A stretch of 41,855 nucleotides of DNA, taken from contig NZ_FMHW01000004.1 in NCBI RefSeq assembly GCF_900090325.1, forward strand, positions 1 to 41,855, written 5' to 3'. The DNA is from Micromonospora pallida (lineage in GTDB: Bacteria; Actinomycetota; Actinomycetes; Mycobacteriales; Micromonosporaceae). The notes under the pieces were generated by a model, which was not told where the DNA came from, did not search any database, and saw nothing but the letters and a program-made list of their open reading frames with translations. The translations under genes were made by a program, and so were the position numbers. Shown one piece after another: positions 1 through 41,855 of this stretch (positions are counted from its first letter, which is position 1; every line of letters starts with the position of its first letter).

Positions 1-433
1 GAGCTGCTCATGGAAGCTGCGGGGCATCAGGGACCACTCGTCGACGTACGCGCCCCGGCAGGTCATGCCCCGGAGCCGGTTCTCGCTGCGTTCGTCGTTG
101 AAGGTGATGACCTCGACCGTGGTGCCGAGGATCGTGGCGGTCGGCGCCCCGGGTGTACGTCGTCGCCTTGGCCAGCGGTCCGAAGAGCACCGGGTCTCGC
201 AGCGGGTTGAAGATGTTCCGGACCGCCGTGTCGTACGTCTTCGCGGTAACGACCAGGTCCCGCTCTTTCGGGGTCTTCGGGTCGGCGAGGTACATCAGCC
301 ACCGGAGCAGACCGGAGGCGGTCTTCCCGGACCGGATGGCGCCCTCGGCGAGGTTGACGAAGAAGTTGCTCTCGCAGACGTACTCGATCTGCTTCTCCGA
401 CAGGGGCAGGCCCCGGAGGTCGACGCCGGTCAC
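1..433 (-). CDS. terL: Terminase large subunit, N-terminal part (left repeat copy, cut by window edge)
   Basis: GTG start at 433 overlaps the small terminase stop by four bases (GTGA). The frame begins MTGVDLRGLPLSEKQ and contains the Walker A motif GAIRSGKT near residue 31. A two-base loss near 155, compared with the right copy, breaks the frame after TYTRGA; the motif YVDEWSLM (Walker B) lies downstream in another frame. The protein continues at 39381-40222 through the terminal overlap. This copy has the correct bases at several points where the right copy is shifted. Confidence 0.85.
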
Positions 434-927
434 GTCGCGTCCTTACGCGCGTTGATCAGGGCTTCGCGCAGGTCGGTGAGCATGCTCTTCTCGGACTCGT
501 TGCCGGTGGCCTTGTCGTACTCGGCCAGCTTGAGTGCGGTGTTGGCGAGGGCCTGAATGGCGCTGGCGATGTCCCGCTTGTCCCGGAACGGCGGCTCGTC
601 GACGTCGCGCTCGTTGTAGTCGTTCTCCTTGCCACCGAAGTTGTAGATCTTGGCCTTGGAGAACATCTGGCCCATCAGCTTCTGGGCACCCGCGAGTGCG
701 TCGACCTGGAGCTTGGCGCGGCGGGCGGCGGCGTCGTCCTTCTTGGCCTGGGTGGCGACCTTCGTGCGCTCCCGGTCGAACGTCAGGCCGAGCTCGTCGG
801 CGATGCGGGAGATGGTCTTCCCCGAGCGGCCCATCTCCTTCGCGATGGCGTTCCGGCTCAGCTTCTGGGCGTGCAGCTCCTTGACGCGGTCGTAGTCGGC
901 CTGGGTGACGGGGCGGGGGCGGGTCAT
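430..927 (-). CDS. terS: Terminase small subunit (intact copy)
   Basis: 165 residues, ATG at 927. Residues 5-50 form a clear helix-turn-helix (QADYDRVKELHAQ, then KLSRNAIAKEMGRSGKTISR), of the kind small terminases use to recognise packaging-site DNA. The middle is a charged helix (VATQAKKDDAAARRAKL) suited to oligomerisation, and the C-terminal segment probably contacts the large subunit. Position is the strongest evidence: its stop overlaps the start of the large terminase. The right-hand copy (40651-41148) is frameshifted, so this copy should be used as reference. A general HTH regulator is the main alternative, but less likely at this place. Confidence 0.85.
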   Translation of the reverse strand: MTRPRPVTQADYDRVKELHAQKLSRNAIAKEMGRSGKTISRIADELGLTFDRERTKVATQAKKDDAAARRAKLQVDALAGAQKLMGQMFSKAKIYNFGGKENDYNERDVDEPPFRDKRDIASAIQALANTALKLAEYDKATGNESEKSMLTDLREALINARKDAT

Positions 928-955
928 GGGTCACCTCGTCACGGCCCTTGGCCGG

Positions 956-1197
956 TCAGGGGTCGGCGGACAACTCGACGTGGGCGGGCGGGGCGGCGAA
1001 CCCGACCGGAGAGCTGCGGGCGTATCCGGCCGTCTCGCGGAACAGGTCGAGTGCCTTGGCGGCGACGACGTCCAGGGGCTCGGCGGCTTCGACGATGACG
1101 GTGTGGCCGGCCACGGTGACGTCCACCTTGCCGGGGCGGGCGGATCGGTCACGACTGCTCCGAGGGGGAATTCCCGCCCTGCGGGGATGTTGACCAC
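956..1197 (-). CDS. Hypothetical 80-residue protein, first gene of the late operon (left copy, frameshifted)
   Basis: GTG start at 1197, stop at 956, 28 bases before the small terminase gene. Combining the two repeat copies gives an 80-residue acidic protein beginning VNIPAGREFPLGAVVTDPP and ending AAPPAHVELSADP. The middle (VTVAGHTVIVEAAEPLDVVA) looks like short beta strands followed by a helix. This copy lost one A near 1134 (CTTGCCGG against CTTGACCGG), which shifts the frame. I do not recognise a family. Placement suggests a small DNA-packaging or head accessory protein. Confidence 0.6.
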
Positions 1198-1243
1198 ATT
1201 CGGTGCCGGCAGTGGGGCCGGCCGAGTCCATAGGGGGCGGATC

Positions 1244-1419
1244 ATGCCGAACAACGGCAACGATGAAAACGAGCTGCTCCGCGAGGCGAAGGTGTCGATC
1301 CTCAAGAAGATCACCGAGCTCAACACCACCTCCGTGGGCCTGAAGGGGACCCTGGAGCTCGCGATGGCGTACACCGTGCTCGACCGGGGGAAGCTGCCGG
1401 CGAGACGCCGAAGAGCTGA
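1244..1419 (+). CDS. Hypothetical 57-residue protein, plus strand (left copy with 2-base insertion)
   Basis: ATG at 1244, preceded by a purine-rich GGGGGCGG. The intact version is in the right repeat (41465-41638). Here two extra bases near 1383 shift the last dozen codons. The protein starts MPNNGNDENELLREAK and is mostly one long amphipathic helix. Its GC content is lower than its surroundings. It is transcribed away from the late operon and converges on the HTH gene at 1564-1859. No family recognised. Confidence 0.6.
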
Positions 1420-1494
1420 CCGGGTGTGCGGGCAGGCCGGCCACCCACAGCGACCTGCCCGCGTTCCCCCGGCGCGTCCGACCTGGACGCGAAA

Positions 1495-1550
1495 CAGCCC
1501 GGGAGCCGTGGGGCTCTACCGGGCTGCGGACAGACTCCGCCTATGGGAGT
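1495..1550. terminator. Bidirectional terminator, two adjacent hairpins
   Basis: CAGCCCGG (1495-1502) pairs with CCGGGCTG (1519-1526), with an inner AGCC/GGCT stem. A second hairpin, GACTCC/GGAGTC, follows at about 1532-1550. They sit in the gap between two convergent genes, the 57-residue plus gene and the minus HTH gene, which is where a shared terminator is expected. Confidence 0.7.
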
Positions 1551-1563
1551 CGGTGAACAATCA

Positions 1564-1859
1564 TCATGCGGCGAGGGCGACTCCAACGTCAACTCGGCGT
1601 CGTCGTCCGCGGCCGCCGGTGCGCTTGTCCGCCTCAATGCGGGCGGCTTCGTCCAATGGGCTGTAGCCGCGCTGGGTGGTGAGGCCGTCCCGGTCCCGCC
1701 ACCGCCGGACCATCGCGGTGGTGATGTCGACGCCCAGGCGGTGGACGAGCTGCTGGCGGTGCCCCACTGCCGGCCGGCGTACGGGAGGAGTGGGGCCTCG
1801 GCGGGGCAGCGGCCGTCGGCGTCGAGGCGGAGACCGCAGCGCGGGCAGCGGGTAGCCAT
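1564..1859 (-). CDS. Zinc-ribbon plus helix-turn-helix DNA-binding protein (frameshifted)
   Basis: ATG at 1859. The N-terminus MATRCPRCGLRLDADGRC is a zinc-ribbon-like knuckle (CPRC...C). After one missing G near 1768 the frame continues VGHRQQLVHRLGVDITTAMV, then RRWRDRDGLTTQRGYSPLDE, which resembles a MerR-like or terminase-like HTH in which a helix pair is followed by an arginine-rich recognition segment. Repaired length is about 98 residues. It is the gene nearest upstream of the packaging genes, but a terminator and a plus gene lie between, so it is probably its own transcription unit. It could be a late-gene activator. Function not certain. Confidence 0.6.
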
Positions 1860-1897
1860 GATCCGAGCGTACCTTCCTAGGCTACTTCGGATGGCTC

Positions 1898-1934
1898 CAC
1901 CATAAGTGGCATTATGGTGCCCCATTTTTGGGGC
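1898..1934. promoter_or_regulatory. Palindromic operator candidate between divergent genes
   Basis: Perfect inverted repeat CACCATAA (1898-1905), six-base gap, TTATGGTG (1912-1919), followed by GCCCC-ATTTTT-GGGGC (1919-1934). The stretch is AT-rich against its surroundings and lies between the divergent HTH gene (start 1859, minus) and the plus gene at 2041. A TAGCCT -10-like hexamer faces the HTH gene. An autoregulatory operator is the simplest reading. The second hairpin could also act as a small terminator. Confidence 0.5.
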
Positions 1935-2040
1935 TAATCGGACATCGGCAGCCGCCCTGGTTCCCCTACGCACCGACGTGATTTCGACTGGACGGGTCGG
2001 TGAAAATTGATGGCGACTCACCTATGAACCAGGAGGACGA

Positions 2041-2919
2041 GTGGAACGAGCCGAACGCTTCCTCGCTGCGCTGCGCGAGACGCTCGAGCTTACGGATCGG
2101 CTGAACAAGCGCAGTCTCGAGCGGCAGTTCTGGGTGCCCCGGCCATCTTCGGTGTTCGACCGTGAGTTGCAGAACACTCAGGTTGACAAGCGGGGCATCC
2201 CGTGGGGACAAGATGAGGCAACGTACGCGTTCGAGATGGCCTACATGAGCATGTTTGCAGTTGGCGACCACCTGGCGGCCATCCATACGCTCCTCCAGCC
2301 CCCGATACCGGTGCTCGGTCAGGCGGTTCTGGCCAGATCGGTCTTCGAGAGCGCCGCCTTCGCCTTCTGGATCATGGACCCCCACATCACCGTGCGCCAG
2401 CGGGTGGCCAGGGCGTACCTCGTGTTCTGGTCCGAGGCCAAGAGGAACCTCAAGGTGACCCCGAAGCACGAGACGGCCAACGTCGCCGCCGCTCAGATGC
2501 ATCTCGACAAGGTCTTAGGGCGCATCGACGAGTTGGGGCTCAGCAGAGCCGGTGTCACCGTCGAAGGTGAGCAGATCCCGTCGAAGACGGTCCTAGTCGC
2601 GGAGCTATTCGCTGACGACCTCCTACAACCCCACAAGAACATTTACTCGCCCTACTCTGGCGTAACCCACGGGGAGATGACGGCGCTAATGACTCGCAAA
2701 CTCACCCCAACCGGTGCCGACCCTGTCTGGTCCATCACGCCGCGGCAACTCACCGAGAACGTCGAACTCGCGATGGCCGCGTTCCGAGCGCTCCACCGGC
2801 GGCTCTGCTTCGGTGGTATGGGTGCTCAGGGTATGGGCGGCCAGCCGGGGTTGGAGCACAGGCTCTGGGAGAACAACGTGGGACGCCGCCTAGAAGCCAT
2901 CCACCGGGCTCTGGTCTAA
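2041..2919 (+). CDS. Helical protein of unknown function, HEPN/DUF5677-like candidate (accessory gene)
   Basis: GTG at 2041 with an ideal ribosome site (AGGAGG, 4-base spacing). 292 residues and no frameshift. It reads alone on the plus strand between two minus-strand operons, the usual signature of a phage moron gene. The protein is almost all helical, soluble and without a signal peptide. It contains a conserved-looking block VFESAAFAFWIMDPHITVRQ (about 100-120) and YSPYSGVTHGEMTALM (about 204), an R...E...YS.SG..HG pattern reminiscent of HEPN-like DUF5677 proteins, some of which act in defence. That likeness is my inference. Codon use is less G/C-biased than its neighbours, suggesting separate acquisition. 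Confidence 0.6.
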   Translation: MERAERFLAALRETLELTDRLNKRSLERQFWVPRPSSVFDRELQNTQVDKRGIPWGQDEATYAFEMAYMSMFAVGDHLAAIHTLLQPPIPVLGQAVLARSVFESAAFAFWIMDPHITVRQRVARAYLVFWSEAKRNLKVTPKHETANVAAAQMHLDKVLGRIDELGLSRAGVTVEGEQIPSKTVLVAELFADDLLQPHKNIYSPYSGVTHGEMTALMTRKLTPTGADPVWSITPRQLTENVELAMAAFRALHRRLCFGGMGAQGMGGQPGLEHRLWENNVGRRLEAIHRALV

Positions 2920-2922
2920 GCA

Positions 2923-3591
2923 TCAGATGGCGTTCAGCACTTGGCCCTTCCGGTCAGCCTTCCGGGCCACAGCGAGTACGGCGGCCCGGGGCCAGATGTG
3001 CGCGACGCCTTCCACCGCACCGTCCAGCCCGCACCGGCAGCCCTGGCCGGTGCACAGGCACTGCTCGGCGCACACCACCGTCCCACCTCCGGGCCGGCGG
3101 TCTGCACCTCGAGGCGACGCACCTGGCACACCGGGCACGGCGGCTCACCGGGCACGAGGGACCGCTCGGCGTAGAGGCCGACGGCGTTGCGGATCCAGGC
3201 GTCCTCGTCGGCCAGGTGCCGAGCCACGATCGCGGCGGTGCCAGGCAGGAGAGCGGGGATGCCGGCGATGAGGCGGCCGAGCGGGTCGGTGTCGGCGGCG
3301 AGCCGGGTCATGACGGCGAGTCCGGCGATGCGCCGGTCAGCGCGGTCGGAGAGCACTTCCACCGGTTGATGCGGGGCATCCGGTCGGCGGTGGCGACCAT
3401 GTCCGGGGTGGGATCTCCGTGCCCACCGAGCGCGTGCGCCGCCCCCAGGACGGTGAGCGAAGCGCCTCCGGAGCTTCGAGCTGCTCGGCGGCGATCTGCT
3501 TGGCCTCGTCGTCGGCGAGCTGGGCGAGGTGGGTATGCGCCTTCCGGAGGGACCAGGCGTTGGCGGTGGCGTGCAGGTGGTACGGAGTCAT
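2923..3591 (-). CDS. Cys-rich hypothetical protein, last gene of the early operon (frameshifted; possibly two genes)
   Basis: ATG at 3591 overlaps the preceding stop (ATGA). The first 44 residues are helical (MTPYHLHATANAWSLRKAHT). The frame then shifts to ASLTVLGAAHALGGHGDP, again near 3362 to VEVLSDRADRRIAGLAVM, and again near 3100 to end in VVCAEQCLCTGQGCRCG and KADRKGQVLNAI. Each shift is repaired by one added G or C. The C-terminal half has CPVC and C...C.C....C.C clusters typical of zinc binding. A GTG at 3362 could start a separate second gene. No family identified. Confidence 0.5.
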
Positions 3592-3767
3592 CGGGCCTTC
3601 CGGGTGAGCAGGTTGATGGCGGCGCAGCCGAGCCAGGCCGCGGTGAGGGCGAGGAGGGTGGGCGGCGGCGGGTTGCCCCAGGTGCGTGCGGCGGCGTCGA
3701 GGGCGAGTACGGCGGCCGCCCCCGCCACCAGTGCGGCGGCGGAGGCGGCCAGGATGTGGCGGGTCAC
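3588..3767 (-). CDS. Small two-pass membrane protein
   Basis: 59 residues, GTG at 3767 overlapping the upstream stop (GTGA), and TGA overlapping the next ATG. It begins VTRHILAASAAALVAGAAAV and has a second hydrophobic segment around TLLALTAAWLGCAAINLL, with a Pro-rich turn between them (NPPPPT) and a basic tail RKAR. This is a hairpin membrane protein. It is intact and translationally coupled on both sides. Small membrane proteins in early operons sometimes block superinfection or host division, but nothing here decides the role. Confidence 0.6.
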   Translation of the reverse strand: MTRHILAASAAALVAGAAAVLALDAAARTWGNPPPPTLLALTAAWLGCAAINLLTRKAR

Positions 3768-4036
3768 AGGTGCGCCCCGGACGGCTGGATGGTGACCACG
3801 GGCTGGATGACGTCGTCCGGCCAGGGCTGGTCGTCGTCGGGGTGCAGGTGCAGTTGCCGATGCCGCAGCACTCCCGGCGCAGTCGTACTCTTCGCAGTCG
3901 CAGATGCCGTCGTCGCCGCTGCACAGGTACGAGCGCGGGCTACGCGCAGCCGTGGTCGCAGCGTGGGCAGTCGCAGGAACGATGCCATCGCCTGGCCGGC
4001 GTACGGGTCAGGAAGGCCGCAGACGTCGCACCTCAC
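3764..4036 (-). CDS. Cys-rich zinc-binding-type protein (several frameshifts)
   Basis: GTG at 4036. The start VRCDVCGLPDPYAGQ and the end DDVIQPVVTIQPSGAHL lie in one frame, but the middle cysteines appear in other frames (CDCPRCDHGC, YLCSGDDGICDCEEYDC, ECCGIGNCTC). Three single-base losses would join them into one protein of about 91 residues with well over ten cysteines. Stop overlaps the next start. The spacing of Cys pairs suggests two or three zinc knuckles. No named family. Confidence 0.4.
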   Translation of the reverse strand: MRCDVCGLPDPYAGQAMASFLRLPTLRPRLRVARARTCAAATTASATAKSTTAPGVLRHRQLHLHPDDDQPWPDDVIQPVVTIQPSGAHL

Positions 4037-4039
4037 CGG

Positions 4040-4249
4040 TCAGCCCTCCACCGGCGCGGCTTGCGCCTGCTTGGCGGCCAGGCGATGCACTCGTCGTGGA
4101 GTAGCCCGCTGGCTGCCGCTGCCAGGTGTACGCCTCGCCCTTGTAGACGCCGCGGCGGCAGTACTTGCAGGTGGTGAGGTAGGTGGTGGTGTTGCCGCTG
4201 GGCTTGAGGCTGGTGAGTGCGGTGGTGGGTCGGATCCGGGGACCGGTCA
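4040..4249 (-). CDS. Small zinc-knuckle protein (start uncertain, frameshifted)
   Basis: The segment encodes TTYLTTCKYCRRGVYKGEAY, with a CxxC pair and aromatic residues as in small zinc ribbons. After a frame change it ends VHRLAAKQAQAAPVEG and stops at 4040, four bases before the next GTG. No ATG or GTG is visible immediately after the upstream stop at 4247, so either the start codon is lost to a base error or translation is coupled. About 70 residues. Function unknown. Confidence 0.4.
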
Positions 4250-4576
4250 GCCCTCCTGCTGGTCGAGGGCCGCCAGGACGGCTTCAACGCACTTCTCCCA
4301 CACCGACAGCGGCACGAACGGCCCGATGTCCAGCAGGGTGCGGGTGAGGGCGTTGAAGACCAGGGCGTGACGGCGGCGGCGGTCGCTCGTCGTCCTGCGC
4401 GCGGGGCCCGGCGGAACGAGGGCGGCGGCCTTCGCGCGGTCCGCCATGCCGGAAAGCAGCTCGGCCAGCGCAGCGCGCATCTCGTCGTCGGTGGGCTCGG
4501 GTGCGATTTTCCGGGCGCACGCCTTGATGGTGCGCTTACGGGCGGCGCGTGGGCCGGTGCCTCCTACGTCGCCCAT
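4247..4576 (-). CDS. Hypothetical helical protein, 109 residues
   Basis: ATG at 4576 overlaps the end of the upstream gene. The frame begins MGDVGGTGPRAARKRTIKAC and ends with a regular helical region (LLDIGPFVPLSVWEKCVEAV). The basic N-terminal half and helical C-terminal half suggest a nucleic-acid or protein adaptor, but there is no recognisable domain. It is intact, unlike several neighbours. An upstream in-frame GTG at 4594 is the alternative start. Confidence 0.5.
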   Translation of the reverse strand: MGDVGGTGPRAARKRTIKACARKIAPEPTDDEMRAALAELLSGMADRAKAAALVPPGPARRTTSDRRRRHALVFNALTRTLLDIGPFVPLSVWEKCVEAVLAALDQQEG

Positions 4577-4973
4577 TTCCTCGGCCCATGCCACAGTAGG
4601 TCGCTGGCCTCGGTGAACGCCTGGCGCTTGGCCTGCTCCAGTGCGGCTCGCGCCTGGTCGCGTTCGGCGGTGAGGGTGGCGATTTGCCGGTCGCGGTCGT
4701 ACATCTCGGCGAGTCGGCCGGTGGCGAGGAGTCGGGCGGCGTCGCGGTCGCGGCGGAGCTGCTCCGGCTCGTCGTGCACCGGGAGGGTCGGCTGGCGACC
4801 GGGGCGTCTCCGGCGTCGTACGGGGCCGCGTCGGCGGGCTGCTGGCCCAGGTCGAGCTTGCCGAACGGGGCGAGCTGTCCGGCGCCCTCGCGGATTAGGC
4901 GTGCGTTCCAGTGCTCGCCGGGAAGCTCGGTGCCGGTGGGCATGGCGCGGGTGTCGGGGGTCTGGTCGGTCAC
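4564..4973 (-). CDS. Coiled-coil hypothetical protein (frameshifted)
   Basis: GTG at 4973 with a good ribosome site (GGAGG, 5-base gap). The N-terminal part reads VTDQTPDTRAMPTGTELPGE and WNARLIREGAGQLAPFGKLD. One missing C near 4800 breaks the frame, which resumes PVHDEPEQLRRDRDAARLLA followed by a long coiled coil (EMYDRDRQIATLTAERDQAR). Repaired length is 136 residues. The coiled coil implies dimerisation or binding to another phage protein. No family recognised. Confidence 0.5.
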
Positions 4974-4986
4974 GGTGTCCTCCGGG

Positions 4987-5216
4987 TCAGGCGCGGGTGC
5001 CGTGGGTGGCGTAGACGGTGGGCTCGGTCGGGGTGCCGGTGGACGTCTGCGCGCCGCCGGGCGTGGACTGGTAGGCGGCGGCGTGGAGGGCGTCGCACAG
5101 CCGGCCGAGCGGGTCGTCCTGGGGGCGTCGTCGACGAGGTGCTGGTGGAGGGTGGCCAGCTCGGTGGGGCTGTAGGCCGTGGCGAGGGCGTCGGCGAGGG
5201 CGGTGTCAGCGGGCAC
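4987..5216 (-). CDS. Hypothetical 76-residue protein (frameshifted)
   Basis: GTG at 5216, overlapping the end of the upstream gene. It begins VPADTALADALATAYSPTEL. After one missing C near 5120 the frame continues QDDPLGRLCDALHAAAYQST and ends PTEPTVYATHGTRA. Acidic and helical at first, with a Thr/Pro-rich tail. No known domain. Confidence 0.45.
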
Positions 5217-5405
5217 GGTGGGTCTCCTCGAGTTCGTGGCGGATGGCTCGTGCGCGGGCGGGGGTGACGTAGGGGTACTGCCGTCCGAGGGCTTCGTCGT
5301 CGTCCTCGGGGGCCGGCGGGGGACGTGGGCCTGGGCGCGTCGGATGGCCTCGCGGGCGCTGGCCCTGGCCCGCTTCATGCCGGGCGTCAGGTGTCGGGTG
5401 GTCAT
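5206..5405 (-). CDS. Hypothetical basic/acidic 66-residue protein (frameshifted)
   Basis: ATG at 5405 in an ATGA overlap with the preceding stop. It starts MTTRHLTPGMKRARASAREA. One missing C near 5303 shifts the frame, which resumes EDDDEALGRQYPYVTPARAR and ends HELEETHRAR. The basic start and short length would fit a nucleic-acid-associated factor, but that is only a guess from composition. Confidence 0.45.
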
Positions 5406-5754
5406 GCGCTGCTCCGGGTGTGGGTGGCGCAGGCGTTGCCGGCGATCGGGTCGACGGCGAGGGTGGTCTGCCCTTCGGCGTGGCACTGGAGGCAGAAGCC
5501 GAAGCCCTCGCGGGTGGGCTGCCGGTCGGAGTTGGTCACCAGGCGGAGGTTCGGACCGCGACCGGGCTGCGTCTCGCGCGCGCGGTCGTGAGTAACGGTG
5601 GGAGCTTGCGGTGGTAGCTGTTCCGCCGGAGAGAGTGAGCTTTCAATCCCAGTCCCAGGCGCCGGAGGCGACTGGGGGCGCAGGGGGTCTGGGGGCAGCG
5701 TGCCCCAGAGGGAGGTTCCTGGGTGGTTTCTCGGGTGGTTCCCGGACGGTTCAC
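5402..5754 (-). CDS. Hypothetical protein with C-terminal Cys pair (frameshifted)
   Basis: GTG at 5754 in a GTGA overlap with the initiator-like gene, and its stop overlaps the next ATG. It starts VNRPGTTRETTQEPPSGARC, written in the 11-bp GGGTGGTT repeat DNA, and after one frame change ends with LQCHAEGQTTLAVDPIAGNA and CATHTRSSA. The C..C...C..H spacing suggests a small zinc site. Repaired length is about 117 residues. The exact position of the shift, between about 5570 and 5640, cannot be fixed. Function unknown. Confidence 0.4.
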
Positions 5755-5762
5755 GGGTGGTT
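5711..5762. repeat. Cluster of 10-12-bp spaced GGGTGGTT repeats next to the iterons
   Basis: GGGTGGTT occurs at 5721, 5733 and 5755, with variants GGAGGTT at 5711 and GGACGGTT at 5744, giving steps of 10, 12, 11 and 11 bp, one helical turn each. The array lies about 15 bp from the 21-bp iteron set and may be a second protein-binding series of the same origin, or the start region of the next gene. Confidence 0.5.
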
Positions 5763-6256
5763 CGGGGGCGCTGCGTCCGTACGTACGTCGTCAGGATCCG
5801 TACGTACGGACTCTGTGTCGGTACGTACGAACGCAGAATCCGTACGTACCGACTCTGCGTCCGTACGCTGCTTCTTCTGCTTGCGCCGGTACTCCCGCAG
5901 CCGGGCTGCCTCAGCCGCCTTCTTCTCATCGATCTCGGCCTCTAGCTGAGCCCGCTCAGCGGGGTCGCGCTTCTTGGTCATGTCGAGGTTCCAGCGGGGG
6001 TGCCCCACCGGGTGGTGCCGTCGGGGACCAGGAGGCCGGCGGCCTCGAGCCGAAGCTCGGCGCGCTGGATCGTCCGCTCGTCGAAACCGGTGCGCCAGAT
6101 GACGTCGGCGATGCTGGCGTGGGTGTCGCGGCCGAACTCGTCGGCACGCTCGGCACGGGCGACGAGCACCGCGCGGGCCGTCGTGTCCGGCAGGCCGGCC
6201 TTTGTGCGCAGCATGGGTGCCTCGTCGAGGGCCCACTGCACGGCCTGGTAGCTCAC
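5751..6256 (-). CDS. Winged-helix replication-initiator-like protein carrying origin-like repeats (frameshifted)
   Basis: GTG at 6256 with AGGAG 6 bases upstream. Residues 1-90 (VSYQAVQWALDEAPMLRTKA, then FGRDTHASIADVIWRTGFDE, then RTIQRAELRLEAAGLLVPDG) form the winged HTH found at the N-terminus of phage replisome-organiser proteins. One missing G near 5998 stops the frame early. Repaired, RWGHPRWNLDMTKKRDP joins it to a charged helix (AEAARLREYRRKQKKQR) and a seven-residue tandem repeat RTDxxxV. Total about 168 residues. The DNA of that repeat is a set of 21-bp iterons, so initiator and origin may be one unit as in phage lambda O. If the frameshift is real, ATG 5981 starts a separate tail protein. 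Confidence 0.6.
5777..5868. repeat. Five 21-bp iterons around CGTACGTAC (candidate replication origin)
   Basis: The core CCGTACGTACG or a close variant starts at 5777, 5798, 5819, 5840 and 5861, exactly 21 bp apart (two helical turns). Copies 1 and 2 match over 11 bases, copies 3 and 4 differ at one base each, and the fifth is shortened to CCGTACGC. On the minus strand each repeat encodes V-R-T-D, always with the rare valine codon GTA, suggesting that the DNA sequence and not only the peptide is conserved. Confidence 0.7.
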
Positions 6257-6296
6257 CCGGTGCTCCTGATCTGCTGGTACTAGTCGGTCGGGGTGG

Positions 6297-6330
6297 CGGT
6301 CCGGGCCCCGGGGAGGTGAGGCCCGGACCG
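6297..6330 (-). terminator. Hairpin terminator or attenuator inside the early operon
   Basis: CGGTCCGGGCC (6297-6307) pairs perfectly with GGCCCGGACCG (6320-6330) across a 12-base loop. It lies in the gap between the gene ending at 6336 and the initiator-like gene starting at 6256, so it may reduce transcription into the distal half of the operon. There is no T-run, as is common in this base composition. Confidence 0.6.
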
Positions 6331-6335
6331 TACGG

Positions 6336-6776
6336 TCAGCGGGGCTCGGCGTCCGGCCAGCAGGCGTCCTCGGTGCACGCCTGGGCGCCGCGGTGGTCCG
6401 CCCACGCGGCGGAGAGCAGCGAGCACTCGTCGTCGTCCTGGGCGCACGCGGCCACCGGGACGGAGGACCTCTGTTCCTTGCCGAAGACGAACTTCCCGTT
6501 GGGCCGCTGGACGTACGTCGGCCGGTGGGCGACGGAGCCAGCACCGAAGGGCAGCCGGACGGCGACGGACGACCCGCCGTTGGTCAGCTCACGGGCAGGC
6601 GGGGCATGGTCGTGGTGGTCACGATGGTTCTCCTCGGTCTGGTCGTGCCGGGTGGCCATGGCGACGAGCAGGACCCGGCGGCGGTAGGCGGTGTGCTCTG
6701 GGTGCTCCCGGGCGATCTCCTCCGGCCGCGGCCACCGTTCGGCGATGACGGCCTGGAGCAGCTCGGCCCGGTTCAT
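6336..6776 (-). CDS. Hypothetical 146-residue protein
   Basis: ATG at 6776 in a TGATG overlap with the upstream HTH gene. It opens MNRAELLQAVIAERWPRPEE, followed by REHPEHTAYRRRVLLVAMAT. The middle is His/Asp-rich (RHDQTEENHRDHHDHAPP), and the last third has three spaced cysteines (VAACAQDDDECS, ACTEDACWPD). No catalytic motif is evident. The metal-loving His cluster and Cys pairs may bind zinc. Intact reading frame. Confidence 0.5.
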   Translation of the reverse strand: MNRAELLQAVIAERWPRPEEIAREHPEHTAYRRRVLLVAMATRHDQTEENHRDHHDHAPPARELTNGGSSVAVRLPFGAGSVAHRPTYVQRPNGKFVFGKEQRSSVPVAACAQDDDECSLLSAAWADHRGAQACTEDACWPDAEPR

Positions 6777-7149
6777 CAGCCGGTCCGGATGGAGGCGCGG
6801 CGGCGGGCCCGCTGGCGGGTGACGGTGCGCGTCGTGACGCCGAGCCGCTTAGCGATCTCCCGGGCGGACTCGCCGCGTGCGGTGAGTCGGTCGATCGCGG
6901 CGTGAATCTCCGGCAGGGTCATCTGCGCCGGTCGCGGACCGTCGACGGCCCGGTCCACGACGACCTCGTCGAAGCCGTGTCTGGGTGCGCGCTGGTTGCT
7001 GACGGACCCTCGGATGTAGCCGCGGCTCAGGTAGCCGCGATGGTTGGCGGCCTTGGCGGCGGCGATGGCCTCGGGCAGCAGCAGCGCTGGTGGCGGCGTG
7101 CGCTGGCGGTGCCGTGCCTGCGGGCCGGACAGTCCGGTGTGGCGGTCAC
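6776..7149 (-). CDS. Helix-turn-helix DNA-binding protein (frameshifted)
   Basis: GTG at 7149 overlaps the previous stop (GTGA). After about 12 codons one base is missing, then the frame runs ALLLPEAIAAAKAANHRGYL, SRGYIRGSVSNQRAPRHGFD, EVVVDRAVDGP, and ends with a clear HTH: EIHAAIDRLTARGESAREIA then KRLGVTTRTVTRQRARRRA. The fold resembles resolvase-type or WhiA-like HTH segments. Repaired length is 124 residues. It is probably a regulator or a DNA-binding partner of replication proteins. An ATG at 7192 in the same frame as the C-terminal part is a less likely start, because it would overlap the upstream gene by 46 bases. Confidence 0.5.
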
Positions 7150-7346
7150 TGGTCTCCTCCGATCCTGCGTAGCTGTTCGGCTTGGGCGGCATCGCGGTCG
7201 GCCTCGAGGGCGGCGACCGCGGCCTGGTCGTGCACCCCGTTGGCCTCGGGGAGACGGCACCGGTGGCAGCAGCCGGGCGTCTGGTCGGACTCCTGGTACG
7301 GGTGCGGGTCGGGGCGGCGGATCGTGGCGATCGTGCGGCGGCTCAC
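7146..7346 (-). CDS. Small hypothetical protein with Cys pair
   Basis: 66 residues, GTG at 7346 coupled to the upstream stop (GTGA). It contains PGCCHRCRLPEANGVHDQAA, a CC..C..H pattern compatible with one zinc site, then a coiled helix (VAALEADRDAAQAEQLRR). Intact. No known family. Confidence 0.5.
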   Translation of the reverse strand: MSRRTIATIRRPDPHPYQESDQTPGCCHRCRLPEANGVHDQAAVAALEADRDAAQAEQLRRIGGDQ

Positions 7347-7641
7347 CGGACACCAGCCCGGACGGTGATGGTCACGGTGACCGGGGTCAGCGGCCCGCAC
7401 TCGTGGTCGCCGTACGGCCGGCTGTACCGGGCACCGCAGGCCCGGCAGGCGTACGACTCGTAGGCGGTGAGCACCTCCGGTCCGGGCACCGGTGCCGGCG
7501 CGGCGCCGGCCGTGAAGGTGGCGCACGTGGTGCAGTGCCGGCAGCCTCCCAGGACTTCTCGCCCCACTTCAGGCCAGCGCGGTGGCAGGCCCGGACGTGC
7601 CCGCAGGTGCACATGAGCTCGAGGGCCGTGGGAGCTGCCAT
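7343..7641 (-). CDS. Zinc-ribbon protein (frameshifted)
   Basis: ATG at 7641. The N-terminal part MAAPTALELMCTCGHVRACH holds C.C.H..C..H. One missing G near 7547 changes frame, after which GCRHCTTCATFTAG and YACRACGARYSRPYGDHECG supply two more CxxC pairs. Repaired length is about 99 residues, with at least nine cysteines. It is likely a multi-knuckle zinc protein that binds nucleic acid or protein. The family was not identified. Confidence 0.5.
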
Positions 7642-7902
7642 CACGCACCGCCCGGATCCGGTCCAGCTCGTCGGCCAGCTCCCGGCGGAGCGCCTCCAGG
7701 TGGTGGATCTCGTCGCGCAGGGCCGGGATGTCGTCGGCGCAGAGCCGGGCGTAGAGGTTGACCGTCCAGGCTCCGGAGTCGCGGGCCTCGACGTAGGCGG
7801 TGTACCGCTCGCCGATGCCGTCGAGGTCGGCCGGGAGGCGAGGCGGCCCGGCCGGGGCCGGCGTGGTGCCGGCCCCGGGAACAGCGGAATGACCTCAGCC
7901 AC
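7641..7902 (-). CDS. Hypothetical helical protein (frameshifted)
   Basis: GTG at 7902: VAEVIPLFPG, then one missing G (near 7876) and the frame continues LDGIGERYTAYVEARDSGAW, TVNLYARLCADDIPALRDEI, HHLEALRRELADELDRIRA. A second lost G near 7650 would place the stop in a TGATG overlap with the next gene. Repaired length is about 87 residues. The second half is a strong coiled coil. No domain recognised. Confidence 0.45.
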
Positions 7903-8164
7903 CGGACACCACCGCCGGCCCGCACTGCGGAGACTCACCAGACCGGCAGATCCGCTCCGTCAGGTCCATCTGGCCCTGGTTGTAGCGGTCCCACGCCTCC
8001 GCGCGCTCCGTGTGCGTGGTGCGGGCGTCCATCAACTGGCCGCCGCCCACCTCACGCGGGTTGCGCGGGTCGTAGGAGTAGTCCTGCCAGTCCCGCCAGA
8101 TCTGCTGGTGTGCCCCGCACAGGCCGGCGGGGGTCCGGCGGCTGAAGCGCGCGTACTCACCCAC
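7895..8164 (-). CDS. Hypothetical 89-residue protein
   Basis: GTG at 8164 with GGAG six bases upstream; overlaps the helicase stop. The sequence VGEYARFSRRTPAGLCGAHQ, QIWRDWQDYSYDPRNPREVG, TERAEAWDRYNQGQMDLTER is aromatic-rich and ends with two cysteines (ICRSGESPQCGP). Intact frame. The residues have no catalytic signature. It may be an accessory to the adjoining helicase, as inferred only from coupling. Confidence 0.5.
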   Translation of the reverse strand: MGEYARFSRRTPAGLCGAHQQIWRDWQDYSYDPRNPREVGGGQLMDARTTHTERAEAWDRYNQGQMDLTERICRSGESPQCGPAVVSGG

Positions 8165-9942
8165 GGGACGCTCCGGCGGGCAGCGGGGCGGGCCAGGTGG
8201 CGCGGATGGCCGGGTTACACAGGAAGCAGTTGCAGCGCGACTTCTGGTCGGCCGCAGCCCGCTCCTGCTCCCGCTCGACGATCCCGGGCAGGCAGGCCAT
8301 GCACAGGTCGCCGTGCATCGGCTCCAGGCCGGCAGCGATCTGCTCCTCGTCGGTCGCCCACTGGCAGCCGCCGGGGCACGGGCTGTTCTCGGTGCAGCCG
8401 CACCGGCGGCAATCCACGATCTCGCCGCCACCGGCGTCGATCGGGTCCGGGGCGTCCGGCATGATCGCGGACTCCGGCCACCGCGGGGCCGGCGGCACCG
8501 GCGCCGCACCGGCCGGGCCGGCGTACCGGTCGATCCAGGCCAGCCCGTACCGGTCGAGCTGCCGCTGCGCCCGGGTCACCGCGACGTACGCCAGCATCGC
8601 CTCGTCCTCGGCGATCCGGTGCGTCCCGTCCTCCTGCTGGCGGGGCTCCGGGAAGTCGTCGGCGATCAGCACCGACCCCCACTCCCGGCCCTTGGCCTTG
8701 TGCGCGGTGCTGACCACCACGTCCGCGCGGTCCTCATCCACCAGGGCGTCACACACCCGGATCACCTCGCGGGTGCCGTGCTTGTCGATCAGCCGCACGA
8801 ACACCGCAGGTCGGACCCGCTCGCGTCGTGCTCGACGTACTCCTGGACCTCCGCCCAGCTCTGGAAGGCGAACAGTTCCGGGTGATCCGTCGGGAGCTTG
8901 GCCTGCAACCGCTGGGCGGCCTCGGCCATCCGCCGGATGTCGGTGCCGCCACCGACGAGCGCGACCCGGCGGCCCTGGTCGATGGCGTCCATGACCCGCA
9001 GGACCGCCCCGCCGTTGGACCGGCACAGGATCGCGTCCGGCTCGTCAACGGGCCCGACCCGGGACGGGATCCGGTCGTACCCGGTCAGCCGCAGCGGCGT
9101 TTCCAGCAGGGACAGCCACTTGTTCGCCTCCGCGGCGACCGCCGGCCCGAACCGGAAGGACTGGCTGAGCTGGAAGCGGCGGCCGTCGAAGCTGGCCATG
9201 GCGTCGGTCGCGCCCCGCCAGCCGTAGATGGCCTGCGCGCGGTCGCCCACGAGGATCCGCTGCGCCGGCTGCCGCGACACCAGGCCGGCGACGGCCGGGT
9301 TGGAGTCCTGCGCCTCGTCCAACAGCACGTAGTCGGCGTGGATCACCGGGTCGGCAAGGATCCACATCTTCAGGTACATGTCGTGGGTGAAGCGCAGCCG
9401 GCCGTCGAGCTGGGTGAGGTCGGTGTCCCACGCCTTCTGCGCGATGGGGATCAGGTACTTCGCCAGCTCTGCCTGGCCGGGCCGGTCGAGGCCGTTGACC
9501 AGCGGCACGTGCATCCGCTGGACCTCGCGGTCGTCGGAGTAGCAGAACCGCTGCACCGTCTCCCCGACGAGGCGGGCGAGCTGCTGAGGGGCGAGCATCG
9601 TCTCGCCGAGCTTCACCGGCTCGTTCAGGCCGAGGATGATCGCGGCCTGCCGAGCCGGAATGCGGGGCCCGTTGAGCCGGTGGGCGTACTGCCGGCCAAC
9701 CGCCCCGTACGCGAAGGAGTGCGCCGTCTTGCAGGTGACGCTGCTCGGGAACTCCTTGGCCGCGTCGGTGGCGATGCTCTTGTTGTAGGCCAGGTAGGCG
9801 CCACGCCGGTTCGCCCGGTCGCGGGCCAGCATCTTCAGGGTGGACGTCTTGCCGGTGCCGGCACCGGCCTCGATGGTCAGGTCGTCGCCGGTGCGGGCGG
9901 CCTCGATGATCGCGGCCTGCTCGTCCGTGGGGTATGGCTCAT
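8157..9942 (-). CDS. UvrD/PcrA-like superfamily 1 DNA helicase with Cys-rich C-terminus (two frameshifts)
   Basis: ATG at 9942 overlaps the Sak4-like gene stop. With one C restored near 9932 it begins MSHTPTDEQAAIIEAARTGD and IEAGAGTGKTSTL (Walker A). Further motifs are TAHSFAYGAV (Ia), LLDEAQDSNP (II), GDRAQAIYGWRGA (III), STAHKAKGREW (V) and YVAVTRAQRQL (VI). One G is missing near 8806. Repaired length is about 595 residues, shorter than bacterial UvrD (about 700), with reduced 1B/2B domains. Unusually, the last 100 residues add cysteine clusters (CRRCGCTENSPCPGGC, CMACL, CNCFLCNP), a zinc-binding tail. It probably acts in phage DNA replication or recombination. Confidence 0.8.
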
Positions 9943-11240
9943 CCGGCCATCTCCATCTCGCGCTGCGCGGGCGGGGTCTGCTGGGCGATGAACGACTCGG
10001 TCCGCTCGATCACCCGGGCCACCTCGTCGTCCGTGAGGTCGTTGGTGCTGCCGACCGGCCGGTTGGCGATGTCGCTGACGTACGCCAGGCGCTCGTCCCG
10101 GTCGGTGATGTCGGCCTGGCCGAGGAGGGCGAACATCTTCCGGCGCTGCGGGTCGTTGCCCGGGTTCTTCGCCGGCGGGAACAACTCGTTCTTCCGGGCC
10201 TTCCACCGGCCCTGGATGTGCTCGGCCTCGGCCGGGCTGATCCGGCCCTCGTTGACCGCCTCGCCGGCGGCCCGCCACACCCGGCGGAGCCCGGTCTCGT
10301 CGCTGGCCTGCGCCAGGTCGTGAAGCAGACCGGTGGCGGCCGCGGAGAGGGCAGCGGGCGGCCCGGAGGTCGGCCGGTTGGCCGGCGGCCCGGACACGGG
10401 ACGGTCGTCGTCCGGCTCGGCCGGCTGCATCGCGACCAGGTCCCGGACGTGCGCCTCGGCCGGCGCGCATTGCAGCGTGTCGAAGACGATGTTCTCGACC
10501 GTCCAGTTCCGCGCCAGCTCGATCGGGTCGTCGTAGCCGGGCCGGATACCGACGTGCACCGACCGGACACCGATCACCGTGCCCGGCTTCGACCGGTCCA
10601 GCCGGATCCAGCACGACACGTCGAAGCCGAGCGTCTTGTGGCCCTCGACCCGGTACTCGCGCTGACGCTCGATCGGCTTGCCGGCGTCGTCGAGGGCGGC
10701 TACCTCCTTGCCGCGGGCCGTCAGCAGGACGATGCCCGGGAAGGTCATCAGGGTGGTCATCAGCTTGCGGTGGCGGGCACCGGCCTCGTTCCACAGGTCC
10801 ATCGAGATCTTCGGCTCTTCGTCCGGGCCGAGGGGCTTCGCGTTGTACTTCCGGACCTTGACCTCGTGGCGGCGGCGGGCCTTGTCGGAGGCCCAGTCCT
10901 TGAGCAGGTCCCACTCGGCGGTCATCGAGTCGATGACCAGCACCACCGGCGGTTCACCGGCGGCGGCCGCGCGGGCGGCCTCGGCCTTGACGGCGTCGAC
11001 AGCGCCCTGGATCTGCGCCCAGGTGCCGTTGTGCTCGACGACCAGGTAGTTCGCGCCGGGGATGGCGCCGTACTCGTCGGCGGCTCCCTCGCCGAGGTCG
11101 ATCCAGTACATCTGGCCGATCCGCGGGGAGGTGGAGAACTGGGCGCAGGCCCAGGACTTGCCGGACTTCTCGCCGCCCTCGATGAGGATGAGCGGCCACG
11201 GGACACGGCCGGTCGGGCGGCGGGTCTTCAGGGTGGTCAT
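9939..11240 (-). CDS. Sak4-like RecA-fold ATPase (single-strand annealing/recombination)
   Basis: 433 residues, ATG at 11240 (ATGA overlap). Walker A GGEKSGKSWACAQF lies near residue 22, the Walker B strand VVLVIDSMTAEWD near 106, and TARGKEVAALDDAGKPIERQ further on, all as in the AAA_24/Sak4 family of phage recombinases. The second half (from about 270) is an extra helical domain with a Pro/Ala linker, and the C-terminal SNDLTDDEVARVIERTESFI-like region may contact other replication proteins. It is intact and sits beside the helicase, so the two probably act together. A RecA-type name would be too specific. Confidence 0.75.
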   Translation of the reverse strand: MTTLKTRRPTGRVPWPLILIEGGEKSGKSWACAQFSTSPRIGQMYWIDLGEGAADEYGAIPGANYLVVEHNGTWAQIQGAVDAVKAEAARAAAAGEPPVVLVIDSMTAEWDLLKDWASDKARRRHEVKVRKYNAKPLGPDEEPKISMDLWNEAGARHRKLMTTLMTFPGIVLLTARGKEVAALDDAGKPIERQREYRVEGHKTLGFDVSCWIRLDRSKPGTVIGVRSVHVGIRPGYDDPIELARNWTVENIVFDTLQCAPAEAHVRDLVAMQPAEPDDDRPVSGPPANRPTSGPPAALSAAATGLLHDLAQASDETGLRRVWRAAGEAVNEGRISPAEAEHIQGRWKARKNELFPPAKNPGNDPQRRKMFALLGQADITDRDERLAYVSDIANRPVGSTNDLTDDEVARVIERTESFIAQQTPPAQREMEMAG

Positions 11241-11535
11241 GCGCTGGGTCCTTCGGTACGCGCGGTCTGGATGTCGTCGAGGCGGAGCCGGCCGGTGCGG
11301 TCGTCCGGGCCGGCCGGGAGCTGCCGGGTGGCCCACCAGCCGGGGGCGAGGGCCTGCCGGTCGGCCGGGTGCAGGGGCGACCAGTCGCCGGGCACGGGCC
11401 GGTCGATGAGGTGCCGCTCGCCGCGCCGGCCGTGGCTGGCCCGGTGGCGGCCGATGTAGCCGTCGGGGGCCGGCCCACGGTGGGGGCCGGCACGACGGTG
11501 GGCTGCTGCTGGGTGGGGGCGTCGAGGTGGATCAC
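11237..11535 (-). CDS. Hypothetical 99-residue protein (frameshifted)
   Basis: GTG at 11535 coupled to the upstream stop. It begins VIHLDAPTQQQPTVVPAPTV. After one C missing from a run of five near 11475 it continues DGYIGRHRASHGRRGERHLI, PVPGDWSPLHPADRQALAPG and ends LRLDDIQTARTEGPSA overlapping the next ATG. The aromatic/basic middle could bind nucleic acid. No family recognised. Confidence 0.5.
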
Positions 11536-11765
11536 CGGGGTCCGTCCTCTCGGTGGGTGTTGGCGTAGGTCTCGATGGCCGCGATGTCGTCGGGGGTGAG
11601 CAGGGCGGCGGCGGTGCTCCGGATGGCGGCCCGACGCAGGGCCACCACCTCGGCCCGCAGCTCGCGGTTCTCGGCCTGCGCGTCGCGGCGGTCCCGGTCG
11701 GCGGCCCAGAGCAGACCGGCGAGCACGGCGACGACGACCAGGGCCACAGCCAGGGCGACGGCCAT
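11532..11765 (-). CDS. Single-pass membrane coiled-coil protein
   Basis: 77 residues, ATG at 11765 in a TGATG overlap with the GGDEF gene. The N-terminal segment [20 protein letters not shown] is a membrane anchor; the rest is a charged coiled coil (RRDAQAENRELRAEVVALRR) and ends in a short helical tail. Its immediate coupling to the GGDEF gene suggests that the two products work together, perhaps with this one as membrane partner, but that is inference. Confidence 0.55.
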   Translation of the reverse strand: MAVALAVALVVVAVLAGLLWAADRDRRDAQAENRELRAEVVALRRAAIRSTAAALLTPDDIAAIETYANTHREDGPR

Positions 11766-12595
11766 CACGCGGCGGCCCTCCCAGCGAGGTACGCCTCCGG
11801 GGCCGGGTACCAGCCGAGCGACACCCCGACCCAGTACGCGCACTCCTCGTCGTGCAGGTCACCGGCGATGTGCCCGCACGGCAGGGCGTCCACGGTGATC
11901 AGGCCGGTCGGCTGGGTGGGCTCGTCGTCGTCCCGCCGGGCCGGCTGGGTCGGGGCCGGCATGGGCCGGGCCGGTCCGGGCGGCATCGGCTGCTCGCCCG
12001 GCCATGCGGCGGCCACGTCCCGAACCCGACGGCGGCCCGTGCCAGCCGGCACCGTGGCGTCCAGCTCCGGGTACCACGTCTGCCGCAGGCCCCGACCGGT
12101 TCGCTTCGCGTCGTACATCGCCACGTCGACCCGGCGCAGCGTCTCCGCCAGATCGGCCAGCGCGGTGGTGACACCGACCGTGCCGGTGACCGTGATCTGC
12201 CCGGTGGGCAGGTCCACCGGCCACGACGTCACCAGGTCGGCCAGCATGTCCGGTGCGGCGAGCAGCAGCAGCTCGTCGCCGCCGAGCCGGACCGCCGTGC
12301 CGTACAGGCGCAGCCCGGCGGCGACCGCGACCAGGGCGGCGTCTCCGGCGGCGTGGCCGAGGGTGTCGTTGATGTCCTTGAAGTGGTCGAGATCGACCAG
12401 GGCGACGGCGAGGCCGGCGGGCCGTTCGGCCGGCCAGGTCTCCTCGAGCCAGCGCCGGTTGTACAGGCCGGTGAGCGGGTCGGTGGTGGCCTGCCAGGTG
12501 CGCTCGGCGAGCCGCTGCTCGAGGTGCGCCTCGCGGATCTCCAGGTAGGCGATGCGGGCCTGGAGGGCGTCGACGTCGATGGTGGGGGCGGTCAC
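11765..12595 (-). CDS. GGDEF-domain protein (diguanylate cyclase-like) without sensor domain
   Basis: 276 residues, GTG at 12595. Residues 7-36 are coiled coil. A full GGDEF domain follows: [14 protein letters not shown] (39), [19 protein letters not shown] (67), [10 protein letters not shown] (103) and [14 protein letters not shown] near 175. The signature is GGDEL rather than GGDEF; the metal-binding Asp/Glu and both Gly remain. The inhibitory RxxD site is absent (RLYG instead). The C-terminal 80 residues are Pro-rich, then CGH...HDEEC with a Trp/Tyr-rich end. If active it would make cyclic di-GMP, which in actinomycetes acts through BldD on development. It may instead be a degenerate GTP-binding protein. 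No phosphorylation or PAS domain is present. Confidence 0.85.
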
Positions 12596-12747
12596 CGGGC
12601 ACCGCCCTGCGTGGCCTCGAGCGCGGCGCGCAGCTTCGCGTTCTCCGCCTCCAGCTCGACGCGCGACCGGAGCTTCTCCTGCCGCGTCGGCGGGTTCGGC
12701 ATCCGCGCCGCCGCCGCCACCCGAACCTTGCCGAGCGTCGCCTTCAT
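12592..12747 (-). CDS. Small basic coiled-coil protein
   Basis: 51 residues, ATG at 12747 (ATGA overlap upstream, GTGA overlap downstream). [20 protein letters not shown] is followed by a leucine-rich helix ([18 protein letters not shown]). Its tight coupling on both sides argues that it is real. Too short to classify. Confidence 0.5.
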
Positions 12748-13361
12748 CTTCCGCTCGGTGCTCCGGTTGTTCCCCGCCCCTCGGTCTGGGTCAGGGCCGT
12801 CGTGCCGAAAGCGGCGGCGAGGGCGTCCACGACCGGCACCGCGCGGTCCGCGTCGGACTCGACGTAGCTGGTGTAGATGCCCAGGTAGGGGCCGAAGACC
12901 GGCGGCGTGTCCGTGCCGGCGAGGGCGGCGGCCCGTTCGGCGATCGTGCGCAGGTCGGCGGCGAGGGACAGCCACCAGTCGGCCTTGATGCAGTCGGCGC
13001 AGTGCAGGCCGCCCGGCTCCGGGGTTCCGGTGCACCCGTGTCCCGGGGTGAGCAGGTTCAGGCAGGCCGGCTGAACGCTGTCCGGGGCGAGCCCGGCACC
13101 GGTCACCGCGCCCACCACCTGGCCGAGGTCCAGGCCGGACAGGGTCACCGTGTGCTGTCCGTCCGGGTAGACGACCGCGCTGGCCTCCCGACCCGACGGG
13201 TGGATCAGGCCGTAGACGGTGGCGTCGTCGGCGATCTCGTAGCTGTGGTCCGCCTTCCAGCCGGCGGCGAACAGCTTGCGGAGCAGGGCGATGGCGGGGG
13301 TCAGGTCGGGGGTGGTGTCCGGCTCGGCCGGGATGATCGTCGGGATAGGCTGGTCGTGCAT
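12744..13361 (-). CDS. Hypothetical 205-residue early protein
   Basis: ATG at 13361, the first gene of the run leading to the GGDEF gene. It begins [20 protein letters not shown], then a mixed alpha/beta part ([40 protein letters not shown]), and a Cys cluster ([29 protein letters not shown]) that may bind zinc. Reading frame intact to 12744, where the stop overlaps the next ATG. No domain assigned. Confidence 0.5.
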
Positions 13362-13432
13362 CTGGACATCTCCTCTTCAGGGATCCGTGTTGTCCGGGTG
13401 TCGAGCCCTCTGCCGTTGCCGCGGCCGGGGGC

Positions 13433-13699
13433 TCAGCTCGTCTTGGTGCGGGGCCGGCGGCGGGCGACCCGCTCCGCCGTCCCAGCGAGGTCCTGCTCGC
13501 GCTGGCTCGCCGTCGCGCTCGTGACCGTTGCGCCCTGGAGTAGCTCCAAGACCTGCTCGCCGGTGAGGTAGCGCTGCTTGCCGATCTTGATGTGGGTGAA
13601 CGCCCGCTTCCGGGCCTTCCGCTGGAGACCGATCAGCGACAGCCGATACCGCTCCGCGACCTCCTCCAGCAGGTGGAGCTCGGGCAGTGCCTGGGTCAT
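13433..13699 (-). CDS. Excisionase/MerR-like HTH protein
   Basis: 88 residues, ATG at 13699 overlapping the stop of the preceding Xis-like gene. The core LHLLEEVAERYRLSLIGLQR, RKAFTH-type basic segment and KIGKQRYLTGEQVLELL are the winged-helix layout of phage excisionases and MerR-like DNA-binding domains, in which a lysine/arginine-rich wing precedes a leucine-rich helix. A basic tail (VARRRPRTKTS) follows. Together with its neighbour it probably controls excision or early transcription. Confidence 0.65.
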   Translation of the reverse strand: MTQALPELHLLEEVAERYRLSLIGLQRKARKRAFTHIKIGKQRYLTGEQVLELLQGATVTSATASQREQDLAGTAERVARRRPRTKTS

Positions 13700-13917
13700 C
13701 CCGTCCTCTCTTCCGCCTTGACGGTGTGGGCCTCGAGGTAGGCGGTGAGGCTGGAGAGCGGGATGCGGATCGAGCCGTTTGGGCCGTCGGCCTTGATCGC
13801 TGTGAGCGCGCCGGCCTTGATGTACCGGCCGATGCTCCAGCGGGAGACCCGCAAGCTCTTCGCGACCTCGTCGACGGTCAGGTACTGCTCCGTCGTCTCC
13901 ACCCGCACCCTCACCAC
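13696..13917 (-). CDS. xis: Excisionase-type helix-turn-helix protein
   Basis: 73 residues, GTG at 13917. The sequence EQYLTVDEVAKSLRVSRWSI then GRYIKAGALTAIKADGPNGS and IRIPLSSLTAYLEAH matches the HTH_17/excisionase domain: Y(L/V)TVDEVA, a Ser-Arg recognition helix, then a beta wing ending in RIP. It starts next to a gap packed with repeated CAAGACG motifs, its likely target or that of the divergent repressor. The family includes excisionases, plasmid regulators and early activators, so the xis name is probable only. Confidence 0.65.
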   Translation of the reverse strand: MVRVRVETTEQYLTVDEVAKSLRVSRWSIGRYIKAGALTAIKADGPNGSIRIPLSSLTAYLEAHTVKAEERTG

Positions 13918-14068
13918 CTTGCATCGAATCGTAGCGTGTCCGTGCGATTCAAGACGTTAGACGACACGGCAAGACGATGCAAGACGCTACGGTGCAAGTT
14001 GCAGTGACGGGCCTCTAGCAGCGCCTATGAGCTGGGGCTATGTCCGGATCGTGCGGACGTGCTACAAC
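13918..14068. promoter_or_regulatory. Divergent control region with phased CAAGACG repeats
   Basis: CAAGACG occurs at 13950, 13970 and 13980, i.e. 20 and 10 bp apart, so on one face of the helix. An inverted pair CTTGCATCG (13918) / CGATGCAAG (13974) overlaps them. The region separates the minus early operon (start 13917) from the plus XRE gene (start 14075). A TACAAC hexamer at 14063-14068, seven bases before the ATG, fits a -10 element of a leaderless transcript. This looks like the lysis-lysogeny operator. Confidence 0.55.
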
Positions 14069-14074
14069 CTGCAC

Positions 14075-14476
14075 ATGAGCGAACGGGGTGTTGCCTACGC
14101 CTTCTGGCTGCGAGTGCGGTCCGAGCAGGCCACGCGCGGCTGGACGGACGACGAGCTGAAAGAACGCTCGGGCATCGCCCGTACCACCATCGACCGCCTC
14201 GCCAAGGGCAAGCGGCCACCGCTTGCCCGGGTCGTTAACTCCCTCGCCAAGGCGCTCGACATCGACAACGACGAGGCGCACCGGCTCGCCGGCCGACTAC
14301 CCGGAGAACCGGACCAGGCCGAGGGCGAGCCGTCCCCGGCGGAACGCCGGATCAGCGCCCGCGAAGCCGTCCTGAACGACCCAGACCTCAACGACCAGCA
14401 GAGGGCGGTCATCCTCGGCGTGATCGACCTGATCACCGGAGGCGGCGGCGAGGATCAGGGGCGCCAGGCGTCCTAA
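14075..14476 (+). CDS. XRE-family repressor (probable immunity repressor)
   Basis: 133 residues from ATG 14075. The HTH covers about residues 8-65 (WLRVRSEQATRGWTDDELKE, RSGIARTTIDRLAKGKRPPL, VVNSLAKALDIDNDEAHRLA), the classical Cro/CI-like fold. The C-terminal part is short, with no protease domain, so induction would not be by RecA-type autocleavage. It is transcribed opposite to the early operon across an operator-like region, which is the position expected of a lysogeny repressor. No ribosome site is visible before 14075; a leaderless mRNA is likely. It converges on the integrase gene with a four-base overlap. Confidence 0.75.
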   Translation: MSERGVAYAFWLRVRSEQATRGWTDDELKERSGIARTTIDRLAKGKRPPLARVVNSLAKALDIDNDEAHRLAGRLPGEPDQAEGEPSPAERRISAREAVLNDPDLNDQQRAVILGVIDLITGGGGEDQGRQAS

Positions 14477-15810
14477 TCCGGTCGCGCCGACTTACGAGCG
14501 TCCGCCACCGCGTCCACCGCAGCGTCGATCGCCTGCGGCATCAGGTCCCCGTAGATCTCGCTCGTCGTGGCGAGCTGCTGGTGACCAAGCAGCCGCGAGA
14601 TGGCCAGGGGAGTCATCCGGGGGTCGCTGAAGAGCCAGCTCGCGTACGTGTGCCGTAGGTCGTGCCACGACGGCGCGGAGTGCAGCACGGTGGGACAGTC
14701 GCAGTCCGACACCGATCCGACCCGGGGGCCGTAGTGCGCCGCGCACCGCGTCGTGTCGTCGACAACCCGGGCGCCACACGGCTGCCCCGCCCACGTCGTA
14801 CCGCCGTAGTCTCGGCACCGACCGCGCGCGCCCTCCAGGCGCTCACCCTCGCCGGTCGGTGGGTGAGTGGGGCAGAGACGGGCCCGGAGAAGGGCCGGCT
14901 TCCACGCCTGGTCGTACATCCGGTCGTAGTCCAGGGCACCCTTGTCATCCCGGAAGATAAGCGTCTCTGGCGGCTGCCCCTCGACGAGTTTGGTGAGTGT
15001 GCGGTAGAGGTCGTCGCCGATTGGAAGAACTCGCTTGGCCCGGCCCTTCGTCGTGCCCAAGTACCGCTTGCCGCTTGCCTCCTTCCACGCCCGCCAGACC
15101 CTCAACCTCGGCCCCGAGGAATCAGTGGCCGGCACGAGGTGCATTGCGGCCAAGGCGGTCACTTCCGACCAGCGGAGCCCGGTTTCGACGATGCAATCCA
15201 GCAGCGAATGCCACTGCTTGGCAAACTGGGCACGCAGCAGCTCGAACTGCTGCGGCGTCAGGTAGACCGCGTGGTGCTCACCGGTGTCGTCGTCGGCCCG
15301 TTGATCCCGGATGAAGTCTGTGCCGTGGCACGGGTTCACGCTGATGTGCCCGTGGCGCATGGCAGCGGTGAGCGCGGTGTGCAGCAGCGAGTAGTAGCGG
15401 GTCACCGTCTTCTGGCTCATCCCGCTGGCGCGTAGTTCGTTTAGCCAGGTGCCGATAGCGACCGACGTGAGCTGAGGCAGGGGAGTGTCGCCGAAGGCGG
15501 GGTATATTCTGTCGCGGAGCTGTTGTTCGTACCGCTCTCGCGTTCCAGGTGAGATGCGAGTCTTCGACGGTAGCCATTCCTCGCACCACTGTTTCAGAGT
15601 GATGCCATCATCGGCAGGGGAATTGGAATCCCCCGTGGGAATGCCCATATCCGTGTACACGCGGTCGGCGGTGATGCGCCCTCGGTGGCCCTCGACGATC
15701 GATTTCGCCTCGTTGGCGTATTCCTCGGCAGGCCACGAGGTGTACTGCTTCTGGCCGTCGTACCGCCAGACGACCCGCCAGGAGTCCCCTCGTCGCTCGA
15801 TGCTCGCCAT
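14473..15810 (-). CDS. int: Tyrosine-type site-specific integrase
   Basis: 445 residues, ATG at 15810. The N-terminal arm-binding domain (RGDSWRVVWRYDGQKQYTSW) is followed by a SAM-like core-binding domain (EQQLRDRIYPAFGDTPLPQL). The catalytic residues are all visible: Arg in TGLRWSEVTAL, Lys in GTTKGRAKR, HxxR in HDLRHTYASWL, His in LLGHQQLATT and Tyr in SEIYGDLM. A Cys/His-rich insert (CPTHPP, RCRDYGG, CGARVV, CAAHYG, CDC) of about 65 residues lies just before the HxxR motif and could form a zinc site. The gene adjoins attP and should recombine it with a tRNA-Met gene. Confidence 0.93.
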   Translation of the reverse strand: MASIERRGDSWRVVWRYDGQKQYTSWPAEEYANEAKSIVEGHRGRITADRVYTDMGIPTGDSNSPADDGITLKQWCEEWLPSKTRISPGTRERYEQQLRDRIYPAFGDTPLPQLTSVAIGTWLNELRASGMSQKTVTRYYSLLHTALTAAMRHGHISVNPCHGTDFIRDQRADDDTGEHHAVYLTPQQFELLRAQFAKQWHSLLDCIVETGLRWSEVTALAAMHLVPATDSSGPRLRVWRAWKEASGKRYLGTTKGRAKRVLPIGDDLYRTLTKLVEGQPPETLIFRDDKGALDYDRMYDQAWKPALLRARLCPTHPPTGEGERLEGARGRCRDYGGTTWAGQPCGARVVDDTTRCAAHYGPRVGSVSDCDCPTVLHSAPSWHDLRHTYASWLFSDPRMTPLAISRLLGHQQLATTSEIYGDLMPQAIDAAVDAVADARKSARPD

Positions 15811-15946
15811 GGGGACAGATCATCGTCCCCATGGGGACACGGATCAAGCCTTACGGGTCCACTTGGGGTCGACAGAGTCACGGAACGCACAACATGAACC
15901 CGGACAATCTGTGTCACCGCAGCTCAGTATGGGGGTAGCCGATCGG

Positions 15947-15991
15947 CTCATAATCCCTCGGTCACGGGTTCGAGTCCCGTCCGCCCCACCA
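15947..15991 (+). other. attP: attP core: 3' half of a tRNA-Met(CAT) gene
   Basis: The 45 bases from the anticodon loop (CTCATAA, anticodon CAT) through the T-arm (GGTTCGAGTCC) and acceptor strand to CCA match an actinobacterial elongator tRNA-Met 3' half. The 5' half is not functional: the anticodon 5' stem and the acceptor partner GGGGCGG are missing. The sequence just upstream keeps a D-arm-like AGCTCAGT. This is the form expected of attP: integration would restore an intact tRNA with host 5' sequence. Only one such site exists in the window. Confidence 0.85.
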
Positions 15992-16008
15992 TTGTTTACC
16001 AGGCGAAA

Positions 16009-16037
16009 CGGCCCTCCGGATATCGACCGGAGGGCCG
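16009..16037 (-). terminator. Hairpin terminator between attP core and membrane-protein gene
   Basis: CGGCCCTCCGG (16009-16019) and CCGGAGGGCCG (16027-16037) form a perfect 11-bp stem with a 7-base loop. It follows the gene ending at 16071 on the minus strand and would keep its transcripts out of attP and the integrase gene. Confidence 0.75.
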
Positions 16038-16070
16038 CGACTTTCCGCATGGGGACATCTTGGGGACAGG

Positions 16071-16493
16071 TTAGCGAATCTGGGTGACCTTGCCGCCACC
16101 CGGCAGCGCGGCAGCAAGGCGGTCTACGGTGTCCCCAACCGCCTCGGCGTGGGTCAACGACCGACTGCACACGACGTCCATCGCAATGAGCATCTCGTCG
16201 TGCTGGCGGGCTGAATCCCGGCGCATGATCCACGTCGCAGCCATAATCGCGGCAGCGATAACAGAGGTCGACGCGGACCCGACCCACACGAGGTGCGCAA
16301 CGGTTACTGGCTGGTCGTGCCACAAGACAGCGGCCCACACGAGCGTAGCCCAGATCATGGGCGTAGCGATGATGGTGGCAATGAGGCAACGGGTGGAGCC
16401 CGGTCCGGGGCCCCGGCTCCGGTAAGTCTCCTGCTGGGTGCGGGCAGCCTGAACGGCGTCCCGGATGGTGGTAGGCGTTTCGGGCACTGACAA
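16071..16493 (-). CDS. Two-pass membrane protein beside attP
   Basis: 140 residues from TTG 16493 (GGAGG four bases upstream); GTG 16487 is the alternative. Two membrane segments, LIATIIATPMIWATLVWAAV and WVGSASTSVIAAAIMAATWI, are followed by a cytoplasmic tail with Arg/His and a final helix (AEAVGDTVDRLAAALPGG). A gene at this place, expressed from the lysogenic side of attP, would stay linked to the prophage end and is a typical site for superinfection-exclusion proteins. That role is inference. No family recognised. Confidence 0.6.
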   Translation of the reverse strand: MSVPETPTTIRDAVQAARTQQETYRSRGPGPGSTRCLIATIIATPMIWATLVWAAVLWHDQPVTVAHLVWVGSASTSVIAAAIMAATWIMRRDSARQHDEMLIAMDVVCSRSLTHAEAVGDTVDRLAAALPGGGKVTQIR

Positions 16494-16554
16494 TCGACCT
16501 CCCGTGGACTGGCGGACGATAGGCCATCGTCACACACGCGTCACACACCAAACG

Positions 16555-16607
16555 CAATTTGCATCAGATGGGAACCGCTTACTGTGACATTCCCATGAGG
16601 CAAATTG
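16555..16607. promoter_or_regulatory. AT-rich bipartite dyad upstream of the membrane-protein gene
   Basis: CAATTTGC (16555-16562) and ATGGGAA (16568-16574) are mirrored by TTCCCAT (16590-16596) and GCAAATTG (16600-16607), with a 15-base centre. Both arm pairs are perfect. The region 16494-16713 holds no gene and is markedly less GC-rich than elsewhere. A dimeric or tetrameric regulator site is likely, possibly for a GntR protein encoded just upstream. Confidence 0.5.
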
Positions 16608-16713
16608 GTCGGAGCTGATTGGATTTGCCCCGCGCTGCGATCACCCTAAATATGTACTCTGCGAGAAGTCGCGGTAACTGAACAGCAAGATCGGCGATCT
16701 TGGAAGGCCTGAT

Positions 16714-17118
16714 CTAGCTGTGGGTGATCTCCGCGCGGTCCGCCGGGTAGACACCCCGCACCCGGCCGCCCAGGATCACCACGAGCACCGGGACACCCTC
16801 CGGGATGTCCATCTCCGCCCGCTCCTCCACGGTGGGCATCCGGGAGCGCGTCACAGCCCCGCGCGGCACCGCAACCCGCTCCAGGTCGACCAGCTCCCGC
16901 ACGCGGGTGCCGCGTCCAGATGCCACGTCGACCAGGCCCTCCGCTCGCAGCATCGCTACCGCCCGCCGGACCGTACCGCGGCCTACCCCGTGCTCCTGAC
17001 TCAGGCGCGTCTCCGAGGGCAGCCGAGCGCCGGGCGCCCACTCTCCGGCACGCAGGCGGGCACGCAGCTCGTCAGCGAGCTGCCGGTGCCTGGGCACCCC
17101 GGAGTGCAGGTCGATCAC
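16714..17118 (-). CDS. GntR-family transcriptional regulator
   Basis: 134 residues from GTG 17118. The winged HTH VPRHRQLADELRARLRAGEW, PGARLPSETRLSQEHGVGRG, TVRRAVAMLRAEGLVDVASG is a textbook GntR domain. The remaining part (VDLERVAVPRGAVTRSRMPT and PEGVPVLVVILGGRVRGVYP) is about half a UTRA domain, so ligand binding is doubtful. No ribosome site is seen. A TACCGT -10-like element seven bases before the GTG suggests a leaderless mRNA. Three AACGTTCG repeats lie 28-60 bp upstream, the likely operator. Confidence 0.8.
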   Translation of the reverse strand: MIDLHSGVPRHRQLADELRARLRAGEWAPGARLPSETRLSQEHGVGRGTVRRAVAMLRAEGLVDVASGRGTRVRELVDLERVAVPRGAVTRSRMPTVEERAEMDIPEGVPVLVVILGGRVRGVYPADRAEITHS

Positions 17119-17145
17119 CTGGCGGACGGTATGAGGGCAGGGTAG

Positions 17146-17178
17146 AACGTTCGGACGGTGCAACGTTCGAACGTTCGA
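17146..17178. promoter_or_regulatory. Triple AACGTTCG operator
   Basis: AACGTTCG is present at 17146, 17162 and 17170. The last two form the perfect 14-bp palindrome AACGTTCGAACGTT. Steps are 16 and 8 bp. It lies between the stop of the second GntR gene and the -10-like element of the first, as expected for autoregulation. Confidence 0.6.
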
Positions 17179-17187
17179 CCCGGATCC

Positions 17188-17418
17188 CTACTCCTCAGCG
17201 GCCTGGCGGCGGACGTACGTGCCCTTCCCTTGCCAGGTCTCGATCACCCCGGACTCCTCGAGGATGCGAAGCGCGTACTTGACCGGTGTGGGCGACACGT
17301 CGTACTGCGCGCAGAGCTGGGCGATGGTCGGCAACTGCTCACCCGGCTTGAGTTGGCCGGTCTCGATGGCTGTGCGGATATCGGCGATGATCTGCCGGAA
17401 GGCAGGCGTGCGGGGCAT
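17188..17418 (-). CDS. Minimal GntR-family regulator (HTH only)
   Basis: 76 residues, ATG at 17418 with GGAG upstream. MPRTPAFRQIIADIRTAIET, GQLKPGEQLPTIAQLCAQYD, VSPTPVKYALRILEESGVIE, TWQGKGTYVRRQ is a complete winged HTH with the GKGTYV wing, and nothing else. Small GntR proteins of this kind (YtrA-like or SpdA/KorSA-like relatives) occur on actinomycete mobile elements. Its promoter faces the plus operon at 17489-17518 across a palindromic operator. Confidence 0.8.
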   Translation of the reverse strand: MPRTPAFRQIIADIRTAIETGQLKPGEQLPTIAQLCAQYDVSPTPVKYALRILEESGVIETWQGKGTYVRRQAAEE

Positions 17419-17488
17419 GGCGGGCTCCGGCTGGTCTCGTTGGCACCCTCGAGCCTGCCACTCGCCGTGACGCAATGTGTGTCCTAGG

Positions 17489-17518
17489 TTGACTTGGTGT
17501 ACCAAGTGTTCCTACTGT
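17489..17518 (+). promoter_or_regulatory. Promoter with embedded operator for the 17.6-18.3 kb plus operon
   Basis: TTGACT (17489-17494), an 18-base spacer and TACTGT (17513-17518) resemble a sigma-70-type promoter. The perfect inverted repeat ACTTGGT-gt-ACCAAGT (17492-17507) covers the -35 end and the spacer, so a dimeric repressor would block polymerase. The adjacent, divergently read minimal GntR protein is the obvious candidate. A 16-bp direct repeat, GGCTGGTCTCGTTGGC, flanks this segment at 17429 and 17525. Confidence 0.65.
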
Positions 17519-17630
17519 CGGGGTGGCTGGTCTCGTTGGCGCGATCCGGCCGACCCGCCGGGCGGGGGCCCGCAGCCCCTGTGCTGCTCCCGCCCCGCCC
17601 GGCTCCCACCTCCACCCCAAGGAGGACGCC

Positions 17631-17825
17631 GTGGAAACCAGCAGCCCAGACCGATCACCCAGGGCCTACCCGGTCCCCGACGGCCGCCCGCCATGGCCGG
17701 ACGGCGACACCATTCCCCAGCCGCCCCGGCCGGAGCCGCCGCCGGTGAGCCGCCAGCAGTACGCCTACGGCGGCCTGGTCGTCGCCCTGGTGGTGGCCGC
17801 CATCGTGATCGGGGTACTGCGGTGA
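17631..17825 (+). CDS. Small tail-anchored membrane protein
   Basis: 64 residues from GTG 17631, preceded by AAGGAGG with 5-base spacing. The first 40 residues are Pro-rich (AYPVPDGRPPWPDGDTIPQP) and the last 20 form one membrane segment (GGLVVALVVAAIVIGVLR). The topology is that of a tail-anchored protein. It is coupled to the next gene by GTGA. Function unknown. The Pro-rich arm may bind a partner. Confidence 0.6.
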   Translation: METSSPDRSPRAYPVPDGRPPWPDGDTIPQPPRPEPPPVSRQQYAYGGLVVALVVAAIVIGVLR

Positions 17826-18061
17826 GCAGCGGCACCCACGAAGCCCTCGCCATCGAGATCAGCGACGCCGCCACGCTCGACCTGTGGGCGATCATGGACC
17901 GGCATGCACCCAGCTACGGCGTGTGCCAGCAGTGCCGCCGCCGGTGCCCGTGCCCGGCCAGGGCCGAGGCCCGAGCGGAGCTGATCCTCGCTGGACGGCT
18001 CAACCAGCCCCGACCCGCCACCCCCGCAGACCCCCGGACGCAGAGCGCGGCCGGCGAGTAG
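17822..18061 (+). CDS. Small Cys-rich hypothetical protein
   Basis: 79 residues from GTG 17822 (GTGA overlap). After an acidic start (TLDLWAIMDRHAPSYG) it has VCQQCRRRCPCPARAEARAE, a C..C...C.C cluster compatible with zinc or Fe-S binding, and a Pro-rich tail. It sits between the membrane protein and the DUF397 gene in one operon. No family assigned. Confidence 0.5.
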   Translation: MSSGTHEALAIEISDAATLDLWAIMDRHAPSYGVCQQCRRRCPCPARAEARAELILAGRLNQPRPATPADPRTQSAAGE

Positions 18062-18073
18062 ATGGAGTACAGC

Positions 18074-18262
18074 ATGCGCCAGATGAAGTGGACCCGGCCG
18101 ACCCGGTGCGACAACTCCGGACCCAACTGCCCGGAGGTGGCAATCGGGGACGACGGAACCCGGTACGTGCGGGACTCGGAGCGCCCCGACGAGGTGGTCA
18201 CCTTCAGCCCCGCCGGGTGGGACGCGCTGGTCGGGTCGATCCGCGACGGCCAGCAGCTCTGA
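18074..18262 (+). CDS. DUF397 domain protein
   Basis: 62 residues from ATG 18074 (GGAG six bases upstream); ATG 18062, right after the previous stop, is an alternative. The body WTRPTRCDNSGPNCPEVAIG, DDGTRYVRDSERPDEVVTFS, PAGWDALVGSIRDG matches DUF397, a family almost limited to actinobacteria: W.RS.....NCVEVA...g...vRDS..P....F....W..fv..i..G. DUF397 proteins usually pair with an XRE regulator and act on development or as antitoxin-like partners. Here the nearest partner is instead a PP2C phosphatase. Confidence 0.8.
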   Translation: MRQMKWTRPTRCDNSGPNCPEVAIGDDGTRYVRDSERPDEVVTFSPAGWDALVGSIRDGQQL

Positions 18263-18275
18263 CCTCAGCACCGCG

Positions 18276-18307
18276 ACGGCTCCGGAACCGGGCGGTTCCG
18301 GAGCCGT
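18276..18307 (+). terminator. Strong hairpin terminator after the DUF397 gene
   Basis: ACGGCTCCGGAACC (18276-18289) pairs perfectly with GGTTCCGGAGCCGT (18294-18307), a 14-bp stem with a four-base loop. The following phosphatase gene starts 36 bases later, so its expression may depend on read-through or a promoter I cannot see. Confidence 0.75.
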
Positions 18308-18342
18308 CACCGTATCGCCTCAACGTCACCCCTGGAGGACCA

Positions 18343-19125
18343 GTGATCACCACCCAGCAGTGCGGAACCCTTGCGGTTACGCTGGCCAGCGCGAGCCGCA
18401 TCGGCGGCCGCGACGCAAACGCCGACGCGGCGAGCGTCGTCGGGAATCCCCTCGGCGTGGCCGCCGCGGTCATCGACGGCATCGGCTCCAGTCCGGCCGT
18501 CGTCGCCGCAGCACGTCGTGCCGCCGGCACCGCCGCGATCGTCGCCTCCCACCGCGGCGCCCAGGCCGGCATCATGGCCGCCGCCGACACCTACCCGGAC
18601 TACCCGCGCAGCCCCAACGCCGTGGCCGCAGTCGCCTCGATCGAGCCGGGCGGGCGCATCGAGATCGCCCACGTGGGCGACTGCGCGGTATGGACGTGGT
18701 CGGCGGCAGCCGGACTACGGCGGTGGACCGTGGACCAGACCGCCGGGCAGCACGTTGCGCACATGATGCGCAACCCCGGCCTCACCGCGATGGACCGCGC
18801 AGCCCTCGCCGACCACGGCGACAAGGTCGTCGCCGCGCTCGACGACTACGTGCTCAACGGCCTGGTCTACGCGACCATCAGCACGATCTCGTGGACGCCG
18901 CTGCGCGGGGAGGCCGCTGACGTCGACCTGATCGTCCTGACGAGCGACGGCGTGCACAAGCCGCTGTCCGACGAGCAGATCGCCGAGCTGGTCGAGCGCC
19001 ACGCCGATGACGCCCAGGCTCTCGCCGACGCGCTGGTGGACGCCGGCACGGGCTTGCCGCGTACCGACCCGGACGAGGCCCCCGACAACGCCACGGCCGC
19101 CGTCATCTTGATTCGGAAGAACTGA
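18343..19125 (+). CDS. PP2C-family serine/threonine phosphatase
   Basis: 260 residues from GTG 18343 (GGAGG four bases upstream). PP2C motifs appear in order: GGRDANAD (21-28), VIDGIGSS (43-50), HVGDCAVWTW near 107, LTSDGVHKPLSD near 203 and DNATAAVIL at the end. The metal-binding aspartates of all four motifs are present, so it should be active. It has no membrane anchor, PAS or GAF domain. It would remove phosphate from Ser/Thr proteins and so oppose host PknB-type kinases. Convergent with a GntR/UTRA gene over a shared terminator. Uncommon cargo for a phage of this size. Confidence 0.85.
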   Translation: MITTQQCGTLAVTLASASRIGGRDANADAASVVGNPLGVAAAVIDGIGSSPAVVAAARRAAGTAAIVASHRGAQAGIMAAADTYPDYPRSPNAVAAVASIEPGGRIEIAHVGDCAVWTWSAAAGLRRWTVDQTAGQHVAHMMRNPGLTAMDRAALADHGDKVVAALDDYVLNGLVYATISTISWTPLRGEAADVDLIVLTSDGVHKPLSDEQIAELVERHADDAQALADALVDAGTGLPRTDPDEAPDNATAAVILIRKN

Positions 19126-19139
19126 CCCCAGGCACACCG

Positions 19140-19170
19140 CCGCCCCCGGACCGAGCACGGCCGGGGGCGG
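19140..19170. terminator. Bidirectional terminator between convergent genes
   Basis: CCGCCCCCGG-type stem: bases 19140-19149 pair with 19161-19170 (10 bp, 11-base loop). Placed between the phosphatase stop (19125) and the GntR/UTRA stop (19184), which read toward each other. Confidence 0.75.
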
Positions 19171-19183
19171 AACTCTGCGTGGG

Positions 19184-19963
19184 CTACAGGTCGATCACGT
19201 ACTCCAACTCGACCCGGTCACCCGGTAACACAATCTCCAGCGCGGTCTCGACCGGACGATCCCCGGCCAAGCTGATCCGGGTGATCGTCATGACCGGCAC
19301 TCGGTCGCCGATGGCCAGGATCCGCGCCTCCTCCTCGCTCGGCATCCGGGTGCGGGGCCGCTCGATGATCCGGGTCAGCCGAACGCCCAGCGACGCGAGC
19401 TGCGCGGTGTTGCCCCCGGGCCAGGGCTCCCGATCCGGATCAGCCACCGGCGTCCCGGCCACCATATCCAGCAGCAAGTACGAGGTGCTGATCTGCTGAG
19501 GCACGCCGTGGCTGCGGAAGACAAAGTGGCGGCGGAGCAGCGGCGTGCCGACGTCGACCTGGAGCAGCTCGGCGAGGCGCTCGTCGGCGCCGACCTCCGC
19601 GAAGTCCTTGTCCATCGAGAACGCGTCCCAGCCAATCCGCTGGTCGGCGGTGAAGCTCGTCGCCGGGCCGTCCGGGGTGCCGTCGCGCTGCTCGACCTCC
19701 ACGCGGTACCGCTCCGGACCGAGCCGGCGCACCGGCCAACGCGGACGCACGTGCGACCCCCGGTGACGTGCGGTCGAAATCAGGCCCTCCGCGCGGAGCA
19801 GGCCGATGGCCTCACGCACTGTGCCGCGGGCGACGTCCCACTCCTGCATCAGCTCCACCTCGGTGGGCAGCGGGGCTCCGGCAGGGAGCATCCCGGACTC
19901 GATGCGACGGCGCAGGTCGTCGGCGATCTGCCGGTACCGGGGCTGCTGTCGGGGTGGGGACAT
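19184..19963 (-). CDS. GntR/UTRA (HutC-type, KorSA-like) repressor
   Basis: 259 residues from ATG 19963; GTG 19972 is an alternative. The N-terminal GntR domain (RYRQIADDLRRRIESGMLPA, GAPLPTEVELMQEWDVARGT, VREAIGLLRAEGLISTARHR) is followed by a full UTRA effector domain (about 95-255: LLQVDVGTPLLRRHFVFRSH, RTRMPSEEEARILAIGDRVP, ETALEIVLPGDRVELEYVI). This architecture is that of KorSA, the transfer-control repressor of actinomycete integrative elements. It faces the SpdB-like operon across a GTCTAGAC operator and probably represses both itself and that operon. Confidence 0.85.
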   Translation of the reverse strand: MSPPRQQPRYRQIADDLRRRIESGMLPAGAPLPTEVELMQEWDVARGTVREAIGLLRAEGLISTARHRGSHVRPRWPVRRLGPERYRVEVEQRDGTPDGPATSFTADQRIGWDAFSMDKDFAEVGADERLAELLQVDVGTPLLRRHFVFRSHGVPQQISTSYLLLDMVAGTPVADPDREPWPGGNTAQLASLGVRLTRIIERPRTRMPSEEEARILAIGDRVPVMTITRISLAGDRPVETALEIVLPGDRVELEYVIDL

Positions 19964-20020
19964 GGCGATCACGGTACCGCCCTTGTCTGCATCTTCTGTC
20001 TGGACGCTGGCCCACAGAAA

Positions 20021-20049
20021 GTAACAGAGTTTCGTCTAGACTTATAGAC
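20021..20049. promoter_or_regulatory. HutC-type operator and promoter between GntR/UTRA and SpdB-like genes
   Basis: GTCTAGAC (20034-20041) fits the GT-N-TA-N-AC consensus of HutC-class GntR repressors and is the left part of GTCTA-N6-TAGAC (20034-20049). TAGACT (20037-20042) or TATAGA (20043-20048) could be the -10; GTAACA (20021) a weak -35. The gap 19973-20073 is AT-rich against its neighbours. Confidence 0.6.
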
Positions 20050-20073
20050 AGCACATAGGTAGCCTCGGACGCC

Positions 20074-21180
20074 ATGAGCACCGCGACCGATGCCCCCACC
20101 GGGGCGGCCACCCGCACCACCACGGTCGGAGCCCCCACCGTCATCGCCCTCTTGCTGATCGCCGGCGTCTGGGTGTGCGGCGCCGTCTGGTCCTACGAGG
20201 AGCAGACCCACCTCGCGAAGAGCCTCGGCTTCCAGACGCCCGAACTCCTGCCGCTCACCCTCGACGGCATGGCGGTGGCCATGGCCGCCGTCGCCTTCGC
20301 CGCGAGCCTCGACGCCAGGCCGGCGGTCTACGCCCGACTCATCACCGCCGTGGCCATCGGTGCCAGCGCGGCCAGCAACGCCAGCGCGGCATGGCGGCGG
20401 TCAGACGGTGACGAGCAGACCGTGATCCTCGCGGCCGGCGTCGCCGTGGCCGCGATGTTCGCCTTCGAGGTCCTGTTGGGTGAGGTGCGCCGGCAGGTGC
20501 TGCGCCGTCGTGGCCAGCCGGGGCCGGTGGCCATCGTCTACCCCCGGATGGTCCGGCTCGCCCTGGCTCCGTGGCCGACGTTCGCGGCGTGGCGGCGGCT
20601 GGTCCTGGACGCCACCGACCCGCAGCGCGACTTCGGCAAGCGGCCACCGATCAAGGCGACCGTGGTCGACGAATCTGACCCGGGCATCCAGCTCTGCCGG
20701 CAGCTCGAGCAGCAGATGGCCACCGCCCGTCAGGCTCTGTCTCCAGGTATTGCCCGGGTGGCTATGGCCGACCATGCCCTCACCCGGTGGCCGGCCACGA
20801 CCGCGCGCCCGGTTCCGGCCGTGGTCGCTCCGGAGCGCCGGGCGCTGTCGACCACGGCCGCGCCCGTCCCGACCACGGCGGTCGCCTCGGAGTCGACCAC
20901 CGTGGCGGCCACGAAGCCGGCCACGCGACGCCGCACCGTGGTCGCCCGGACCGACCACGCGCCGACCACGAAGACCACCCGGAAGGCGACCACGAAGACG
21001 GTCACGAAGTCGACCACGGCCGGCAGCGAGGCCGACCGTACGGCCGCCGCGTACGCCGCCTTCGTGGCCGACCACGGCCACCCGCCGTCCGGTGCCGAAC
21101 TGGCGACCATGGCCGGCGTCAGCAAGTCCTACGCCAACAACTGGAAGCGCGACCACGCGCCGGCCACGAAGGAGAACTGA
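20074..21180 (+). CDS. SpdB2-like DUF2637 membrane protein with C-terminal HTH
   Basis: 368 residues from ATG 20074. Four membrane segments in the first 135 residues (VIALLLIAGVWVCGAVWSYE, LPLTLDGMAVAMAAVAFAAS, LITAVAIGASAASNASAAWR, VILAAGVAVAAMFAFEVLLG) define the DUF2637/SpdB2 family, which assists spread of conjugative plasmids between Streptomyces hyphae. A long basic Thr/Ala/Pro linker (TTKTTRKATTKTVTKSTTAG) leads to a small HTH (AAYAAFVADHGHPPSGAELA, TMAGVSKSYANNWKR). In a phage it may help DNA move between mycelial compartments or act as a membrane-linked DNA binder. No TraB/FtsK translocase is present in the window. Confidence 0.8.
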   Translation: MSTATDAPTGAATRTTTVGAPTVIALLLIAGVWVCGAVWSYEEQTHLAKSLGFQTPELLPLTLDGMAVAMAAVAFAASLDARPAVYARLITAVAIGASAASNASAAWRRSDGDEQTVILAAGVAVAAMFAFEVLLGEVRRQVLRRRGQPGPVAIVYPRMVRLALAPWPTFAAWRRLVLDATDPQRDFGKRPPIKATVVDESDPGIQLCRQLEQQMATARQALSPGIARVAMADHALTRWPATTARPVPAVVAPERRALSTTAAPVPTTAVASESTTVAATKPATRRRTVVARTDHAPTTKTTRKATTKTVTKSTTAGSEADRTAAAYAAFVADHGHPPSGAELATMAGVSKSYANNWKRDHAPATKEN

Positions 21181-21182
21181 CC

Positions 21183-21347
21183 ATGCCGACGTCCGACATC
21201 GCCCGCCTGGAGCGCGAGCTCCTCGCCGCCCGCGGCAACCCGCAGCGGCACGCCGAGGTCCGGCAGAACATCCGCGAGGCCGGCCTGCCGCACCTCGCCG
21301 CCGAGCTGGACCGCATCGCCGCCACCGACCCGAGCCGGGAGGGCTGA
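21183..21347 (+). CDS. Small hypothetical protein, 54 residues
   Basis: ATG at 21183, two bases after the SpdB-like stop; GGAG lies upstream. MPTSDIARLERELLAARGNP and QRHAEVRQNIREAGLPHLAA predict two helices. It belongs to the same operon as the SpdB-like gene. Not recognised. Confidence 0.55.
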   Translation: MPTSDIARLERELLAARGNPQRHAEVRQNIREAGLPHLAAELDRIAATDPSREG

Positions 21348-21350
21348 CCG

Positions 21351-21506
21351 ATGCGACGCATCACCGCCCAGGTTCCGGCCGACAGCCGGGCCCGCGCGCT
21401 CGCCGGCCGACGGGTGACCCTGCCCGCTGGCACCGACGACGACCTCGTCCGCCGCGCCGACGAGCTGGCCGCCGTCGGCGCGACGCCCCGCATCACCACC
21501 CGATGA
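21351..21506 (+). CDS. Small hypothetical protein, 51 residues
   Basis: ATG at 21351 follows the previous stop by three bases, with GGAGGG upstream. MRRITAQVPADSRARALAGR, RVTLPAGTDDDLVRRADELA: basic start, acidic helix. Too short for family assignment. It lies within the SpdB-like operon. Confidence 0.5.
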   Translation: MRRITAQVPADSRARALAGRRVTLPAGTDDDLVRRADELAAVGATPRITTR

Positions 21507-21509
21507 CGC

Positions 21510-21555
21510 CCCGGGGCGGCGGTCTCACCGACCAAAGCAGTTCCGCCGCCCCGGG
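21510..21555 (+). terminator. Intra-operon hairpin
   Basis: CCCGGGGCGGCGG (21510-21522) pairs with CCGCCGCCCCGGG (21543-21555), a perfect 13-bp stem with a 20-base loop, directly after the 51-residue ORF and 35 bases before the next start. It probably lowers expression of the downstream membrane genes. Confidence 0.6.
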
Positions 21556-21590
21556 CCCGACCTCCCACAGAGAGAGGCAGGACCTCCATC

Positions 21591-21839
21591 ATGACCGACC
21601 CGGCCCCGCCGCAGCGGTACCGGCTGCACATCTTCGACGGCGCGTACGAAGTGCTGCACAAGCGCATCTTCATCGTCACCCTCGACCTGACGCTTCCCGG
21701 CTACGAGGGCATCCTCGACCGGCACCTCCAGGCGCTCACCCGGGCCGCCCTCGCCGCCCACGAGCCGATGAGCGCACCCCGCCTCGAGGTGCGTGACGCG
21801 GTCACCGGCGCGCTCGTCCTCGACTGGTCGGGGGCCTGA
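21591..21839 (+). CDS. Hypothetical 82-residue protein
   Basis: ATG at 21591. MTDPAPPQRYRLHIFDGAYE, VLHKRIFIVTLDLTLPGYEG, ILDRHLQALTRAALAAHEPM, with a final beta-rich end (LEVRDAVTGALVLDWSG). A mixed alpha/beta small domain. Its stop touches the next GTG. Function unknown. Confidence 0.55.
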   Translation: MTDPAPPQRYRLHIFDGAYEVLHKRIFIVTLDLTLPGYEGILDRHLQALTRAALAAHEPMSAPRLEVRDAVTGALVLDWSGA

Positions 21840-21840
21840 C

Positions 21841-22368
21841 GTGGAACTCGCCCGCACCATGTCCCCCACGGCGGTCGCCATCCTGCTGCTGCTCGCCCTG
21901 GTCGTCGACTACATGTCGATCGGACCGAACAGCCTCCGGGATCGGCTGGCCTTCGTGATGGCCGTGCCCGCGATCCGCGAGGGCTTCGACCAGTCGCCGG
22001 CCGACCAGGCGACGGTCGCCGCCGCCGGCGGGCTCATCCAGAGCCTGCTCGACTCCACCGGTGGCGCCTACATCGCCGGGGCCTCGGTGAACGCCATCCT
22101 GGGCGTGCTCATCGGCCTGCTCTGGGTCTACACGATCGGGTGCATGCTGCCGGTCAAGACCGGTAAGAAGCTTGGCCGGTTCGCCACCCTGACCTGGCCC
22201 CAGTCCCCGCTCTACCGGCTCAACACCAAGATGTGGATCGTCGCCATCATCCTCGGGATGATGTCCGACCTGCCCGGCGGGCTGATCGGCGACGTCACCC
22301 GGTCGCTCGTCTCCATCGTCACCAGTCTCGTCGCCCCGATTCCGGGCCTTCTGTTCGGAGCTGCCTGA
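21841..22368 (+). CDS. Multi-pass membrane protein of the SpdB-like operon
   Basis: 175 residues from GTG 21841. Membrane segments: MSPTAVAILLLLALVVDYMS, AYIAGASVNAILGVLIGLLW, LNTKMWIVAIILGMMSDLPG and a C-terminal VSIVTSLVAPIPGLLFGA. Hydrophilic loop of about 45 residues between the first two (IREGFDQSPADQATVAAAGG). Its stop overlaps the next ATG (TGATG). Like SpdB proteins it may insert at sites of DNA transfer. No named family. Confidence 0.6.
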   Translation: MELARTMSPTAVAILLLLALVVDYMSIGPNSLRDRLAFVMAVPAIREGFDQSPADQATVAAAGGLIQSLLDSTGGAYIAGASVNAILGVLIGLLWVYTIGCMLPVKTGKKLGRFATLTWPQSPLYRLNTKMWIVAIILGMMSDLPGGLIGDVTRSLVSIVTSLVAPIPGLLFGAA

Positions 22369-22883
22369 TGCTGACCACCACGATCCTCGCCGCCGCCCAG
22401 GAGCCGGAGCGGGGCTGGGGCGGACCAATCGCTCTGTTCGCCGCGGTCGCCGCCTTCTACGTGATCATCTCCGTGCACCACCGTGTTCAGGAGGCCCGAG
22501 AGCGACGCGCGAACCCCTCCCCTACCCCACCAGGCAGGCGGGGTGTCAGTGACACTACGCAGGCCAGGACGGTGTCTGACACCGCTGACACCGAGCGTGA
22601 CACCGGCTGGTGGGGGCGGATCGCCACCATCGGCGGCAAGCGGGTCCGGGTCATCGAGGGCATCGTCGAGCACGTCGACGAGGCGGTCGACGTCGCCCTA
22701 GACGACGACGAGCCGGCCGAGGACGAGGAGGAGGCGATCGAGGACGTGGTCGACCGCCTGGAGTACCGGGGCGTCGCCTACTCCGAGATCGTCGCCACGC
22801 TGATGGCGGACTTCAAGGTCAGCGAGGCGACCGCCAAGAGGAGGATCCGGGACGCACGCGCCGCCCGGGAGCAGGTGTCGTAG
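22368..22883 (+). CDS. Membrane-anchored protein with acidic stretch and HTH-like end
   Basis: 171 residues from ATG 22368. One N-terminal membrane segment (IALFAAVAAFYVIISVHHRV), a Pro/Thr linker, a very acidic helix (VDEAVDVALDDDEPAEDEEE) and a C-terminal helix pair (YSEIVATLMADFKVSEATAK, RRIRDARAAREQVS) that resembles the HTH of regulators and of SpdB-type relatives. Last gene of the operon, followed by a strong terminator. It is probably a membrane-linked DNA-binding partner of the two proteins before it. Confidence 0.6.
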   Translation: MLTTTILAAAQEPERGWGGPIALFAAVAAFYVIISVHHRVQEARERRANPSPTPPGRRGVSDTTQARTVSDTADTERDTGWWGRIATIGGKRVRVIEGIVEHVDEAVDVALDDDEPAEDEEEAIEDVVDRLEYRGVAYSEIVATLMADFKVSEATAKRRIRDARAAREQVS

Positions 22884-22900
22884 CCAGCCCGGAGACGCGA

Positions 22901-22935
22901 GAGCGCCCCGCCACCTGACCGGTGGCGGGGCGCTC
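22901..22935 (+). terminator. Strong terminator of the SpdB-like operon
   Basis: GAGCGCCCCGCCACC (22901-22915) and GGTGGCGGGGCGCTC (22921-22935) form a perfect 15-bp stem with loop TGACC, 17 bases after the stop codon. This is the longest perfect hairpin I found in the window. Confidence 0.85.
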
Positions 22936-22967
22936 GCTCATACCACGTCCCGCCCATGATCAGGCGG

Positions 22968-22995
22968 TTATCCACAGGACGCCCCGCTGTCCACA
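22968..22995 (+). other. Two DnaA-box-like sites in the gap before the CRISPR array
   Basis: TTATCCACA (22968-22976) is an exact DnaA box and CTGTCCACA (22987-22995) differs by one base from the actinobacterial form TTGTCCACA. Both have the same orientation, 19 bp apart. The gap 22936-23174 holds no credible gene. They could load host DnaA for replication, or be chance. The iterons at 5.8 kb are a competing origin. Confidence 0.5.
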
Positions 22996-23174
22996 GGCAG
23001 ACCGGACCCGCTGGACGGACCGGCCCCCGCCCGGCACGCTCACCACGTCGACGCGGCCACTCCGATCGGCGCCGGCCACACCTGCGGGCGGTGGGGCGCC
23101 GAGAACAGCAGGCCACCGACGTCCGGGCCCGGACAGCAAAGTGCCCGTCCTGTTCGCTAAAGGCGGGGCTACTC

Positions 23175-23229
23175 ACGTTAAAGTGAAGAGAAACTTGTTA
23201 TTTGATCTTTAGCTATCCAGGTCAGGAAG
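23175..23229 (+). promoter_or_regulatory. AT-rich CRISPR leader
   Basis: The 55 bases before the first repeat are only about 36% GC (counted by eye), in a genome of roughly 70%. They end in CAGGTCAGGAAG directly before the repeat, like leaders of actinobacterial type I-E arrays. A leader carries the array promoter and directs Cas1-Cas2 insertion at the first repeat. Confidence 0.7.
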
Positions 23230-23319
23230 GTGTTCCCCGCACACGCGGGGTTGATCCGTTCGCGATCGGATTGCAGGTCGGGTCGAGACCGTGTTCTCCG
23301 CACACGCGGGGGTGATCCA
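23230..23319 (+). CRISPR. Mini CRISPR array, type I-E: two 29-bp repeats and one 32-bp spacer
   Basis: Repeat 1 (23230-23258) starts GTGTTCCCCGC, has the stem-loop CCCCGC-ACAC-GCGGGG and ends TTGATCCG. The spacer is 23259-23290. Repeat 2 (23291-23319) matches at 26 of 29 positions. The 29+32 = 61-bp period, the hairpin and the handle are those of type I-E. Repeat 2 differs at positions 7 (C to T), 22 (T to G) and 29 (G to A); the first leaves a G-U pair, so the stem survives. No cas gene is present in the window, so processing would need host Cas6e/Cascade. A degenerate last repeat is usual at the leader-distal end and agrees with the leader on the left. Confidence 0.88.
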
Positions 23320-23334
23320 CTCACACGACGAAAC

Positions 23335-23366
23335 GGCCCCGCTATTCCACCCGGGAGAGCGGGGCC
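23335..23366. terminator. Terminator between CRISPR array and membrane-protein gene
   Basis: GGCCCCGCT (23335-23343) pairs with AGCGGGGCC (23358-23366). It lies 15 bases after the last repeat and 33 bases beyond the stop of the minus gene at 23399, so it can end both transcripts. Confidence 0.7.
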
Positions 23367-23398
23367 ATTGGCATTGGTCGGGCGGCTCCGAAGGGAAG

Positions 23399-23767
23399 TC
23401 AACGTCCCTCTGGGGAACTTCTCCGGCCACCAGCCGACGGCCGGCGACGCCTTGAGCTACGGCCGCCTGCTTTCGTGTCATCATCCTGCCGCTTGGCTGC
23501 GTTGTCGTTACGTGCCCTGAGAATTGCTGTCACGCCCATCTTCAGCATGACGCCCACTGCCAGGAAGGGAGCGACCGTCGCCGGCACGGCTCCTGCTACC
23601 AGCGCCGCTAGCTCCTTCGCGCCCACGGGATTCGTTTGGACGAACTCGGCAACGAAGCGGAGGTAGTAGTAGATGTACATGCAAGACAATGCGGTGACGG
23701 TCGCCAGCACCGCCAAGCCGAGAACGAAGAGACGCCTACCTGTAGCGAAGTAGTTGTCGTACAGCAT
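23399..23767 (-). CDS. Two-pass membrane protein with basic tail
   Basis: 122 residues from ATG 23767. Membrane segments LFVLGLAVLATVTALSCMYI and ALVAGAVPATVAPFLAVGVM flank a loop (FVQTNPVGAKEL); the C-terminal 40 residues are strongly basic and hydrophilic (NAAKRQDDDTKAGGRSSRRR). Base composition is lower in GC than the lysis genes, suggesting later gain. The ribosome site is poor. Its location beside the array and downstream of the lysis cluster fits an accessory (moron) gene, for example exclusion of other phages. Unproved. Confidence 0.55.
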   Translation of the reverse strand: MLYDNYFATGRRLFVLGLAVLATVTALSCMYIYYYLRFVAEFVQTNPVGAKELAALVAGAVPATVAPFLAVGVMLKMGVTAILRARNDNAAKRQDDDTKAGGRSSRRRRPSAGGRRSSPEGR

Positions 23768-23900
23768 CTTTTTGGGCCTTTCGCGGGGTTCGGTGGGGGT
23801 ACATGCAGAGTCGCCCTTTACCTGCCCGGCTGGGCCTTCTGCATACGCATGACCTTGCCGGACAACATGGGGGCAGCGCGTTGTCGGCAGGCACCAAACC

Positions 23901-23929
23901 GCACTAGAACCTTTGGAGAAAACCTACAA
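23901..23929 (-). promoter_or_regulatory. Weak promoter candidate for the membrane-protein gene
   Basis: On the minus strand, TTGTAG (rc of 23924-23929), a 17-base spacer and TAGTGC (rc of 23901-23906). The spacing is ideal, but both hexamers deviate from consensus. The surrounding gap 23768-24016 is gene-free except for a possible 16-codon ORF (MLSGKVMRMQKAQPGR). Confidence 0.3.
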
Positions 23930-23956
23930 AAGATCACTCCTCGGACATGACAAAAC

Positions 23957-23994
23957 ACGGCCCCGCCCTCCCCATCACGGGAGAGCGGGGCCGT
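23957..23994 (-). terminator. Terminator ending the late/lysis operon
   Basis: ACGGCCCCGC (23957-23966) pairs with GCGGGGCCGT (23985-23994), continued inside by CTCCC/GGGAG. It follows the holin-like gene stop at 24017 on the minus strand. Confidence 0.8.
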
Positions 23995-24016
23995 TGATGT
24001 TGGTCGGTACGCCCGG

Positions 24017-24259
24017 TCAGGGCTGGCCGAGGTCCGGACGCGGCGTGTGCCGCGCCAGGTACCCGCCGATCCCCGCCGCCAGCGCCGGCACCAGCGGCGC
24101 AACGAAGATTTCGACGGTGTCCGGCAGGTCCGTGATCAGGGTCGTGTCCGTGGTGCCGTTGACGATGGCCAGGCCCGCCAGGGCGAGCAGGTACGACCAT
24201 GCGGCCGACGCTTTCACCTTCTTCTCCATCGGGGCCGGGGTAGAGCTGCGCTGCGTCAC
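24017..24259 (-). CDS. Holin-like membrane protein
   Basis: 80 residues from GTG 24259, with GGAGG six bases upstream. Layout: charged start EKKVKASAAWSYL, membrane segment LLALAGLAIVNGTTD, second segment IFVAPLVPALAAGIGGYLAR and end ARHTPRPDLGQP. The K-A-S-A-W start and HTPR end are characteristic of a small actinophage holin group. It would form the membrane pore that lets the amidase reach the wall. Last gene of the lysis cassette. Confidence 0.7.
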   Translation of the reverse strand: MTQRSSTPAPMEKKVKASAAWSYLLALAGLAIVNGTTDTTLITDLPDTVEIFVAPLVPALAAGIGGYLARHTPRPDLGQP

Positions 24260-24282
24260 GGTGTACCTCCAGGTACGACGAG

Positions 24283-24304
24283 GCCCGGACCGCGCGGTCC
24301 GGGC
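24283..24304 (-). terminator. Palindromic hairpin between lysis genes
   Basis: GCCCGGACCGC followed directly by GCGGTCCGGGC is a perfect 22-bp palindrome, in the gap between genes ending at 24320 and starting at 24259. It may act as attenuator or RNA-stability hairpin that sets holin level. Confidence 0.55.
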
Positions 24305-24319
24305 AGGGGGATGGTCAGG

Positions 24320-24562
24320 TCAGGGCGGGCAGCCGAGGGACGAGCGGAGCTCGCCGATTTCCTGGGCGATGCGCCGGCCCCGGTCCGTCTCCGGCGGCGG
24401 GCTGCGGTCCGACAGCACGGTCAGCAGCTCACACCACCGGTGATCCGCCTCCTCCTGGGCGTGATGGGTGTACCAGATGCCTGTCCCCGCCACCGCCAGC
24501 GTGGACACGAGGATTGCGAGCAACGCGTACCAGAGCGGTACCGGTCGTCGATGCGGGCTCAC
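24320..24562 (-). CDS. Single-pass membrane protein of the lysis cassette
   Basis: 80 residues, GTG at 24562 in a GTGA overlap. One N-terminal membrane helix (PLWYALLAILVSTLAVAGTG) and a charged outer or periplasmic helix with two cysteines (EADHRWCELLTVLSDRSPPP, then LGCPP). The N-in topology with helical ectodomain recalls spanin- or Rz-like and holin-antagonist proteins, but actinobacteria lack the classical outer membrane, so a holin regulator is more likely. Confidence 0.55.
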   Translation of the reverse strand: MSPHRRPVPLWYALLAILVSTLAVAGTGIWYTHHAQEEADHRWCELLTVLSDRSPPPETDRGRRIAQEIGELRSSLGCPP

Positions 24563-24828
24563 CGGGGATCACCCGCCGACGGCGCGGACGACGGCAACGG
24601 CGAGGGCGGCGGCGGCTCCGGCGAGCCCGGCGCGGACGACAATCCGGTGCCCTGGGTATACCCAGCCAGCCAGAGGCGCAGGACGCCCGGCCCGGCCATC
24701 AGTGCGGCGCTGACCAGCAGCGGAGGCCATCCCGCCCCGGTCACCAGGGAGTGGGCGAACCCTGCCACCCCGGCGACGAGACAGGTGATGTCCCGCAGCC
24801 ACGGCACGCGCGTTTGCTGTGGCGTCAC
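24559..24828 (-). CDS. Putative second holin / lysis membrane protein
   Basis: 89 residues, GTG at 24828 overlapping the amidase stop. Hydrophobic stretches RDITCLVAGVAGFAHSLVTG and PPLLVSAALMAGPGVLRLWL, then a Pro/Ser-rich tail (GSPEPPPPSPLPSS). Small size, two membrane segments and coupling to the endolysin suggest a holin or anti-holin. It cannot be told from sequence which of the membrane proteins triggers lysis. Confidence 0.6.
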   Translation of the reverse strand: MTPQQTRVPWLRDITCLVAGVAGFAHSLVTGAGWPPLLVSAALMAGPGVLRLWLAGYTQGTGLSSAPGSPEPPPPSPLPSSAPSAGDPR

Positions 24829-25760
24829 TCACGTGCCTGGCCCTGGCCGGCGGTGGCGAGCAACTCGCCCATCCGTCGGAGCACCTCCGTGGCGTCGAGG
24901 GTGCCGTCCTGGCCCTGCTCGACGAGCGCGCGCAGCTCGGCGTCGCGGGCGGCCTCGGTTGCTGCCTGCTCGGCGAGCTGCCGGCGCGTCTGCTCGCCCT
25001 GCGCCTGGATCGCCTCGAGCACCTTCGCCTGGCTGCCGCCGGTCACCGCGGCAAGGATCGCCTCTTCGCGAACCCGCGCGTCCGCCAGCTCAGCCAGGAC
25101 CGAGTTCCGGGTCTGGAGAACGTAGTAGTTGGTGCTCGACAGCACGCCGGCCACGGTGGTGGTGGGTGAGCTGTATGCCACGCCCTTGCCTGTGACCAGC
25201 TTGATCGGGTCGGTCAGTTCCATCTCATCTCCGTTCATGGCGCGCTTGACCCTGTCCAGCAGGTGGTCCCAGGGGAAGTTGGGACCGGGGTCGGTGTGGC
25301 TGGTGCCGCCCCAGGCCAGCCGCATGTCGTTGTGCCCGTAGAAGGCCCGTACCTTGGGGTTGGCCTTCATTTCGGCCACGGTGGCCCGGCGGGGTGCGAT
25401 GTCGTACTCCCGGCAGACCACCGCCAGCACCTCGGCCAGGCGGTCCCACGCCACGTTGGCCAGCCACCACTGCCGGCTGGCCGACACCCGGCCAGTGATC
25501 TCCACCGAGATGCCGTTCTCGTTGCCGGTGCTCGACCCGGCATGGCCGGCGCGCGACCGGGTGTCCAGCGACTGGACGACCGAGTCCCCGTCGACGTAGA
25601 AGTGCGAGCCGACACCGTCGGTGCGGCGGGTGGCGTAGGACGCCTCCGCCTCGGCCGTGGCGGTGTTGTCGGTGGCGTGGATCGCGATGCCGAACTTCTG
25701 ACCGTCGCGGTCGTCGTAGGCATTGCGCCCCTGCTTGAAGGGGATTCCTGGGACCTTCAC
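24825..25760 (-). CDS. Endolysin: N-acetylmuramoyl-L-alanine amidase (amidase_2/PGRP-like)
   Basis: 311 residues from GTG 25760, in a GTGA overlap. The zinc amidase domain spans about 20-165: FGIAIHATDNTATAEAEASY (first His), SHFYVDGDSVVQSLD, AGHAGSSTGNENGISVEITG (second His and the NENGISVE strand) and FYGHNDM...TSHTDPGPNFPW (His and the HTDPGP motif). It cuts the bond between muramic acid and the peptide. The C-terminal 130 residues are a coiled coil (LAELADARVREEAILAAVTG, AQGEQTRRQLAEQAATEAAR), unusual in place of a wall-binding repeat. No signal peptide, so holin-dependent. Confidence 0.88.
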   Translation of the reverse strand: MKVPGIPFKQGRNAYDDRDGQKFGIAIHATDNTATAEAEASYATRRTDGVGSHFYVDGDSVVQSLDTRSRAGHAGSSTGNENGISVEITGRVSASRQWWLANVAWDRLAEVLAVVCREYDIAPRRATVAEMKANPKVRAFYGHNDMRLAWGGTSHTDPGPNFPWDHLLDRVKRAMNGDEMELTDPIKLVTGKGVAYSSPTTTVAGVLSSTNYYVLQTRNSVLAELADARVREEAILAAVTGGSQAKVLEAIQAQGEQTRRQLAEQAATEAARDAELRALVEQGQDGTLDATEVLRRMGELLATAGQGQARE

Positions 25761-25993
25761 GGCGTCTCCAGCGGGTGCAGGATCGCGATTTCCAACAGTT
25801 TCGGGTGCAGTGGCGCGTCGAGCAGGCTGATGTCCCATCCGGCGTCGATCCAGCCCTCGGGGATGCCGAGCTCGGCCCGGATGCGGTCCAGGTGCTGCTC
25901 GACCAACGGGTTCGGGTCGACGGCGATGCCGATCTCGTACAGGTGGATCTCGTCGCCGGTGGGCGTCCTGATCCGCAGGTACCACATGGTCAT
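25757..25993 (-). CDS. Small hypothetical tail-region protein
   Basis: 78 residues, coupled at both ends (ATGA/GTGA). MTMWYLRIRTPTGDEIHLYE, IGIAVDPNPLVEQHLDRIRA, ELGIPEGWIDAGWDISLLDA. Beta-rich start and helical middle, between the fibre gene and the endolysin. No known family; perhaps a fibre chaperone or minor tail component. Confidence 0.5.
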   Translation of the reverse strand: MTMWYLRIRTPTGDEIHLYEIGIAVDPNPLVEQHLDRIRAELGIPEGWIDAGWDISLLDAPLHPKLLEIAILHPLETP

Positions 25994-26550
25994 GACGCCA
26001 CCATCCGATCCCAGGTGACGCTCATCGCCGGCTGGTTGTCGGCGGTGACCGCCGTTCCGAGCGCTGCACCGGAGTCCTGCATCGCGTACAACTCAACGTA
26101 ATCACCGATGTCGAGGTATATGAGCGTCGTGCGGGCCACCACCGAGTTCACGTTGGCTCCGGCGGTGGACTGGATCAACACCTCGGTACCGAGGACGCTG
26201 GAGCCGTTGACCGCCCAGCGCACGCCGCGCCTGCCCGTCGTGTTGTTGGCCCAGCTAATGCCGCCCCCGCACAGATACAGGCCCGGGTAGCGAGCGGTAT
26301 ATCTGCTGGTGCTGCTCGACGTCGAGTGCCCGCCAATCCCGTCCAGATCGGTATCGAAGTCCTCGACGCCGAACAGCACCGCCGTCCACGTGCCGGACGT
26401 GAACGACTGAGTGACGGACTGCCGCACTTTCGCCGCTGGCTTCCGCATCAAAAAACGCAACGGATCGCGGACGTACGCGTTCAAATTCGTACTGTTGAGC
26501 GCGTCGATGCCGTTGGCCCACGCGGGTTTGGTTTCGGGTACGACGGGCAC
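25990..26550 (-). CDS. Putative tail fibre/receptor-binding protein with C1q-like fold
   Basis: 186 residues from GTG 26550. A short N-terminal anchor (ANGIDALNSTNLNAYVRDPL) precedes a beta-rich globular part: GTWTAVLFGVEDFDTDLDGI, RYTARYPGLYLCGGGISWAN, TGRRGVRWAVNGSSVLGTEV, TTLIYLDIGDYVELYAMQDS. The pattern ...PG.Y...G...W......R.....NG......D.V.L resembles the C1q/TNF-like heads seen on phage receptor-binding proteins. Place after the tail-tip gene supports host recognition. Confidence 0.65.
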   Translation of the reverse strand: MPVVPETKPAWANGIDALNSTNLNAYVRDPLRFLMRKPAAKVRQSVTQSFTSGTWTAVLFGVEDFDTDLDGIGGHSTSSSTSRYTARYPGLYLCGGGISWANNTTGRRGVRWAVNGSSVLGTEVLIQSTAGANVNSVVARTTLIYLDIGDYVELYAMQDSGAALGTAVTADNQPAMSVTWDRMVAS

Positions 26551-26561
26551 GGTGTCTCCTT

Positions 26562-28532
26562 TCAGTAGGCGACGATCGCGGATTCGGCCACCATGTCGCC
26601 GACGACCGGGCAGGCCGGTGGTACGCCCGGCGACGGGCCCAGCAGCGGCGACGTGTTGAACTCGATGACCCGCACCCGGCCGGGGCCGATGGTGTGCCGG
26701 ATGCCCTGCACGATCAGGTGCGGCACGTCCTCCGGGCTCCCCGGCGGCATGCCGGTCAGCTCGATCCGGTCACCCACCCGCAGCGACAGCAGTTGCTGCC
26801 GCTCGGCGACGGTCCGCCGCAGCATGTTGATCCGGATCGACGGGCACCGTGTCCGCGGCTCCCCGTGCGCGGCCAGCGCCCAGGACGCGAGGTTGGCGGC
26901 GTCGTCGGCGATCGCGCTGGACAGCTCGTACGGCTGCCCGGTGACCCCGTACCGCGCTGCCCGGGACCGGTCAGACCGGCGCACGCTTCCCCCGCCGGCG
27001 ATGGTCACGGTCACGTCGGTAACCGGCCGGTCAGGCCGGTACCGAAGGTGCCGCCGGCTGATCCACCCCCACGGGATGGCCAGCGCGACCGGCTGGTTGT
27101 ACCGCTGGACGCGGGGGATCAGGGTGATCCGGCCGTCCCCGGCGGTGATCAGGGTGTCCTGGCCGCCCTGGGCGGCGGTCTTCAGCGCGGCTGCGGGGCT
27201 CACTCCCGCCAGCCGGGCCCGCTGTAGCGGGGTGCTCGCTGCGGCCGGGGCGTCCACCTCGGACGCGGGGATGCCCGCGTACCCAGCCAGGGTGACCACC
27301 CGCTCGGCCACCGTCTGCCGTTCCAGGCCCCGGTAGCCGTGGGCGTGCTGGGCCAGGTGGTCCGCCCGGGTCATCGTGGTCGCGTCCGGGCCTACCCGCA
27401 CCTGCACGTGGGCCAGCGCGCCAGACCAGCCGGTCCCGATCTCAAGGAGGGTGTACGACTGCGCGCCCGGGGTGGTGAAGGTCTGCGACGCGGTCGCGTC
27501 CGCGCCGACCCACAGTTCGTGCAAGCCGGTCGCCAGGTTGAAGCGGGCGGTGACCAGCCTCCACAGGTCGAACTCGTACGGGCGGCCGACGTCGATCGGC
27601 GACGACGCTGCCGACGGCCCGGGGTCCACGGTGCTGCCCGCGTAGAACAGGTCCGGGCCCGACATGCTGATCTGTCGGCGGGTAATCCGCAGGACGTGGC
27701 CCGTTGTTCCGCGCAGGCTGACCAGGAATCCGGCGGGTTCCTCGGACGTGGGAGCCATCTCGTACTCGCCCAGCCGCGCCCACACCGACACGGCGATGGT
27801 GTCCGTTGCCGACACCGTCAGTGGCAGCGGCGCCACGAGGGTCGCGTCGGCGAAGGCCGAGAGCCCGTCGACATCCCCGACCGGCGTCCACCTGGCGTAC
27901 CGCTGGTCGTCACCCGGCGGGCCTTCCGTGTCTGCTGGCCGGAGCAGGTCGTCCGGATCCGCGAGCACCTGGGCGCTGGACCAGCCGAACGGGACCCGCT
28001 CCGTGGTGGTGCCGGTGGGGATGGACAGGTACCGGCCATCCGAGGGGCTATCCGACAACGGGAACCACTCGACGAGCTGCCCTCCGTGCGCCCGGATGTG
28101 CTCGGCGAGGGTGCCCTCGAAGGCCGGCGCCGACTCCAGGCGGCCCAGCCGATCCACCGCCGTCACCCGCACCGGCTGCGAGCTGCGCGAATCCACGATC
28201 GGCATGTCCGGGATCTCGAGGTAGCCGGTGCCGAGGAGATACTCCACCCCGCCGACCGTCTCGGCGATCTGCACCCGCCGGCCTTGCTCCCACCGCCCGT
28301 AGTACGGGCTGGCCGGATTCCTCGGCGTGAACAGGTTGTCGCCGTTCTTCAGCGCCCAGCCCATCTCGGTGGGCCTGATTTCCGCAGTCTCGTCCTGCCG
28401 GCCGATCGTGACCTCCACGGCCTGGCCGCCGTCGCCGTAGTGCACCCGGTCCGTGATGTCCGTGTAGACCAGGGCCGGATCGTCCGGGTCATGGTCCAGG
28501 CCCACGCGCACGCTGATAGTCGGGTCCGCCAC
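26562..28532 (-). CDS. Minor tail (tail-tip) protein
   Basis: 656 residues from GTG 28532 (GGAGGGG upstream). The start DPTISVRVGLDHDPDDPALV, YTDITDRVHYGDGGQAVEVT, IGRQDETAEIRPTEMGWALK, NGDNLFTPRNPASPYYGRWE is typical of actinophage tail-tip proteins that follow the tape measure (Dit/Tal-like). A laminin/LamG-like beta sandwich lies near 260-370 (GLHELWVGADATASQTFTTP), and the C-terminal half carries further hub-like domains. It forms the baseplate hub or host-adsorption platform. Frame intact. Confidence 0.75.
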   Translation of the reverse strand: MADPTISVRVGLDHDPDDPALVYTDITDRVHYGDGGQAVEVTIGRQDETAEIRPTEMGWALKNGDNLFTPRNPASPYYGRWEQGRRVQIAETVGGVEYLLGTGYLEIPDMPIVDSRSSQPVRVTAVDRLGRLESAPAFEGTLAEHIRAHGGQLVEWFPLSDSPSDGRYLSIPTGTTTERVPFGWSSAQVLADPDDLLRPADTEGPPGDDQRYARWTPVGDVDGLSAFADATLVAPLPLTVSATDTIAVSVWARLGEYEMAPTSEEPAGFLVSLRGTTGHVLRITRRQISMSGPDLFYAGSTVDPGPSAASSPIDVGRPYEFDLWRLVTARFNLATGLHELWVGADATASQTFTTPGAQSYTLLEIGTGWSGALAHVQVRVGPDATTMTRADHLAQHAHGYRGLERQTVAERVVTLAGYAGIPASEVDAPAAASTPLQRARLAGVSPAAALKTAAQGGQDTLITAGDGRITLIPRVQRYNQPVALAIPWGWISRRHLRYRPDRPVTDVTVTIAGGGSVRRSDRSRAARYGVTGQPYELSSAIADDAANLASWALAAHGEPRTRCPSIRINMLRRTVAERQQLLSLRVGDRIELTGMPPGSPEDVPHLIVQGIRHTIGPGRVRVIEFNTSPLLGPSPGVPPACPVVGDMVAESAIVAY

Positions 28533-28545
28533 TGCCCCTCCGCGC

Positions 28546-30522
28546 CTACGTCGTCGTGCTCATGCCCAGGTAGCGGCCCACCGACTGGCCACGCAGTGAT
28601 GCGGCGTCGATCAGCTCGTCCTTGATCTGCCGGCCGTCCGGGGTGGCGACGATGAGCCGCAGCACCCCGATACCGGCGGTCGCCCCGCCGCCGTCGGCGA
28701 GCGGCTGGACGGTCGCCCCGCGGCCGAGGTGCACCAGCTCCGGACCGCGCTCACCCACCACGGCCGTGCCGGCGCGCAGGATGTGACCGCCCTCAGCGAG
28801 GTACGGGATGTTCGGGGTGGAGAGGGTGACACTGGGGATGCCCATGCCCAGCACCGACCCGCCACCGAGGGTCAGGCTGAAGTTGTTCCACTTGCCGATC
28901 ATCCAGTTCAGGGCGCTGCGGAATGCATCCTTGATCCCATCGAACATGCCGCGCGCCTTCGCTCGGATCCGGCCCGGTAGCCCACTGAGGAAGCTGACGA
29001 CCTGATCGAACTTGTCGGTGATCCAGCCCCAGGCGGATTTCACCCCGTCAACGATGCCGTTCCACAGTCCGGCGAAGAACCTGCCCACCCCGGTCCAGAA
29101 GCCGGAGAAGACGGCCCACCAGGTTTGGAAGGCGGCGACCAGGAAGTCCCACACGGCCAGTGCGGCGCTCTTGATGATCTCCCAGGCCCCGATCCAGAAG
29201 TTCCGGAAGCCCTCGAATTTCATCCACAGGCCGACGACCAGGGCGATAAGGCCGATGACGGCCAGGATGATCAGGCCGACGGGGTTGAGCATCATGGCGA
29301 CGTTGAGTGCGATCTGAGCGGCGGCCCAGAGCTTGGTGCCGAGCACGACCAGGCCGATGATGCCGGCGAGGATGCCGAGCCCAGTCGCCAGCGGACCCAC
29401 CCAGCCGGAGTTGCGCTGCAACCAGCCGAAGGTCTTCTCGATCATCGGGATGGCCTCGGCAAGCTTCTCGACCAAGGCACTCTGGGCTTGCCTTTTGAAC
29501 GCCTCCAGCTTCTGCGAGGCGCTCTGCTCGAGGGCTTGGCCGGCCTTGTCGGCAGCCCCGGCGACATCACCCAGCCCGTCCCCGGCGGACTTCATGTTGC
29601 GAAGGAACTCGGGGATGTCCTGGACGTTCAGGTCCTCGAGCGGGGTGCCGAACAGGGCGATGGCGGTGTTGGCTTGCGCCGTCGGATCCTTGATCGACAG
29701 CAGCCCGGACACGATCTTCTGGAAGGCGGCCTGCGCCGTATCGCCGCCCTTCAGGATCTGGTTGGACATGGTCTCGGCGTCCAGGCCGATCGCCTTGTAC
29801 GCCCCGACGGAACTGGCCGACATGTCGGTCGCCCGGAGCGTGAACTCCTTGATCGCGTCCCCGGCCTTGTCGATGCCGTACTTGCCCTTGGAGCTGGCTT
29901 CCACCAGCAGCGCGAACGCCTGCGACCCGTCGAAGCCGAGGGTGCGAAAGAACTGGCCGTACTCGTTCCCAGCCTCGAGGAAGTCCTCCCGGAGGGCAGC
30001 CGGCACCTTCCCGCTGGCGACGGTGATCAGGTCCAGTGCCTGGGTGGCGTTGTCGGCCAGCCCGGACCCGATCAGCGTGGACACGTACTGCGTGGCCTCG
30101 GCCACGTCGGTGCCCCACGCGGTGGCGTACGCCTGCACCTTGACCGTGAGGTCCTCGATCGCCTTCGCATCGCCCTCGGGTACGAGCTTCGCGGACGCCA
30201 CCGCCTGCACGGCCTGCATCGCCTCGGCCGCCGACTCGCCGAAGCCTCGGCCGTAGACGTTGCCGGCGACCTCGCCGAGCTGCTTGGCCAGGGCCGGGTC
30301 ACCGACCTGCGCGGCCAGCCTCGCCCTGGCCTTGTCCAGTTCCAGGCCCTGGAGGAGGCCGGCACCGATGCCGGCGGCGAGGGCCGCGCCGATGAGCGGG
30401 CCCTGCTGGCGGATCGACTCACCGGCCTGCTGGAGCTTCTGCTTGGCGGACTTGATGCCACGGTCGAGGGCGGTGTCGTCAGCGCGCAGGTACGCGACCA
30501 GCTCACCCAGCTTGAGCGCCAC
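28546..30522 (-). CDS. Tape measure protein
   Basis: 658 residues from GTG 30522, with a perfect ribosome site (GGAGGTGATC). The first 60 residues are coiled coil (LKLGELVAYLRADDTALDRG, IKSAKQKLQQAGESIRQQGP). Residues 60-330 resemble the TMP repeat region (YATAWGTDVAEATQYVSTLI, TASNGVP-like segments). Two or three hydrophobic stretches follow at 380-450 (GLGILAGIIGLVVLGTKLWA), then Trp-rich repeats (AVWDFLVAAFQTWWAVFSGF). It sets tail length; at about 0.15 nm per residue the tail would be near 100 nm, short for a siphophage. Downstream of the tail chaperones, as usual. Confidence 0.9.
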   Translation of the reverse strand: MALKLGELVAYLRADDTALDRGIKSAKQKLQQAGESIRQQGPLIGAALAAGIGAGLLQGLELDKARARLAAQVGDPALAKQLGEVAGNVYGRGFGESAAEAMQAVQAVASAKLVPEGDAKAIEDLTVKVQAYATAWGTDVAEATQYVSTLIGSGLADNATQALDLITVASGKVPAALREDFLEAGNEYGQFFRTLGFDGSQAFALLVEASSKGKYGIDKAGDAIKEFTLRATDMSASSVGAYKAIGLDAETMSNQILKGGDTAQAAFQKIVSGLLSIKDPTAQANTAIALFGTPLEDLNVQDIPEFLRNMKSAGDGLGDVAGAADKAGQALEQSASQKLEAFKRQAQSALVEKLAEAIPMIEKTFGWLQRNSGWVGPLATGLGILAGIIGLVVLGTKLWAAAQIALNVAMMLNPVGLIILAVIGLIALVVGLWMKFEGFRNFWIGAWEIIKSAALAVWDFLVAAFQTWWAVFSGFWTGVGRFFAGLWNGIVDGVKSAWGWITDKFDQVVSFLSGLPGRIRAKARGMFDGIKDAFRSALNWMIGKWNNFSLTLGGGSVLGMGIPSVTLSTPNIPYLAEGGHILRAGTAVVGERGPELVHLGRGATVQPLADGGGATAGIGVLRLIVATPDGRQIKDELIDAASLRGQSVGRYLGMSTTT

Positions 30523-30613
30523 GAGATCACCTCCACTGTCGGATCAAGGACCGTTCGGGCCGTCACCGGCCGGTACCGTGCGCGGGTTGTCCACCCCGTC
30601 ACAGGAGGCATGA

Positions 30614-31036
30614 GTGAGAGCACGGCACGTAGCGGTCGCCGTCGTTGCGGCGATCGCGTTGGCGGGCTGCGGTAGCAGCGAGGAGACCCCGGAGGCGACT
30701 CCAACCACGCCGGGCGCGATCAGCTCCGAGGCGGTCGAGAAGGCGCTGGAGGCTGCCGGCATCCCGCCGAAGCCGGACCAGAAGACCGCTGACGCCTACC
30801 TGGCCGCGCTACGGAAGATCGACCCGGACATCGTCGGAGACAAGGACCCAGACCGGATCATCGACCGGGGCCGGGACCAGTGCCGCACCATCAAGGACTG
30901 GCCGAACGACGAAGCCAAGGTGATCATGTTCGCCAACACGCGGTTCACCTCACCGGACCAGCCGAACGGGTTCGGCGAGGCGAAGGCGAAGAAGATCAAC
31001 GAGGTGGTGCGTAAGCACCTCTGTCCCAGCTACTGA
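30614..31036 (+). CDS. Secreted lipoprotein inserted in the late operon (moron)
   Basis: 140 residues from GTG 30614 (AGGAGG five bases upstream). A lipoprotein signal peptide (VAVAVVAAIALAGC) ends in the lipobox LAGC, so Cys would be lipidated and anchored outside the membrane. The mature part is a Thr/Pro-rich spacer, then a small helical domain with two cysteines (QCRTIKDWPNDEAKVIMFAN, KKINEVVRKHLCPSY), similar in layout to DUF732-type actinobacterial lipoproteins. It lies on the opposite strand between tape measure and chaperone genes, overlapping the chaperone stop by 7 bases. Surface lipoproteins of phages often block superinfection. Confidence 0.75.
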   Translation: MRARHVAVAVVAAIALAGCGSSEETPEATPTTPGAISSEAVEKALEAAGIPPKPDQKTADAYLAALRKIDPDIVGDKDPDRIIDRGRDQCRTIKDWPNDEAKVIMFANTRFTSPDQPNGFGEAKAKKINEVVRKHLCPSY

Positions 31037-31760
31037 CCGGGCGTCTCGGGGACGGGCGCGAACGCCCGGTGCAGCCGGGTGTCCGCCGCCAGCAGACCGG
31101 AGATCCGGACGTCGAGCCACCGCCAGGATCGGGTCCGCAACAGGGCTCGGTCCTCGACGTCAACGCCGTATACGTCGTGCAGGTCAGCCTCGACGAGCGC
31201 CCACCGGCTCAGGATGTCCGCCCACGAGACCCGGTCCGCGTCCTGCTCCTGCCGGACCTCTTCCGGGTAGTCGTACCACTCGTAGAGGCCGCTGGCGGCG
31301 TCGCGGCGGCCCCGTCCGTACGGGTCTTCCGGCCACTGGCCCGGCGCTCCTGACGGTTCGCCGGGCCCGGTGCTTCCGGGCGGCCACCGGACGTCCAGTA
31401 CCGCTGCGCCGCCTCCTCGCCCGCGATGATCCACAGGTAGGCAGTCGCCCCGCAGAACTGGATGTACGGGTCCGGCACCCGGTCGGCCACCATCTGCTGG
31501 TAGACGTCGCCCAGGACCCGCTCCTGCAAGGTGATGTTCCTCCCGCCGGGCAGCTCGGGGAGCGCCTCGACCGCAGCGACCGCGGCCTGAATCTCGTCGG
31601 TGCCAGTGGCGGCGTTGACTTCCCCGGCGACGGCGGCGACGCGGCGGCACCACAGTCCCAGCTCTGCCGACGGCAGCGGCAAGGTGTACTCCTTGCCGCG
31701 TACCGTCAGCGTCAACCCGGGTGACCAGTAGTCGTCCAGGTCGCCGAACTTCGCACCCAT
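31030..31760 (-). CDS. Tail assembly chaperone, frameshift product (gpGT-like, DUF5361-type end)
   Basis: Shares the first 131 or so residues with the shorter chaperone, then shifts -1 at the GGGCCCG heptamer (31362-31368) and continues GEPSGAPGQWPEDPYGRGRR, GLYEWYDYPEEVRQEQDADR, VSWADILSRWALVEADLHDV, YGVDVEDRALLRTRSWRWLD, VRISGLLA. The W.dIl..W..ve.Dl...yg pattern is that of the C-terminal domain of actinophage chaperones. The long form binds the tape measure during tail assembly. A missing base would also explain the two frames, but slippage is the rule for this gene pair. Confidence 0.75.
31209..31760 (-). CDS. Tail assembly chaperone, short form (gpG-like)
   Basis: 183 residues from ATG 31760 (TGATG overlap with the major tail gene). 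MGAKFGDLDDYWSPGLTLTV, RGKEYTLPLPSAELGLWCRR, ELPGGRNITLQERVLGDVYQ, DPYIQFCGATAYLWIIAGEE resembles known short tail chaperones (tail assembly protein G). The end beyond the slippery site is Arg/Thr-rich. Made in excess over the frameshift form. It coats the tape measure before tail tube polymerisation. Confidence 0.75.
   Translation of the reverse strand: MGAKFGDLDDYWSPGLTLTVRGKEYTLPLPSAELGLWCRRVAAVAGEVNAATGTDEIQAAVAAVEALPELPGGRNITLQERVLGDVYQQMVADRVPDPYIQFCGATAYLWIIAGEEAAQRYWTSGGRPEAPGPANRQERRASGRKTRTDGAAATPPAASTSGTTTRKRSGRSRTRTGSRGRTS
31362..31368 (-). other. -1 slippery heptamer GGGCCCG
   Basis: Read on the minus strand the zero-frame codons are ccG-GGC-CCG, an exact X-XXY-YYZ site (X=G, Y=C, Z=G). 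After a -1 slip the next codons GGC-GAA-CCG open the DUF5361-like extension. Position near the end of the short chaperone gene is as in phage lambda G/GT. Confidence 0.7.
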
Positions 31761-32524
31761 CAGGCGTACGTGTAGTCGTCGGCGGGCGCGTTCGGGCTGG
31801 TGCCGCCGGGGGTCGTCACGGTCACCTGGACGGTGCCGGCAGCACCGGCCGGGGCCGTGGCCACGATGTGGGTGTCGCTGACCAGCGTGTAGTTGGTGGC
31901 GTTGTTCGCCCCGAACTTGACCCCGGTCGCACCGGTCACGCCGGTGAACTTCGAGCCGTAGATGTTGACCAGGTTGCCGCCGGCCGTGGGTCCGCCGGCC
32001 GGGTTGAGTCCGGTCACGGCCGGCACGGCGCTGGCGGCCGGGTTGGTGATCGGGGTCAGCGGGCCTTGGCCCTGGATGACCACGCTGACCGTGTCGAGGG
32101 CACCGGTGCCGCCGCCGTCGTGGGGCCACGCCTTCACGTACGCCCGGCCCTCGAAGCTGTCGCCGGCCAGTCCGTTGCGGTCGTACCAGCGGACCCCGAA
32201 CTCCGCCGACGCCACGTTGCTGGCCTTCGCCGCGTTGAAGCGGTTCCGGAGGAAGGCGTGGACGCTGTCGATGCTGGTGCCGGCCGCGTTCGTCGAGTGC
32301 TTGATCTTCGCCTCGATGCGCCAGTTGTAGCCGGTGACGGCCTCCCGGGCCGCGCCGTCGTCCTCGTAGGTCTCGTCGGACTCGGTGCGTAGCTCCTCGA
32401 TGAGCTTCAGCTCCTCGATCCCGATGAGCTGCTGGTACTGGCTGGCCGGGTAGGTGGCGGTGTCGATGTCGACGCGCATCCGCCGGGCGAGGGCGGTCAC
32501 GCGGGTGGTGGGGGTCGTCGCCAT
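31760..32524 (-). CDS. Major tail tube protein with C-terminal Ig-like (IPT/TIG) domain
   Basis: 254 residues from ATG 32524. The tube domain (1-165: RVTALARRMRVDIDTATYPA, TGYNWRIEAKIKHSTNAAGT, GVRWYDRNGLAGDSFEGRAY) is followed by a Pro/Ala hinge and an IPT/TIG-type Ig fold (AVPAVTGLNPAGGPTAGGNL, VNIYGSKFTGVTGATGVKFG, HIVATAPAGAAGTVQVTVTT). Such Ig domains decorate the outside of tails and bind carbohydrates weakly. Order and product size fit the major tail protein; its stop couples to the chaperone. Confidence 0.85.
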   Translation of the reverse strand: MATTPTTRVTALARRMRVDIDTATYPASQYQQLIGIEELKLIEELRTESDETYEDDGAAREAVTGYNWRIEAKIKHSTNAAGTSIDSVHAFLRNRFNAAKASNVASAEFGVRWYDRNGLAGDSFEGRAYVKAWPHDGGGTGALDTVSVVIQGQGPLTPITNPAASAVPAVTGLNPAGGPTAGGNLVNIYGSKFTGVTGATGVKFGANNATNYTLVSDTHIVATAPAGAAGTVQVTVTTPGGTSPNAPADDYTYA

Positions 32525-32537
32525 GACGGTCCTCTCC

Positions 32538-32984
32538 TCAGTCGGTGCGGTTGCTGGTCGGGCGCATGGCCTCGACGTAGTAGTTGTGGCTGCTTTCCCA
32601 CCGGCCGTTCGCGTCGGCGCCGAGCGCGGTGTACGACTGCCGGTACACCTGCACGATCGGGATTTCGCCCCAGACCAGGCCGTGAGCGCTGTCGAGCGCG
32701 TCAAAGACGCTGTCGCCCAGGTCCTCGGCCACCCTGGGATCCCGGGTGCCGCGCACGCGGATCTGGACGCCCTGGGTGTAGTCGGCCAGCCCCGGCGGGG
32801 AGGCGACGACGTACGGGGCGAGCGTGATGATCCGGTCCGGACTGGTGGGGATACCGCGGATGGTGATGCCGACCTCGTTGGCCTGGTAGATGCCGCTGTC
32901 CCGCCAGGTGCCGATACCGGCGGCCTGGAGGTGCAGGGCGAGGCCGGTGAGGAGTCGTGAGGTCCAGCCGTCACCGGCCGCCAT
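32538..32984 (-). CDS. Tail terminator / minor capsid protein (Minor_capsid_3-like)
   Basis: 148 residues from ATG 32984. RLLTGLALHLQAAGIGTWRD, VGITIRGIPTSPDRIITLAP, QGVQIRVRGTRDPRVAEDLG, DSVFDALDSAHGLVWGEIPI is the pattern of the actinophage tail-terminator family formerly called minor capsid protein. It closes the tail tube and meets the head. Overlaps the stop region of the upstream gene by one base. Confidence 0.75.
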   Translation of the reverse strand: MAAGDGWTSRLLTGLALHLQAAGIGTWRDSGIYQANEVGITIRGIPTSPDRIITLAPYVVASPPGLADYTQGVQIRVRGTRDPRVAEDLGDSVFDALDSAHGLVWGEIPIVQVYRQSYTALGADANGRWESSHNYYVEAMRPTSNRTD

Positions 32985-33340
32985 CAGGGGCCGCCCAGGG
33001 GCTTGCCGGCGGCCTTCGCGATCAGCGCCAGCATCACGTCGCGCTCGGTGCCCATCGGCTCCTCCAGGTACTTCGCCTGCCGCCCGTCGTCGTGCCGCAG
33101 GGTCATGTCCTCGTGCTGACGAACGGCGTAGGACCGGTCAAAGCTGACCGCGACCAGGCCAGACGCCCGGTCGGAGCTGACCTCACCGGACCGCTCCAGG
33201 TCGCCCTCCTCGTGCGGGGCGAGGCCACTGGACACCTGGAGCAGATGCTCGGCGGCCAGCTCGGAGCCGTCGAAGGAGGCGTCAGACATCAGCGCGAGCA
33301 CCTTGTCGCCGTCCCAGTCGAGGCGGAACTCGTCGGCCAT
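32984..33340 (-). CDS. Tail completion / neck protein (HK97 gp10-like)
   Basis: 118 residues from ATG 33340. MADEFRLDWDGDKVLALMSD, ELAAEHLLQVSSGLAPHEEG, DLERSGEVSSDRASGLVAVS, FDRSYAVRQHEDMTLRHDDG, RQAKYLEEPMGTERD. The YA.rQHE....H..G..AKYLE stretch is diagnostic of gp10-like minor capsid/neck proteins. Third connector in the head-to-tail order. Confidence 0.75.
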   Translation of the reverse strand: MADEFRLDWDGDKVLALMSDASFDGSELAAEHLLQVSSGLAPHEEGDLERSGEVSSDRASGLVAVSFDRSYAVRQHEDMTLRHDDGRQAKYLEEPMGTERDVMLALIAKAAGKPLGGP

Positions 33341-33343
33341 GGG

Positions 33344-33691
33344 TCACTCCAGGGACAGCTCGACGTGCTCGGGCAGGCCGAGCCCGTGGTCCTCCATCAC
33401 GCTGACGGCGAGCACCTTGGCGGTGCGGCCGGTCCACGGCAGGGTGACCAGGCTGGACGGCGGGGCGACCGTGGCCATCGGCGCGAACACCGTGGTGGAG
33501 GAGACGCCCTCAGCGCCCTCGGCGTCCTGGGTCTGCACGACGACCCGGCGGGTGGTGTCGTCGACGACGCACGGGCCCACGTCGACGGGGTCGGCGTACA
33601 CGTCGCCGTACGCGCCGGAGCCCTCGTACGCCTGCACCTGCACCGTCCGGGGCTCCGGGATGTGCAGCTCGATGAACTCTTCCCACGTCAC
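33344..33691 (-). CDS. Head-tail stopper-like protein
   Basis: 115 residues from GTG 33691. HIPEPRTVQVQAYEGSGAYG, PVDVGPCVVDDTTRRVVVQT, SSTTVFAPMATVAPPSSLVT, LPWTGRTAKVLAVSVMEDHG, ending LPEHVELSLE: a small beta barrel like phage stopper proteins that close the head channel. Position between adaptor and neck protein agrees. Confidence 0.7.
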   Translation of the reverse strand: MTWEEFIELHIPEPRTVQVQAYEGSGAYGDVYADPVDVGPCVVDDTTRRVVVQTQDAEGAEGVSSTTVFAPMATVAPPSSLVTLPWTGRTAKVLAVSVMEDHGLGLPEHVELSLE

Positions 33692-33694
33692 GGC

Positions 33695-34066
33695 TCACCT
33701 GCTCTGGGGGCCGTGGCCGGTGAGCCCGGCGGCCTGGAGGATGGTCCACGCCTGCTCCCAGAGGCTGCCGATCCGGACCGGCCGGTCACCCGGGTCGCTG
33801 CTGGCCTGCACCGACAGCCGACCGATCGTGAACCCACCGGCCCGGCCCCCGCCGAGGCCGGTGACGTTCCCCGCGTTGAGGTTCGCCGCGACCTGCTCCA
33901 GCGTCGCGTCCCGCAGCGCGGTGACGACGGCCTGGTCCTCCGGGTCGTAGACCGCGCAGAGCAGCGCCCGGTCCACGTCCCGGGACGCCCGGTCGAGGAG
34001 CTGCTGCGCGTTGACCGGCGTCCGGCCGATGTACTCGGTGAGCTGGTCGACGGTCGCGTACGCCAC
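33695..34066 (-). CDS. Head-tail adaptor (connector) protein
   Basis: 123 residues from GTG 34066; GAGGAGGG lies 5 bases upstream, which decides this start over the one at 34126. VAYATVDQLTEYIGRTPVNA, QQLLDRASRDVDRALLCAVY, EDQAVVTALRDATLEQVAAN is the helical bundle of gp6/gp15-like adaptors, followed by a beta part (GGFTIGRLSVQASSDPGDRP). Binds the portal ring from below. Confidence 0.75.
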   Translation of the reverse strand: MAYATVDQLTEYIGRTPVNAQQLLDRASRDVDRALLCAVYDPEDQAVVTALRDATLEQVAANLNAGNVTGLGGGRAGGFTIGRLSVQASSDPGDRPVRIGSLWEQAWTILQAAGLTGHGPQSR

Positions 34067-34086
34067 GTGCCCTCCTCGGGTACGGC

Positions 34087-34117
34087 GGGGTGGCCGGGCC
34101 GCGAACCCGGCCACCCC
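34087..34117 (-). terminator. Hairpin between capsid and connector genes
   Basis: GGGGTGGCCGGG (34087-34098) pairs with CCCGGCCACCCC (34106-34117), a perfect 12-bp stem and 7-base loop. It sits in a 57-base gap of the late operon and probably lowers connector expression relative to capsid. Confidence 0.65.
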
Positions 34118-34122
34118 ACGAC

Positions 34123-34791
34123 TCACTCGGCCGTCGGGCCGTACGTTGCGCGCAGGTCGTCGCGCTTCATCGCCCGCACCTCGGCCTCGTCGAGGTCGGG
34201 GCGGGTGGCGATGACCCAGTCCGCCCAGGTCTCCTGCGAGGCATTGCCGGCCGGCGGCTCCGGCGTACGGTCACCAGCCGGCTGGCCGACCTCGGCACCC
34301 AGCTCGGCCGTCACCTCCGGCACATCGCGGCGCTCCAAGAACACCTGCTCTGCGGCGGTGGTCTCCCGCCGCTGCTGCTCCTCGGTGTCCGTGATGACGA
34401 CCTGGCCGCCGTCCTCGGTCCGCTCCAGCCGGCCGACCGGGCCAGGCACGATCGGCCCCGGGCCGGCCACTGCGTGGATGCCGGGCGCCACCACATCCGG
34501 GCCGTGCGGGTTGGCCTGGCCGGCGTTGACCGGCGGAAGGAAGTCGGTTTCCCGCGGGTCGACGGCGGCATCGCGCAGTCGCGTGCCGAGCTGCTCCTCC
34601 GTGACGTCACGCGGGTCCGCCGGCTCCGGAGTGCCCTCGACCGGGCTGTCGGTGGTGCCGTCCACCTCGTAGCCGGCACCCCGGCAGTACTGGATGACCG
34701 CCTGGTCGTCGGTCTCCGCGACGCCGTCGCGGAAGACGACGTCACCGATGCGCCCGTTGTACTCCCGGTTCGGGGCCTTGATCGTCGCCAT
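34123..34791 (-). CDS. Putative head protein downstream of the capsid gene
   Basis: 222 residues, ATG at 34791. A short folded start (MATIKAPNREYNGRIGDVVF, YCRGAGYEVDGTTDSPVEGT) is followed by a disordered acidic/Pro-rich middle and a compact C-terminal helix set (QETWADWVIATRPDLDEAEV, RAMKRDDLRATYGP) resembling SAP/Rho-N-like or head-fibre tail motifs. It could be a head decoration or fibre protein. It starts exactly at the capsid stop (overlap of one base). Confidence 0.55.
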   Translation of the reverse strand: MATIKAPNREYNGRIGDVVFRDGVAETDDQAVIQYCRGAGYEVDGTTDSPVEGTPEPADPRDVTEEQLGTRLRDAAVDPRETDFLPPVNAGQANPHGPDVVAPGIHAVAGPGPIVPGPVGRLERTEDGGQVVITDTEEQQRRETTAAEQVFLERRDVPEVTAELGAEVGQPAGDRTPEPPAGNASQETWADWVIATRPDLDEAEVRAMKRDDLRATYGPTAE

Positions 34792-35798
34792 CAGGCCGAG
34801 ACCTTCACGTTCCGCAGCACGCCCGCGGCACGGGAGCGCTTCAGGACCGGCGCGACCGGGCCCATCTCCACCTCACCGGTCTTGACCGCGCCGGCCTTGC
34901 TGAAGTCGGGCAGCCAGTTCTGCACGAGCGGCCGGCCCGCCATGCTGACGCCGTGGAAGCCATCCAGGCCGAACCGGACGGCGTAGATGTCGCTGAGGCC
35001 GGTGATGTTCCCGCCTGCGCCGCCCGCGTCCGCGTCCCGGGTGACCGTGCCGATGACGTCGTTGTTGCTGCCGGCCTTCGTGCCGAGGTCGACCAGGTCG
35101 ATCCCGCGGTACTGCTCGATCGTCTCGCCGAACGCGTTGGTGGTCTTGTCGATCATGTCGGCCCACGCCGCGACGAACAGGAAGTACGCCTTGGTCAGGG
35201 AGTTCATGAACAGCGCGTCGGGCTTGGCGTCGAGCTTCCCGAGCCAGTTGTTGACGTGCAGCATGAACTGCAACGCCTTCTGCTTGGTGTCGATCGTGGT
35301 CATGTCCAGGTACCCGGTTGCGACGCCGTTGCTCAGCGGCAGGTACTCGGTGGTGGTGCCGGTCAGGATCTTCGACAGGCCGTCGAATCCGTTGGCGTCC
35401 ACCGCGCTGTCCCCGTTGACCACCTGGTCGGCGAAGAACGCACGCGAGGCCTTGATCTTCTGGGACATCTGGAGCGCGGTCTCGGCGCCGGCCGCGACGC
35501 CGTCGAGCACACGGTCGATCTGGAAGGAGCCACCGAGCGGCTTCAGATCCACGCTGGCGCGGACCTTGGTGACCTCGGCCGGGGTGTACTCGCTGTTGAT
35601 CGCGCGGAACGCGGCGGTCGGCTGCGAGGTCAGTCGGGTGTAGCCGTAGGTCAAGGTCGCGCCGTTGCCGGCCTGGTTCACGACGTCGTCGAAGGTGAGC
35701 TTGTCCAGCAGGTAGCTGGACTTCTGAAACTCGTCGATGACCTGGACATCGACGTCATCGGTGGCCATCAGCTTGGCCTGGGCGAGGGTTACGGGCAT
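34791..35798 (-). CDS. Major capsid protein, HK97 fold
   Basis: 335 residues from ATG 35798. MPVTLAQAKLMATDDVDVQV, IDEFQKSSYLLDKLTFDDVV, TYGYTRLTSQPTAAFRAINS, EYTPAEVTKVRASVDLKPLG, GSFQIDRVLDGVAAGAETAL cover the N-arm and E-loop; the P and A domains follow, ending VRFGLDGFHGVSMAGRPLVQ and RAAGVLRNVKVSA. Typical of actinophage major capsid proteins of the T=7 size (330 residues). It lies just after the scaffold gene. Intact, with lower-bias codons suggesting high expression is not codon-driven. Confidence 0.9.
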   Translation of the reverse strand: MPVTLAQAKLMATDDVDVQVIDEFQKSSYLLDKLTFDDVVNQAGNGATLTYGYTRLTSQPTAAFRAINSEYTPAEVTKVRASVDLKPLGGSFQIDRVLDGVAAGAETALQMSQKIKASRAFFADQVVNGDSAVDANGFDGLSKILTGTTTEYLPLSNGVATGYLDMTTIDTKQKALQFMLHVNNWLGKLDAKPDALFMNSLTKAYFLFVAAWADMIDKTTNAFGETIEQYRGIDLVDLGTKAGSNNDVIGTVTRDADAGGAGGNITGLSDIYAVRFGLDGFHGVSMAGRPLVQNWLPDFSKAGAVKTGEVEMGPVAPVLKRSRAAGVLRNVKVSA

Positions 35799-35812
35799 GG
35801 TCTACTCCGGTG

Positions 35813-36562
35813 TCAGGAGCCGCCGAGCTTGGCGGTGATCGCGTCGGTGAGGTTCTTCGGCTTGCCCTTCTGGCCGCCGGCACCGGAGTGGTCGGTGCCC
35901 TGCTTGCCCGGCCCTTGGCCGGTCGGGGTGGAGGCGAGCTTCGGGTTGGCCTTCACCGCCGCCTTAATCGCGGCGGTGACCTTGTCCGGGAAGTCGGCCG
36001 CGTCCGGGTCGAGGTCGGCGACCTGGGCGAGGAATCCGCGGCTGTCGAGTACGGCGTCCGGGTCTGCACCGGCCTTGCCGGCGGACTTGTAGACCGCCAG
36101 CTCGACGGCGGTCTCACGGGCGCGGGCGACGGCCTTGTCCCGCTCGGCGGCTGCGGCCTTGAGCTGCTCGGCGGGGTCGGTCTTCCCGTCCGGGGTGAGC
36201 CCGGCGGCCTTCAGTACGGCGGCGAGCCGTTCGTCGGCGGCCTTCCTCGCCTCCTTGGCCTTCTTCTCTCCCTCACGGGCGGCGGCCAGGGCGCGGGCGT
36301 GCCGGTCCGGATCAAACTCCCCGGTGATCTTCGGGGTCTTCGTCTTGTCGTCGTCCTGGCCGTCGTTGGCGCCGGCCTGGTCGTCGGTGCTCCCGCCGTC
36401 CTCGTCGCCGCCGGGGTCGCCCTCGCCGGATCCACCCGCGATGACGCGGATGGGTCGGCCGTCGCGTCGGTAGCCCAGGATCTTTCCCGGGGTGACGTGG
36501 TGGCCGGTGAGTGGGTTGACGAAGCCGGGCGTGACGGCGGTCGGCAGGGTGGTGCGGTCCAC
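35813..36562 (-). CDS. Scaffold protein
   Basis: 249 residues from GTG 36562, chosen because AAGGAGG lies five bases upstream. After VDRTTLPTAVTPGFVNPLTG and RRDGRPIRVIAGGSGEGDPG comes an acidic linker (DDQAGANDGQDDDKTKTPKI), a long coiled coil (ARALAAAREGEKKAKEARKA, LKAAAAERDKAVARARETAV) and a basic C-terminal end (KQGTDHSGAGGQKGKPKNLT). Acidic coiled coil followed by a short capsid-binding tail is the usual scaffold plan. Located directly before the capsid gene. Confidence 0.8.
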   Translation of the reverse strand: MDRTTLPTAVTPGFVNPLTGHHVTPGKILGYRRDGRPIRVIAGGSGEGDPGGDEDGGSTDDQAGANDGQDDDKTKTPKITGEFDPDRHARALAAAREGEKKAKEARKAADERLAAVLKAAGLTPDGKTDPAEQLKAAAAERDKAVARARETAVELAVYKSAGKAGADPDAVLDSRGFLAQVADLDPDAADFPDKVTAAIKAAVKANPKLASTPTGQGPGKQGTDHSGAGGQKGKPKNLTDAITAKLGGS

Positions 36563-36593
36563 GGGTGCCTCCTTGAGGCTGTCGGGATGGTTC

Positions 36594-36613
36594 CCGCCGG
36601 GCCTCGCCGGCGG
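36594..36613 (-). terminator. Small hairpin before the scaffold gene
   Basis: CCGCCGG (36594-36600) pairs with CCGGCGG (36607-36613) over a six-base loop, in the 59-base gap between minor capsid and scaffold genes. May be an attenuator or an RNase barrier that separates packaging genes from head genes. Confidence 0.45.
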
Positions 36614-36621
36614 TGGTCTGG

Positions 36622-37769
36622 TCAGCGGCGCGGCAGGTTGCCAGCGCCGATCGCCTCGCGATACGGCAGCCTCTTCAGCTCCGGGTTCGCGGCGAGGTGG
36701 TCGCGCATCGTGGCCTGCCACTGGCGGACCTTCGCTGCGGCCGTGGCCTTGGCGGTGTCGTCGAGCGCGCCAAGTTCCCGCTCTTTCCAGTGGCGGATCT
36801 GCCGCTCAATGGCCCTCTGTCGTTCCTTGGCTTCGTAGCCCTTCGGGTTGGCCGTGGGCTTGGTCGGGCGGCGGGTTGCACCGGGCAGGTACGACCGGAG
36901 CGCGTGCGTGCAGTTCGGGTGCTGGAGTCCAGCCGCGCGGGCCTCGGCGACGCTGCCGGCGATGTCCACCACCACGGTGCCGTCGCCGACCATGCTGGGC
37001 AGCTCCACCCGGCCGCGCAGGGTGCCGGAGATGGAGAGCACCTTGCCTTCCCACGGCCGGCATCGCGGGCACTCGCGCGGAGAGTCGGAGACCTCGACCG
37101 TGTCCACGCCGAGCGTGGTCAACCGGTCCGTCTGGCCCTGCACAGCGGCCCGCTGGGTGACGGTCCGCGTGCCCATCTCGACGTACGACGAGAGCCGCCA
37201 ACGCCGGCCACCGGAGTCGACGAACGACACCACGCCTGGTCGACGAACCGTGCGTACGCCCACTGGCTGGCCTGCCGACGGGTCATCCCGCCCGCCACGG
37301 ACACGGCGGTCGCCTGCTGGATCACCGCTCGGTACACATCCAGGACGTGCCTCAAGACGTTGGAGTGCCGCTCCCCGACGTCGGCGACCAGTGCCGCAGC
37401 GAGGTTCTCCACCACGCCCGCGCGGGTGACCAGCTCGGCGACGACACCGGCCGCGCGGACAGCGTCAGGGTCACGCGGGAGCAGCGCCGCCGGAATGCCG
37501 GTGGTGGCAACCGCCTGACCGCCCCGGTACGCCCGGGCGATGGCCTCGCGGATCCGCTCCGCCCCCTCCACCTCCACCACACCAAGGATCCGCTCGACGG
37601 TGCGCCGCAGCGTGCCGAGCGCGCCGAGGCGGGTGACCGCCCAGTCGGGGGCGTCGATGCCGGCGAGCAGATGCCGAGTGACCTCACGGAGGATGGCCTG
37701 CTCGGCGGCCCGGTACAGGTCGACCGTGTTGCGGGTGGCGGCCTCGATCTGGTCGCCGGTGAGGGCCAT
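36622..37769 (-). CDS. Minor capsid protein (phage_min_cap2-like; frameshifted)
   Basis: ATG at 37769. The N-terminal helical half (MALTGDQIEAATRNTVDLYR, AEQAILREVTRHLLAGIDAP, VAVTTGIPAA-like region) runs to QASQWAYARFVDQ. One missing G near 37220 breaks the frame, which resumes GVVSFVDSGGRRWRLSSYVE and ends with CPRCRPWEGKVLSISG and LQHPNCTHALRSYLPG. The HPNCTH motif and CxxC...W.GK.. segment are hallmarks of the phage_min_cap2 family, which joins the portal inside the head. Repaired length about 382 residues. Confidence 0.8.
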
Positions 37770-37772
37770 CTA

Positions 37773-39367
37773 CTACTCCTCGGCCGGCGGTTCCTCGGCG
37801 TCCTGGTCGGCGTCGTCGGCGGCCGGCGGGCCGTTCCCGGCGAGGGCGCCCAGGGCACCGCCCACCTCCACCGTCGGCGGGGCGTCGCCCTTGATCCGGG
37901 CAACCTCCTCGCGGACCTGGATGTCGTCCCACTCGGGATGGACCGTGCGGACCATCGTGTCGACGGAGACGGCCCCGGCAGCCGACAGGAGCTGCAGCGT
38001 GCGAGCGGTCGTCTCCGGGGACTCGCTGACGCTGTCGCCGAACTCGACATTGGGCCTGACCGGGTCAGCTTGGGCGTTGAGCTGGGCGCGCTCGACCGCC
38101 AGGAGTAGCTCGATAGCGTCGGCCAGCGCGGGCGCCCAGGTACCGATCCGGTTGCCGCGGGTCGTGAAGCTTTGCCGCTCCCGGGCCTGGACCTCGGTGG
38201 CCGTGACCGCGACGTCGCCCTCCTCGCGAGGGTCTGCGACGACAGGCCGGCGTGCCGCAGCGCGGTCTCCACGATCGCGTCGGCGGTCGCCTTGTGCTCG
38301 GCGTGCCGGATCGCGAACTGGCTGAGGGTGATCCCGGCGTCGCCGCCCTGCTTGTTCGGCATTTGGGTGAGCGCGGTGAAGACTTCCTGCTCGGCGTCCC
38401 AGGTCGCGCCGTTCCCGGGACCCAACGACCGCAGCATGTACTCGGGCACGAGGATCCGGGAGCGGGCCAGCCGCAGGTCCCGCATCCACGAGGTCCACAC
38501 GTCATCGAGGGCGTCGAACCACTGCTCGTTGCCGTCGAAGTCGGAGCGGCCGAGGTACTTGAGGCCAGGCAGGGTGCGCCACAGGCGTTGCGGGCCGGCG
38601 TTCGGTACCCGCACCACGTCGAGGCGGTCCAGGCCGGTCGCCTGGCTGCTCTCTTCGTCGACCAGGTCCGCGAGGTACGCCGACGCGTTCTGCTCGGTGA
38701 GCGGCACGGCCCGTCCCAGGTGGGTGCTGGTGCCCTCGTGGAGGGCGTACACAATCCGCCCCGCACCGTTGACCACCTCGTGGTGTTCCAGCAGCCGCAC
38801 GTGCACGTCCCCGTCGACCAGCAGCGTCGACCAGAAGGTGACCTCGATCAGCTTGCCCCACCGGATGACCGGCACGGCCCCGTCGGCGTGCACGGCTGCG
38901 AGGAATGCCCGGTCCGGGTAGACGTCCTCGTCGATGACGGGCCGGAGGTAGACGTCGCCGAGTGCGGAGTCGGCTTCGGCGGCGTGGAGCAGCACGGTGG
39001 CGAGGCCGTCCTCGACGAGCTGCTCCAGCCGGGCCATGACTGCGGTGTCTTCGTGGTCGAGCTTCGGCGGCTCGCTGAAGAGCAGGTTCGCCGAGGTGGC
39101 GGCGAGGTCGGCAGGCAGGGGCACGTGGAGGCGGCCGTCGCGTTGCCCGACCGGGGAGGGTGCGCCCCACAGCCAGCGGGACACCATGCCGACCAGGCCG
39201 CCGGACCGCTGGCCGGGGCGGGTCTTGGGCCGGGCCGTGGTGCGGTTGGCGTACACCTGGCCGAGCTGGTCAGGGCTCCCGCCGTACCAAGCATCCCAGT
39301 CGCGGTAGGCGTCGTAGGCGGGGGTGAGCTGCGGCGGCGGCCAGGCGCCATCGGTCGGGATCGGCAC
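37773..39367 (-). CDS. Portal protein, SPP1 gp6-like (frameshifted)
   Basis: GTG at 39367 with AAGGAGG four bases upstream. Start MPIPTDGAWPPPQLTPAYDA, YRDWDAWYGGSPDQLGQVYA; then LPADLAATSANLLFSEPPKL, VIDEDVYPDRAFLAAVHADG, RSRILVPEYMLRSLGPGNGA, FAIRHAEHKATADAIVETAL, RHAGLSSQTL. One missing G near 38234 shifts the frame, which resumes EEGDVAVTATEVQARERQSF and ends with an acidic tail. GLS.QT....GD...TATEV is a portal hallmark. Repaired length about 531 residues. Twelve copies form the DNA entry ring. Confidence 0.88.
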
Positions 39368-39380
39368 CGGGCCTCCTTCG

Positions 39381-40654
39381 TCATGCTGCGAGGTCGAGGG
39401 CTCCCTTCACCAGGGGGCGCCACAGCACCTCGGGGGTCTTGATCGCGTACCGGCCGGCGTCCAGGGAGTGGTCCCCGGCCTTGATCGGCTTGTCCTCACC
39501 CAGGAGCGCGGCTTTCTCGTCCCACACGTAGCCGGGGATCTCCTCGATCCAGCCCTCGCAGGACTCGTGGACGAAGAGCAGGCCCTCGGCGAGGAGACTG
39601 GCCACCAGGCGGATGCCGTCCAACACGTCGTTGTCGGCGTTGGTCGGGAGCATGCCGTCCGGAAGAGCTGGGTGGAGAAGCTCGCGGCGGACGGGTCGAC
39701 GCAGATCCAGTCCGGGCGGATGCCGAGCTTGTCGAGCCAGGCGCGCAGCCGGGCGGAGTACTCCGCGTCGGTGAGGCTGCGCTGCTGCTTCTTCGAGTCC
39801 CACCGCCACTCGCGGGCGAGGTACAGCTTCCCGTCGACGCCGACGCCCAGGAGCAGGCCGGCGAACGGGTTGGTGGTGCCGTAGTCCACGCCCAGCGAGA
39901 CCCACCGGGTGATGCCGGGCAAGGTCTTGACCACGTGCTTCGCGGGGTTCCAGCCCTCGTAGACGGTGCCCTCGGCCACGCACCAGTCGCCGAGGATGTT
40001 CCGCCGGTAGTAGAGGCCGGTGTACTGCCGCCGGTACCGGGCCTTGACCGCCTCGGAGAGGACCGGGTTGTCGTCGAGGAGGAACTTCAGCACGTACCAG
40101 TCACCGGCGAGGTCACCGCCCGGGCGGGCCCGCTCGATGCCCTCGGTCATCAGCCAGTGTCGCGGGTTGTCCGGGTTGGTGTTCCCGAAGATCTGGCTGC
40201 CGTCGACGGAGCAGCGGCCGAGGAGCTGCTCATGGAAGCTGCGGGCATCAGGGACCACTCGTCGACGTACGCGCCCCGGCAGGTCATGCCCCGGAGCCGG
40301 TCTCGCTGCGTTCGTCGTTGAAGGTGATGACCTCGACCGTGGTGCCGAGGATCGTGGCGGTCGGTGCGCCCCGGGTGTACGTCGTCGCCTTGGCCAGCGG
40401 TCCGAAGAGCACCGGGTCTCGCAGCGGGTTGAAGATGTTCCGGACCGCCGTGTCGTACGTCTTCGCGGTAACGACCAGGTCCCCGCTCTTCGGGGTCTTC
40501 GGGTCGGCGAGGTACATCAGCCACCGGAGCAGACCGGAGGCGGTCTTCCCGGACCGGATGGCGCCCTCGGCGAGGTTGACGAAGAAGTTGCTCTCGCAGA
40601 CGTACTCGATCTGCTCTCCGACAGGGGCAGGCCCCGGAGGTCGACGCCGGTCAC
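39381..40654 (-). CDS. terL: Terminase large subunit (several single-base frameshifts)
   Basis: GTG at 40654. Using both repeat copies the protein reads through: Walker A GAIRSGKT, then TAKTYDTAVRNIFNPLRDPV, ATILGTTVEVITFNDERSEN, RGAYVDEWSLMP (Walker B), GNTNPDNPRHWLMTEGIERA (motif III) and the nuclease domain with VSLGVDYGTTNPFAG (first Asp), DWICVDPSAASFSTQLF (second) and DNDVLDGIRLVASLLAEGLL (third), ending LVKGALDLAA. In this copy, frames break near 40619, 40303, 40243 and 39663; each needs one base. Repaired length 425 residues, normal for P22/Sf6-like terminases. ATP-driven DNA packaging and cutting. Confidence 0.9.
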
Positions 40655-41148
40655 GTCGCGTCCTTACGCGCGTTGATCAGGGCTTCGCGCAGGTCGGTGA
40701 GCATGCTCTTCTCGGACTCGTTGCCGGTGGCCTGTCGTACTCGGCCAGCTTGAGTGCGGTGTTGGCGAGGGCCTGAATGGCGCTGGCGATGTCCCGCTTG
40801 TCCCGGAACGGCGGCTCGTCGACGTCGCGCTCGTTGTAGTCGTTCTCCTTGCCACCGAAGTTGTAGATCTTGGCCTTGGAGAAACATCTGGCCCATCAGC
40901 TTCTGGGCACCCGCGAGTGCGTCGACCTGGAGCTTGGCGCGGCGGGCGGCGGCGTCGTCCTTCTTGGCCTGGGTGGCGACCTTCGTGCGCTCCCGGTCGA
41001 ACGTCAGGCCGAGCTCGTCGGCGATGCGGGAGATGGTCTTCCCCGAGCGGCCCATCTCCTTCGCGATGGCGTTCCGGCTCAGCTTCTGGGCGTGCAGCTC
41101 CTTGACGCGGTCGTAGTCGGCCTGGGTGACGGGGCGGGGGCGGGTCAT
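40651..41148 (-). CDS. terS: Terminase small subunit, right copy (frameshifted)
   Basis: Same gene as 430-927. Here an extra A near 40884 and a missing T near 40733 shift the frame, so the protein changes after KLMGQMF and returns near NESEKSMLTD. The HTH half is unchanged. Because the left copy is fully open, the differences are best read as errors in this copy. Confidence 0.75.
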   Translation of the reverse strand: MTRPRPVTQADYDRVKELHAQKLSRNAIAKEMGRSGKTISRIADELGLTFDRERTKVATQAKKDDAAARRAKLQVDALAGAQKLMGQMFLQGQDLQLRWQGERLQRARRRRAAVPGQAGHRQRHSGPRQHRTQAGRVRQATGNESEKSMLTDLREALINARKDAT

Positions 41149-41176
41149 GGGTCACCTCGTCACGGCCCTTGGCCGG

Positions 41177-41420
41177 TCAGGGGTCGGCGGACAACTCGAC
41201 GTGGGCGGGCGGGGCGGCGAACCCGACCGGAGAGCTGCGGGCGTATCCGGCCGTCTCGCGGAACAGGTCGAGTGCCTTGGCGGCGACGACGTCCAGGGGC
41301 TCGGCGGCTTCGACGATGACGGTGTGGCCGGCCACGGTGACGTCCACCTTGACCGGGGCGGGCGGATCGGTCACGACTGCTCCGAGGGGGAATTCCCCGC
41401 CCTGCGGGGATGTTGACCAC
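41177..41420 (-). CDS. Hypothetical 80-residue protein (right copy, frameshifted near its start)
   Basis: Counterpart of 956-1197. This copy has one C too many near 41398, but keeps the A at 41354 that joins PAPVKVDVTVAGHTVIVEAA to the C-terminal part. Together the two copies give the full protein. Confidence 0.6.
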
Positions 41421-41464
41421 ATTCGGTGCGGCAGTGGGCCGGCCGAGTCCATAGGGGGCGGATC

Positions 41465-41638
41465 ATGCCGAACAACGGCAACGATGAAAACGAGCTGCTC
41501 CGCGAGGCGAAGGTGTCGATCCTCAAGAAGATCACCGAGCTCAACACCACCTCCGTGGGCCTGAAGGGGACCCTGGAGCTCGCGATGGCGTACACCGTGC
41601 TCGACGGGGAAGCTGCCGGCGAGACGCCGAAGAGCTGA
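41465..41638 (+). CDS. Hypothetical 57-residue protein (intact copy)
   Basis: ATG at 41465. MPNNGNDENELLREAKVSIL, KKITELNTTSVGLKGTLELA, MAYTVLDGEAAGETPKS. A single amphipathic helix with a flexible acidic end. The clean stop here argues that the 2-base longer copy at 1244 is the erroneous one. Read divergently from the late operon, so its promoter probably overlaps the late promoter region (41421-41464). Could be a small regulator or inhibitor; not recognised. Confidence 0.65.
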   Translation: MPNNGNDENELLREAKVSILKKITELNTTSVGLKGTLELAMAYTVLDGEAAGETPKS

Positions 41639-41780
41639 CGCGGTGTGCGGGCAGGCCGGCCACCACAGCGACCTGCCCGCGTTCCCCGGCGCGTCCGACC
41701 TGGACGCGAAACAGCCCGGGAGCCGTGGGGCTCTACCGGGCTGCGGACAGACTCCGCCTATGGGAGTCGGTGAACAATCA

Positions 41781-41855
41781 TCATGCGGCGAGGGCGACTC
41801 CAACGTCAACTCGGCGTCGTCGTCCGCGGCCGCCGGTGCGCTTGTCCGCCTCAAT
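41781..41855 (-). CDS. Zinc-ribbon/HTH protein, C-terminal end (cut by window edge)
   Basis: Right-repeat counterpart of the gene at 1564-1859; only the last 24 codons (ending VDVGVALAA) are inside the window. The gene continues through the terminal overlap at 1639-1859. Confidence 0.6.
   Translation of the reverse strand: MEADKRTGGRGRRRRVDVGVALAA

Follow-up and report, generated by a model that had tools for sequence, protein, structure and literature searches.

The phage element and its mini-array

The window, the whole stretch of 41,855 nt of Micromonospora pallida DNA analysed here, is contig C4 of an assembly of 7.76 Mb in four contigs. The same ~1.64 kb stands at both of its ends, from which a circle of ~40.2 kb follows. 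The element is also integrated in the chromosome, where contig C2 carries window positions 15947-33619 near its end and 6136-15991 near its start, and the rest of the element is present once more in contig C1. These copies indicate that the phage is present as both a circle and a prophage at a tRNA-Met gene. When ten window proteins were compared with PHROGs, portal, head morphogenesis, terminase large subunit, major head, head-tail connector, tape measure, endolysin and integrase proteins were among those recognised, in agreement with the original prediction that the locus is phage-borne. Judged by its genes, the element is a temperate phage with a tail that looks complete and is probably of the siphophage type. 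Close relatives of the major head protein occur in Actinoplanes, Streptosporangium and other actinobacteria (among the best 120 of 4951 matches), and PADLOC returned no match for ten window proteins. The features lie as follows in window coordinates.

14473..15810, - strand: tyrosine integrase (PHROG integrase family, E = 2.2e-51)
15947..15991, + strand: attachment core, 45 b common to window and chromosome, 3' part of the tRNA-Met gene
22939..23146, + strand: intergenic block, shared partly or wholly with array-less genus loci (L084, L091, L092, L095, L099, L105 and contig C3 = L010)
23177..23229, + strand: type I-E CRISPR leader core abutting repeat 1 (nhmmer profile; pattern TTGATCTTTAGCNNNNCAGGTCAGGAAG)
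23230..23257, + strand: CRISPR repeat 1, 28 nt (29 nt if the next G is counted), GTGTTCCCCGCACACGCGGGGTTGATCC, hairpin CCCCGC-ACAC-GCGGGG
23258..23290, + strand: single spacer, 33 nt (32 nt, 23259-23290, by the 29-nt repeat convention)
23291..23318, + strand: CRISPR repeat 2, distal, GTGTTCTCCGCACACGCGGGGGTGATCC, one stem change, G-U pair still possible
23332..23369, + strand: GC-rich hairpin 3' of the array, terminator-like without a T run (inverted repeat I6, 82% complementary)

Across 22900-23500 (601 b) the integrated copy in C2 is identical to the window, while elsewhere the copies of the element in the assembly differ by many indels (201 gap openings over 17.7 kb). Two further genes, encoding a DUF2637 protein (20074-21180) and a GntR-UTRA regulator (19184-19972), are plasmid-like genes within the phage; the DUF2637 protein is of a kind that occurs in actinobacterial integrative elements and plasmids. 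In contig C3 (64.8 kb; L010, L012-L014) the same two window-like stretches appear twice, offset by ~35.4 kb, and C3 is possibly a 35.4-kb circular plasmid assembled nearly twice.

Repeats, leader and probable insertion site

The original prediction had placed at this site two repeats with the I-E stem, in an exact 61-b period enclosing one spacer. Period and spacer were confirmed, the repeats starting 61 b apart and being identical at 26 of 28 positions. The stem held for repeat 1; in repeat 2 it reads CTCCGC-ACAC-GCGGGG instead, so that the changed pair becomes G-U. The predicted RNA hairpin is nevertheless kept in repeat 2 (-10.2 vs -12.3 kcal/mol), but the advantage of each 29-mer over its own shuffles is just 1.1 to 1.7 sd, so folding alone is no proof. 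The pattern GTGTTCNCCGCACACGCGGGGNTGATCC, allowing at most one mismatch, occurred in one of 151 genomes and exclusively here (two element copies with two repeats each), with a control pattern giving 0 in every row; the lysogen's own genome was covered by an exact search as well. Rfam gave no match. The locus has the traits of a type I-E array (28-29-nt repeats, a CCCCGC-N4-GCGGGG hairpin and a period of ~61) and those of a virus-borne mini-array, in which one or two spacers stand between CRISPR repeats within a virus genome. The hairpin at 23332-23369 is part of the predicted fold, and a terminator scan, by the rule of that scan, identified no terminator, this hairpin included.

A leader, absent from the earlier description of the array, is present and is of the host type, as judged by homology. 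A profile built from 19 distinct I-E leaders of other genus genomes, with loci of the lysogen's genome excluded, had 23177-23229 as its sole match in the window (nhmmer, E = 6.6e-10), the last base adjoining repeat 1. In I-E arrays of the genus, repeat 1 is preceded by a conserved AAAGTGAA...TTGATCTTTAGC....CAGGTCAGGAAG; the pattern TTGATCTTTAGCNNNNCAGGTCAGGAAG, at no more than three mismatches, occurred in 34 of the 160 genomes of the genus (the lysogen's counted), against 0 in every row for the control pattern, and the phage leader fits it with 0 mismatches. Stretches around most pattern sites, together with earlier loci, gave 89 distinct leaders including that of the phage, whose nearest relative is identical to it at 42 of 53 positions. 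The stretch 23150-23229 is 43.8% GC, compared with 70.4% for the phage. A sigma-70 promoter scan found nothing. Exact leader patterns had 0 matches in IMG/VR, and matches in phage records were at most at chance level.

The genus-type leader thus lies directly 5' of repeat 1, with a junction of 4 instead of 5 nt. Among 86 leaders followed by a repeat, the gap from the leader motif to TCCCC was 5 nt in 82, 4 nt in two (the phage and L147), and 7 and 1 nt in one each. The 4-nt junction falls within a GG run and both copies agree on it; given this run and the many indels between assembly copies, the shorter junction may be a read error.

These results bear on whether the locus is CRISPR-derived at all. 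In a phage of 70% GC that has other GC-rich hairpins, such as that at 23332-23369, one might think of two hairpins arisen by chance or of a regulatory element (operator or terminator). The repeat pattern is unique here among 151 genomes, the leader control is 0 across 160, and leader and repeats stand in CRISPR order; the leader profile and pattern results argue strongly against such an origin, which we regard as extremely improbable.

The block at 22939-23146 is seen again, in part or whole, in six loci of the genus and, within the lysogen's genome, in contig C3, which is plasmid-like; no repeats were found in any of these. In three of them (L092, L095, L099) a GC-rich hairpin, seen by eye, directly follows the block, as the 23332-23369 hairpin follows the phage array. 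Seven related loci without an array suggest a small insert, the simplest reading being that ~180 b comprising leader and array entered a site which the other loci have empty. This recurrence of the upstream flank in array-less loci also speaks against the array being a fragment of a host array at a recombination junction, a circumstance that had been named as one that would undo the original prediction. When related contigs of viruses were sought by means of one tail-region protein, five pattern matches came up, none confirmed. The phage record MT835722.1 was rejected as a mini-array, its weak leader and repeat match being a long array of 27 repeats on an unverified fecal scaffold.

Spacer targets and I-E systems of the genus

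The original prediction held that the spacer has no match elsewhere in the window, and none was found at up to three mismatches in the whole genome of the lysogen, window included. It also supposed that the target is probably something outside, such as a rival phage or plasmid, for which no convincing match came to light in phage records, plasmid records, IMG/VR, 160 genus genomes or 300 family genomes. Searches by blastn of phage and plasmid records returned 11 and 15 records respectively, all with E >= 0.9 and taken as chance. Two exact 19-mers of the spacer had 0 matches in IMG/VR. Of two codon-degenerate spacer patterns tried, one gave 0 loci and the other six, which were rejected as targets (10 to 14 differences from the 33-nt spacer at the best places, and a GC content of 41-54% in five). 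In the overlapping sets of 160 genus and 300 family genomes the element itself alone was matched, and the nearest of 1727 congener spacers differs from the phage spacer at 14 positions. According to one review, ~10% of prokaryotic spacers match known sequences (PMC8616872), so the absent target says little and is not decisive.

In the opposite direction, the whole window was searched for matches to 1727 oriented spacers taken from 108 loci of congeners. Six matched the phage at no more than six mismatches, four of them at 1 to 4, while the reversed-spacer control gave 0 of 1727; at seven mismatches there was one reversed match against eight real ones. The four closest matches are the following.

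15874..15906, - strand: match of a spacer of congener G160, 32/33
10867..10899, - strand: match of a spacer of G195, 31/33, flank CAA then G
10431..10463, + strand: match of a spacer of G074, 30/33
33332..33364, + strand: match of a spacer of G198, 29/33

Their flanks, given as the last two flanking bases and the first base, are non-uniform (ATT, AAG, ATC, TCG), and hence no PAM is claimed. Six matches against none for reversed spacers indicate that arrays of the genus carry spacers against this phage or near relatives.

No cas1 or cas7e gene accompanies the array, in keeping with the predicted lack of cas genes: models for cas1 (TIGR03638) and cas7e (TIGR01869), the two families searched genome-wide, had no match in the whole genome, window included. 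The latter model recognised a congener Cas7e at 318.8 bits in a positive check. With neither cas1 nor cas7e, the lysogen shows no sign by these models of an I-E operon in the same genome, which disagrees with the idea that the phage borrows Cascade and Cas3 from the sequenced host, and the array is probably idle in this lysogen since no cas1 or I-E cas7 is detectable there. Short degenerate I-E arrays of the lysogen's own lie near C2:3752058 and C2:3892684. In loci L043 (~9940-10085) and L044 (~12200-12780) of this genome the I-E-like arrays are degenerate, one of them standing behind a leader-like sequence, and an I-E system seems to have been lost from the strain.

Other members of the genus do have such systems. 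With the cas1_ECOLI model, 24 of 121 genus genomes had matches at E <= 0.001 and 14 were above the cut-off. In eight of these 14 (L047-L052, L056, L057), TGATCC-type repeats and the leader type of the phage were seen by eye near cas1, the others having other I-E-like repeats in the regions fetched near cas1. In L050, from congener G061, cas3, cse1, cse2, cas7, cas5, cas6e and cas1 were recognised; in its operon (10777-13635, - strand), open frames resembling Cas5e and Cas6e occur twice each, one after another. By hand count, cas1 was above the cut-off in 11 of the 22 leader-bearing congeners covered by the cas1 search, so leaders are common without detected cas1.

As had been expected, the repeats resemble those of arrays in the genus, though not to the point of identity. 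Every one of 167 distinct genus repeats, sampled from 2436 copies with overlapping loci counted more than once, shows at least 2 differences in 28 positions to repeat 1 and at least 3 to repeat 2. I-E systems that have this leader type and repeats like those of the phage do exist in congeners; a lack of such systems in plausible hosts had been put forward as grounds for dismissing the array. Outside the family, GTGTTCCCCGCACACGCGGGGKTGATCC was found exactly in three GTDB records, one from a Glycomyces and two from MAGs of Dehalococcoidia and Burkholderiaceae. In L079, a 4.5-kb contig of a Burkholderiaceae MAG, a two-repeat array at 634-723 has as its first repeat the phage consensus repeat.

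Several of these findings would fit an inert remnant, a leader-repeat-spacer-repeat piece taken from a host array and now decaying. Two mismatches separate the repeats from each other, the junction falls short of the usual length by 1 nt, no target came to light, the lysogen is without cas1 and cas7e, and decay is common in the genus, where 88 other leader sites include three without a repeat and three with one. Set against this are a leader core intact at 0 mismatches, two preserved hairpins and a spacer that yields the usual period of 61 exactly, and we consider a remnant somewhat unlikely.

Known mini-arrays and the proposed function

Mini-arrays of bacteriophages and prophages were reportedly described by Faure et al. 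in 2019. The precedents in archaeal viruses and bacterial phages to which the original prediction appealed are indeed described in PMC6858448, PMC8616872 and PMC11656645. Those of the Saccharolobus portogloboviruses SPV1 and SPV2 bear leaders and have spacers against related viruses (PMC6858448). Like the phage array they have one or two spacers, host-like repeats, a host-like leader (promoter-bearing in SPV1/SPV2) and no recognised cas genes; they differ in belonging to archaeal viruses, in having other repeats and in having spacers that match related viruses, whereas the array described here is of type I-E, lies in a temperate phage with tail genes and has no target found. The mini-arrays known from bacteriophages and prophages, reviewed together with RNA anti-CRISPRs (Racrs) in PMC11656645 and PMC8616872, share the single spacer, host-like repeats and lack of cas genes (PMC6858448, PMC8616872, PMC11656645), but those of another study are said in PMC6858448 to be leaderless, unlike the array here, and spacer gain through recombination with host arrays was suggested for them. 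Compared with chromosomal I-E arrays of the genus, the leader motifs, the repeat hairpin, the TGATCC repeat end and the 61-b period are alike; the location in a phage, the single spacer, at least two differences per repeat and the junction shorter by 1 nt are not.

Among the literature matches listed, as far as titles and the openings of abstracts go (preprints and most subscription papers lying outside the coverage), none was a leader-bearing mini-array in a bacterial phage. On the sequence evidence, and within that literature, an I-E mini-array with a leader in a bacterial prophage differs from the phage mini-arrays in print; priority is not proven and the function is inferred. A host-type leader in a bacterial prophage makes both transcription from a CRISPR leader and spacer uptake by Cas1-Cas2 testable, and spacers that match this very phage are present in I-E arrays of the genus.

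Transcription from the leader, cutting by Cas6e and loading of Cascade are known steps of I-E biology. With about even confidence, we propose that the locus is a leader-led I-E mini-array whose crRNA loads host Cascade and is aimed at a competitor. The mini-array of this temperate actinophage would derive from an array of the host genus. In an I-E-positive host the leader would drive its transcription, and host Cas6e would cut at the repeat hairpins to give one crRNA with an intact-looking 5' handle, the spacer and a 3' hairpin, expected to be ~61 nt long and to start at its 5' end with UUGAUCCG. Host Cascade-Cas3 would then load and use this crRNA. With less certainty, the guide would be aimed at a competing phage or plasmid, which the prophage would thereby exclude. 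In the sequenced lysogen the array would presumably stay idle until the phage met another host. This reading is favoured by the leader homology, the kept hairpins, the I-E-positive congeners, the congener spacers matching the phage, the array-less related loci and the archaeal-virus precedent of leader-bearing mini-arrays with spacers against related viruses (PMC6858448); it is weakened by the lack of a protospacer match, of cas1 and cas7e in the lysogen and of a sigma-70 match, by the frequency of leaders without detected cas1 in congeners, by repeats at least 2/28 off and by the 4-nt junction.

A decoy would make different use of the same RNA, which would occupy Cas6e and Cascade with a non-targeting crRNA and so dilute the host crRNAs that target the phage. 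Racrs, RNA anti-CRISPRs that arise from solitary repeat units, include two of type I-E and inhibit immunity, and a non-targeting crRNA does likewise in type I-F (PMC10651486). Since congener spacers match the phage, an anti-I-E device would pay, and no target of the spacer was found in the collections searched, a weak argument where ~10% of prokaryotic spacers match known sequences (PMC8616872). The phage array and Racrs are alike as CRISPR repeat mimics in prophages without cas genes, but RacrIF1 is described as a solitary repeat unit giving an RNA without a 5' handle, while the phage has two repeats in register rather than a lone one, a spacer, a host-type leader and an intact-looking 5' handle (PMC10651486). 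A decoy seems to us unlikely.

The complete leader-repeat unit could alternatively be kept so that host Cas1-Cas2 write new spacers into the phage, either arming it against competitors that share its cell or diverting integration from the host array. We think this quite doubtful; if true, it would make the locus an acquisition platform or decoy integration site borne by a bacterial virus.

Other loci resembling mini-arrays were seen. Fourteen IMG/VR stretches matched the repeat pattern. At the same site in two members of one phage lineage, L075 (2597-2625) has one I-E-like repeat without a spacer and L078 (814-964) three repeats with two spacers, the flanks being 97% identical over 2.1 kb downstream and 90% over 0.8 kb upstream; spacer number is thus variable, as these sequences indicate, in the mini-array of this lineage. 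Further contigs with I-E-like repeats spaced at 61-62 b, between them one to three spacers and in some cases a degenerate repeat at the end, are L065/L071, L066/L074/L076, L068, L070, L072, L073 and L077. L067 and L069 were set aside as I-E-like arrays, their periods of 49-50 b pointing to what is probably something else. Among congeners, L185 (7370-7530, - strand) of G175 has a leader with a single spacer, the second repeat being degenerate; an integrase gene lies ~0.6 kb away, and the locus is possibly another mini-array of a mobile element. In L182 (7520-7590) of G055, a leader-like sequence and a single repeat with a 4-nt junction adjoin a type I restriction HsdR-like gene; this locus could be a solitary repeat unit.
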